Below, piece by piece: positions 1 to 64,000 of a stretch of DNA of 64,000 nucleotides (position 1 is its first letter; the number at the start of each line of letters is the position of its first letter). Below the pieces are notes generated by a model. That model saw nothing but the letters and a program-made list of their open reading frames with translations. It was not told where the DNA came from and made no database searches. This DNA is from Taxawa tesnikishii (nom. ined.). Its lineage: Eukaryota > Ascomycota > Dothideomycetes > Dothideales. The stretch spans positions 1 to 64,000 of the forward strand of contig JAPDRO010000002.1 of NCBI GenBank assembly GCA_030247885.1, written 5' to 3'. The position numbers were made by a program, and so were the translations under genes.

Positions 1-78
1 TAACCCTAACCCTAACCCTAACCCTAACCCTAACCCTAACCCTAACCCTAACCCTAACCCTAACCCTAACCCTAACCC
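1..78. repeat. Telomere, (CCCTAA)13
   Basis: Thirteen perfect TAACCC units begin at base 1, so the window starts at a chromosome end with the C-rich strand on top. The repeat is the common fungal and vertebrate type (TTAGGG). It passes directly into an ACTC repeat with no intervening sequence. Confidence 0.99.
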
Positions 79-117
79 ACTCACTCACTCACTCACTCAC
101 TCACCACTCACTCACTC
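79..117. repeat. ACTC short tandem repeat next to telomere
   Basis: About nine to ten ACTC units with one slip follow the last telomere unit. They are G-free on the top strand like the telomere itself. They may derive from degenerate telomeric or subtelomeric repeats; that origin is inferred. Confidence 0.9.
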
Positions 118-1299
118 TTATTCTTACTCATTCTTACTCTCACTCACTCACTCTCTTTTTCAATGTTTTTTTCTTTCTACTTTATTTCTTTCTTTCTATT
201 TTATCTCTCTACTTCTTTTATTCTTCTTATATCTTATTACTCTACTACTTTATTACTTTACTACTCTATTACTCTACTATTCTATTACTCTACTATTTTA
301 TTACTCTATTATTTTATTACTTTACTACTTTACTACTTTATTATTTTATTACTTTATTACTATATTTTTATTACTTTCTTATTCTTTTTTAAATATTACT
401 TTAACTCTACTAATTTATTATTCCATTCTTATATTACTATATCTCTATTACTTTACTCCTTATCTTTTACTATAAATCTCTTATTTTAACTTTTTTTCTT
501 TTATTTCTTTTCTTTCTTTTATTTTATCTCTTCTTATTTTCCTATTTTTTACTTTTATTCTATTTCTATATTATTATATCCCTATTACTTAAACTTTCTT
601 TCTTTATTCCTTCCTTATTATAACTCTTATTTTCTAACTTACTTATTTTATTCCTTCTCTTTTTATTACCTTTTCTTTTTATTATCTTCTCTTTTTCTTT
701 TATATTATCCTCCCTTACTTTACTTTCCTTTTTACTTTTTTTTCTCTTATTCTTAACTAATCTCCTTTTTCTTTTATATTCCACTATTTTACTTTAATTT
801 CTTTTACTTTACTATTAAATCTATTAGTTTTTCTTTTTCTTTCTTTTATCTTTTTTTATCTTAAGAGATATATCTTTTTCTCTTTAAAATATTATACTTG
901 TTATAGAGAGAAATATTACCTTTTTTTTTTGAAAATCCTATATAGAGAAATATTGTTCCTTTCTTTAAAACTTAGCTTTTCTATGATTATCGTCTTCTTC
1001 ATTTATATACTTACTTTTTACCCTTATTTATCTAAACCCTAACTCTTAGTTCTATATTATCCTATATAATCCCTAAGGTTTAAGAAGAACTTTATTATAC
1101 TTTAGGATTCTTTCTTAACTTCTTTATAACTTAGCTTAAGTCTATTTAACTAAGTTACTTTCCTTATCTATTAGACTTCTTCTTAACTACTCTAACTAAC
1201 TTATTATTAGGCGTTTACTTTTTGTTAGGACTCTTTCTTGCTTGTCGGAGCTAGTAAGGACCTAACGTATTTACCTCTTAAGCTATTATCTATTTTTTT
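118..1299. repeat. G-poor, low-complexity subtelomere
   Basis: The top strand is built almost only of T, C and A up to about position 860, with runs of TACTCTATTA-like and TTTCTTTC-like motifs. From about 860 to 1,290 it becomes mixed AT-rich sequence with few CA dinucleotides. Open frames here (163-489 plus, 566-784 minus) translate to near-homopolymeric F/Y/L or K/R strings and are not genes. No other feature was recognised. Confidence 0.85.
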
Positions 1300-1395
1300 C
1301 CTTCGCTACTTCTTCTGTTTTTTCCTTCACTACTTCTTCTGTTTTTTCCTTCACTACTTCTTCTGTTTTTTCCTTCACTACTTCTTCTGTTTTTT
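1300..1395. repeat. 24-bp minisatellite, four units
   Basis: Four tandem copies of a 24-bp unit (CCTTCACTACTTCTTCTG followed by six T) run from 1,300 to 1,395. The first copy differs by one base (CGCTAC for CACTAC). The array lies just downstream of the stop codon of the telomere-linked helicase (1,437, minus strand), so it would fall in its 3' untranslated region. Confidence 0.9.
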
Positions 1396-1436
1396 CTTAT
1401 AGGTCGTTGCTATTAGTTGTCTCTGACCTCGCTATC

Positions 1437-4400
1437 TTAGAACGACAATAAAGCCTTTGCCGCTACTCTGACTCCCTGTACCGCCATTCCGCCTCCAAAT
1501 CTTGTCTCCTCTCCCAACCAGTCAAAGAAATCCTCCACCCCGGCGAATCTGCGCCGGAAGTGGTCCTCTAGCCATCTGGCTCCTCCGGCGCTCACGAATA
1601 TCCCGTAACAGAGCGGCAGGACCACGTCTCCGTGCTCACACGCTTCTTCCTTACTGGTCTTGCTGAGCTCAGCCCTTTGGCAGATGGACTGAGGGTTTAG
1701 GCACCAGAAGCAGCTCGTGTACGGACGCAACCACTTTCGTCCGCGTGTCTCGTGCCGCTGCCGTACTCGACTGCGCTCGTGAAACACCTCATGCCGCCGG
1801 GCACACTTGGAGAACTCGTGCTTCCATTCCTCGTCCATCGCACGGCAGAGCAAGCATGTCCCGCGCACGCTGGCCAGGTCCAGACGGTAGTTGACAAGTT
1901 CGGAGTGAGCCTGCAGCCGCTCTTGCTGGATGAGATCGAGTCCGGTGTGGGCGGTCTGCCGTCTTGTCGCGTCCGAGGCTGCGATTGGATCCTCGTGAGC
2001 CGCTTTGCAGACGTCGCAAGCCACGTCTTCCGGCATGCACCACCTTCGGTGCTGAGCGAGATCGAGGTGTTCGCTCAGCGAAGTTCGGAAACATTGCTCG
2101 CCTCGTAAGTACTTGTGCACGGCCTGCTTGTCCCGTCGCTTGCGAAGTGACACGTCGTCCCTGCAGCTGCCCGTCTGCTCCGAACCGACGTCGACGTCGT
2201 CTTCGAGCTGTGCCTGCCACGTCGCCGGCAGGAGAACCATCGAGTACGCCTCCATCCCGTCGCGGCCGGCCCGACCCGACTCCTGCGCGAAGGTGACCAA
2301 CGAGTCCGGCTCCCCTACGTTCATGACCAGACGTACATGAGCGTGGTCGAAGCCTTCGGCAAGAGCGGTCGTGGCAACGAGATACGGGCGGTCGGAGGTA
2401 TGGATCCAGCGATCAACGATGAGCTTCTTCTGTTCCGGCGTTCCGCTCTTTGCGGTGTATGCAGCACAACCAAGCAGTTGGCACAGGCTGTCCGCGTCCT
2501 CACACGTTCGGACGTATAGGACGATCTTGTCACGGGAATGATCGAACAGGTCGGAGTCGCGCCACGCGTCTTGCGCTTCGACCGCACTCTGCTCCAGAAG
2601 GCTGCCTTTGCGAGGGTCTGCCCTGCGGACCATGTAGAATATGTTGGGTCGGTTGCTCGATGCTCTGATGGTTGTCGGACGGTAGAGGTAGTTGCGCTCC
2701 TCAAACTCCTCTTTCATGGACGGAGGCAGTGTGGCTGTCAGGTAGACAAACTGCGTCCTGAGATTGCGGACCGCAGTAAGGTCGACGATGCTCGATCGGT
2801 AGTCAACGGCAGTCACCGTCAGGTGGCATTCGTCGATCACGATTCGATCGAGTTTCTGCTGGACGATCAGGCTTCGTGCGTATTTCGTGAAGTGTGTTGT
2901 GGCCGCAGCCTCAACGCTGACGATTATCAGCGATGCTTCTCGACTTTCTCCCGGCAACCATTCGAGGTGAGCGATGTTCAGTTCCCGTATCCGCCGAAGC
3001 AGGTCTGCCCGAAGGGATACGAGCGGCACGATGAGGATGGTGATCCCGGCATCAGGCAGCGTACACGGCAACATGAAGGACAGGCTCTTTCCGGCTCCGG
3101 TTGGCAAGATGGCCACCACCTGCTCCGTCCACGACATGATCGTGGTGAGGGTCTGTTCCTGCTCCCTCGATTTCCACATCATTCTCTGGTTGCCGTAGAG
3201 CTTTCTGAGCCCTTCCAGCAGAGCCTCTGCCGACCACGGTTTGCGGGGCCGATAGACACCCTTGGCAAGTCGTTCCTTCAGTCGACACTCTTCTCCGTCC
3301 CTCTTTCGCTTCTTGCCTTTTAGCATCGTCTCCACTCCCCAGAAGTCCTGCCACAACGTTGACGCGCGAAGTCCCATTCGGATCAGCCCGTCCCACACGT
3401 TGCCGAAGGTCGCTCCCGTCTGATTGGCATACGCCCTGTTGACCGTGCGTGTCTTGTGGTTGCGCTGTCTCGTCATCGCTCGGATATCCTCCTCCATCTC
3501 CTCGGCGTCCTCGTCGTCTTCGTTGACTTCGAAGCAGCCTATGTTGCTCGCAAACTTGGTCTTGACGATGGCCACGCTCATCTGGCGCCAGTTGGAAACG
3601 TGAAGCCGGGGTGTGCACGCCCGAGCACTGGCTTCCTCCAGACAACGACTCAACCGTCCTTCGCCCCACACCTTTCCGTCTTTCTCCCACAAGAACGAGG
3701 AGAGCAGTGCCTTTGGTGATTGCTGCCGCAGAAAGACCTGTCGTAGCGGCACGACATAGACGAGGTAATCCAGCAACAGGTCGCCCACCGGATTGGCGAG
3801 AAACCGGATGTTTTCCTTGTACCTGCCCGTCTGCTGCTGACCTTTGTGGTATTTGACATGTATCATGACACGATCGTGGCGGAGTGTGATGGATCGTCGT
3901 CGTTGCGTGTTCCGCCAGGTCATGGAGAAGAACTCGCTTTCGCGGATGGGCTGACCGCCACTGATGTGAACGAGGACACACAAGCGTTTCAAGAACTCCT
4001 GCACAGTTGCCTCGTAGCCGGCTAGCGCACTGTCCCTCCAAACGAAGCCGCTCGCTGATCGACGGTCTTGCTGAAGGAAAAGGCGGCACAGTTGCTCGGA
4101 ACGCTCAACGGCGGCCAACAGAGCTTTGTCCGTCCCCTCAGCAGGAGAGCGTTGTCACGATGCTGGATCAAGCTCCAGCCGACGGTATCGACGTTGCCGC
4201 TATCTCTAAGCGCCCAAGACTGCATGCGGCGTAGGTCCTTCTGACCCAGCAGCAAGTCGTCGTACAGTAGCCGTTCGCACTCACGGTATTCGGAGAGCAG
4301 TAGCGTGGGGATCTGGTCCATACGCAGCTCTGTATCTTCGTATGTCAGGACCTGTTCGCTTTCGTCCCAACAGGCCTCATGATCACCCACGCTGTCCTTC

Positions 4401-5870
4401 GAGATGCGAAACAGCAACAGGCGCCAGCGGAGTATCTCCCCATCGGCGTCTCGGCCGTCTGCTGCAGATAACTCTCACAGCATTCCTTGACGAGCGCGAG
4501 CGTTTCTCCCCACCCTGCCGCTCTTTGCGAGCACAGTCATAGAAGATCAGCAGCTGCGCGACCCATATCATCGCAGACAGACTGCTGTTGAAGTTGCCGG
4601 GTTCCATCCAGCCTTGCGTAGACGGCTTGATGCTTAGCATCGCGCAGAAGCTCACTATTGGCGAGCGGTACCGTCGGGCTCCGGTAGTGTGACGGATAAC
4701 GAGCATCCATAACTCAACCAGCCCATCTCTCAGTTGGCCCTTGATCCCTTCACCCGTGCCCGTCGCTCCCCGTTCTGCTAACCGACGGAGGTTATGCCAC
4801 ACCACCCTTTGCTTGTCCGTCGGTTCGATCACGTCCTCTGGCCGGATCGTCTCCTCCGAGTCAGCACTGAAGTGGTACTCGTCACAGATCGCCACTCGCT
4901 CCAGGTACGACAGGAACTGTGACGCCAGCTTGAAGTAGACCTTGAGCGTGCCGGGCTCCTTGTAAGGATCGAACGGCCGAACCTTCCCAATCGACTCGAC
5001 CTGCGACGACTGGAACCGACTGAGAACGACGCGACATGGCCAAGTGAGCATACAGTCGGGTCCGTCGAAACACCAGCCGTGCGCCTCCCTGAGCACGTCC
5101 TCCATCGCATCGACGATCGTCCGCAGAGGACATCCTTCGTCTCGCGAGGGCACGGCGATCGCTGCTCGGATCTCGTCTTTCTTCAAGCCGCAGACATGGT
5201 CGACGATGCCGGTCTCTCTGAGCCATGGTACCACGGTAGAACGATGCTCGTCGAATCCGCGGACACGGTTGGCCGCAGATGCGGCGTCGCGCTCTGCCTG
5301 AAGGATGTCTTCTTCTTGCGTCCGGAAGAAGTCACGCTGGTGACCGGCTCGCCTCCGACCGCAAATCTCCAGGTCCGCTACTTGGACCTCGAAGTACCTC
5401 TGCCAGCTTCCGACCTTGAAGAAACGCTGACAGGCGCGGTCGCAAGACCACAGCTTGTTGTGGGTATGGACCTGCTTCAAACGAGCATCGCCGCCTCGCT
5501 TCTGTCCGTTGACCCAGCCGTGTTGCCGCTCACAATGATCTTGCATGCCACGCGGAGTGCGGCATATATAGGGACAAAGCCTGCCTTCGCCATCTTTCCC
5601 GCCACACTTCAAGCCGTCGAAGTACACCGGAAGTCCCGTTACGGGAGGCTCTGTTGCTGCTGGATAGATGACATCTGCCTCGACTTGCGCAAGTTCGGTA
5701 AAAGACCCGACTTTGGCAATAATGTCCCGCCGTTGTTGTAAGCTGAGACGCTTGTGATGCACACGAAGATGTTTGGCGAGCTGCGAAGGTACGACTGCAT
5801 ACTGACAATGGATGCAAACAAGGATGCGGTGCTGGGCGACTACTTGGAAGAGACGATGAAAATCATCCAT
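1437..5870 (-). CDS. Telomere-linked RecQ-like helicase (TLH), one gene over three frames
   Basis: Subtelomeric RecQ-type (superfamily II) DNA helicase read toward the telomere. The N-terminal part (start 5,870) carries two C2H2-like fingers (CIHC...HLRVHH; CPYIC...HCERQH), as in fungal OrsD/DUF3505-type proteins. The helicase core lies in the last 893 codons (4,118 to 1,437): Walker A LPTGAGKS (residues 339-346), DECH box (429-432), TAT (461-463), motif VI QESGRAGRDG (612-621), then a Cys-rich tail. The reading passes through three frames with three offsets, each beside a CCCC run on the top strand (4,134-4,137; 4,438-4,441; 4,508-4,511). Each is resolved by one extra base, which would give about 1,478 residues. 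This fits under-called homopolymers better than decay. The GC content is normal and the gene is not RIP-mutated, unlike the block beside it. Confidence 0.85.
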
Positions 5871-6211
5871 CTGAGTCTTGGCTTGCCTTCACGGCTGCCA
5901 TACTTGCGAGGCCAGACATAGCTATATTACCTTTCTAAGGATTTAAAGGATCCATGTGATGCTCAGGATCAATTGTTTAGAGCGTACTGATCACGTCGCA
6001 TAGACACAGGGCTGGTCTTTGTTTGGAGAGGCCGCCCTGCGAAAATGCGGGGAGTGGCCTATGCACAAGGCGCCTCATCTTTTTCCTTTTAAGACCGCCG
6101 CCCTTGATGTTCCATGTATATGGCATATATATGAGTGGTGTTTGGCATGCAGAGAGAATAACCTTATGACAGTATAGTGTGTGGGTTTCGAGAAGGTTGG
6201 GGCTCGGGAAG

Positions 6212-6314
6212 GCAAACGAATCGTGGTCAACAGGTGCAAACGAATCGTGGTCGTTCCTCTAACCCTTAGGGTTATAGCCCACGCAAAAGCAAACGAATCG
6301 TGGCCATTCGTTTG
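6212..6314. repeat. GCAAACGAATCGTGG repeats, three direct and one inverted
   Basis: Direct copies of GCAAACGAATCGTGG start at 6,212, 6,236 and 6,289. A shorter inverted copy (ATTCGTTTG) follows at 6,306-6,314. They sit at the boundary between the helicase region and the RIP-mutated block, and bracket the telomere-like inverted motif at 6,260-6,274. Confidence 0.85.
6260..6274. repeat. Telomere-like inverted motif TAACCC-TTA-GGGTTA
   Basis: A 15-bp head-to-head arrangement of one CCCTAA-strand unit and one TTAGGG-strand unit, TAACCCTTAGGGTTA. One unit each way can occur by chance, but it lies between copies of the junction repeat and within 60 bp of the transposon breakpoint. It may mark an old end-joining or healing event (inference). 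Confidence 0.5.
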
Positions 6315-6329
6315 ACTTCTACGAGTAGC

Positions 6330-6523
6330 TAAAATCTAATAAATACGTAATACTTACTACTTTATTTTTAGCTACCTTTATTAAAAGCTTTAAGAATATA
6401 AGAATAATAGCTATCTTACTTATACTTATAAAGTATTTAATAAAGACATATTTAAATCCTTATAGTAGCTTCTTTAGAAACTATTTAACTATATAGAATT
6501 AGTATAATAAAAGCTTAGTACTA
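6330..6523 (-). mobile_element. E1: left remnant beyond the E2 insertion
   Basis: About 194 bp matching, in reverse complement, the stretch of E2 immediately after 14,408 (for example AAGCTTAGTACTA at 6,511-6,523 against TAGTACTAAGCTT at 14,408-14,420). It continues E1 on the far side of E2. It is cut off near 6,330 at the junction with the telomere-side DNA, so about 6.3 kb of E1 including its other terminus is absent. Confidence 0.7.
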
Positions 6524-9500
6524 TATTACGAAATCCCGGATTATAGTATTAATAGTAATACTACTAATACTACTCGTACTAATAATACTACTTATACTAG
6601 ACGTTATAGTACTTACTACGTATACTAGTATATATAGTAATTACTATATATACTAATAATTCTAGTATATACTAGTATATTTAGCTTATCTTACTAGGTA
6701 AATTATTAGGTAAATTACGCTTTAACTTAGTACTACGTATATCTTCGTAAGCTTCGAGTAATAACCTTATTTAAAGCGATTTAATAATACGTACTAACTC
6801 GTCTATATAAACCGATTCGTCTATTTATATCGAGTTAGTTATATATATCGACTCGTCGATATTTATTAAGTTAGTAATACGCTACTATTAAGTTACTTAA
6901 ACTAACTAAGTTATATGTTTTAACTTATTAGTATATACTAGCTTATTAGCTTACTTTAACTTACTAATATACGTTAGCCTTCCTTAACGTAAAATATATA
7001 GTATATATAGATTCTAGTAATATATAACGTTAGTATAAAAGCGTAGCCTAGTATATTTATTTTATAGTATTTACTTATTTATTAACTTTATCCTTACCTT
7101 TACCTTAGCCCTCTTCTTCTTAAGCTAGGAATCTAGTAACTACTTTTAAATTGCTTTAAAACCATCCTTATTAAACGGGCGATTATCCTTACCTTATAGT
7201 ATAAGTATAAGTTTATTAGCCTTAGCGTAAATATTATATAACTATAAGTACTAGCCTCGTAGTAGTTCTAGTATATTTAACGTCCTTTTTTAACTTTTAC
7301 TTATAAAGCGCCTTTATAAGTAAAGGTTACTACCTTTAGCGTATACTCCGACTACCCTCTAGTTTACTATTATCCTTAAGTATTTATAATTAGTTATATA
7401 ACGAATAATAATAAGGAAAATAGCGAACTACTTAATAATTACTATACTATATTTCCTACTACGTTAAACTATTATTTAGAGGAACGCTTTACTCTAAGTA
7501 GGCTCCGAAACTTTTACTCTTATAATAGCTTTAATTACGTTACTATGTCCCGACTCGTTAAGTTATTATTCGACTTTATATTATTTAACTTATAGAATAT
7601 AACGTAGTTTATAGTAACTCTATAGTTAGATTTTAATAGAAAAGACGACTATCTCTTATAAAGACTAGTTTTATTTAAATCTTCGTTACTATTAATTTCC
7701 TTACTATTTAAGCTTTCCTTAAAAGTTAGTTTAGTAAGTATATTTACTTATTTCTATATATTCGTTACGTTAATAAATTTATTTATATATAAGTCCTTCT
7801 TAAGGGTCGCTAGTATAGCTTTAGTAAGGCGGCTTTAAATTAGCTCCTAACGTTTTAAATATTAAGTTAACTAGGTCTTTTACTTTTCTTCGAATAGTTT
7901 TACTACTTCGTTTAAGTTAAAGTTTAAATATATTAGCTTACTAGTCTTATCGGATTTATACGTTCTAGTAGCCTAGCTATTAAGAAATAACTATAAAGTA
8001 GTATAGACTAATACTATAAGGAAGGGTAATAGTAGTTAAAATAACTTAGTTATTAATAAATAAATACTAACTTAACTTACTTTAAAGTATATAAACTAGA
8101 TACTTTCTATTATTAAATAGCTAGTATATCTCTTAGCTTACGTTTAAATTAGCTTTTAGTATCTAGTAAAGAATAATGTTAGTATACTTTTCTTATCCTT
8201 ATACTTAAATAAGGTATTCGGTATATACTTATAAGTTTATTTCTTCTTAAATATAACGCTATAATATTATAAGTAAACTAGCCTTTTAAGTATAACCTTA
8301 ATTAAAGTAGTAGTAGTACTTCTACTCTTATAAATAACTTCGCGAAGCTAGTATACGCTTAGTATTATACTTATTTTGTTAGTCTTTTAATATCTTACCT
8401 TAAATCTTATACCTTTATATATAGTTACTAAAATACTCTATAGAGAGTTAGTCTTTAGCTTTTTATCTTAGACTCCTACCTACTTACCCTCGGCTATCTC
8501 GAGAAGTATAACTTTTGCTTATAAGGTAAGAAATATTAACTATTTATAGTATTTATTATACGTATAAGTAATAAGTTATATATATACTTTCGAGTATATC
8601 TTACGCTAGTTTAATAGTATTACTTATTCTTTCTCTATATTTACGCTATAGTATCTTAGTTAGTCTAGTATATTACTATCTTACGAGCTACTTACTCGGC
8701 TACTAGATTATAAAGAACTAATATTAATTACGTCGACGCTAGCGCTTATTATACTTACGTTTTATTTTCTTTTTTAACTAGAAGGTATTTCCTTAGAAAA
8801 CGTAAGTAATAGCGCTACTACTAATAGTATACTTACTTACTTCCTTTTATACTACTTTAAAAAGACTAGGAATATACGACTAGCCTCCGCTTTTATTAGT
8901 ACTATTAGGCGTAATATTAGTATATATTCGTTAAATACGTAGTTACTTATTATATATCTTAAACTCTCCTAGTATTATACTACTAAGATATCGTACTTAT
9001 ATACTAGTAAGATAGTAGTATATAGACGTAAAGTACTACTTACTCTCTTAGTATTAGTTTAAAGTAATAGTAATAAATATAATATAGACTTTTATCGAAC
9101 TAGGCGCATACGGATTTAAGTTAAGTCTAGTAGTTTTAGCGTACTAACTAACGTAAGGGAACGTTATCTTTCGCAAGGAATTATTAGCTAACGTAATATT
9201 ATATAAAGTCTAGTTTATAAGATATAGTTAAGTTAACTAGCGTTTATTTAAAGTAAGCCTAGTAGTTAACTTACTATATTATTATTCGATATATAAAGTA
9301 GTTCTTCCTACTAGTAAAAAGCTAAGTATAAATGTCGGGGCCTAAGTCTTTAGTAATATTTAATAATCCTAGCCCTCTAGGTACTAGGGTATTTAATACT
9401 ACTAATTATATTAACGTTAATATAAGCTAAGCTTCGAGATACTATATAGTAAGTAGTATTACTTAACGGAAGAGACCTAATAGACTTATATCTAATTAGT

Positions 9501-12500
9501 TAGTTATTTACTTAGTTAACTCGGAAATTAATAGGGACTCTACTCTTATTTAACTTAAAACGTAAATTATAGAGATTACTAACTTAGGACGTAAGTCGCT
9601 TATATCGTTAAATTACTACGAATAATTCGGTAATCTCTTACGAGTTTACGTATTTATAGTAGGTAGTAACGTACTAAAGGACTTAAGTCTCTTACCTTTA
9701 ATTCTTTACTTATATACTTTATTATATCCTTTAAGCCTTAACGGCGCTTTTAGTTAAAATAATATACTTTTATATAAACTATTTATATAGATACTTTCTT
9801 CTTTATATAATACTTCCTTATCTATACGCTTTACTTAATTACTCGATATAACTTAATAGAGACGAGTAGTAGTTTAATAATATACTTACGTAGCGACTTT
9901 ATATAGTTACAAATCTTATTATTATTTAATTTATTAGAATTAATCTTCTTATTAGTTCTAGTATTCGGTTTATTTAGATAGTCTTATACGCGTCTCTTAA
10001 ATCGTACTTCTTATAGCTCGGCGAGCTCCTTTATATAGGCTTCTTTAATATTATTTCTATTAATAGTTTATAGCTTCTTTACGGCCGTTTCTAGTTAAAA
10101 TACGCGACGGCTTACTTAGTATTACTACTCGAAAATAAGCGAGAGGAAGGTATTAATAAGTTAATAACTTTTATAAACTAGCTAAATATATAGGCTATTT
10201 ATAGCTTTAAATATTTTAACGTAGTTAGTACTAGTAATATAATAAAGAAAGTTAAAAGTTACCTTAAGAGCGTCTTATATACTAAGACTACCTTCTATTA
10301 CTACTTATTATCTATTAAAGGGTAGTCTCTAATTTAGTTATTATCTTATCTAAGGAAATTAGCCTTACGTTAGAAATTATAGTCGGATTCTAGTATTAAT
10401 ATAAATATATCCTAGTCTAAATCTTCTATTATAATTACGCTCGAAGAAGTACTATATAGTTAATTACGCGCTAGTTTATAAGGTCGATAAAGCGCTTTAA
10501 AAGTACTATCCCTTTATATAACTAATATTATTCCTTACTACGTCTTATATTTTATAGTTACTATAAAAGTTTAGGGAGTACTAGCGAATAGATAAGTATC
10601 GTCTAGTAAGTAGTATTTTAGCTACGTATCTTTCTCTTCGTTTATATACTTTATATTCTTACTCTTAGGGAGTCCTTTACGCTATTATTAGAAGTTTATA
10701 CTTATATAGTATACTAGGTCCCGAAAGAATACTTAACTCTTCTTTATCTATATAATTTTAACTATATCTAGGAAGCGACTTTAAGTTTACTTAGACGTAA
10801 AGATATACGTAAATATCTCCTTATATATAGCGTTCTTTTTAGAAATTAAGTAAAATATTTACTTAAGTAAGCCTCTTTATATAATCTCGTATTCTACGCG
10901 TATATAGAATTCTTTATAGCTATTATTATTTAGACTAAGACCCTCTCGAAGACTACTATATCTAAGTTAATCATCTAGTAACTAAGTAAATATAAGTTTA
11001 GTAATTTATATTATTATTATCGTCTAAGTCGTCTTACTTAGAGTAGCTAGTCTATTTAAGTTAGTATTATATTAACTAATAGTAAAAGATCGTAGTTATA
11101 TCTTATTAAAAAACGAAGTAAACATTAGTATAATATAGTTAAATCTATTAATTATATAGCCTCGTTATACTAATATATTATATAAGGTATAGTAGCTTAA
11201 TATAAAGAGTTACTATTATATATACTATTATATTTAGCTTAGATCTTAATATTCTAGGTTATTATCGTACGTATATATCTTTATACTTATTACCTCGAGT
11301 TAATAGGACTACGCTTACGTCGTATATAAGTTAACCGAAGTTACTTATATATATACCCTTAAAAAGTAACGTTAACTTATCGTACTTTTCCTTATTATCG
11401 AAAAGAATACTCTATAAATATAATAACCTCGTTTAATATTAACTTTAATAATAGTAATATTTAAGTATATAGTTCGTATAATTACTTTCTTTTACTTATA
11501 TATAATATTTCTATCGCTAGATATACTAAACTATAGTAGATTCGAACGGCTAGCTATTTATATTAACTATAACTTATATACTTACTTTCGTTATCGTTAT
11601 ATACGAGCTTATAATACTAATAATCCTCGCTAGGCTAGGCCTACCTCTAGGATTAATAGCCGAGGTATAGGGACTTCTTATTAGCCGGGGACGTTCTCTT
11701 CGTTAAGGCGACTATAATAGCGCGTTAATAGTCTAGTTTAGACGGCTATATAGCGAGATATTATCTTTAGTTTAAGGAAGTATCTTTATATAAGTATATA
11801 CGCCTAATATACTAATTAAAACGTTTATTACTATTTCCCTATTTTTTATTATAAAGCCTATATATTAGCTAATAGCGTAATTATAGTAGTATATTATTTA
11901 TATTAGTTTCTTTATACTTACTACGTTATATATTAAGTTATATAGTTTAGCGCGTTTTTAGTATAGTAGATAGTATATATTTAGTAAATTAAGTCGACGA
12001 GTTAGTACTACTACGTATAAATTGCCTTTCAAATCGCCTTTATCCCTTATATTTATATACTACTACGTATAGACTCGCCTTATATAATACGAGTATATAG
12101 AGTAAATAGAAAAGTAATTTATAAGTAATAAGTCGAATAGTAATTCGTTTTTATTACTAGCCTTTTAACTTACTAGTAAACTAAGTTTACTTTATATTTA
12201 TATATAGGTACTTTATTAGTTCGATTATACTTATTATTTATCTTATTTATAAATATATATATATATATATACTAATAATCTTTCTTACGTTTACTACCTC
12301 TTTTATTTACTACTATATAGAGCTTTCCTTCTTTATTACGTTCTTCTCCTAATTATAAATTACTATATCTAGTTATATTAGTTACGTATAATACTAGTAA
12401 TATAGTAACTCGTTACTCTACGTATTAACTATACGTTTCTTAGCGATTTACTAACTATCTTGCCTTATACTTTATTTAAACTTCCTTTAACTATTACTTA

Positions 12501-13904
12501 CGCGTTACTTTACGCGCTATAAGGCTTTTACTAAAGTTCTTTATTTACGCTACTATTAGGAAATACTACTATTCTAAGATTCTTTACTTAGTTAGTTTAG
12601 CTATATACTTAGTACTTACGTACGTTATTCGCTCTTTAAGCTATTAATTTAAGACTAATAACTAATATCTTTAGATTACTTACTTTACTAACCTTCTTAT
12701 TTATTAGCCCTATTACTTCGACTACTCCTTCCTTTATTTTATGTTCTAGTTATTATAGTAACTTATTTCGAAGTATTTAACGTATCCGAGGATATAACCT
12801 AAATAAAAGATAGTATTATAATATAGTTACATACTAAAATAAGCGAGAAGTTCGACTTATTTTTTAGGACGTTCTTTAACTAAAACGTAAATAACTTCCG
12901 CGTTATAGTAACTACTACTATAGATAAATATAAGAGTACTAGTATAAATATAAAAGCCTCTTACCTTAGTAATAAGAAACTCTAGATCGAGTAACGCTTT
13001 AAAGCTAAGAGCTTAATAATAAATAACTTTACCGATATATTTAAATATTATAGCGAAACGTAACTATAATAGTTTACTAAGAAAATACTTTATAGTTTAA
13101 ACTATATTACGAAAGTTCTAGTAGACGTAAAAGGGAGCGTACTCTAGGCGTAGATTATAAAGGTATAAGGAGCCCGAAAGAAAGGAAATAAAGGTTTAAT
13201 ACTTACTTACTTTATACTATAGTCCTAGACTTAGTCGAGGAGCCCTATAGTAATATCGTTATTTAGCTACTATAATTATAGCTCTCTTAAGTTACGTTTA
13301 TTAAGTTTAAGCCTTAAAGCTAATAACTTTATAAACCTTAACTTCGGTCCGTTACACCCTAATAATAAAGACGTAATAAATATTAATAACTTACTATTTA
13401 TAGTATATATACTATATAAAATACCTCTTATTATTATAGTTATTAAGTAAACTAAGTTATATCTCTATATTAACTAAAATACTTATTATAGTTAGACTAG
13501 TACGTTCCTTATACTAGATAGAGCTACTTAGTAAGATACGTTTATTAAGTTTCTAAGTACGTCGAACTATAAGGATTAGCTAGTATTTTAGTTTAATTTA
13601 TAAGCTAAATATATATATTCTCGAGTCGATAATAAGTTTAAGCTTAGTATTATAGTAATATAACTCTAGAAATTCTAGCGTAAAAGGAGTAGTACTATTT
13701 AATTCTTTCTTACTTTTAATAAGGATATTATTTAGCTTATATTCTATAAAGAGAAAGGTAAAGTTATTACGCTATCCTAAGTAGTATACTATTAATATAT
13801 TAATAGTTAAGACGCGCTTAACTAATAACGTTTATAATATAATTATTTAGACTTTAAAAGAGTAACTTACGAAGGACAATTTAGTTTAATAGTAACTAGT
13901 AAAT

Positions 13905-14085
13905 AAGAATACTTAGTAGCTCGTAAATAAGGAAACTTAGTAACTCGTAAATAAGAAAGCTTAGTAACTTATAAATAAGGAAGCTTAGTAACTTACGAAT
14001 AAGAAAGCTTAATAACTCGTAAATAAGGAAGCTTAGTAACTCGCGAATAAGGAAGCTTAGTAATTCGCTAATAAGGAAGCTTAGT
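13905..14085. repeat. 24-bp tandem array in E2 (about 8-9 units)
   Basis: Units of the type AATAAGGAAGCTTAGTAACT plus four bases repeat with a 24-bp (eight-codon) period. Divergence between units is mostly C/T and G/A. The in-frame period suggests a repeated segment of an ancestral protein, just upstream of the helicase-like region. The opposed copy is at about 21,190-21,530. Confidence 0.85.
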
Positions 14086-14469
14086 ATAATAATAAAGAAC
14101 GCAATATTAAAGAGACTAAATAGCTATAGATAATTCCTATTATATTAGATAACGATATTAAGGTTACTAAAAGCCTTATTATATCTTTTATTAATCTTAG
14201 TAAATATAACTACTCGAAGAATAAGGTACTATTATCCGCGAAGTTATACCTTAAGATACGAGAGAGTTTAACTAAAGAAGCCTTAGCGAAAGTAATAAAT
14301 TTAAAATAAATCGACGTTAATACTTAGAACGCTATATATAAGTTTTTCGGCTATAACCTTACTAATATATATTTAAGATTTAGCGTATTCTTCCCGGGAT
14401 AAAAGCGTAGTACTAAGCTTCTATTATACTAATTCTATATAGTTAGATAGCTTCTAAAGAGGCTACTAT

Positions 14470-16700
14470 AAGGATCTAAATACGTCTTTATTAGATACTT
14501 TATAAGTATAAGTAAGATAACTATTATTCTTATACTCTTAAAGTTTCTAGTAAAAGTAACTAAAGATAAAGTAATAAGTATTACGTATCTATTAGATTCT
14601 AGCTTCTATTTAAATCCTAACGCGCTTACTTAAGTCGATAAACTATTACGACGTACTTAATTAAAACTTATACTAGTAATTATTCTTACTTACTTATTAT
14701 CTAACTAAGTTAATAAATAGCGTAAGTTTTCTATAGTTATCTTAAAGAAATTTACTAGAGTTAAGATAATTCTAATATTATTAGTTAGCCTATTAACTAA
14801 TAGGACTATAAAATTCGAATTTAAGGATTACTATAAGCTTAACGATATAGTTAAGTCTAAAGACTTACTACCTTAAGAGTAGCTAGTAACTACTTATAAA
14901 TTAGAGGAAGATATACCTATAATAATTATAGCTAAAATTCTACTAGAACCTAATACGTTATATAAACTTAAGTCGTAGTAATTAGAATAGTATATACTTA
15001 CTACTTAGATAATTATAGTATTAAAACTCGCGGTTAAAGTACTAGGAGACTTAAACGTTTATAGAGAAATTTACGCTTATTAGAGTATTATTATATTCGA
15101 CGAGTATTATATAAACTATAATTTTAATTCGTCTATTTAGTTTAAGTTAACGTACCTTCCTAGTAATCCGAATTTTATTTTTATAAGTAAAACTTCGTTT
15201 CTATTAACGCTTACTTTAGTCCCTCCTCTTCTTACTACTTACGCTTACTACTATAAACTAAAGTCTAAAATAAAGTTTATAACTATTACGGCGAGTAAAT
15301 AGACTTTAAGTAACGTATATACTATAAATTTACCGTTTCGACTAAATCTTACTTAAGTAAAGTAACGTACTTTATCTCGAATTAGCTTTATATTAATCGC
15401 TTAAAGTATAGCGATTATTAATAAGGCTTAAAATAAGAAGAATAAACTCTTCGATATAATTGCTAAATTAATATAAGATAAAAAGGATAAAGAAGATAAA
15501 GAGGAACGTAATAATAATAATAAGTAAGATACTCTCTTAGATAGTATTCGCGTCGAGTTAATACTAGAGTTATAACGTATAATATAAGTTATAGTAAAGG
15601 GCGCTAAAAAGTATATAATTTACTTTCCTATAAAGCTTTAGTAGTAAGTTAATTTAAATTCTAAGGGCTAACTAGTATTAGACTTCCTACTATGTATTAT
15701 ATAAAATTAGTATTTTAATATTAATAAGAAGTTTCGTTATAACGGCCTAGGGGACGAATAGTTATAATTAGTAAAGAAAGTCTAGACGAAGATTAATAAA
15801 TACTTTAAAGCTTAAACGGAGTAGCTATTCTTTTAAATTATTCGTAAATTTTATATTTAAATAGTATTTCCTTATCTATATACTCTAATAAAGAACGATA
15901 ATAAGATAAAGGCTAAGCTAAATAAAATAGACTATAACGACGTAGTAAGGATTCTAAAGGGCGTATAAAATTCTACGTTATAAAGCTATATATACGAGAT
16001 TAATTAACTCCCTCTAATAATAGTATTAAAGGATATAATTACGTAAATACGTAGTTAACTTAACTTCTTTAAGAGGCTACGAAAGATTATTATTATAGCT
16101 TTTATACTATTTAACGTTATAGTAGTCTATATAGTAAGTAGTTACTACTTATATATACTAATAAACTACTAATATTATCGTAGTACTTACTTTAGCTAAT
16201 AAGGCGACTAAACTATATAGTAATTAATAATAAGAAGGACATCGTACTTATTACTTTATAAAATAGTTAAACTAAGCGTAACGAGTAGAGTATTAACTTT
16301 AAGACTATAACCCTTAGCTATAAAGAATAGCCTAGTATTATAGTCGCCTTAGTAATATAAATTATAGTAAGCTTATCCCTTAACTTAGTAAACGTAGTAA
16401 TTATTATTGATTCCGAGTTTAATATAGTAAAGGTTAAGTAAGTTATAGCTAGAGTAAGACGTATAAGGCTTACGTAAAAGGCTCCTTATACTAAAGAGTT
16501 TCGTCTAATATATAGTACTTTATAGTATAACCTTTAAGATTAAATATATAAGCGCTAGAATTTAGCTACTTATATTTGCGATTAAGTATACTATATAGCT
16601 AGATAGACTAGTTATAGTAGCAATTAAATAGGTACCTAGAGCGTAGATAGTACTTAAAAGAAGATATTATAAAATAGTATAAAAGATCCCTTATATTTAG
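14470..16700 (+). pseudogene. Fossil SF2/SNF2-like helicase region of E2
   Basis: Short stretches still read like a superfamily II helicase in order. A hydrophobic strand with Lys resembling a Walker A region lies near 14,505-14,545. IIIFDEYYIN (DExx box) is at 15,087-15,116. ARVRRI, resembling motif VI of SNF2-type helicases, is at 16,448-16,465. The spacing of about 450 codons fits a SNF2 core. The region is heavily RIP-mutated and cannot be expressed as it stands. The family call is by resemblance of motifs only. Confidence 0.5.
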
Positions 16701-19700
16701 TAATATAATTTACTAGGTCTTATACTTAGTTTTACTTCTTTCTCTACGATTATAAAGGTAAATAAATATAATATTATTAGTTCTCTTATACCCTTTACTT
16801 CGTCCGTAATATATTATAGTTCTTACTACGAACTATAAGTCGTTTATAATTTGAGAGTTATTAAATAAGTTATAAGGTAACTTATATACTTATAGTATTC
16901 CTTTAAGAATATAGAAATAAGACGTAAGAAGAGATAATCTAAGGTAAATCTAAATACGCCGAATTGTAATATAAATCGTAATATAAATTAGTAAAAGACG
17001 AATCGATAGAAGGCGAATTAAAAGATTTAATCTAATTTAATCGAGCGCCTAGGCGTCTAGGGTTAACCTTCTTTAACTTATATATATACGACTTTAATAC
17101 GATAGTAAATATATACTACTACTATAGTTTAACTATATACTTATAATATATATAGACGTATATATAAACAATTATATAGCCTACGAATATATATTACTAT
17201 ATATAGAGTATACTATTTATATAACTCTCGATACGTAACTATTAATATAGAGGATACTACTCGTTTACTAATAACTAATATATTAACTAATATTATAAAT
17301 AGAGAAACGGCTATACTATAAATTAAAGATATACTATAACTATAGTTTAATTATATTAATAAAGGCTATAGTATATAAAACGTAACTAGCGTAACTATAA
17401 ATAATAGTAAGTTTAAAGAACTACTAGACGTTTTTTAAGATATTACTTATAACTTATTAACTATAAAAGAGGAAGATAACTTATATAGAGATATACTATA
17501 AAGTTCTATATTAGAGGACAAATAAGATAATATTAGAACTAGTAGCTTTATAGCTTATAGTAATAAGAGTAAACTATTATTATTTACCTTATATATAGAA
17601 AGTAAAACGAGGACATTTAAAGAAGTTATAAGGAAAGTAGTAAGTAGAGAAGTAAATAAGTAAGTAGTATTATATATTAATACTATTTCTCTAGGTTCTA
17701 ATATAAATATATATATATACTTCTTATATTTACAAACTTAAAATAACTCGCTAGCTTTACTAGTAATATAGATATTACGTTCGCGAACTAGCTATACTAG
17801 GAAAATATATCTAAAAACGTAATTACTTACTTAATATATAAACTAAGGCTATATGCGATTACGTAATACTTTAGCTAGCGTTCGGTAGCTAAACTCGAAG
17901 AAAAGATAACTATAATAAGAAGAGGAAGAAACGTTATATAATAGAATATCTAGCCTTTTACGTTACCTTTAATAAATATATTATAAGGAACTAAAAGATA
18001 TTACTTTTAATATAAACGAGTCGAAGACGCGATTTAGTTCTTTTTAAAGTATCCTAGTTTTAGTAATAACTTTTAATTCTCTCCTTACCGAATATAAATA
18101 AGTAATAGAAACGCGCGTAAAGTATATAATAAGATAACTTTAGCTAATTAGTAGTAAGATACTTAAGAGTAGCTTAACTATAATAATACTATAATTATAC
18201 TATTAATTATATCTACTAATAAGATATAAGTAACGAACTATTAGGGAGACTAATTAACTTATTTAATATACCTTACTATAAGTAACCTTATAGCGAATAT
18301 ATAAAACTCTAACTAAAGGCCTAAATTTATACTTCTTACTTTAATTCTAATAGTAAAAGAAAAGGATACTACTACTTAAGCTCGTATATTTTATAATTAT
18401 CTTAAGGTCCTATTTAACCTTATTAAGGAGATCCTATATAATAGTAGTAGAGAGCTACTATATAGTAATAGATAAATGCGTTAGTACTTCCTTATTCTTA
18501 CTATAATAACTCTAGACTATAAAGAGTAAGCTTAAGTAATAGAAGTTAAGAATAGTCGATAATATACTATATATAGTATACGTTTAAGTAATCGAGAGAA
18601 CCTTAAAGTATAGGCTCCCTAGAGGATATATAAGGAGACTTAATAGTAAATTAGTTACTAATAGATAAACTCTACTAACTATAACTAAGAAGACTAAGTA
18701 TATAATATCGACTTATTTACTTTCGACTATTTATAAGTAAATATATACGTAATAATAATAGTTAATATCTTATACTAGTTACTTAAGGGCGTACTTAATT
18801 ACGTATAGTAATAGTTAATTACCTTACTAGAGAACTTACTTCCTAAAAGATATAGCAAAATATATAAGGTAGTAATTAAAGAAGTTAAATAGCGTAGAAT
18901 ATAATTTCGAAGTAAAATACTACTAAAGGACTTTATTATAGATTTTATTAATAAGCGTTTTATAGTAGTCTTACTATATTATAACTTACGTATATTTAAG
19001 TAGTTATTAAGTAAAAGACAAATAATAAGGAAAGAGCTTAAGAGTATCTTATAATAGTTACTACTAGTATTTACTCTATTCTTAAAGGAAGCTAAAGTTA
19101 TAAAGGTAATTTTATTTATATATATAGTCGTCGACTTTATCTTACTTTTACTCTATTATAATTATAATAATAATACTCTTCGCTATATAACGTTAGCGCT
19201 ATTTCGTATAAACTAATATAAGGAGATATTTTAAAGGTATTAGCTTAATATAATAAAAGATATAAAAGGCTATTTTAACTTCTTTAAATAGTATATAATA
19301 ATATACTATATAAATATAATTAAACGACTCGAATTAGTGCTAGGACTCGATATAAACTATAGTAAGTATAACTACGTAACGTTTATTAAGTAAGAATATA
19401 AGCGTACTAATAGAAAGGAAAGCTAGGAGAATTAGCTTACTATATAAAATAATTATAGTCTAAGTATAGTTACTAAATTTAATATTAAACTATACTTATA
19501 TAATCTTACTATAATAAAGAAAATAGAAGAAGTAAATAAACTAGTAAAGCTAACCGAGGTAGTTAATATAAAGCGTTATTTTAAGTAGCTACTAATAGTA
19601 TAACTAAAACTATACGTAGTATAAGAGAAATAATAGTAAGTTAACGAAGTATAAATACTCCTTAGACTTATAGTTAGTATCGTCTTTTAATAAGCGTTAA

Positions 19701-20870
19701 TTATATTTATACGCGAATCGAGATTATTAGAAGCTAGTATTACTTAAGCTAGTATATACGATCCTAATTAGTTAGAGGAAAACGACTTATAAATATTACT
19801 ATATTAAGTATAGTTTTACTCCTTATTATAGTATAGAAAAGCTACTAGTAAAGATCCTAATAATCCTAATAGTACTAAATATAATATAATTAAGTATGCG
19901 CTAAACTAGTAAAACATTAATAGTAACGTAAGATATAATTAGATATAAGTATAAGAATACGTAATAGTTACCTTTAAGTCGTACGATAATTTAGTAAATA
20001 CTATATTTTAAGTAGCGTTTAATAGACGTTTACTAGCGCGCTTATAACTTATTATTACTATAGAAGATAAGTAGCGCGACAAAAATAGTAATATAACTAT
20101 ATAGAGATATATAAGTACGTTAGTTAATTTATATATACTTAAGAACTTATATAGCTACGTAGATACTATATATAAGATAACTATTATTAAGCTAATATTA
20201 CTATTACCTTAAAGAAGCTTATAACGCTTAAGTAGACGAAGAATATATCCTTAACTAGTATTTACTATAGTATTTACGTAGTATCTACGTTAGTACTATA
20301 AAACGATAAGAGTAGTAAAATATATATTAATAATACTACTAATTAGGAGACGTATAATTTCCTATAAAACGCAAACTAAAAAAGGAAGTAACTCGAATAG
20401 CTATTAACTCGAGGAACGCTCGTATAAGAGTAGTAAAGGTTATAATATACTAAAGAGCTAAATACTACTTATAAGTAAAATAACCTTAGTATTTACTAAA
20501 TCGTTAACTTACTTACTAAACGAATCGTAAGGGTAGCGACTCGCGTAGTCTTATATATAGCTCGTATATTAAACGACTTACGTATAGTAGAGAGATAGTA
20601 GGCTATAGTTAAGTTAGTAGCCGATTTAGTTAATAATTTAATTAATAATTCGTAGACTAGGTAATAAATAAGTCTATAAGAAGAGAGTTATTAATTTACT
20701 TTATATAAAGTTATTATAATAATGTTTCTCGTAGTATAGTATAGTCTTATATAACGTAGTATATATTTATATAATATAGTAAGCGTAGTAAGCGTAATAT
20801 ACTTAGTATATATAGTACGATTATTCGTACTATACTTACTACTAATACTATAATTTAGGATTTTGTAACG

Positions 20871-23800
20871 TACGCTTTTATCCTAGGAAGAATATACTAA
20901 ATCTTAAATATATATTAATAAGGTTATAACTAAAAAACTTATATATAGCGTTCTAAGTATTAACGTCGATTTATTTTAGATTTATTACTTTCGCTAAGGC
21001 TTCTTTAGTTAAACTCTTTTATATCTTAAAGCGTAACTTTACGGATAATAGTACCTTATTCTTCGAGTAGTTATATTTACTAAGATTAATAGAGAGTATA
21101 GTAAAGCTTTTAGTAACCTTAATATTGTCGTCTAATATAGTAGGAATTATTTATAGCTATTTAGTTTCTTTAATATTACGTTCTTTATTACTATACTAAG
21201 CTTCCTTATTAGCAAATTACTAAGCTTCCTTATTCGCGAGTTACTAAGCTTCCTTATTCGCGAGTTACTAAGCTTCCTTATTTATAAGTTATTAAGCTTC
21301 CTTATTTATAAGTTACTAAGCTTCCTTATTTATAAGTTACTAAGTTTCCTTATTCGCAAGTTACTAAGCTTCCTTATTTATAAGTCGCTAAGCTTCCTTA
21401 TTTATAAGTTACTAAGCTTCCTTATTTATAAGTCGCTAAGCTTCCTTATTTATAAGTTACTAAGCTTCCTTATTTACGAGTTACTAAGTTTCCTTATTTA
21501 TAAGCTACTAAGCGTCCTTATTTACTAGTTACTATTAAACTAAATTGTCCTTTATAAGTTACTCTTTTAGAGTCTAAATAACTATATTATAAACGTTATT
21601 AACTAAGCGCGTCTTAACTATTAATATATTAGTAGTATACTACTTAAGATAACGTAATAACTTTACCTTTCTCTTCGTAAAATATAAGCTAAATAATATC
21701 CTTATTAAGAGTAAGAAAGAGTTAAATAATATTACTCTTTTTACGCTAAAATTTCTAGAGTTATATTATTATAATACTAAGTTTAAACTTATTATTAACT
21801 CGAAAGTATATATATTTAACTTATAAATTAAACTAAAATACTAGTTAATTCTTATAGCTTAACGTACTTAGAAACTTAGTAAACGTATTTTATTAAGTAA
21901 CTCTATCTAATATAAGGAACGTACTAGTTTAACTATAATAAGTATTTTAGTTAATACGAAGATATAGCTCGGTTTACTTAATAACTATAATAATAAGAGG
22001 TATTTTATATAGCGTATATACTACAAATAATAAGTTATTAATATCTATTATATCTTTATTACTAGAGCGTAATAGACTAAAGTTAAGGTTTATAAAGTTA
22101 TTAGCTCTAAGGCTTAAACTTAATAAATATAACTTAAGAAAGTTATAATTATAGTAGTTAAATAATAATATTACTATAGGACTCCTCGACTAAGTTTAAG
22201 ACTATAGTATAAAGTAAGTAAGTATTAAACCTTTATTTCCTTTCTTTCGAGCTTTTTATACCTTTATAATCTACGCCTAGAATACGCTCCCTTTTACGTC
22301 TATTAAAACTTTTATAATATAATTTAAACTACGAAGTACTTTCTTAGTAAACTATTATAGTTATATTTTACTATAATATTTAAATATATTAGTAGAGTTA
22401 TTTATTATTAAGCTCTCGACTTTAAAGCGTTACTTAATCTAGAGTTTCTTATTACTAAGGCGAGGGGCTTTTATATTTATACTAGTACTCTTATATTTGT
22501 TTATAGTAGTAGTTACTATAGCGCGAAAGTTATTTACGTTTTAGTTAAAAAACGTCCTAAAAAATAAGTCGAATTTCTTACCTATTTTAGTACGTAACTA
22601 TATTATAATATTATCTTTTATTTAAGTTATATCGTTGAATACGTTAAATACTCCGAAATAGGCCGCTATAATAACTAGAATATAAAATAAAGGAAGGAGT
22701 AGTCGAAGCGGTAAGGCTAATAAATAAGAGAGTTAGTAAAGTAAGTAATTTAAAGATATTAGTTATTAGTCCTAAATTAATAGCTTAAAGAGTAAATAAC
22801 GTACGTAAGTACTAAGTATATAGCTAAACTAACTAAGTAAAGGATCTTAAAACGGTAGTATTTCCTAATAGTAGCGTAAATAAAGAGCTTTAATAAAAGC
22901 CTTATAATATATAAAGTAACGCGTAAGTAATAGTTTAAAGGAAATTTAGACGAAGTATAAAGTAAGATAGTTAGTAAATTACTAAGAAACGTATAGTTAA
23001 TACGTAAAGTAATAAGTTACTATATTACTAGTACTATACGTAACTAATATAACTAGACGTAGTAATTTATAATTAGAAAAAGAACGTAGTAAAAAAGGAA
23101 AGCTTTATATAGTAGTAAATAAAAGAGGTAGTAAACGTAAGAAAGATTATTAGTATATATATATATATATATTTATAAATAAGATAAATAATAAGTATAA
23201 TCGAACTAATAAAATACTTATATATAAATATAAAGTAAACTTAGTTTACTAGTAAGTTAAAAGGCTAATAGTAAAAACGAATTACTATTCGACTTATTAC
23301 TCGCGAATTACTTTCTTATTTACTTTATATACTTATATTATATAAGGCGAGTCTATACGTAGTAATATATAAATATAAGGAATAAAAGTAATTCGAAAGG
23401 CAATTTATATATAGTAGTACTAACTTATCGACTTAATTTACTAAATATACGCTATTTACTATACTAAAAACGCGCTAAACTATATAACTCGATATATAAT
23501 ATAGCGAGTATAAAGAGACTAATATAAATAATATACTACTATAATTACGCTATTAGCTAATATATAGGCTTTATAATAAAGAAATAGGGAAATAGTAATA
23601 AACGTTTTAATTAGTATATTAAGCATATATACTTATATAAAAATACTTCCTTAAACTAAAGATAATATCTTACTATATAGTCGTTTAAACTAGACTATTA
23701 ACGCGCTATTATAGTCGCCTTAATAGAGAGAACGTCCCCGGCTAATAAGAAGTCCCTATACCTTAGCTATTAATTCTAAAGGTAAGCTTAGCTTAGCGAG

Positions 23801-26800
23801 GATTATTACTATTATAAGCTCGTATACGACAATAACGGAAGTAAGTATATAAGTTATAGTTAATATAAATAGCTAGCCGTTTAGATCTACTATAATTTAG
23901 CGTATTTAGCGATAGAAATATTATATATAAGTAAAAGAGAATAATTATACGAACTATACGCTTAAATATTACTATTATTAAAGCTAATATTAAACGAGGT
24001 TATTATATTTATAGAGTATTCTTTTCGATAATAAGGAGAAGCGTAATAAGCTAACGTTACTTTTTTAAGGGTATATATATAAGCGACCTTAGTTAACTTA
24101 TATACGACGTAAGTATAGTCCTATTAACTCGAGGTAATAAGTATAAGGATATATATATATAATAATAACCTAAAATATTAAGATCTAAGCCGAATATAAT
24201 AGTATATATAATAGTAACTCTTTATATTAAGCTATTATACCTTATATAATATATCGGTATAATAAGGCTATACGACTAATAAATCTAACTATATTATACT
24301 AATATTTACCTCGTTTTTTAATAAGATATAACTATAATCTTTTACTATTAGTTAATATAGTATTAACTTAAATAAACTAACTACTTTAAGTAAGACGACT
24401 TAAACGATAATAATAATACGAATTACTAAACTTATATCTACTTAGTCGCTAGATAGTTAACTTAGATATAATAGTCTTTAAGAGGGTCTTAGTCTAAATA
24501 ACGATAGCTATAAAGAATTTTATATACGCGTAAAATATAAGATTATATAAAGAAGTTTACTTAAGTAAATATTCCGCTCGATTTCTAAAAAGAACGCTAT
24601 ATATAAGGAGATATTTACGTATATCTTTACGTCTAAGTAAACTTAAAGTTACTTCTTAAATATAGTTAAGATTATACGGACGAAGAAGAGTTAAATACTC
24701 TTTCGAGACCTAGTATACTATATAAGAATAAACTTCTAATAATAGTATAAAGGACTCCCTAAAAGTAAGAATATAAAGTACGTAAATAAAAAGAAAGATA
24801 TATAGCTAAAATACTACTTACTAAATAATACTTATTTATTTATTAGTATTCCTTAAACTTTTATAGTAACTATAAAATATAAGACGTAGTAAGGAATAAT
24901 ATTAGTTATATAAAGGGACGGTACTTTTAAAGCGCTTTATCGACTTTATAAACTAGCGCGTAGTTAGTTATATAGTACTTCTTTAAGCGTAATTATAATA
25001 GAAGATCTAGACTAGGATATATTTATATTAATACTAAAATCTAATTATAGTTTCTAACGTAAGGTCGATTTCTTTAAATAAGATAATAACTAAATTAGAA
25101 ACTACCCTTCGATAAATAATAAGTAGTAATAAAAGGTAGTCTTAGTATATAAGACGCTCTTAAGGTAACTTTTAACTTTCTTTATTATACTACTAGTATT
25201 AACTACGTTAAAATATCTAAAGCTATAAACGGCTTATATATCTAGCTAGTTTATAAAAGTTATTAGCTCGTTAACGCCTTCCTTTTACTTATTTTCGAGT
25301 AGTAATACTAAGTAAGTTATCGCGTATTTTAACTAGAAATAGTTATAAAGAAGCTATAAACTATTAATAAAGATAGTATTAGAGAAGCTTATACGAAGGA
25401 GCTTACTAAGCTATAAGAAGTACGATTTAAGAGACGTATATAAGACTATCTAAATAAACCGAATACTAGAACTAATAAGAAGATTAATCCTAATAGATTA
25501 AATAATAATAGGATTCGTAATTACGCGAAGTTACTACGTAAGTATATTATTAAATTACTACTCGTTTCTACTAAGTTACGTTAAGTAATTAAGTAAAGTA
25601 TATAAACGAGGAAGTATTATATAAAGAAGAAAGTATCTATACGAATAATTTATATAAAAGTATATTATTTTAACTAAGAGTACTATTAAGGCTTAGAGGA
25701 TATAATAAAGTATATAAGTAAGAAATTAAAGGTAAGAGACTTAAGTCCTTTAGTACGTTACCGCCTACTATAGATATGTAAACTTATAAGAGATTACTAA
25801 ATTATTCGTAGTAATTTAACGATATAAGCGACTCGTATTCTAAGTTAATAATCTTTATAATTTACGTTTTAAGTTAAATAAGGGCGAAGTCTTTATCGAT
25901 TTCCGAGTCGACTAAGTAGGTAGTTAACTAATTAAATATAAGTCTATTAAGTCTCTTCCGTTAAGTAATATAACTTACTATATAGTATCTCGAAGTTTAG
26001 CTTATATTAACGTTAATATAATTAGTAGTATTAAATACCCTAGTACTTAGAAGGCTAGGATTATTAGATATTATTAAAGACTTAAGTCCCGATATTTATA
26101 CTTAGCTTCCTACTAGTAGGAAAAACTACTTTATATATCGAATAATAGTATAGTAAGTTAGCTACTAAGTTTACTTTAAATAAACGCTAGTTAACTTAGT
26201 TATATCTTATAAACTAGACTTTATATAATATTATATTAACTAATAATTCCTTATAAAAGATAACGTTCCCTTACGTTAGTTAGTACGCTAAAACTATTAG
26301 ACTTAACTTAAATCTATACGTACTTAGTTCGATAAAAGCTTATACTATATTTACTACTATTATTTTAGACTAATACTAAGAAAGTAAGTAATACTTTATA
26401 TCTATATACTACTATTTTACTAGTATATAAGTACGATATCTTAGTAATATAATACTAGGAGAGTTTAAGATATATAATAAGTAACTATATATTTAATAAA
26501 CGTACGCTAATATTACGCCTAATAGTACTAATAAAAGTAAAGGCTAGTTATATATCTCTAGTCTTTTTAAGGTAATATAAAAGGAAGTAAGTAAGTATAC
26601 TATTAGTAGTAGTATTATTACTTACGTTTTCTAAGGAAATACCTTCTAGTTAAAAAGAAAATAAAACGTAAGTATAATAGGCGCTAGTATTAACGTAATT
26701 AATATTAGTTCTTTATAATTTAGTAGTCGAGTAAGTAACTTATAAGATAGTAGTATATTAGACTAACTAGGATATTATAGCGTAAATATAAGGAAAGGAT

Positions 26801-28901
26801 AAGTAATACTATTAAACTAGCGTAAGATATACTTAAAAGTACGTATACGACTTATTACTTATACGTATAATAAATACTATAAATAGTTAATATTTCCTAC
26901 CTTATAAGCGGAAGCTATACTTCTTAAGATAGCCGAGAGTAAGTAAGCGAAAGTCCGAGATAAAAAGCTAAAGACTAACCCTTTATAAAGTATTTTAGTA
27001 ACTATATATAAAGGTATAAGATTTAAGGTAAGATATTAAAAGACTAACAAAATAAGTATAATACTAAGTATATACTAACTTCGCGAAGCTATTCGTAAGA
27101 GTAAGAGTACTACTACTACTTTAATTAAGGCTATACTTAAAAGGCTAGTTTACTCGTAGTATTATAGTATTATATTTAAGAAGAAATAAGCTTATAAGTA
27201 TATACTAAACGCCTTATTCGAGTATAAGGATAAGAAAAGTATACTAACATTATTCTTTATTAAATACTAGAAGCTAATTTAAACGTAAGCTAAGAAGTAT
27301 ACTAACTATTTAATAATAGAGAGTATCTAGTTTATATACTTTAAAGTAAGTTAAGTTAATATTTATTTATTAATAGCTAAGTTATTTTAACTACTATCGC
27401 CCTTCCTTATAATATCGGTCTATATTACTTTATAGTTATTCCTTAATAGCTAAGTTACTAAAACGTATAAATTTAATAAGACTAGCGAGCTAATATATTT
27501 AGACTTTAACTTAAATAAAGTAGTAAAACTATTTAAGAAGAAGTAAAGGACCTAGTTAACTTAATATTTAGAACGTTAAAAGCTAATTTAAAGTTACTTT
27601 ATTAAAGCTATACTAGTAACTCTTAAGAAGGACTTATATATAAATAAATTTGTTAACGTAATAAATATATAGAAATAAGTAAATATACTTACTAAACTAA
27701 CTTCTAAGGAGAGTTTAAATAGTAAGGAAATTAATAGTAATAAAGATTTAAATAAAGCTAGTCTTCGTAAGGAATAGCTATTTTCTCTATTAAAATCTAG
27801 CTATAGAGTTACTATAAACTACGCTATATCTCGCGAGTTAGATAATATAAAGTTAAATAATAACTTAATAAGTTAAGATATAGTAACGTAGTTAAAGCTA
27901 CTATAGGAGTAAGAGTTTTAAAGTTTACTTAAAGTAAAGCGTCCCCTTAAACGATAGTTTAACGTAGTAAGAAGTATAGTATAGTAATTATTAAGTAGTT
28001 CGCTATCTTCCCTACTATTATTTATTACGTAACTATCTATAAATACTTAAGGATAATAGTAAACTAAAGGGTAGTCGAAGTATACGCTAAAGGTAGTAAC
28101 CTTTACTCGTAAAGGTACTTTATAAGTAAGAGTTAAAAAAGGACGTTAAATATACTAGGACTACTACGAGGCTAGTACTTATAGTTATATAATATTTACG
28201 CTAAGACTAATAGACTTATACTTATACTATAAGGTAAGGATAATCGCCCGTTTAATAAGGATAGTTTTAAAGCGATTTAGAAGTAGTTACTAGATCCCTA
28301 GCTTAAAAAGAAGAGGGCTAAGGTAAAGGTAAGAATAAAGTTAATAAATAAGTAAATACTATAAAATAAATATACTAGGCTACGCTCTCGTATTAACGTT
28401 ATATATTACTAGAATCTATATATACTATATATTTTATATTAGGAAAGCTAATATATATTAGCAAGTCGAGGTAAGTTAATAAGCTAGTATATACTAGTAA
28501 GTTAAAATATATAACTTAGTTAGTTTAAGTAACTTAATAGTAGTATATTATTAACTCGATAAATATTAACGAGTTAATATATATAACTAACTCGATATAA
28601 ATAGACGAATCGGTTTATATAGACGAGTTAGTATATATTATTAAATCGCTTTAAATAAGGTTATTACTCGGAGCTTATAGAAATATATGTAGTACTAAGT
28701 TAAAGCGTAATTTACTTAATAATTTACCTAGTAAGATAAGCTAAATATACTAGTATATACTAAAATTATTAGTATATATAGTAATTACTATATATACTAG
28801 TATACGTAGTAAGTATTATAACGTCTAATATAAGTAGTATTATTAATATAAGTAATATTAGTAGTATTACTACTAATATTATAATCTAGAATTTCGTAAC
28901 G
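20871..28901 (-). mobile_element. E1: second copy of the giant element, right part
   Basis: This is the reverse complement of 6,524-14,409, recognisable throughout (for example 28,261-28,330 against 7,081-7,170, and the 24-bp arrays). It starts with the same TIR at 28,901, followed outward by TA. It stops at 20,871, exactly where the TIR of E2 begins. It is therefore the first 8.0 kb of an opposed copy into which E2 inserted. The arms differ in length (8,031 against 7,886 bp), largely through array copy number. Confidence 0.75.
21190..21530. repeat. 24-bp tandem array in E1 (about 14 units)
   Basis: This is the reverse-complement counterpart of the E2 array (units like CTTCCTTATTTATAAGTTAC plus four bases). 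It has about five more units than the E2 copy, which accounts for most of the length difference between the two element arms. Confidence 0.85.
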
Positions 28902-30300
28902 TAAGTAGCTTATTAAGTATTATTATAAGACTTAGAGGCTTAAGGCTAGCGCCTCTCTATTTACTAAGGATATTATATATAGTAAGCGCCTTATCTCTTA
29001 CTCGAATATATATTTCCGTCTATTTTACACGTAATATACGGTTTAAGTTAAGTCGTAAAGTAGTATTAGTCTCCGAAGTTAGCGCGTACTTTAGCGAAGT
29101 AAAGACGCTAATATTAAGTAGTTAAAGTATATATAAGTAATAAGGTAGTAAGATAAGTAAGTCGATTATATTCCCTATATAAAAGGCGATTACCTTTATA
29201 GTAATATAACTACTATAGTCGTTTATAATTAGTAGTTACTATATTATAAGGTTATTAAGTTATATTAACGGCTCGAAAATAGTAGTTAGTTACTTATAAT
29301 TATAACTATTAGACGTCTAGTTACTATTACTAGTTAAGAACCTTTAGTCTTATAGTATATTAGTAAGTATTTACGCTATATTAATATATTTAGCCTTAAA
29401 GATAATTAAGGGTAATATAGCTTCCCTAGTAGCGCTTATATACTTAACTATAGTTATTTACTTTTACTAGCCTCCGATTTACTTTTAACTAAATACCTCG
29501 CGAATATTAACTAAAGTTCTTAATAATTAACTTACTTTAATTACGAAGTTAAACTCGTTTATATTATAAACGCGCTTTAGAAAATACTAGTACTATAAAA
29601 ATAACTTCGTTACTACGTTAAACTACTTCTTTATAACGTTATAACTTATTACGTTAAAGTACGCGCTCTCGATTTAACGAGTTTAAATACTTATAATATT
29701 AAGATAGTAAGTCTTAAAGTAGTTAAGCTACTTCTTACTAATTAGTTAAGGTAATAATTATAAAGTCTTTAATAGCTAAACGTAACCGCGTTAAATCTCC
29801 TCGGTTATTTATATTACTAACGTAAGTAAGGTAAGGAAACTAGTATATATAAGACGCGTAATTTATTATACTAATATACTTTCTTTAGTATTTAAGAGAA
29901 TCTACTTTATTTTATACGCTCTTACGCGCGAATTATATCTAGCTATATAATTACGTAGAGTTTAGTAAGGTATACTATATATATAAGTAACTTATTAAAT
30001 CGAGGTATAGTCCTTTTTCGTAAGGTAGAAAGTATATTCTAAATATTAGATTTAATATAAGCTAGCTTACTAAGTATAGGAATACTTATAGTTAATAGTA
30101 GTAATATATAAAGATAAGAAGGTTACGTTTAAGTAGCTAGTTACTTTACTTAGTTAGCTTTCTTATAGTTTACGTTAGTAATAGCTCCTATAATTTAGTT
30201 TCTTATAGCTAGTAAGAGCTTAGTTTAGCGACGTCGATTACGCGATATTATAGTAAGAGTACGACTCTAAGGCGCTATAGTAGTATAGTACTAAGATAAA
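28902..30300 (-). mobile_element. Fot/pogo-type (DDE_1) DNA transposon fossil
   Basis: On the minus strand, fragments read like the C-terminal half of a Fot/pogo DDE_1 transposase: VIAFYI, then IDLLIL, NISVF and LKYAL around 29,050-29,190, in the order of the usual VIAFC...IDLLILPPH...DISVF...LKRAL block. Upstream, an LPLIIFKAK-like strand lies near 29,400. Readable sequence continues to 28,902 and stops at the TIR of E1, so E1 appears to have inserted near the 3' end of the transposase gene at a TA. The distal end is lost. The upstream (N-terminal) limit near 30,300 is approximate. Confidence 0.65.
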
Positions 30301-30439
30301 AGTATTTAATAATTAGTTATTAACTTTATATATTAATAACTATACTATAAATTAAAGACGTAATTATACTATAATAAAGGCTTTAGTCTACTTAAATAGA
30401 GCGTAATAACCGTCGTAATAAGGAGCTTAGTTTATATAT

Positions 30440-31556
30440 ACGTAGTTAAATTGTTTTAACTAAAAACTATAGAAATATATACGTAAGAATTTAGTATAAT
30501 TTCTAGCTACTATATTCTACTATTTATAATATAGTTAATAACGTACTTAACCGTTTATATAGAGAACTATATAAGAGATCTAAATATTTATAAAAGCTTA
30601 TAAATTATAATAATTAATCTATTATTTACTATATATAAAAGAACTCTTTTATAATATATATAATAGTTAAACGTAAGTTCTACTTAGTTATTAGTACTAA
30701 AACTATATAACGAGCTTTATAAGCTTTTATAATCGGAAAATAAATAGTAAAGTTACGTCCTCTCTTAATAGTAAAGACTATATAATTACGTTTTAAATAA
30801 GCTAAGAATTATAAGAATTAAAGTACGTTTTAATAGTTAAAAGTTATCTTTTTAGACGAGTATTTAGTTAAACGTAAAGCTAACTATAAGTAGCTATAAG
30901 TCTTTCGGAAACCGAATAAAGGCTACTAATTAAATAAGGTTTAAATAAGGAATAAAAGTAAGGATATACATATTATAGTATAAGGTATAATTTACGATAA
31001 TTAAAAGTCTAATTTAATAGTTATATAAAGAGATATTACTTTTAAAAGGTAAGAGTATATAGTTAAATTATACCTTAACGTAATTAGCTATACTATACTA
31101 TAAATCTAGAGGCTAAATATACTTTATTAATAAGATAAAGCTTTAATATATATAGCTAGTAAAACTAAAGCTTAGTTAAAGGAAATAAATATTAATCTAA
31201 TCGATAGTTAGCTTTTATACTTACTTAATCTAAATCTAATCGAGTATCTTTAGTTAATTTTAAAGGAGAGGCTATACTAGCTCTTTTTAAATACTAAAAC
31301 TTAGTTAAGATTTAAAGTATTAATTATTAAAAGGATAAAAGACTCTTTAGTATATATATAGTTAATAATTAAGCTAGAAATAATTTATAATTATTACCTA
31401 TCTATAGAGGAGAGGATTTAGGCTATTATTAATTTAAAAGGCTAGTATATTAGATTTTGAACGTATCTTTATAATTTAAATATACTATTATAATTGTTAA
31501 GACTTATATATACTTTAAATAAATCTATAAGCTATCTTAATGTATATATACTATAT
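30440..31556 (+). mobile_element. Tc1/mariner-type DNA transposon fossil
   Basis: On the plus strand a Tc1-like DDE transposase is recognisable through RIP. VFRKPNKGY lies near 30,900-30,930, the strand after the first catalytic Asp region. LNLNLIEYL followed by ILKERLY at about 31,215-31,275 is the equivalent of the SPDLNPIE-LW motif with the last catalytic acid. RIP signature ends at about 31,556, where normal sequence resumes. A left TIR was not located, so the start is approximate. Confidence 0.65.
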
Positions 31557-31887
31557 AGGGGAGTAATTCATTTAATGGTATAGCGCTTCAAATGGAAGCC
31601 AGCGGCTAATTATCGGATACTTCTGTCTTGGTACTATAGTTGAATTAATAGAGTGGTTTCTGGTTGACGCGTTGCGACGATCTACCGCGGAGAACTTCCG
31701 AGACTTTTGCCGAGGTATCATAACGTCTCGTAACTTTGCGTCGCTTAGCTCTACTAATCTATAGAAGCTCGCAACGGCCATACCGTCTTAAATAACTCGT
31801 AATCTATTTGTATACCTACCTAAATACCTTGCTGCCAAAGACGGTACCTTACTATACTATTAACTCTGTATGACCAGATGAATAAGC
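31557..31887. other. Spacer between transposon block and first HET gene
   Basis: CA and TG dinucleotides return and the sequence is no longer RIP-like. A short open frame on the minus strand (31,572-31,781) resembles nothing recognised. No gene is called. Confidence 0.6.
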
Positions 31888-33863
31888 ATGTCTTCGCATC
31901 AGGATTTGACGACGTTTTGCGGGCCTTGTACAACCATCCTTACCGCAAGGCTATGGGAGCTTCGACAGCCAGATCACACGCTAGAACATCACAGCACACT
32001 TGCAGACCTTATCAGATCATCGAAATGTGGCTGCAAATCTTGCAAGCTCATCCTTGCTAGCCTCTCGAGCAAACCAGAGAGGCTAGATGCGCGATGCGTC
32101 GTTTTCCCGATTGTGTTGAGCTTGCACTCCTCGGACGGGAAAATCCATCAGATAGCAACGTTCTGGAAGCGTGCTCGGGGTGATCCACATTCGTCCTGGT
32201 TGTGGAAGGCATCTGGCAACATTGGAATCTATACACGCCCAAGTAGTACGTCTCTGAAGCAGAGCTCTGGAAAGATTTCTGACACGAGACAGATAGCCCA
32301 GTGATACAAAACCAGATCATCACCCTTGTTTGACTGCGAAGATACCGGCCTTGCCAACTCGAGTCATCGATGTCGGCGCGGAAACCGGAGGCAAGGAACC
32401 TTTCCTCCATATCAGTCATGGCAAGCCCGGACGTTACATCGCGCTTTCTTATTGCTGGGAGAAAAGTCCACAGACAATGACAACCGAAACGACTAGCAAC
32501 CTATTTCGCGAAGCTATAAAGCTTGAGGACTTGTCGAAAACGCACCGGGACGCGATTATCCTCACACGGAGACTAGGGATACAGTATTTGTGGATCGACG
32601 CCCTGTGTATCATCCAGCGAGAGAGCACGATCTGGCCGATTTCTTCGCGGAGGCTCCTAAGATGGTCCAATACTATGGCAACGTCCTATCTGACATTTGC
32701 TGCAAATCGGGGACCGGACTGTGAGGATGGGTTTCTTGAGTATACAATTATCCAGACTCAACTTGCGATATCCCTTGCGGTTCGCTTGCACAGCTAGGTG
32801 AGGCGAATGATGATCAAGAACTAGTTGTTGCTAGAGTAGGATATGGAGCGCCCGGGACCTTCGAAAACGGTCATCTGGTCGACGTGCCTGGGTACTGCAA
32901 GAAGGCATATTCAGCCCCCGTCAGCTTGTCTGGGAGATGAACAAGATGAAGTTCGAATGCCGTTGTGGCTACACATATAAGGACGGACATGCCTACTACC
33001 ACAAACTCACTGATGGCCCATTTTTGGACGTCATCGAGTCGCCAGAGGCGAAAAAGAAGGTGTTGGACCACTGGTACAATTGGTTGCGGAACTACACCCG
33101 CCGAAGCATGAGCGACCCGTACGACAAATTGACGGCAATCTCTAGTTTGGCACATCAAGTTCATGCTCATCTGGGTAGCGAATACCACTATGGTTCTTGG
33201 GCATGCGACTGGGTCCAAGGTCTCCTGTGGGTCACCACGAAATTCGGTTCTCCAGGGCTCGTGTTTCGCCCCGGTAGGGCACCGTCATGGTCCTGGGCGG
33301 CTTGGGACGGTCTAGTCATCTGCGGAAAGATTGCAATAAGCCTAGAGGGGAACCACCACTCAAGCGCTATACGGACTGATGGCTACGACCAGGGCTTTAC
33401 TTTTGAGCGTGACAGGACGGATCCAAAGATTGTTACTGTGACTTACGATGTGTTTTGTCACAATTTTGATCCCATTCGAGATAAGAGCAACAACTCGGTT
33501 TCTCAAGAGATCAGGATCGAAGGCTGTTTGATCTCAATCGCTTGCATACCATGGAACACATACAAGGATGCGTTGGATGGCAATCGAGAGAAGACAGTCG
33601 AGACAGTGACGCAAGATACCTGGGTCATAACTGGATTGGTAGAGAAAAGCGACGAAGCTCCCGTAGCTGTTGCTGTGGCTTCAGTGAACGTCGACTCCAT
33701 ACGACTCGGACGAACCGTGGCATTACGCCTGACACAGAGAAAGGGTCATGTCTTGGTTCCCAACTCAAACAGTACATTCCATCGCGTTGAAGTGTTTTGG
33801 GTCAGAGATCTGGACTGGTTCGATCAGCAGGCGTCGGAACTGTGCTCGATCGCTCTCGTCTGA
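31888..33863 (+). pseudogene. HET-domain (heterokaryon incompatibility) gene 1, frame interrupted
   Basis: HET-domain proteins take part in fungal non-self recognition leading to cell death on fusion of unlike strains. The N-terminus has the Cys pairs usual in these proteins (CGPC; CGCKSC). HET motifs follow in order: LPTRVIDVG near 32,340, RYIALSYCW near 32,435, IQYLWIDALCIIQ near 32,580 and RAWVLQEGIFSPRQ near 32,890, then a C-terminal extension to 33,863. The parts lie in different frames with several breaks, so this is either a decayed gene or one affected by assembly indels. No clear introns explain all changes. It is the first gene after the transposon block but shows no RIP. Confidence 0.75.
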
Positions 33864-34149
33864 TAACGTAATGTGTAAAGGTCTAGCGTCTATGGGCAAA
33901 AGATGATAAACGTACGTGGTCATTCTTAATAATCACCGCGGGTGATCTGTAACATGCATGACGTAAACTGAGGGAAGTCGATTAGGATAGATAGTCGATT
34001 GCTTAGCTGCAAACCTCGATTACTATTTACGTACTATGACAACAATAATGCAACTAGAATCTGAGCTGCTATTCGTCACGTGCGCAGATGGATGTGTATC
34101 AGAGCAGGAATGATGACAATGGCCTATCCTGATGTTGAAGATCAACCTT

Positions 34150-36213
34150 TTAGATGATGCGCAGGTATCTGAGCTCAGGTTTTGCATACCAGAAGTAGTC
34201 TGTCTCGACCTCCGCCGATCCCAATCTTTTGGCAAACGTGCCCTCTTCCCTGACGTACAATGCGCGGATGATAATGTGGTGCCTATATTCCCAATACTCA
34301 TCAAGGGCTACAAGGTAATCCGTAGTCTCTGAAGAGCCTTCAGAGGGCTGTGCCCTGAGCGTCTCCTGTATTGAGGTCGTGCTGGCCCAAACTGATCCCC
34401 AACTCCATCTGATACCCGGACGATGCAAGTTATGGGCCTCATTGGCGAGAGCTCCTCGTAGACCAGAACTGTCCTGAAACACTGTGCCACCACCATTTTC
34501 CTCGGATACACTAAGCTGCAGAAGCTGAACGAGCTTGATCGTAAATGCCGTGATGTGCAAGACGTCGGGACTTTGGGGGCACGGGAAGGTTGTGGCCATG
34601 TCGTACTCTCTTGAGGGACGATCAGTTGTTCACGCAGGTTAGCCAGACTAAGGGAAAATAATGACTCCCCTTCTCGGCCCACCATCTGTCGGATGTTGTC
34701 TGGTGTCTCCAAAAACACGTTCGCATGCAACTTGTAGGTAATACCTGCAAATAAGTCGTAAAGGTTGTTGGATTCGAAAGCCCTCTTAGGATATATGATT
34801 CTGCCTTCCCATCCTGTCCAGGTCCAGCTTGGCAAAAAGTCTATGGAGCTATGCTGGTTATGCTGCTGCCGACGTCTGGCAGGCATCGCTCCATGAGAAA
34901 AGAGCAATGAGTCGAAGAAAAACACTTCCGGTAAGCAGTGAGTGAACGACCAGGAACGGGCTGCGCGGACTGCGCCAACGAGTCCCGCAAACGCAAACTC
35001 GATGTCGCATGGAACCGATAGGGTCCGGCTCGTGTAGTCGGCCACTAGACGGGCGTATGCCTTGAAGTCCGCGTGGGAGTGCTTGTTCACAGAGGTGAGG
35101 AGGGTGCCGAGGTCATGGATCGTAGAGCTGACATTGCGATGAGCTGGGAAGATGAGCACATCATTTTCGGAGTATTTCCGGCATTCGAACCAAGCGCCCT
35201 GCTCCATGAAGTACAGCTTTCGCGTCGAAAGAAGCTGCTCTTGGAACGTCCAGCCACGAGTACTATACACAGTGCCCTTGAGGGGTATATCTGGTTCAGT
35301 ATTCTGGTGCCAGAAGCAGAGATTGTTCAGAATCACACGATGTTGATGTAGTCGAGTATCCGGTTCGATTCCAGGAAGAGCAGAATTTGAACTGGTGGCG
35401 GTTAGAGCAACAAGGGCAAGCTGTGCATTGCTGTTGATCGGGCCCATGCCGTCCAATTGCGTCGCAACGTCCTCATGATCATCCTGTACAATGCATGATC
35501 TGTCTATCCACAGGTACTTCTCGCCCAGTGTAGCCGTAAATCGGATAGCGTCTTGAAGAGTGCGCGGTATATCTTCGTCTGCAAAAGTCTCGGCCATTCT
35601 TCTGCAGTTTGCTTTGGTCAGTGTCAAAGATGTGGAACCACTAGTACTGGCGCCCAGACATAGCTAAGGGCAAGGTAGCGACAGTCCCGGTTGACCTCCA
35701 CGATAGAGAGCCACTCCACATTGACCATCCGAAGTGTGCCAGGGAGCCGGGCATTGCTGACTAGAGGTATGCAATCGCCGCTGTTGATATGGTGCTTTTC
35801 GCAGTATCGTGTCCATGAACGTACCAGTGCCGGATCGATTCGACCATGTGTACAAAACCGTGCTATTGATGGGATTTGCCAGTTCCCCACCCGTACAGTC
35901 CATTCCGCGATTTGAGAGCATAGCACAGAAGTTCAACGAGTAGGAAGGTTACCCGAGGCGTATGCTCGACATGTAAGCCAGTTCCGTGAATTAGAGCGCA
36001 TGAAAGCCCCTTGCACAATTAAAAAGCCCAACGTTGCGAGTCAGGCGCGCTGGCACGAACGAACCGGCACAACGGGCAAATCGTATCCTCTAGCGGCTCC
36101 AGGAAAGGACCAAGCAAGATCCGACAACTGCGTCCATGAAAACCTCCAAGGCCAACCAGATGCCGACACTTGTCGCACAGCAGGTGCTCCTGTCCATGAG
36201 TGAGGTTCGCCAT
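34150..36213 (-). CDS. HET-domain gene 2
   Basis: A second HET-domain gene. The N-terminus (from Met at 36,213) has CDKC and CPLC pairs. RYLALSYVW near 35,670, GEKYLWIDRSCIVQDD near 35,510 and RGWTFQEQLLSTRKL near 35,240 are the HET signature blocks. The C-terminal portion follows to 34,150. The reading uses several frames; at least one change, after the SYVW motif at a CCC run near 35,653, is resolved by a single added base, giving the expected SYVWG. The exon structure at the N-terminus is unresolved. It is likely functional if the offsets are assembly errors. Confidence 0.7.
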
Positions 36214-36288
36214 GACGATACAAGGCTTTTGTTGCTGAATTCGAAGAGGTGCCAGTTCTACAAACAAAGAAGTCAGTGCATGCAACAT

Positions 36289-36613
36289 GCTTCAAATGCC
36301 GGTACACCCGCGCGTTTACGTAGGGAGTCTGCGATGAATTAGATGGCGGGGATGCAACTGCTCATGTATTCAAAAACTTGGCGGTCTTGGTACGAAGCCG
36401 AGCGTCATTGAGGCTGTGCTCTTTCTTGGTACAGACACACTGCAACGGTTCGTGAGAAAAACGGATTCTCAGTAGATCAACATGAACACTACGCGCATAT
36501 CCGAACTCTAAAGTTTCTTACATGGTACAATATATCCCAGTCCCAAGCACGTATTGTTCCCTCTTCCAAACACCCATTGCTATGCAGTTACTAAACGATA
36601 CGAGACACAGGAA
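36289..36613. other. Intergenic region
   Basis: This lies between HET gene 2 (start about 36,213) and the end of ATG27 (36,614); the two genes point the same way. No recognised feature is present. Confidence 0.5.
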
Positions 36614-37826
36614 TCAGTCATCCCATTCTTCATCCAACTGATCAATGAGTCTGTTCTCGTCATCCGAATTCTGTCTGCCCCGGCGACCGGCGCTGCCGCC
36701 CATCATGCCAGTGTTAACGCGGCTGTAGCCTCGTCGGCCGGGCAAGAAACGCGTACACGAAGAGGTTAGGATGATGAACATGTCCTGTCACAGAAATGTT
36801 AGTATCCAGATTGCGCTTCAGATTGTCTCGTCGGCATACCTTGACGAAGCCAGCCATACCAGCCCAAAGAGAGTAGTTTGGCAATTGCCTCCAGCCTCTT
36901 TGATGCATGACGGTCCTCTGATATACGCAACCACCGACAAGGTACACCAACACTGCGATCAGCGCAATGACACCGAATACGCCGCCTGGACCGAGTTGTT
37001 GCTGTGCAGTCTCGATCCCTCCGCATGCCGCGCTCGTCCTTGCCTCGAAGAAGTAGGTGCAGGAATCTGGCGACGCGACAAAAGACAGTGTCATGAGAGG
37101 TGCAAGAGGATCGCTGTTGCAGAGAAGTGAGATGACCGTGTTCTTACGGCGGGTGATGGAATCGTGCGGCTTCTCCGTCTCTTTCTTGTCATCGTCGTCG
37201 TCGTCATGGCTGGGCTTCTTCTTTGGCCGGTCTTCGTCGTCGTCTTCGTCATCATCGTCGTCATCTATAATCTTGCGAGGAGAGAGATCTTCGAGGTCGT
37301 GGGAAAAAGCAGAGGCAGGGACGGACGGGCAAGGTGAACCATCTGTGTAGTTGAGTACCAGCTTGCGGCCGCGGAAAACAGGTTCGGAGTTCTGCTGTCT
37401 GTGATGGCATATTTCGTCAGTTCTCCTGCGGTCTGCGATGTATTGCGCCGCCGCTGCGCAGGCTTTTGGTGCTTACCCTATGCTATAGATCTTCCCGTCC
37501 AGCTCATAGTACGCACTGACATTCTGCCACCGGCTCTTCTCTACACCAACGACGTCTTCCAAGTTTTCAACTACGGGCCCGCAGAAGTTGAGTGTGAAGT
37601 TTGCCCCATAGTCGTAGCCCCTTGCGGGCCAGGACGCGTTCCGAGCATCTTTTGGTGCTTTCTTTCCTTCAGGAGGCAGTTCCACATGGACAGTGTTCAA
37701 GTCGAAGAAGGCGCCGGAGCTCGGTGACCGGATGGTACATGGTACATGAGGATGTTTGGAGTCGTCGGTCGGAGATGCTGCAAGGATCGGCAGGGCAAAG
37801 GAGAGGGAGTAATACAGGAGATGCAT
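36614..37826 (-). CDS. ATG27: Autophagy-related protein 27 (Atg27), 359 aa, three exons
   Basis: Single-pass membrane protein with a mannose-6-phosphate-receptor-like luminal domain, involved in Atg9 trafficking and autophagosome formation. The start at 37,826 (MHLLYYSLSFALPILAAS) gives a signal peptide. The luminal domain contains RGYDYGANFTLNFCGPVVE and KLVLNYTDGSPC, and an Asp/Lys-rich insertion from TCG/TCA repeats at about 37,190-37,270. A transmembrane segment follows (GGVFGVIALIAVLVYLVGG). The tail carries HQRGWRQLPNYSLW and ends DENRLIDQLDEEWDD. Introns 37,399-37,476 and 36,785-36,839 have GT-AG ends, and the exons total 1,080 nt, in frame. It is divergent from ERG24 across a 419-bp gap. 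Confidence 0.93.
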
Positions 37827-38245
37827 CGTGGAGCTGATGTGTGGGGAGTGGAATTTCACTTGCACTTGTGTCGAGCGCAGTTGCGGAGCGCGTAAGGAAA
37901 CGGATGAATATAATGAGCGACGATCGAATAGCGATAGCGATTCAATGGATTCAGTAGATAGATTCAGTAGATTCAGTAGATGGTTGAACGCCGTTTCCTC
38001 CGATGGACTCTCAGCGGATGTGATGGTTTCTGATGGTTTGTTGCGACGTTCAACAAGACTTGGCAAAGCGCGTCGCGGCTCCCGTTCCGCAGATGCCGCC
38101 CGCGTCGCACAGAAGCTCAAGCGCGTCATTGATCGTAGCGTTCAGTCAGTCTCGTACGATGTGTGAAATAAGCTGCTAAGCACATAAATTTGGATCATGC
38201 CCCTCCATACCGTGGGATAATCCCAATCGCACCGCCCAATCGACA
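37827..38245. promoter_or_regulatory. Shared upstream region of ATG27 and ERG24
   Basis: A 419-bp gap between two divergent start codons, so it must hold both promoters and 5' leaders. A short GATTCAGTA-type repeat (about four imperfect copies, 37,931-37,982) lies on the ATG27 side. No individual binding site is claimed. Confidence 0.6.
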
Positions 38246-39946
38246 ATGGCCCGAAACGAAGGGAAACACGGCTACGAGTTTGGCGGCCCGTAAGTAAATG
38301 CACCGTGTGAGCATCCATCCTTGTCTGCTGACAAACAAATGCGCGCAGTTTGGGCGCAGCTCTGATCTCGTTTGGTCTCCCAATTGCCTGCTATGCCTTT
38401 GCCTTCCTTTGCAATGATGTCTCTGGATGCCCCGCCCCATCACTTCTGGAGCCTTCTACTCTTACATTAGACAAGTTGAAGGAAGAGACGGGATGGCCAG
38501 GATTTGCAGGCCTACTCAACACCGAAGCCTTCATTGGAACGCTTGGATACTACCTGTTCAGTCTTCTGCTGTGGGCTTTCCTGCCTGCGACCGAAGTCCA
38601 GGGGACAGAGCTCAGCAGTGGTGGAAGACTGAAGTACCGCTTCAATGGTGCGCAAATACTGCCCGTCTTTGCTTCTCCAACTCAGCTGCTAACACTTGTG
38701 CCTGTAAAGCCTTCTCTTCTGCTATGTTCATCATGGCCATCTGCGCAGCCGGCACCCTCGCTCAAGGCACACACTTCCCTCTCTGGACCTTCATTCACAA
38801 CAACTACATTCAGATCCTCACCAGCAACATCCTGATCTCGTACGCTCTGGCAACCTACGTCTACGTCAAGTCTTTCTCCGTGAAGCCGAAGGAACCATCT
38901 AAGCGCGAGCTGGCTCCTGGGGAGTCACTGGCAACATCATTTACGATTGGTATATCGGGAGGGAATTGAATCCGAGAGTCACGATCCCAGGATTTGGAGA
39001 GATTGATATCAAGAGCTTTATGGAGTTGAGGCCTGGCATGCTGGGATGGATATTGCTCGATCTCGCATTCGTTGCAGGACAATACGGAACATACGGCAAG
39101 ATTACAGCTTCCATGCGTATGTTTCACGAAGAGGTCCACATCTCCAACACAAAACTGACCTTTTTGAAAATAGTCATTGTTGTTATTAGCCAAGCCGTGT
39201 ATGTCTTTGACGCTCTGTACATGGAGCCTGCCATTCTGACGACTATGGACATCGCCACTGATGGCTTCGGATTCATGCTTGCGTTCGGAGGTGAGTTGTC
39301 ACGGCCGTGGTACTGACGCCTTCGCTGATGTCCTTGTCCAGACCTCGCATGGGTCCCTTTCATCTACAGCATCACCGCCAAATACCTCTCTATCCATCCT
39401 GTCGAACTCGGATGGACCGAAATTGCGGCGATCCTGGGTCTGCAGTGGAGCGGCTATTATATCTTCCGCGCCAGCAACAACGAGAAGAACATCTTCAGGA
39501 CTAACCCTGAAGACCCGCGTGTAAAGTGCGCAGTTGTTGTTTCTGATATTCGGTGAATCGTGAGTCTGACTTGGCATAGGCACCTCACATATATCCAAAC
39601 ATCCCGCGGCACCCGTCTCATCACATCCGGCTGGTGGGGACGCGCTCGCCACATCAACTACCTGGGCGACTGGCTCATGTCCTGGTCCTACTGCCTGCCA
39701 ACTCTTCTCTCCGGCTACGTGATTCGCACCTCCATCCTTACGGGCGAAAAGAACGTCACTCAAGGCGCGGATGGCGCGATGAAGGGCTGGGCTTTACCCA
39801 TCACCTACTTCTACATGCTGTATTTTGCCGTTTTGCTGATCCACAGAGAAGGTAGAGACGAGGAGAAGTGCAGGCGCAAGTATGGCAAGGACTGGGAGGA
39901 GTATTGCAGGCAGGTTCCGTGGAGGATTGTGCCTTACGTCTACTAG
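38246..39946 (+). CDS. ERG24: Delta(14)-sterol reductase (ERG24), six exons, one frame offset
   Basis: Multi-pass ER enzyme that reduces the C14-C15 double bond of sterol intermediates using NADPH in ergosterol synthesis. The N-terminus has YEFGGP then LCNDVSGCPAPSLL, typical of ERG24. IIYDWYIGRELNPR and TSGWWGRARHINYLGDW follow, and the C-terminal RKYGKDWEEYCRQVPWRIVP ends PYVY. Introns are 38,290-38,348, 38,648-38,709, 39,117-39,173, 39,291-39,341 and 39,526-39,579. The exons sum to 1,418 nt, one short of a multiple of three. The offset falls at GGGG 38,919-38,922, where one more G restores the family sequence (472 aa). Sterol C14 reductases are normally conserved, so an assembly indel is likelier than a broken gene. 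Confidence 0.92.
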
Positions 39947-41284
39947 GGATGTATGTGGAAGTTGGGCAAAGGTGATGTGTTAGCAAAATTGCCATGTACA
40001 ACAAGACAACGAATCGAGCCCAACTGGCTTGTGGTCTCTGGATTCAAATGCGATCCTCCTCTTGCGCCTTCTTCAACCGACTGGGCCTTCGTAGCACTGG
40101 ATCGACAGTGTTGTTTCGCACAGTTGTCTGGATAACTGCATTGATATTGAGGACTGATAGCAAAGGAGAGGCTGGCTGCTGGGTGCGCAAGATGAACGAG
40201 GAACGGTCGCTAGACCTTCTCGCGTCCCACTTGGAGGATCAGGCGATACAGATGCCATTCTTCGACCTCATGAGAACTGTTCCGAAACACTCGGGGTGGC
40301 GAATTCGACTAAACTCCCTCGCTGGTTGCCTGAATGTTGAAAAGCCACAAGGGCCACTGTAGTTCAGAGAAGGCCTGGCGCAGCAACAGCTGTGTGGGAC
40401 AAGCACGACATGCTTGAGCCTGCACTCGCAGCATGCACTGTAGGTATGCAGAATGAAACGGTTAAGGGAAGCGTTGAGGCAATACTGAACGCGTCCCACC
40501 ATCTTACATTTGACTGCAAACATCAAGATGCCCTTTGCTGGCCACGATTGTGGCTCTGCTGTGCGGATGGCGGAGGCGCAAGCCATTGGAAATGACGCTA
40601 TGGGGCCGACATGGCGTTGGGTTATAGTGATCCCTGTGCCACATGGATACAGGCTTTCAACGAGTTGTCAATGCTTTCCGACGTGTTTAGCGAAGAATGA
40701 GCGGTGTCGAACATGTCGCCAATGTCGCTAATGTCGCCAATGCTTCTCGAACATGTTTGGCGACGAGCGGTCAGCGGGAGCGGTGCGGAAGCCGGAAGCG
40801 CTGGGGAAGGAGGCTATTCGATGTCGCACAGCTGTGTGATTGGTCAATTCAGCGTGCGGGGGCAGCGACCCGAGTGATTGCGTGCACCCGAATCACTGTC
40901 CTCTCTTCTCTTCACACCGACGTCCTCCTCTCCCTCACCGTTCTCATCCATATCGACAATGTCTTCTAGCTTCCATCGCCATCATACCGTCCAGCAAAAT
41001 GCTGTCATGAAACCGACGCGAGCCCTTGTCCCAAGCGATGCCTGATTGCACTGCCTCAGGCTCTGTGACGTTATCTCTGTGAACTGGGTGAGGGCGCGAG
41101 GGGCCGCCTGGTCAACTAGCTAGGTACATGGAGTATGGCTGCTCTTTACTTCCAAACACTTTCTTTCCCTCTACTCTCTCTTGTATCCGCATAGCGCCTT
41201 TCCGTAACAACTATATAACCCTCAGGCCACAGCCACTCACCCACGACATCACTGTTACCGTAACCACGCAGCACCGCTCCGGAC
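39947..41284. other. Intergenic region, 1.3 kb
   Basis: No gene recognised on either strand. Short AATGTCGC-type repeats occur at about 40,710-40,745. A C/T-rich stretch and TATATAACC near 41,210 probably belong to the promoter of the downstream gene. Confidence 0.5.
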
Positions 41285-41587
41285 ATGCGTGGCTTGCGCG
41301 CACACCTCTGCATCTTCCTCTTACTGCTCGTCCTGCTGTATGCTGATCTAGTCGTCGCTCAATCTACACCCCCACTCGAGGAAATCTGGCCACAGTGGCT
41401 GCTGGATCCCGAGGACTTTGGTTCTGCTCTTGTTCAAGAACAGATGGCTCATCTGGTAAGCCTCATTGCTAAGCACGACTCGGTCACGAAGCTCATCAAG
41501 CCCCTAGATCACGCCTCCTGCCGTTGGTCAGCGGCCAGCGCGGTTCCTCTCGTCCGAAAGTATGCTAGCAGATATGGAATATCCTAG
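41285..41587 (+). CDS. Small ORF with signal-peptide-like start (uncertain)
   Basis: A 100-codon frame starting MRGLRAHLCIFLLLLVLLYA followed by DLVVAQ, which looks like a secretory signal with a cleavage site. The rest matches nothing recognised. It overlaps the start of the zinc-finger frame by 26 bases in another frame and contains a possible donor (GTAAGC near 41,456). It could be a separate small secreted protein, or the 5' part of the next gene joined by splicing, though the phases I tried did not fit. Confidence 0.3.
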   Translation: MRGLRAHLCIFLLLLVLLYADLVVAQSTPPLEEIWPQWLLDPEDFGSALVQEQMAHLVSLIAKHDSVTKLIKPLDHASCRWSAASAVPLVRKYASRYGIS

Positions 41588-42716
41588 GTTCAGCAACGAG
41601 TCTGGCGGAGGAAATCTTACAGAGGAAGACGTCGACGCGGCGAGACAGGCGCTGGATTTGGACGTTGACAACATTGACCCTTTACTACGCCCGACCAACT
41701 ACGACCTTAACGACGTAACTGTGTATCGGCTTCCACACGATCGCTACCCGCCGCAGCTCTGCCCCATTGCTCAAGGGCCACCCGACCTAGCACACCATAT
41801 GTTACCGCAGGAGCAAGAGCCGGAAGGACACTGGAATTCCGGGGTGACAATGCAGCCTCGTTCGCAGTGGCAAGCTCAATACAACCAGACAGCTCCTGGG
41901 TCGATCTACAGCCAGACTATCCAGCCGCCCAGTATGGAGGCGGACTGCGTACCACACGTACCACACACGCCGACATCACAAACCGCCCAGCCGCACAACA
42001 GTTACCTCGATCCACGCAATCCCTATGCCAACCAGAACGTTCCCTCTCTGACCACTGAGTGGTCCTTCGAGTCGGACATCACGCAGTGGAGCTTCGAGGG
42101 CACACCAGAGCCAAGCTCTCACCAAGACAGTGTCTCTGGGGCCGTCGTGGGTAATTGGGTCGCCAGCACACCCGGTTTCCGGTTCCAGAACCCTCAGAAC
42201 CCTCCTCAAGCTCCTCAAGCTGCGACGTCCCTACAACCTTATTCCTTGACTCCAACTCCTAGCCAACGTCGTCGGGTCCGCCGACCAAGAAGCCGCATCT
42301 CGCCCGTCTCACAGCGTCCATCATCATCCCACACTCCCGCCGCATCTGTCTTGCGCGCGTACATCTGCGACCGCGACGACTGCAGTGCTGCTTTTGAAGA
42401 CGCGCAGGGACTACGTCATCACAATAGGAACGCCCACACTCAGGCCGATCAGAGACCCTATCCCTGCCTTGAGCCGAATTGCGAAAAGAGGTTCATGTAC
42501 CCGAAGGACCTCACGAGACATAGGAGGACACATAGGAACGCTGCTACGGTGTCGCCGACTGGAACGCACGAAGAGCGGCACTACTGCCGTTTTAGAAGAT
42601 GCAAGTATGCGACCCGTGGGTTTGATCGAAAAGATCACTTCGATCGGCACATGGCTAGTGTGCACCAGATGTCTGATCGCGACGCTGCGAGTGTGCTGGA
42701 TTGGCAGATGGAGTAA
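41562..42716 (+). CDS. C2H2 zinc-finger transcription factor, 384 aa
   Basis: Probable DNA-binding regulator. A long Gln/Pro/Ser-rich N-terminal region leads to a basic stretch RRRVRRPRSR (residues 236-245). Three C2H2 fingers follow: 268-292 (CDRDDC...HHNRNAH), 302-324 (CLEPNC...RHRRTH) and 342-368 (CRFRRC...HMASVH). The target is unknown. An alternative start is the Met of MEYPRF at 41,574. No introns are needed. Confidence 0.75.
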   Translation: MLADMEYPRFSNESGGGNLTEEDVDAARQALDLDVDNIDPLLRPTNYDLNDVTVYRLPHDRYPPQLCPIAQGPPDLAHHMLPQEQEPEGHWNSGVTMQPRSQWQAQYNQTAPGSIYSQTIQPPSMEADCVPHVPHTPTSQTAQPHNSYLDPRNPYANQNVPSLTTEWSFESDITQWSFEGTPEPSSHQDSVSGAVVGNWVASTPGFRFQNPQNPPQAPQAATSLQPYSLTPTPSQRRRVRRPRSRISPVSQRPSSSHTPAASVLRAYICDRDDCSAAFEDAQGLRHHNRNAHTQADQRPYPCLEPNCEKRFMYPKDLTRHRRTHRNAATVSPTGTHEERHYCRFRRCKYATRGFDRKDHFDRHMASVHQMSDRDAASVLDWQME

Positions 42717-43519
42717 CGGGTGGCTTACGACATGATTTTGTTCTTCTTGTGCTGCTGGCGCTGTGGCAATTGGATGGAGGATACCCTTTGCATCTGCTTA
42801 GATGGGCTATCGGGTTGTAGTAGTTGTGCGGGACACAATGCTGACCGGGTGGCGGGGGGCGTTTGCGTCATTCTTGGGTTCGTGGAGCACTTTGGATATT
42901 GTCGTAATATGATCGTGATAGTAGGTTACTTGCAAGAACATCGGTTTCTGATATATAGAACAACCTCACCAACTAAATACTAGCTGACATGTACAATCTA
43001 ACTTATACTACTTTTATAACCTTTGACTACCCTAAAATACGCTTACTTACCTTATTATTTGTCTTGAAATACCCTCAAAAGCTCATCAATTATTCAGTCA
43101 TTATTAGGCATTTAGTAAGTGAATATCCATATCTAGCAATCTCAAAATTACTGACTAGAAATTTAGTTTTTGACAACCCTGCCCGCTACCTCGTAAGGCG
43201 ACCACCCAGTCTACATCAAGGGTAGAGCACAATATCGTAATTAATCAGCACGACATGAACAACCCTGCCTGTGTAGGGGACCAGCCCAGTCCTTGTCTAT
43301 GACAGACAATCAAATCCACAAAGCGTTCCCTGCTGCCCTGTCTACAACGCATCAACCGTAGCTCATCGTCTTCGGTGCACTCACGACCCCAAACCCCTTC
43401 GACAGACCGGTGAGGAGATTGTTAATCACCGGCTGGGTGAGCAGCAGACTTGTTCTCTAGGACAATCTAGGCAGGAGTCCGTGGAACCGGGAGAGGAACT
43501 ATATACTGGGAGCTTGCTT
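42717..43519. other. Intergenic region, 0.8 kb
   Basis: It holds AT-richer sequence at about 42,950-43,170 and two similar short segments beginning ACAACCCTGCC (near 43,173 and 43,258). No gene recognised. Confidence 0.5.
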
Positions 43520-45992
43520 TCATGATAAGATGATAGTACTATCTGATCCGAAACACGCCAACCCAGACATATCCTTGATGTTGCCAATGCCTACACGACG
43601 ATAGACGGTTGCTTTCTCATCACCACCTGTCCTCACCAGGGCCAGTATGATCAGCTGCGCTCGCGAGTTGATTGACAGGAGCAAGCACTCGACGGACGTG
43701 AGTTCGGCCGAAGGGTCGTCAAAAACAATTGTTCCAATAGCGGAATCCTCAAAGCGTCTGTACGCCATTGTCTTGAAAACAGCTTCGTTGTATACGGATC
43801 TCGTTCTTCCATCAAGCATGGATGGCTCATCACCTGTTGACGACTCTGAACGGAATGTAGCGGTCAGGAGCCTTCCGCGAATGATGAGGGATCGGAATTG
43901 AGAACTTTCGGACCGTATCGGAGGGCGTACCGCTTGTAGTCGAGCTTGTGGTCGGCCAAGGCCCTTGTATGGGAACAAGACGGGGCCGTTGTGGGATATC
44001 CATGACCAGGTGGATCCCAAAGCCTCGTCAAATTTGGGCAAGTTGTCTCCACAAGCCTCCCAGAGAAGTGACTTTGGCAGCTTGTCATCCAACCACTCGC
44101 CGTTGACGTATGTCGTTCTGAGTAAGGGTTGCAGCCTCTGAGCCAAACCCTGCAGAGCGGGAGCTCGATCCGAATTTTTGTGAACCCGCAGGAGGAGTAT
44201 TTCGCGACCATGCGGACCCAAAGAATGATGAATGCCTCGTGATACTCATCAACCTCCCAGATATCAGAGTCCGGTTTAGCTTGTCGCCCTCTGAGCCTCT
44301 GCATGTCCGAGAGGGCTCGAGGAATACCGGCAAGAGACTCTTGGTCAAGACGATTGCCAAGGTGATGAAGATTATCTTCACCCAGGAATTGCTCTCTACA
44401 TTCCCAATACATTTGGTCCCCAGCAAAATGAACGATCCGACGGGAAAGGAGACGCTCCTGGAGAACCCAGCCTCGCCCATTCAGGCGACTTCTTTCCACG
44501 TACTTTCGCGCGTCACTATCCGGTTGATTTGTGAAGTAAACATAACCTGCGTCCGGAGAATCCACGCTGCATGGCATCCGGATAACACTGCGCTTGGTTA
44601 AAAGCTTTTCATAAGCGTTGATCAGGGCTTCGATCGGCCGCGTTTCGTGCATCTCTGGAGCGACCCGATTGCTCTCGGGATCGAAGTCGTGAAATGAAGG
44701 CATGTCTGGCTTCAGCACTCGCTTTCGCAAGAAATGCTCTGAATCGTCGTATGCACAGGTGGCGGCAATCGTGAAACAGGCGCGTTCGTATATCAACCCC
44801 ATTTGCTTCGCCTCAACTGCCCAATCATTCTCGGAATCCTGTATGATACACAGAGAGTCAATCCAAAGGTATTGGATGCCTAATGTCCTTGTTACTAAAA
44901 TAGCGTCCTGGAAGACGGGTAACAGCTTGTCAAACACGATCGCATTCTTGAGCTGCTGGAGAGTCGCAGATGTTGTGGTGTATTTTCCGGCTCCCGGTAA
45001 GATTTTCCTTGGATCGTCTTTTTGCTTAACCCAACAGTGACTGAGGGCGACGTATCTGCCGCGTTGCCCAATTGTTTCCAGGAGTCGTAGACGGGCAGGA
45101 GCGCTTTGTGGACCAACGTCGATCACTCTATTCGGCAGCGCGGGAAACTCGTCAACGACGACACCAGAGAAATCAAGGGCACACCTTGAGTGCTGCTGGC
45201 AATCTTCTAGCCAGCGCCTTAGCACAGCGAAGGAGGCCTTGGATCCTCGAGGATGTAGTAGACGCCGAGGGATGATGTTGGATCCAAGGGTGCCTCCGCT
45301 ATTGTCAGCAGATATAACCTCAAGCAACAACTCAGCACAGAGCGAAAGCTAGGCACGCGGGACGTTTATACCTTCGTCTGCAGCTAATGCGAAAGTCCTC
45401 TTCGGCTCCCTCTCATGAGCAAACTTGTCCATATGAAGAAGCCCGATCTTGGATGCCTGCAATGACACCAGGGAGGGCAGTTGACTCTAGCCTCTGGAAC
45501 CCGGGTAATTCCATGTGAACTCAACCACAATATCGCATCAGCAGAGAGGGTGGCATTGTCGATCGGCTGTCGCGAGGAAATGAGCCGAAATTCTAGTATG
45601 GTATAATCGAGAAGCTCCCACTTCCACTCTTTCTTTTCATCATCCCACTTGCGATGCCCGCGCATCATTGGAAACTTCTGAAAGTAGAAGAGAAGCTCGT
45701 TGCGAATGAATGCGCACAAAGGGCAAGTCACATCCCTTGAACGCGCGCTCGACAACTCTCTGTCCAACTTCATTGAGAACTTGACGCCACCATCTTGGGT
45801 TATCATCTTGCCGAGATCAATGAGACTGCACTCTGAGCATCTTGGAAGGGTTTCATCGACTTTCAAAACTAATGAGTTCGTTTCTGAAAGCACTTCGTCC
45901 GACTCCCAGCCGTCCGTGTCTCCGCCTCGATTATCTTGGTGTTCACGCAGCGACTGGAATAACAGTCGATTTGACCTGCCTAATGAGGTCAT
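43520..45992 (-). CDS. HET-domain gene 3
   Basis: The best preserved of the three HET genes. The N-terminus has CSEC and CPLC pairs (start 45,992). The HET core follows: FPALPNRVIDVGP, RYVALSHCW near 45,055, LGIQYLWIDSLCIIQDSEND near 44,860, and GRGWVLQERLLSRRIVHF near 44,460. The C-terminal region ends at 43,520. The main frame (45,330-43,864) passes to the frame of the C-terminus near an A5/T5 run at 44,175-44,179, where a single added base gives a continuous family-like reading. The junction of N-terminal exon and core (about 45,310-45,390) contains GT-AG-like signals but is unresolved. Confidence 0.78.
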
Positions 45993-46241
45993 AGAAGATC
46001 TAGATTAGAGGGAAAGAGATACAACAACAAAAGTGACAACGACAACGCGAACGATACAACCCAGGTGGGAGGAGGTGAGGTCGAGAGTCAGAATGCGGGG
46101 TACAACGCCGAATCAGGGATCGGCAGAGCCGCGAAGTGAGCGACAAACGGCGCTCAAGCTACATGATGTATACATTTGACTTCTAATCCTTATAGCAAGG
46201 CAATCAGACACGATATCGCCGCCGGGGTGGGTTTCGGAAGT

Positions 46242-46723
46242 TCAGTTGGATGATATGCGACCGGCACGGTGGCCGTCGGCATGGTTGCCGGAGCTGCTAC
46301 CAGTCTGCTGAGTAGTCGCCTCAGTCTGGCTCCCCAAAACACCCTCGGATTCCTTCTTGTTCTCTTGCAGCTGGTAGACAGCAGCCTCCACAACCTCCGT
46401 AACGTTCCCAAAGTGCTCGTCTCTGGCTGCGAGGTAATGGTGCGCTTTGCTCAACCCCCTCACAAAGCGACGAAACTCGGCAAGCTGGCTTGCATCACAT
46501 CCTCCAAGGTATCAGACAAACTAACGAAGAGGTCCGGATTCGCAAGTGGCCAGATGGAACCCAGCATATTGTAACGTTCCTCCACCTGTGTAGTGTTTTC
46601 CGACGTTGCTTGAGATCCACGTTGTTCCCAATGCTTCTGATGTGTTTTGTATGCCTGATCACCATCGACTGCGTCTTTAGATTCTGTACACGTATCCGGG
46701 CGTGTTCCATTCGCATGACTCAC

Positions 46724-46755
<32 letters not shown>

Positions 46756-46781
46756 CTTCTTCTTCTTCTTCTTCTTCTTCT

Positions 46782-46815
<34 letters not shown>

Positions 46816-47050
46816 GAACCTCCTCCGCTAGCCGCCCTGAATCAAAGGACACTGTGGTAGACCGCTGCTCCCACTCGTCAGGCACATCTTTGGATAGGGC
46901 GTAACGGCCGACATTGGCTATTCGTTCTTCAAACGTACGTTCATGTCGCTCGATGGTCGGTATGGGATTGCTCGAAGCATATGGTGCCCTGTAGTTACGC
47001 TTGATCGCGGAACCCATTGGGGCAGGTTGTAGGCGCCGGTGTTTTGTCAA
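46242..47050 (-). CDS. Hypothetical protein with poly-glutamate tract
   Basis: The frame 47,050-46,460 has a mid-protein run of about 28 Glu residues encoded by a pure GAA/TTC microsatellite (about 46,730-46,815). The following frame to 46,242 (KAHHYLAARDEHFGNVTEVV, then VYQLQENKKESEG) looks like a continuation in another frame. No known domain was recognised. The gene may extend upstream to 47,235. Function unknown. Confidence 0.4.
46730..46815. repeat. TTC/GAA trinucleotide microsatellite
   Basis: About 28 nearly perfect TTC units on the top strand. On the minus strand they encode poly-Glu inside the hypothetical gene. Copy number is likely to vary between strains. Confidence 0.95.
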
Positions 47051-47669
47051 GTATCCGAAAAGTTAGTATTATACCCTCTAACCACTTCTGGGCATCTCCC
47101 GTCGCTAGCATCTGATGCTTCAACGACTGAACGTTCCGCCCCACTCTGGATTCGAGTGGCTTTGGCAAGGCCAACACTGTACAACTGAGCTCGTGCAGAT
47201 GGTAACACAAATTCCTTCGGTACGAGGATGGCCATCTGTCGGCAATGCGGCGCTCATCCGGCTCCTAGAGTCTCACAGAGTCCCGAAGAGAGTTGGCCAA
47301 CGTCCATCATTTCTTCTTCCCCGTGCGAGTCTCATCATTCTTTTTGCCAAGCGCAGTGTGCCATTCACCGCCGTCTGGCAGAAGTCGTTACATAGCCTGC
47401 AAAGTACAATATCGTACCGTTCTATGCCCTTCGTCATTGACAACGTGACCTACACGCCTTATGCCAACTCTCGGGTACGCGGGCGCCGGATGAGGACACA
47501 ATGGATTCGATGTACCCAGTTGTTGATCGAAAGATGTGGAAGGTCTCGACTATGCTGCTGCCTGCGTTGCTATTCGTACGCGGGAATATCTTTGAACAAC
47601 GAGAAAAATCAAACAGATGCATAGGATTGAGCCTATCGCAACGTCAGGAACAAAAGCAGTCTCCCCTTC

Positions 47670-49672
<2,003 letters not shown>

Positions 49673-50938
49673 GCTTGGTTACTCGAGAAGACCTGGAACT
49701 ACCACATCACTTGCTCTTATGTCGTTCGACATACCCCGCAACACAAATCACCATCTCCAAGAGCATTTTCAGCTGCGTCATCTTACTGCGAAATCCAACA
49801 AGAGAGCCAAAAGCAACCGAGGCATGTATGTTGGTTGTCTGAAGAAGGCAAATGCCAATGCGTCCAGGCGTGGTTTCGTGTGGGGTACATCGGATCAGGA
49901 TCGCTTGCCAAGGTCGACCTACAACAACCGAGGGCTGGGCATACAACTCAGAACTACAGACCAGTAACTCGAAACCGCTCTCCCACTCTGGGTTTGACCG
50001 CCAAGCATGCCATGCTGCAGAAACCTGGCTCCAAACCGACATACATGTCTGGAGTCGGCGTCCGGACCGAGGTTTGTCCCCTCTCTCAAGTCATTCTAGC
50101 CCACGAAGAGGGGCCGGTGTCCATTGACGACGAACTGAGGGACTGCGCTTTGATCCCAGGTCGATTTCGAACTGTTCTAAGGCTAGGAGGATCTGTAGCT
50201 CAAAGAGCCGGGCCAGGAGCCACAAACTATGCGCAACAGGTAGGCCTTCGAGGACTGTGAAGGGTGCAGCCGTGGTGATCCATCCCAGTCCAGGCGTCGT
50301 AACGAAAGGTTGCAGCGTAAGACGTGAAGGGAGCTTCCCGATCCAACAGGCGTAGGCCCTCAAACAGTCCGCGCGCCATAGTCGGGTTCAGCCATAGACG
50401 CCACTGAACAACCCGGTCTTGAGTTCGAAACGGCCCCGATCGTTGAACGCATAGCCTTGAACCAGAACTGGCTCAATATCCAGTCATGACAGCTTGGTTC
50501 CAGGTCACCTGCTTCTTCCAGCAGATGGGCAATCCCGATTCTCGTACCGCTGCCGCTGCTAGTCCAGATTAGTGAGTTACTGAGGGCGCGACTGTAAAAC
50601 AGCAAAGAGCGGGGTCATAAAACTCCAGTGTTTCTGGCTGTACGAAGGAGAGTTCATGCAGGTGCTGACCTAGACCGAGGCAAGACTTCGCTGCACCTAC
50701 CGCGTTCGTGCTGTGGATGTCTTCGTCAGCTCTCCTCCTGAATCATGGGTGGGTAGTGCATCATCGCCCCAATGGCAGATGCGCTCGTACGGCAGCCATA
50801 GCCCAGCAAGCTCCCGCAAGAAGGGAACACGTACCGCCCTAGATTAACAGCACCAGGAGAGTAGGACCCCGGGTTAAACTCGAAGGACACTCCTTCCCTG
50901 ACAAGCCCATCAACTCTCCAAGCTTGATGCCAATGACC
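49673..50938. other. Intergenic region, 1.27 kb
   Basis: Upstream of the esterase. Several short frames exist on both strands (for example 50,091-50,363 and 50,360-50,605, minus) but none resembles a known protein. They may be remains of the degraded gene to the right. Confidence 0.4.
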
Positions 50939-51979
50939 TCAATACCCATGGCCACTCACAGTGTTGTATTCGGGATCCAAAACGCCTTCGAAATCGAATC
51001 TCAGTGTGCATCCCGGGCCTGTCATGCGACGAGTGCTGATTTCCAAGACGGCGCTAACATCAAGAACAGCAAACGGTGCCACATATCCCTCTACATCTGT
51101 CCAGGAGAGAAGTAGTGACTCTTGACTGTCGAGAGGTTTGTGCCACCAGAACACGTGTGCTGCAAGGGCGCTTAGTGTGCGAAGACGTCAAGTCGAAGTA
51201 GGTTGACAACCAAGCCTTGAGCGAGACAAGGCACGCATTGGAGACAAAACCAGACGGTCTGTATGCAGACTATCGTCCTTGCTAAGGAGTCGGCCTTGCT
51301 CTTGTCGGGAAGCTGCGCAGCAGGAATGTCTAGTATCGCGCCGGGAGCATGGAGAAGAAGCCATAGCATGGCATCCTCACAGTGAATGAGGCCGTCGGGC
51401 TTGCTCAACGGAGATTTCCGGGAAGGCCCTAGAAAGATCAGTTGTATCACGGGATTTCTCCATTGCAAAGCCTTCTATTGACATGGAAAAGGCAGGAGTC
51501 ATCGTCCACTCGTGGTGCTTGTGGATCGTAATGGTCCGGGCTGTGGATTCGGCATTGAATCTTCCTGTTAGATTGAAAATTCGTTGAAGAATCTCCGTAG
51601 TAACAAGAGTTCATGCTTTTGCTCAAGGGCAAAAGGATCGGACCACTGAACAACTTCGCTTGTCTGCACTGCTCGAAAGCATTCCAAGCAACCCAAGGCA
51701 TCTGGTGAGTATGACCCCTGATGCTGGAAAGCGAAGGATCAGCAGATACCGGTTCAGGTGCGGAACGAGCCACCCGAATTTCCTCAAAATGGGCAGATGA
51801 GCTTTCTTCTGTTCCGGTGTGTTCGAGTGTATGGTGGTCCGAACAAGCAAGCCAAGAGTGGCAAAACGACTGGAAAGAATGCCGTAGGTACCGCGCAATG
51901 TTGGCCCAGGATGCCATGGCGCATGCGCGCTAGTGCTGTTCCCTAAATGTGAAAACACTCGTTGGAGGAAGGAAGACAC
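50939..51979 (-). pseudogene. Uncharacterised fungal multi-pass membrane protein, fragmented
   Basis: Pieces in different frames resemble one widespread fungal family of unknown function. They are PTLRGTYGILSSRFATLGLL then IHSNTP at the N-terminal side (about 51,800-51,900), WNAFEQCRQAK, LDIPAAQLPDKSKADSLART followed by QTVWFCLQCVPCLAQGL (51,220-51,330), and HVFWWHKPLD (about 51,130-51,160). The order is as expected for one minus-strand gene. Several frame changes remain, so it may be a pseudogene or affected by indels. The family recognition is from memory of sequence pattern, not a named domain. Confidence 0.45.
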
Positions 51980-52553
51980 AGAAAAGAAAACTGCAAGGGA
52001 AGAGATCTTACATCGACAACAAGCCAGGACATGGACGGGGCTGTCGCTACCACAACACAGCTATCTCATTGGATGCCTCCTGTTGCAGGTGATATAAGCA
52101 GTCACTTGCTTGGGACATGGTCCTGTTCTGTTGTCTCTCCGATCACGGCGCCCGGTACATGTAGCTCATAAGTTCGCAATGTGAACATGGTACAGTTGAC
52201 TTGAAGTTCAGTTGTGTTGTTTGAAGAAGAAGAAGAAGAGGTCGTCATCACAAGCATACCCTGAAGCTCCGGGCAAGCGCAAACAGCGCAAACATAGCCC
52301 CGGATTTGCTGCTGGTCTCAGCCAAGAAACTCCCCAAATCTGCACGCGCTTCGTGAACTTCGTTTGCGCGACGAGCTTCACTTTACCGAACCCACAGCTC
52401 TCACAGTCCCCTGCTCCCACAACCCGTGCAACGCCCCGGATACCTCTCCAATCGTGACCAACTCTTTGCCCACACGGACCTATCCCAACCAGCCCCAACA
52501 TCGTGCCCAAGCCGACGTACAACCTACCTACCTCTCTCGCACATACTTTTGCA
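51980..52553. other. Upstream region of SmE
   Basis: No gene recognised. It contains a GAA-rich stretch near 52,223-52,240 and C-rich leader sequence before the SmE start. Confidence 0.5.
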
Positions 52554-52961
52554 ATGGACAGACGCGGCGGCGGAGGTGGCAGAGGCAAGGTGCTGCTGCC
52601 ACCCATCAACTGCATCTTCAAGCTCCTCCAGACGCGCGCCAAGATTTCAATATGGTTGTACGAGCAGCTCGGAATCCGGATCGAGGGAACAATTAGGGTA
52701 TGAGAGGAACGATGCCATTCCATAGGACGGACATGTCTGACGTGGTTTCGTGCAGGGATTTGACGAGTTCATGAATCTGGTAATCGACGATGCGGTGGAG
52801 GTGAAGCAGCCCACGAAGGAGCGGCCGGAGGAGTCTAGGAGGGAGCTGGGTAAGCCTGGTTGAGAGAGAGAGGGCGCTGGCGAAACTTTGAGGCTGACCA
52901 CAGATACACAGGGCAAATCCTTCTCAAGGGCGACAATGTCGCGCTGATTCAGAGCTTATGA
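52554..52961 (+). CDS. SME1: Small nuclear ribonucleoprotein E (SmE), 95 aa, three exons
   Basis: Core spliceosomal Sm protein, part of the seven-member ring on U snRNAs. The N-terminus MDRRGGGGGRGKVLLPPIN, then IWLYEQLGIRIEGTIR, GFDEFMNLVIDDAVEV (Sm1) and ILLKGDNVALIQ (Sm2) match the family closely. Introns 52,698-52,755 and 52,850-52,911 have GT-AG ends. The exons total 288 nt in frame, and the length of 95 aa is typical. No frame offset. Confidence 0.95.
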
Positions 52962-54051
52962 TCGCATACACGTGACAAGAACGCGCAAAGGACGAGACGG
53001 GCGAGAGCAAGGACACGGTGTAGATGGCACAAAAGTTGAACATGAGATGGTCACAATCGCGTGGCGCTGGAACCATAGATGAGGAGTGGTGCTAGTGCGA
53101 TACCCGAGCGGTCGAATGGCTTGCTCGGCGTACACGGCGAGGAACCAGACAAGTATGCTCATGGCGATGTCATTGGCAACATGCGTGGCGGCTGTAGCAC
53201 GGACGCAAGATATGGAAGAGGAAACGAAGAAGACAAAGGCTTCATCAAACTGTGAAACATTGACTATTTGCGATCGCATACCTGCCGGTCGCATTTCGAA
53301 GAATCACGGTTCTAGCTATATCACTGGGTTGTCCAAACATCAGGTTAGGAAGACAGGATGTGCGCACAATCGTCTCCTTTCTCCAACCCCAATCCTCTTC
53401 CTTGCTCATGCATCCCCGCCCACTTTCAAACTGTCCCTAAACACCTGTTTGTCAAAATCATTTAGATTTCTGTGAGTATTTTCTCCGATCAAGCGCTCCT
53501 CATCCGAAGCTTGGTATCGTATTGCTATGGAATTGAGTTTGGTATGGAAGACCGAAAACAGTTACGAACAGGACTAGTGATGGACAAGGACACTACAACA
53601 GTAGAGCGGTGGCTGCTGGTTTCAAACGGGGCAAAAGATCAGTTTCACATGGGCGTGACTGAATCTCGGGACCACTCGTCGCGGGAACTGTTGCACGCCA
53701 TCTGTCATCTCGGTCTCAGCAGACGCGGTTGCGCTGATCGTTACGCAAGCTGGGGCTCACATTGCTCGTACGTACTGGATTCTCGTGGCGGGACTTTTAC
53801 TTGCACACGTTATGAATGGTAACGCTCGCTCGGGAGTTTTGGCGGCCCCTCACCCTCACGCTCTTATATGGTCAATGTAGATTTTGGAAGGGACTACTGT
53901 AAACTACCCACCGGAGAGGAAGAAGATATAGCCACTATGTGTGGCCTCTCTGCTGGTCTTCTTCCTTGTCCTGCGGTATGCTAATGAGATTGGGCACGAT
54001 GACGGCATCAAGGCGACGCAATGCCTGTACGAACCCCGTTAGCTAGATTGC
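52962..54051. other. Intergenic region, 1.1 kb
   Basis: Short frames on both strands (for example 53,472-53,822 plus) show no recognisable domain. No gene called. Confidence 0.5.
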
Positions 54052-54568
54052 CTAGTGTATAGACACAGCCAACGGCACGTCTTGACAGTAAAAGGAGAAG
54101 CTTACATTAACGAACGAACTCTCCGGGAGCTCTCCGTTCCACTTATCCTCCACCTTAACCACAATTCCCGCATCATCCAGGGATATACGCACAACACTCT
54201 CTATCACTTTCGCCATCCCGATGTTCTTGATGGTATACTGCATCTCCAACTCCATCTCGATAGGATTACTCGCGCTCATGACCCGGTACCTTAGACATTC
54301 GATTTCGCTGCACGCGCTCAGCAAGCCGTACCATTGCGCTTCGTACTGCTTCCTGCCTTTCGCAATAGTCACGGGATCCTCGAGGACTGCATCGTCGCTC
54401 CATAGCTGTAGTTTCTCCGGGCTGGCGCGCCTTGAAGAGGTCCAAGATAGCGCGAACGATGGTCTTCTGGTGCTCGAACAGATGCACATCTGGTGCCGTG
54501 TTGATGTCTGAAACATGGCTGTTACCGCTCCACACATATTCCACCCTGTTACTCCTTACCCTCAACAT
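54052..54568 (-). CDS. SnoaL/NTF2-like domain protein
   Basis: The start region (from Met 54,568) reads VHLFEHQKTIVRAILDLF. The rest of the fold continues in a neighbouring frame to 54,052: LWSDDAVLEDPVTIAKGRK, SEIECLRYRV, and ISLDDAGIVVKVEDKWNGEL. This pattern (helix, then DDAVFEDP-like strand, then beta-rich C-terminus) is typical of small fungal SnoaL-like/NTF2-like proteins of unknown substrate. The frame change near 54,430 could be an indel. The 5' end overlaps the end of the deaminase by about 20 bases, so the true start is uncertain. Confidence 0.55.
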
Positions 54569-55065
54569 GCCCAGCGGTGGCCACCTTCAAGATCTCCTCT
54601 TCCATCCCCGCAACATGCACGACCTCGACGCCGGCCTCTTCCAAGCGTCTCCTGCCCTCATTCTCCCCAACAAATTTCTCAGGCTCCTTGACGCCAATGT
54701 AGACCTTCCCAATCCCTCCCTTTCCACGATTCTGTGTCCTCAATACCCGCTCCACGCAGGGCAGATTCCCGCTCAGGCGCAGATTGCACGGCTCCATGGT
54801 CGTATACAGCACCGCATCCTCCGGCAGGACTCTACCCAAATCTTCTTCAAGAACATTGTGTTGAGAGGCGAACTTGGAGAAGCAACACTGTTCGGCGTGC
54901 GTATTGCCAGGAAGCTCGAGCGTGTAACCTGTGGAGAGGATGGAGGGGTTGGAAGAGGGGAGACCAGGAGGGCACCGACGCAGAAATTGGTGGGTTTGGG
55001 CGGGGATTTTTTGCTTCGGCCAACGCCAGGCGCATGTAGTGCGAGTGATCTTGCATCGATGCCAT
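54549..55065 (-). CDS. RibD-type cytidine/pyrimidine deaminase domain protein, about 172 aa
   Basis: Zinc deaminase of the CMP/dCMP/RibD fold, possibly in riboflavin synthesis. The start is at 55,065 (MASMQDHSHYMRLALAEA). The zinc site is THAEQCC (His, catalytic Glu), then YTTMEPCNLRLSGNLPC with two Cys at RibD-like spacing. The C-terminus ends at 54,549. Between the start and the HAE motif the frame changes twice, at T6 (55,017-55,022) and at GGGG (54,957-54,960). One added base at each gives a continuous family-like reading. The function in riboflavin synthesis is inferred from Cys spacing only. Confidence 0.75.
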
Positions 55066-55326
55066 CGTGATTGCTTGATATATGAGTGAAACCGCGGCTG
55101 GAGAGGTGGGCTAGGATGATGCCAAAAAGGCCGATCTGATTAGATTCCGGTCAGATCCATCGTCATCGACGCGTCTGCGCGTCTTGTGCATGTTACGCGA
55201 CCGCGCCTTCATCTGCTCTTCACTGCTCGGATCTCTCCCAACCACCAAATCTTCGCCCTGCGACTTCCAACACGTCCCGCGACCGCAAAACTTGCAATCG
55301 TTGAGGATACCAACAGCACCTTCAAG

Positions 55327-56252
55327 ATGCCATCCCGCGTAGAAGACCTCGACATTGACGGACCACCAAGCATCAATCCTTACGAGGTTCTCAGTATCGA
55401 AAAGGACGCGACAACCGATCAGATCAAGTCAGCTTACAGAAAGGCCGCGTTGAAGTGGCACCCAGACAAAGCCAAATCAGAGGACAAGAACACCGCCCAT
55501 ATCAAATTCCAGGAGGTCGCGTTCGCATACGCAATTCTGAGCGACGAGCAGCGACGGAAACGCTACGATACCACCGGTCGGACGGAAGAATCCATTGATC
55601 CGGACGACGACGACTTTGACTGGGCGTCATTCTACCGCGAACAATTCACCGATGTCATCACTCCGGAAGCGATTGCCAAGTTCGCAGCGGAATACAAGGG
55701 CAGCGAGGAGGAGAAGGAGGCGCTGTTGGCGGCATACACGGATGCTGAGGGAGATATGGACGCTGTGTACGAAGAAGTGATGCTCAGCGAGCCCGCTGCG
55801 GACGACGAGCGATTCAGGAAGATCATCGACGAGGCGATCAAGAACGGGCAGGTGGAAGCGTACACGAAGTACACCAAAGAGAGCAAAAGAGCCGCAAAGC
55901 GCGCATCACCAAAGCGGGCAAGGAGGCCAAGGAAGCGGAGGAGTTGGCTAAGGAGCTCGGAGTGCACGACAAGCTAAACAAGAAGGGGAAAGGGAAGAAG
56001 GGAGATGTCGAGGATGAAGGCGCGCTCGCGGCGCTCATTCGGCAGCGTCAGAAGGGCAGGGCGAATGACTTCCTCGCAAACCTGGAAGCAAAGTATGCGC
56101 CCAAGGGTGGGAAGAGAGCGCCGCCGTCCGATGAGCCACCGGAGGAAGCATTTCAGAAGACCGAAGCGAGGAGAACGAAGAAGAGTAAGAAGGAGACGCC
56201 GGCTAGCGACGAATCGGTTGGTGCCAGGCGGTCAAGGCGGGCGAAAGCTTGA
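55327..56252 (+). CDS. DNAJC9-like J-domain protein, about 308 aa
   Basis: Hsp70 co-chaperone of the DNAJC9 type, which in animals also binds histones. The start MPSRVEDLDIDGPPS (55,327) is chosen because the J-domain (NPYEVLSIEKDATTDQIK ... WHPDKAK with HPD) begins shortly after. FYREQFTDVITPEAIAKFAA follows, a feature of this family, and then a Lys-rich tail ending RRSRRAKA. The frame changes once near AAA 55,896-55,898. One added base gives a continuous 308-residue reading with KEAKEAEELAKELGVHD. No introns. Confidence 0.85.
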
Positions 56253-56750
56253 GCGCTGAGTTCGCGAGATTTGGGTTGATAAGATAGCATGGCGTTGGTT
56301 GGTAGGATTCTCGAGGTTATATCACGGTTGGTGTCAAAGGTGTGCTGGGTTGTATCATATAGGTGTGCTGAGTTACAGGGAAATGTGTATGAAAAACCCT
56401 CACATATTCAGGGCCAACCAAATTGAAGATAGTGTGTGTTACTAGAGTTTGATGAGGTGATTGATAGAATGCTAAGTAATTGATCAATGGAGTGGTTAAT
56501 GAAGTGGTCAGCGAATCAGTTAATCGATCGATTAGCACTGAATCCGAGGTTTAGCCGGTTCACCTGTGCTTCTTCTTCGCTCAAGTTGCTTGTTCCTATT
56601 CACTTCTTGTAAACGGATATAGACATGCTGCGGCGTTGTACTCGGACTCAGACCGCGCCGAAAAACAAGGATTCCATCTACCTCCTGAGAATCAGTATCG
56701 CTCCAGGACGTTCGAAGGAAGCGTGCTTTCAGATTCTACCACCGTCCAGG
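56253..56750. other. Intergenic region
   Basis: Between the DnaJ gene and the cyclo-ligase. It contains GTG/ATTGAT-rich low-complexity sequence near 56,440-56,540. No gene recognised. Confidence 0.5.
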
Positions 56751-57626
56751 ATGGCATCAAATCTTGCGGCCAAGTACGAGCAGAAAACTGATATCCCGGA
56801 CAAACGCACTCTCCGAAGAGAGATCAAACAGCGCTTATCTTCCTTGAAGGAAGAGGAAATCTACAAGCAATGTCCGTTCGCCTCTGAACACGTGCGCGAT
56901 GCTCCATCGGCTGCTGACACCGTATGAGCGGCCTCCGCGCGAGATGCACTGTTGTCACTACCAGAGTTCGAGCAAGCGAAGCGGATCAGCATATTCATGT
57001 CCATGCCGGGACGTGAAATCAGCACAGCGGAGATCGTAGACCATGCGCTCGAGTCAGGGAAGCAAGTCTTTGTTCCGTACATCTACAGGTCCGCGACGAA
57101 GGGTGAGTCGGTCATGGATATGCTGCTGTTGCGGTCGATGGAGGACCGAGAGTCTTTGAAGCCGGATAAGTGGGGCATCCCGAGTTTGGATGAACAGAGT
57201 GTGGGAGAACGGGAGAACTGCTTTGGCGGCAAGGGACTGACGGATGGGGCGCCGCCGACTGAAGAAGGGAAGGGTTTGGATGTAGTGGTCATGCCCGGTA
57301 TGGCTTTTGATCGCGATTTCAACAGGTTGGGGCACGGGAAAGCGTACTATGATACCTTTATTGAGCGGTGCTGCATTGATGGAAGGAGGAAGCCGTTTTT
57401 AGGTAAGTTCATTGAGTGAGGGTGTGATTTCAGCCCTTGCTTGAACTCTGGATGCATAGATCCAGGGACGGGTTTGATGACCGATGAAGCTAAAACCGAG
57501 ACAGTCGGGCTCGCGCTAGCTGAGCAGATCCTACCGAAGGGATACCGCTTGCCGACCGAACAGTGGGACTGGCCTGTTGATGCTGTTGTCGTGGGTGATG
57601 GCACAGTCACGAGGGCGCAGAAATAG
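56751..57626 (+). CDS. FAU1: 5-formyltetrahydrofolate cyclo-ligase, 253 aa, three exons
   Basis: Converts 5-formyl-THF to 5,10-methenyl-THF with ATP, in one-carbon metabolism. The start MASNLAAKYEQKTDIPDKRT (56,751) leads into LRREIKQRLSSL. ISIFMSMPGREISTAEIV and GKQVFVPYIY follow. The signature VVMPGMAFDRDFNRLGHGKA then YYDTFI marks the ATP/folate site, and ETVGLALAEQILP and WDWPVDAVVVGDG close the fold. Introns 56,872-56,928 and 57,403-57,459 (57 bp each, GT-AG) remove an in-frame stop and give 762 nt, in frame. No offset. Confidence 0.92.
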
Positions 57627-58660
57627 ACGGATGATGGTGATTGCAGAAGGACGTTGGTAGTATACCAGGCAGCCGGACCGATATGACCTCTTGCTACCAC
57701 ATCAAAGACCAGCGACGCAAGAGCTCGTACAGTGGTAGGGGCCGTGTTGGGGTCGCGGCTCTCCTGTCCTACGAGGAATGAGGACAACGCGAGCCTACGA
57801 GAAACGAGCACAGCGTCGTTATGATTCAGAACAAGCGAAGTAATTGCGCATGTACATATGTCCACCGAGACTACGCCATCTGGAGCGGTGAGGCCAGTGT
57901 GATCACGTCTTTCCATCACGGTCTCATCAATGTAGAGGTGCCCGTGACGCTCTGAACGAGGTACTGCCAAACCAGCAAACCAGCGTTGACTCGCATCGAG
58001 CAAGGCTAGAATGGTATGCATCGAGGCGTGACAGCTATCCGTCGAGTGCTTTGCTACCTGACCCACTATAATCCCTTGTAGTACAAACACGGTTGATTGA
58101 AAGTTGCTCCGCATCGGCCTGTCGGTTCTCTGCTTCTGCGGTTCTGCAGTCCGGTGCCAAGACTCGGAGATCGACTCCATGTCCACCACCTTCGGCTCTC
58201 CAGTTGCAACTCCGAAGGATGCACCGTATCCTGGCTCTGCCATCGTGCCGATGCAGGAATAGGCAAGCCTCCTCCGCACTCCGCTATACGGGCCGATGCC
58301 TGAACAAGCAATTCCCATGATGTAGCAAGGATGCCATGGCCCAAATATAACAATTCCGGTCTCATGTCCATATGCAGATCAAGATCAAAGAGGCACGATA
58401 AAGAGCCTTCGCCTGACTCTTTGCATTGCTTCGCTTGCTAGTCTTGCTGCTAGTCTGTCTTTCTGCAGCGAAGCGGATATAAGGACGAGCCATCTAGCGT
58501 CAATCTTCAAGAGATGAACGCACCGCCCGAGACGACAACTGCTACCACCAGCACAGCACCCAGCGGCGGCACCAGCACTACCCACACGACGAGTTGGTTC
58601 TGGTCCTGGGTTTCCAACAGCTTGTGATCACTCCACGTCTCCACGGCCGCCAACGCAACG
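57627..58660. other. Intergenic region, 1.0 kb
   Basis: A long minus-strand frame (57,347-58,318) crosses it and continues antisense into the cyclo-ligase, but its translation resembles no known protein. No gene is called with confidence. Confidence 0.5.
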
Positions 58661-60548
58661 ATGCGTCTCCGTTCGCTCAAGGAACTCGACAATACCGAGG
58701 GTACTGTGCAGCTGCACTCTTCCGCAGGCGACGCCCAAATTATTCTGCACCCTAGGCCTAACCCCAACGATCCAAACGATCCTTTGCGCTGGCCGCGCTG
58801 GAAGAAGCACGTCGCCTTTACCAGCGTCTGTGCGTTCACCTTCCTCTCCAACTACGGTATCGGTGGTCTGGCTCCGGCTTTCTATGGCTTGAGTATCGAA
58901 TTCGGAAAGACGCAGGGAGAGACGACCGCTCTTCTGCTCTGGCCAATCCTGGTCTTTGGTCTGTTTGTAAGTTTTCAACCTTTCGATACTTCCCGTGTCC
59001 ATTTCGGCTCCGTTTCGTCTTCCCCGCGTACGATGAGTCTGACCGCTTGCGCTTGTGTTGCACGAACAGAACTTCATGTGGGTACCGCTCGCAAACTACT
59101 TCGGCAAACGGCCTGTGTTCTGCTTCGCGTCGCTGCTTCTCTGGGTCAGCTACGTTTGGGGCGCCGAGGCAAAGACCTTCCGCAGCCTGCTGTGGTCCAA
59201 CATCGTGGGTGCGTTCGCGGGCTCCTCGACCGAGGCGCTTGGCGCCGCCATCGTCAACGACCTATACTTCCTACACGAGAGAGGAGCCAAGATGGGAATC
59301 TACATGAACAGCATTTCTGGTGGTAACACCATCGGCCCGCTCATTTGCGGGTTTGTTGTGCAGTCCCTTGGTTGGTGAGTCTATTCCTTCATCTCAAGAG
59401 TTTCTCCAACGGCCTGCATGCGGGATATCAGGACTTTGTTGGGAGTATCGGTCGATTGACATGATCCTACAGGCGCTGGCACAAACGCATGGCGGCCATC
59501 TTCTCAGCTGTCAATTGGCTCGTTGTCGTCTTTGCCTGCCCCGAAACCCAATATTCTCGCGATGCAGCAGACGCGCTTGCCTCGTCGCCATCTAGCGCGT
59601 CCGATCTGGCCTCTGACGAAGAAAGCAACCCGACCGGTATGCTTGAAAAAACAGTCTCAGCAACCGAGAAGCAAGTCGTTACATCCCCGCCCGGAACGTC
59701 ACGCGCTGCCACCCAGGTGCCGCTCAAGCCTTGGGCGCAACAACTGCGGCCATGGTCCGGCGTAGCCAAGAACACCAACCTGCTCGAGCTGTTCGTACGC
59801 CCCTTCCCTCTCATCGCCTACCCGGCCGTCATCTTCGCGTTCCTCGGCTATGCCGTCGCGCTGGCCTGGGTAGTAGCGATCAACATCCTCAACTCGTTCG
59901 TGCTTCAGGCGCCGCCGTACAACTGGAAGCCGTCAATCAACGGCCTAATCAACATTCCCGGTCTGCTCGGAAACTTGTTCGGAGCGTGGGCGGGTGGATG
60001 GTTGGTGGATCGGTACTCGGACTGGCGCAGCCGGAAGAACGGCGGCGTTTTCCAGCCCGAGTCGCGGTTGATGTTGCTGATCATCCCGGGACTGTTGGTG
60101 CCGGCGGGATGCTTGGTTTTCGGGTACGGTGTGCAGGATACGCTGCACTGGATCTCACTCTTCTTCGGCTATGGCATGATCTCTGTGGGATTGACAGCGG
60201 TAAGTGCTCGCGCTCTTTCACTACTCAACCTCCTCTCACCCCCAATTCCATCCGATTCACAACTGACTAGTGACGAACCAGGTACCTTGCATTACCATGA
60301 CTTACGTTTCGGATTGCTATCTCCCTGTGGCTCCGGATGCGTTGCTGCTCGTCAACGGCTTGAAGAACATCGTCGCTTTCGGATTCCTGCAGGGTGTTGT
60401 CCCATGGGTGACGGAGACCGGCTACGTCGACTCTTTTGGAACACAGGCGGGTTTATTCGTGGCTATCATCGCGCTTGGTGCCATTCCCTTGATCTTCTTC
60501 GGACAACGATTGCGCCACATTACCGCTCAGTGGCGCATCATACTTTAG
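58661..60548 (+). CDS. MFS (major facilitator) transporter, 534 aa, four exons
   Basis: Multi-pass plasma-membrane transporter resembling fungal drug:H+ antiporter/HOL1-like members of the MFS. NDPNDPLRWPRWKKH precedes the first membrane helix, as is usual in that group. NSISGGNTIGPLICGF is a typical helix-5 motif. A charged loop (SSPSSASDLASDEESN) separates the two halves. WISLFFGYGMISVGLTA and TYVSDCYLPVAPDALLLVN lie in the C-terminal half. Introns are 58,967-59,069, 59,375-59,472 and 60,200-60,281, and the exons total 1,605 nt in frame. The substrate is unknown. Confidence 0.88.
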
Positions 60549-61554
60549 GGGCGAGGAAGTGGCCAGCAATGTGCAGACTGAGGGCACCGAACTGGAGGCT
60601 TGTATGCAGGCCCTCGCGTTAGCATAATACATAATTATAACCTACACTTCGCCAACGAGTACACGGGAGAGATGAGGCGTCTGAGGTCCCGCTTGCGCTC
60701 CGGCCAGCAAAGTGGATGCTAGTGAAAAGCAATACCATGGACCGGAGGTATGTGCTGCAAGCGCGGGAATTGTGACAGTACTAAATCATGTCTTCGTGAC
60801 TGAGCGACGAAAGTATCTGACATGCTTGGATATGACATCCTCCACACGTAGATCACAGCAAAGAATGCCATTGCGGTGGCCGGTGACATTGATACCATCG
60901 GTACGTAGGAAACATTCCGCCTCGCAATAGTCTCTATACCCCTTCTGATCATACGATGAAAGTATCTCGACACGTCAAAGAGATATGATCCGCTACGGAC
61001 TCCGGTCAGCAAAGTAAGCCCATTTGGAGCCCATGTTCCAGCAATGCTTCCTTCTGTGGCAAGCGCTCACGTAGTAACGGTGACTTGGTATCTCGGGGTA
61101 TGTACCTGACAGGAGTACTACCATACAAACGGATACCAGGATCCCAACAAGCTATAGCCCGCAAAGCAGCCCTCCAAGGATTCTCATTATGCAACTGCTG
61201 CATTGTGTGACGAGTGCTCGCAGTGGTATAGTGTCGTAACCGCACCTCGCTTTGCCTCACGAAAGGACTTGACGGCGGTGAAGGTGAGGATCAGACGTGC
61301 TTCCCTCCTACAAATGAAACCTTTTCAGAGCTGTTGGCTTTGTGAAACTGCTTCACTCGGTAGGCGCTAGCACCTCGTCCAACCCTCACCTCGCTTGACG
61401 AAGACACCTATGGGCAACTAAATCGAGGCCCGGAAGATCTTACAGTCAGTCAAGTGAGCCCCACTTGAACATTTAATCCCGCAAGTCTTCCTAATCTTTC
61501 TTTCCTTCTGTCTTTCAACAACACCACATCTCACCTTTCATCGCCGCAAAAGAG
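60549..61554. other. Intergenic region, 1.0 kb
   Basis: Minus-strand frames at 60,719-61,012 and 61,006-61,260 match nothing recognised. The last 120 bp are C/T-rich and probably belong to the promoter and leader of the next gene. Confidence 0.5.
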
Positions 61555-62009
61555 ATGTTCACATTCACACTTCCTCTGCGGCCCGCCACAAGCACGGGCA
61601 ACAATGCCCAAGGTACGTCCGCTCCCCTCCGCCCTCACCTGCTCTTGGCCCCGCCCCTTCGCCTGTCGATGCAGGCACATCGTCCTCCGCCGGTGTCGCC
61701 GAGACACCAGAATCCGCTGTCCCGTCCGCGGGCCAGCAGGTCGCTGCCGTCACGAGCCTGCATACATCGGCCATGACCGGCTGCAGAGCCGTCTGCGAAC
61801 AGCCGGCCATGGTCGTGGAACTGGTGTTTTGGGACCGCAAGGAGGCGGTCAAATTTGTGGGCAAGATCAATCATGATCATGCAATGGAGGGCAGCACCGC
61901 GCGTGCCTTCATGGTGGATGCTTGCGCCCGCGTGGCAATGCCGGAGGAAGTGCGCATTGCGGTGCGCGACTATTACGACGCGCTGTTCGTGCTGGGAAGG
62001 AGTGGTTGA
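61555..62009 (+). CDS. Small hypothetical protein, 130 aa, two exons
   Basis: Exon 1 starts MFTFTLPLRPATSTGNNAQ (61,555). A 62-bp GT-AG intron (61,613-61,674) joins it in frame to GTSSSAGVAETPESAV, and the protein ends DYYDALFVLGRSG at 62,009 (393 nt). A central MVVELVFWDRKEAVKFVGKI looks like a folded strand-helix unit. No family recognised. The clean splice and open frame support a real gene. Confidence 0.6.
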
Positions 62010-62178
62010 GGGGAGTGAGAAGGGCGGCAACGGCGAAGGACTGCGAGTGAAGGCGGGCCTGCGATCGTCCCTCGCCTTCTCGAGAGATGCATATGGGTTT
62101 GTTGCAAAGCAAAACTCTTTTTACATACCAACGGTGTGAGCTTCTATAGCCGCCGCGAGTGGAAGCTTTACGGGCCAT

Positions 62179-63580
62179 CTACCCTCCTGCTCCGTCGTCC
62201 AAGTAGGCCTGCACGGCATCCCGAATCTGCACCCACCTTCGTTCCAACAGATCCAATTTCGAATGCAATGCGCCCTGATGATTGTGCTTCTTCACCCGCA
62301 GCCTTCTCACTCCCTCGTTGACTTCCTGGAGGTATTGCTGCATGGATGGTTCAAGCCATCTCTTGACCTCTGCATCCTTGTTGCTCGCTAGATCCTCGCC
62401 CGATCCCATGTAGTGTTCCCACTCGTTTGAGGTAAGTAGAACAGACCGTACGGCAACCTGCGTCTTGAAGCAGATGTCGTTGTCCACGGGTATGAGACCG
62501 TAGCCACCGAGGTAACCGACGTCACGGAGCATGTCCTGCTGCGCTTGCGATAGGCGTGGCAGTATGACGTGGTCGAGGCGGATTTCGTCGTCGCTGTTCG
62601 CCTCGGAGGGAAGGACGAAGCCATCTTTGTACGAGAACATGATGCGTCAACAAAGTAAACATGGAAAAGACACAGTGGCATAATGGAACCTACAGTGGAC
62701 AAGTAACTTGTCGTTGGGATGCGCACCATATGCGGCAAGGATCTCCTCGCCGGATTCGTAGTTGCGGTTGGCCGTCAGCTCATACCCTTTGTCTGATTGG
62801 GTCACTTTGCACTATACTTACACTTAGCAAAAGTCTACATCTACGGTGAGAACTACGCACGCCTTTGCCTTCAGGACAGTGGTTCATGTAATCGAGGTAC
62901 GGACAGATAACCATGGCACCCTCCTTCCGCCCTGTGGGTTTCCAGTGGAAGCTCCTCGTGTTTGCAATCATCCAGTGATATAAGCCAGAGGCCTTGAACC
63001 TGTCCGATTGGTGAGGAACGAACTCGTTGTCGCGTTCATACTTGGATTCGATGGAAATCCTCGCTGAACCCAAGTCGGATTCCAGGTCTTTGAACAAGCG
63101 ATCTAAGGGTGCTTTGATCGAGGGCGGGATCACATCCTCGAACAGAGGGTTCAGCTGGTGATCCTCGGAACACAACATGCAGACATCGAAGTCTCCCTGC
63201 TGCGGCCAGACTGACTGACAAATCTCGTACCAATCCGATTCTGAGCCTTTCAGAGCTTCGAGCATCAAGGTTGCAGTCAGGTGTGCTTGTGGCGATTCCT
63301 CTTTGTTGATCGATCTGTGTACAACGTGATTCAATGCATCGGGGTCGGGTTTGATCATGGCCTTTTCGGGCACGAAGATGATTCGCTGGCCTTCCTTGAT
63401 ACTCTTCGTCGCGACCAAGCCAATACCGCGACCAGGTAGTTCAGCTGGCTTCACGTTGTTGACCTCGATGCCCCGCTTAATGGCCCAGTTCGCGAGCATC
63501 CTGTGTTTTTCGGATGGGTAGTCCACCTCAATGCTCAAGGTGTCCTTCGTCTTCTGCCTCTTCCTGGCTTTCGGAGACAT
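62179..63580 (-). CDS. SET-domain lysine methyltransferase (Rkm/SETD type), 427 aa, three exons
   Basis: Probable protein-lysine N-methyltransferase of the SETD6/Rkm class, which methylates ribosomal proteins and other non-histone targets. The start MSPKARKRQKTKDTLSIEV (63,580) is preferred over the upstream in-frame Met because basic, hydrophilic N-termini are usual. The SET domain has GRGIGLVATKSIKEGQRI, the split region, YLDYMNHCPEG (NH of the AdoMet site), then YESGEEILAAYGAHPNDKLL and YGFVLP after splicing. Introns 62,812-62,860 and 62,625-62,693 (GT-AG) give 1,284 nt in frame. A C-terminal helical region follows, as in Rubisco-LSMT-like proteins. Confidence 0.85.
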
Positions 63581-64000
63581 GGTTGTCTGACAGTCGTGAA
63601 GAAAGTGCAGATACGGCCAGCATGCAACACTCGTAATTAGCAAGGCTGCGGTCTAGGAAATATGTAAGCCATCGTCTTCTGAGTATATAGAGTAGATGGA
63701 GCGACACCTACTCAGAATCGAGGGTGGATCAGGCTCGGCTCGCCGACGGAAGCGAGCAGTGGCCGAGGCCGAAGTTCTTCCACTGGCCTGGTTCGAGAAC
63801 ACACACTCTTTCTCTCGCTGCTGTCCTGCCTCTTTTTCATTCCTCAGCTTCTCTGTGCCTCTTGGCTTAGATCAAGTATAGTGTCTGTTCTTTTCAGCTT
63901 AATCTCTGAAACGTGGCTATGGTCACATTCAACGATTATACTTGTCTTTTGAAGTCAGGGCTGGTGACCTCTGGACTTGCTTATGTCGCCGGCCACAATG
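63581..64000. other. Window-end region
   Basis: Upstream of the SET gene to the window edge. No gene recognised. A short plus-strand frame (63,696-63,881) has no known similarity. Confidence 0.5.

Follow-up and report, generated by a model that had tools for sequence, protein, structure and literature searches.

Two copies of one Plavaka-type transposon, one nested in the other, very probably make up an apparent 22-kb palindrome

Junctions of the two copies

In the window (the whole stretch of 64,000 nucleotides analysed here) two long arms face each other as reverse complements, which raises the question of whether the locus is a true palindrome and, if not, which kind of element produced it. 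The original prediction had read the apparent 22-kb palindrome as a complete copy of an element, E2, inserted in opposed orientation into an older copy, E1. Our analysis bears this out with exact boundaries, and we are highly confident that two copies of one 14.3-kb Plavaka-type cut-and-paste DNA transposon, E2 nested in E1, explain the whole structure.

When the window was compared with itself by blastn, the arms appeared as inverted matches of 6526-14099 to 28899-21326 (89.9%, 7578 columns) and of 13900-14409 to 21380-20871 (90.4%). An inverted match of 6,330-6,523 to 14,408-14,600, set beforehand as the refutation test by the original prediction, was also found, with 6324-6523 aligned to 14607-14408 at 90.5% over 200 (blastn). 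Once the flanks of E2 are joined at a single TA, both fall on one site within E2, in a gapless alignment of 398 columns at 91%. E1 was in place before E2, and E2 entered its helicase gene in the opposite orientation with a 2-bp duplication. As predicted, E1 runs on the minus strand from 28,901, is split by E2, resumes and is then lost; its end is at 6324, where about 6,330 had been proposed. The window starts with a telomere-type array (TAACCC), and the missing 6.2 kb of E1 would have been lost on the telomere side. The parts of the structure are as follows.

6524..20870, plus strand: E2, complete Plavaka-type element of 14,347 bp, heavily RIP-mutated (self-match, full-length alignment to the C24 copy, TIRs, TSD)
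20873..28901, minus strand: first part of E1, element coordinates 1 to about 7886, with the outer TIR at 28901, then TA
6324..6521, minus strand: resumed part of E1, truncated at 6324, remaining element absent
6522..6523: left TSD of E2, TA, inside E1
20871..20872: right TSD of E2, TA, inside E1
6524..6558, plus strand: left TIR of E2, beginning with TA, which is taken for a mutated CG; a subterminal repeat zone follows
20836..20870, minus strand: right TIR of E2

Other copies, termini and RIP-type mutation

The predicted pair of TIRs does occur together elsewhere, as inverted end-word pairs 13.6-14.4 kb apart outside the window: two each on C1 and C10 and one each on C2, C11, C22, C24 and C30. 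The genome holds ten TIR-bounded copies of 13.6-14.4 kb (lengths partly from match coordinates) in two subfamilies. End-word matches numbered 29 against 3 for a backwards control in one search and 13 against 0 in another; one of the 29, C12:1172233, is no TIR but a match in GC-rich DNA. From end to end, the C24 copy aligns to E2 at 86%. One copy, C2:247317-261661 (analysed without C2:247471-253499), is un-RIPed and apparently recent, while those on C11 and C30 are lightly RIPed, their Plavaka domains containing 4 and 10 stops, respectively.

Compared with the C2 copy, E2 shows 27% transitions and 0.02% transversions in its right half; over 8160 columns of the same half, C2 and C24 are separated by 1172 transitions and by no transversion. 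RIP-type mutation has altered nearly every CpA in the tested parts of both elements: 1031 of 1042 in the right half of E2 compared with C2, and 148/148 and 30/30 in the two parts of E1 (aligned columns only). By transversion count E1 and E2 were originally near-identical, and their arms look only about 90% alike because this mutation hit both. The host is apparently a filamentous ascomycete capable of RIP.

The un-RIPed copy also restores the termini. The TIRs, predicted to be about 36 bp long, measure about 35 bp; within the un-RIPed copy, 31 of the first 35 positions agree. Their ends are CGTCACGAAATCC, and the TTACGAAATCC given earlier lacks the leading CG and bears the CpA to TpA changes of RIP; the terminus thus reads CGTCACG... 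in the un-RIPed copy, and TTACG is its mutated form. Subterminal TACCAC repeats back these ends: one end of the C2 copy has 5 and the other 6 of them per 154 bp, compared with a mean of 0.06 and a maximum of 1 in 50 windows of its right half.

Identical 2-bp flanks border all seven copies, of the ten, in which both junctions were read (in E2 and C22 the CG of one end reads TA and was taken as mutated). The proposed TA target holds for four of these (E2, C24, C1:662082 and C2) but not as a strict rule, since the duplication is TT in two (C10:410838 and C10:486461) and AA in C22. Even the TA/TA around E2 may once have been CA/CA, because the un-RIPed copy has CA at that insertion site.

Plavaka transposase and related systems

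To which family does the element belong? The original prediction could assign no named family and suggested a profile search for a transposase in intact copies elsewhere. This search found the Plavaka transposase (PF18759) in the un-RIPed C2 copy at 3.1e-73 (247.3 bits, where the cut-off is 26.3), over 1-325 of 325 profile positions, in an uninterrupted frame where it is the sole Pfam family at E<=1. All 17 places listed for PF18759 in this genome score above the cut-off; E2, which lies outside that list, was matched separately (E=1.1e-18, 67.9 bits), and C24 gives 6.9e-15 and 5.5e-11. A motif scan of the C2 frame found D173, D272, C288xxC291, H531xxxH535 and E555, so that C(2)C and H(3-4)H signatures stand between the second D and the last E; D173, D272 and E555, picked by motif, are putative catalytic residues of a DD(C2C)(H3H)E pattern. 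In RIPed kin the altered motif residues (H to Y, C to Y, E to K) show the substitutions that C-to-T/G-to-A mutation produces. A phmmer search of the transposase against the PDB gave no match at E<=10. The coding features of the two elements are listed below.

17705..20450, plus strand: Plavaka transposase gene remnant in E2, with the Plavaka domain at 17990-18799 (PF18759)
13662..16501, plus strand: SNF2-type helicase gene remnant in E2
C12:20866-21762 and 6310-6522, minus strand: helicase gene of E1, split by E2
13890..14086, plus strand: 24-bp tandem array in E2, 8.2 copies
21194..21534, minus strand: 24-bp tandem array in E1, 14.2 copies
7515..8468, plus strand: left-half conserved protein stretch 1, in a frame common to the divergent third group
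10233..11369, plus strand: left-half conserved protein stretch 2

The combination of TA target, TIRs and great length had been called unusual for a fungal DNA element, but a short target is nothing unusual in the Plavaka clade, for which the accessible part of Kojima 2025 (PMC12730594) reports 2-bp TSDs. The element resembles Plavaka in its full-length transposase domain, its TIRs and its 2-bp TSD (2-3 bp in the clade). It differs in its termini, CGTCACG..CGTGACG, which match neither PlavakaA (TGT..ACA) nor PlavakaB (CATCA..TGATG) as given in the same part of that source, and in that it also encodes a SNF2-type helicase and other conserved protein stretches. The families described there were reconstructed from Agaricomycotina, whereas the present host looks ascomycete. 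EnSpm/CACTA and the wider CMCT clade, for which that part gives 2-5 bp TSDs, the C(2)C/H(3-4)H signature and usually CA..TG ends (PMC12730594), share the short TSD and the signature with our element; unlike EnSpm/CACTA, however, it lacks CA..TG ends, and the sole Pfam profile matched is Plavaka.

Helicase genes are also known from the DNA transposons AcademH and KolobokH (PMC10799480, as far as the accessible part of this source goes), but the present element has a Plavaka transposase and a 2-bp TSD. KDZ (Zisupton) differs from it by an 8-bp TSD, as only 2 bp are found here. TSDs are 3-4 bp in Academ and TTAA in Kolobok, and Spm/CACTA elements have clustered subterminal repeats, as ours does. 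Plavaka itself is said to go back to a founding paper by Iyer et al. in 2014. Starships, the giant elements of filamentous ascomycetes with a tyrosine-recombinase captain at one end, are likewise large, whereas ours, at about 14 kb, has TIRs, a DDE transposase and a 2-bp TSD. The frames of the C24 copy gave no Pfam match to such a captain at E<=1; this copy is RIPed, so the result says little about the left half of an un-RIPed one. Maverick/Polinton elements have a 5-6 bp TSD, in contrast to the 2 bp here, a family B DNA polymerase and a retroviral-type integrase; none of their domains appeared in the C24 frames, which are RIPed and so weak evidence alone. In the literature searched, with most subscription papers outside its scope, we found no description of a helicase-bearing Plavaka element, nor, within the same limit, of SNF2-helicase EnSpm elements in fungi, KDZ in Ascomycota or RIPed nested palindromes.

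Could the locus nevertheless be a genuine palindrome that arose at a chromosome end, through inverted duplication or hairpin replication, and whose TIR is coincidental? The telomere-type array at the window start, where inverted duplications occur, and arms of about 8 kb that are 90% alike would fit. However, E2 is bounded by its two TIRs and flanked by a 2-bp duplication, the 14.3-kb unit is present elsewhere, a pair on C10 is self-nested in the same orientation, and the gapless continuation of E1 across E2 refutes this origin, which we regard as very improbable. A TA-specific element of Tc1/mariner type with an unusually large cargo, suggested by the TA at each flank of E2 and by TA duplications in four of seven copies, has in our opinion a vanishingly small probability: strict TA fails in the TT and AA copies, the transposase frame matches Plavaka and no other family, and neither DDE_1 nor DDE_3 was matched in six frames of the C24 copy except its last ~860 bp.

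Helicase gene and self-nesting

The nested Plavaka-type element carries more than its transposase. In the un-RIPed C2 copy a helicase gene lies just upstream of the transposase gene, both inside the ~35-bp TIRs; it matches SNF2-rel_dom (3.8e-11) and Helicase_C (4.2e-7) in Pfam and is spread over three open frames, with introns likely. The corresponding region gives no Pfam family at E<=1 in E2 and a weak Helicase_C only (0.071) in C24. In the un-RIPed copy, the helicase frame contains an RLADEEAQ-type repeat of 8 residues, to which the 24-bp array corresponds. Against the PDB (phmmer) this frame gave weak SNF2-type matches, the best at 0.018; the higher-scoring top row (0.00045) falls on residues 76-143, which form the repeat, and was dismissed together with the centrin rows from this stretch. 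The left 6 kb of the element encodes conserved protein stretches, which alone have no Pfam match at E<=10. In C24, the left 8.5 kb scanned against Pfam in six frames gave no credible family (a GtrA match at E=0.54 was dismissed), and the stop-codon density of this copy was by itself too weak a guide for placing genes in the left half. Tet_JBP, as a TET/JBP cargo, has no match in this genome at E<=0.1.

Self-nesting occurs in three cases among the ten full copies. Besides E2 in E1, C10:486461-500507 sits within a kin copy in the same orientation, flanked by TT/TT and with the outer copy contiguous, and C11:595884-610227 lies between pieces of an older copy (match coordinates only). The pair C10 476556/500505, which might be taken for a single element of 24 kb flanked unequally by TA and TT, is actually two nested elements. 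Flank GC is 0.19-0.30 in six full copies, and for the un-RIPed C2 copy it is 0.20 (46 bp, left) and 0.19 (300 bp, right); E2's own flanks are E1 by construction.

What could the helicase contribute then? The Plavaka protein is a DDE transposase related to EnSpm/CACTA; it would bind the TIRs and subterminal repeats, excise the element by double-strand cuts and join it with a 2-bp stagger, while the SNF2 ATPase, present in all three divergent groups, would aid it in packed chromatin. Insertion, or survival of insertions, may favour AT-rich RIPed DNA, and self-nesting would then arise because such DNA includes the element's own dead copies. As a tentative proposal, which we consider possible but somewhat doubtful, the element may represent an undescribed third Plavaka lineage (CGTCACG..CGTGACG, 2-bp A/T targets) with its own SNF2 remodeller and a preference for RIPed packed DNA including its dead copies, so that host defence would build its landing pads.

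Transposons do capture host genes, and the helicase might be a chance passenger outside the transposition machinery; the subfamily B copy C1:662082, though RIPed, gave a match to the transposase and none to a helicase at E<=1e-3. However, helicase followed by transposase is the order in the subfamily B copies C10a, C10b and C22 and in group C, and for both genes the matches among the three groups reach identities of no more than about 26-38%, a divergence that points to a long shared descent; we think a passenger unlikely. As to the insertion preference, survival in gene-poor DNA could explain the AT-rich flanks equally. If insertions in RIPed gene-poor DNA persist and genic ones are purged, AT-rich flanks in all six copies measured are expected under purifying selection in a compact genome, with no targeting. 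Against this stand the apparently recent C2 copy, also in AT-rich DNA, and the three self-nested cases among ten full copies; neither is decisive, and we give survival alone an even chance.

Thus a seemingly family-less element, whose family signal RIP had erased, now has a name, and both the ~90% identity of its arms and its TTACG ends are RIP products behind which transversions reveal near-identical copies. The sparsely described Plavaka clade gains a helicase-bearing 14-kb form with other termini, and un-RIPed, lightly RIPed and saturated copies in one genome offer good material for the measurement of RIP. Finally, the repeated self-nesting makes SNF2-steered insertion into silent chromatin a testable idea.

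Nested structure of the window and its RIP mutations

The inverted arms of the window match each other at 89.9-90.4% and, as the original prediction had it for the sequence from 6,330 to 6,523 and that just past 14,408, a further inverted match pairs 6324-6523 with 14607-14408 (90.5%; both from the window compared with itself). E2, a complete element copy, was proposed to lie within E1, an older copy in opposite orientation, and this nested model is borne out because the two E1 halves, rejoined at a single TA, align to E2 over 398 columns with 0 gaps. The gene of E1 split by E2 is E1's helicase gene.

Features of the nested structure
6524-20870: E2, 14,347 bp, TA at both flanks
28901 to 20873, then 6521 to 6324, minus strand: E1, starting at 28901, broken after 20873 and continuing from 6521
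20866-21762 and 6310-6522, minus strand: pieces of the E1 helicase gene

Telomere units stand back to back (TAACCC-TTAGGG, 6260-6271) some 50 bp from the broken end of E1 and may be left over from a rearrangement of the chromosome end. On the other side the AT-rich tract with repeat-induced point mutation (RIP) runs on past E1 for ~2.5 kb, from 28902 to about 31500. A subtelomeric un-RIPed frame encodes a RecQ-type helicase domain (helicase Q5 as best PDB match, 7.6e-26; Pfam DEAD and Helicase_C) and resembles telomere-linked helicase genes; it adjoins an OrsD-domain frame (1437-4118 and 4383-5870, both minus strand). Two HET-domain (heterokaryon incompatibility) frames, 34308-35627 and 43864-45330 (both minus strand), lie ~11 kb or less apart near the chromosome end.

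Another contig of the assembly, C2, holds an un-RIPed copy (C2:247317-261661), and the stretch with its right half (L046, C2:253500-263499) has normal dinucleotide ratios; a Tc5/pogo-type transposase frame (DDE_1, HTH_Tnp_Tc5; L046:8666-9999) follows just past the right end of the copy. Relative to this copy, the one on C24 carries 1172 C-to-T/G-to-A changes and 0 transversions in 8160 aligned columns. In the right half of E2, transitions amount to 27% and transversions to 0.02%, and 1031/1042 CpA sites are altered; in two tested parts of E1 148/148 and 30/30 CpA sites are altered. E1 and E2 differ by transversions at 0.06% over 7884 columns, by which measure they were almost identical originally, both later mutating in the RIP manner. 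With so few transversions and changes of RIP type, the 90% arm similarity is therefore no measure of age.

Over the leftmost 154 bp of the element, identity of nine candidates relative to the C2 copy forms a graded series: C2 100%, C30 97%, C11 95%, C24 86%, C1:1694044 82%, C6 80%, E2 (on C12, the window's contig) 78% and C17 77%, with an extra partial match at C1:140465 (85% over 89 bp). Two short self-inverted matches to the left end were rejected as copies. A DNA_methylase domain occurs at three places in the genome, which is compatible with RIP without identifying the RIP enzyme. Together with the HET-domain genes and the telomere repeat, the strength of RIP suggests a filamentous ascomycete as host.

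Copies and target sites

We searched the assembly (29.4 Mb, 34 contigs, the window being the start of C12) with end words of the terminal inverted repeat (TIR). The RIPed word gave 29 matches against 3 for a backwards control, and the un-RIPed word 13 against 0; these and the other own-genome counts are lower bounds, as only the best candidates were scored. The predicted TIR pair about 14 kb apart does recur: ten copies, E2 included, are bounded by inverted end-word pairs 13.6-14.4 kb apart, besides numerous truncated pieces.

Copies bounded by TIRs, and loci of a third divergent group
Subfamily A: C2:247317-261661
Subfamily A: C11:595884-610227
Subfamily A: C30:33730-48143
Subfamily A: C24:19466-33810
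Subfamily A: C1:1694044-1708341
Subfamily A: E2 (C12)
Subfamily B: C1:662082-675962
Subfamily B: C10:410838-424936
Subfamily B: C10:486461-500507
Subfamily B: C22:234539-248138
Third group: C10:462230-474410
Third group: C18:11834-24312
Third group: C22:53577-65939

The C24 copy aligns to E2 over its full length at 86% identity. The TIRs of subfamilies A and B agree over their first 13 bp; otherwise the two have little DNA similarity except in parts of the transposase end.

Seven of the 10 copies were read across both junctions, and each of the 7 has identical 2-bp flanks, a target-site duplication (TSD). The TA target originally predicted holds for E2 and the C24, C1:662082 and C2 copies, but the two C10 copies have TT and the C22 copy AA: an AT-rich 2-bp target rather than a strict TA. 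One end of E2 and of the C22 copy reads TA where other copies have CG, and we take it as a mutated CG. Since the un-RIPed copy has CA at the site of the E2 insertion, the E2 TSD may originally have been CA, with RIP converting both duplicates to TA. Around six copies, the adjoining 300 bp on each side (46 bp on the left of C2; for E2 this is E1 itself) have a GC content of 0.19-0.30, compared with 0.47-0.59 per kb where the window bears genes (1-6 kb and 32-64 kb).

A Plavaka-type transposase and a helicase

The best own-genome match to Pfam Plavaka (C2:258665-259606) lies inside an uninterrupted 917-residue frame of the C2 copy, which matches the Plavaka profile over positions 1-325 of 325 (E = 3.1e-73). 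A motif scan of this frame found D173, D272, C288xxC291, H531xxxH535 and E555, with D173, D272 and E555 chosen as catalytic residues by motif, not by structure; the same order is given for Plavaka and kin in Kojima 2025 (PMC12730594). RIPed C24 frames, with stops as X, match at 6.9e-15 and 5.5e-11 (a scan excluding the last ~860 bp), and E2 itself matches at 1.1e-18, though absent among the 17 own-genome Plavaka places found. The domain carries 4 stops in the lightly RIPed C11 copy and 10 in that of C30. TACCAC repeats are dense at the element ends: the two 154-bp ends hold 5 and 6, whereas 50 windows from the right half hold 0.06 on average and at most 1.

Upstream of the transposase, the C2 copy has a helicase gene (SNF2-rel_dom 3.8e-11, Helicase_C 4.2e-7) distributed over three frames, probably through introns. 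The 24-bp tandem array seen in the window (8.2 units in E2, 14.2 in E1) has its counterpart in an 8-residue repeat of the helicase. Helicase followed by transposase recurs in subfamily B in both C10 copies and that of C22 (~26-38% amino-acid identity); in C1:662082 only the transposase matched at E<=1e-3. All third-group loci share one order: two left-half stretches, helicase, transposase. No Pfam family matches the left-half stretches.

The original prediction could not name a family; the PF18759-type transposase, catalytic motifs and 2-bp TSD now place the element in the Plavaka clade. Its termini set it apart from both PlavakaA and PlavakaB as described in PMC12730594, and whereas some Plavaka elements carry TET/JBP genes, this genome gave no match to these at E<=0.1. 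As far as we have seen, a helicase in a Plavaka-type element is a new combination but not a new principle, because DNA transposons of other superfamilies, AcademH and KolobokH, are already known to carry one (PMC10799480). Plavaka is widely reported: families have been reconstructed from Agaricomycotina (PMC12730594), and there are records from Rhizophagus (PMC11075540), from protein annotations of plant-pathogenic fungi (PMC10156984) and from Amoebidium, where it flanks giant repeats (PMC11244446). The structure is real and was correctly read in the original prediction: a Plavaka-type element, RIPed and nested in a copy of itself, from a family that carries a helicase.

Mobility and self-nesting

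The family combines TIRs, 2-bp TSDs, a DDE-type transposase frame, subterminal repeats, near-identical copies and self-nesting. We suggest cut-and-paste movement in which the cuts are staggered by 2 bp; the transposase would bind the subterminal repeats, and the SNF2 protein may assist in packed DNA.

Besides E2 in E1, in opposite orientation, self-nesting is seen on C10, where the two copies share one orientation and both junctions read TT, and on C11 (same orientation, from match coordinates alone). It could reflect targeting of insertion or, equally, survival of insertions. At C11:594938-634783, by match coordinates, a lightly RIPed copy sits inside a saturated older copy, itself apparently broken once more (~11 kb), and the C11 nest would represent a dated order of events.
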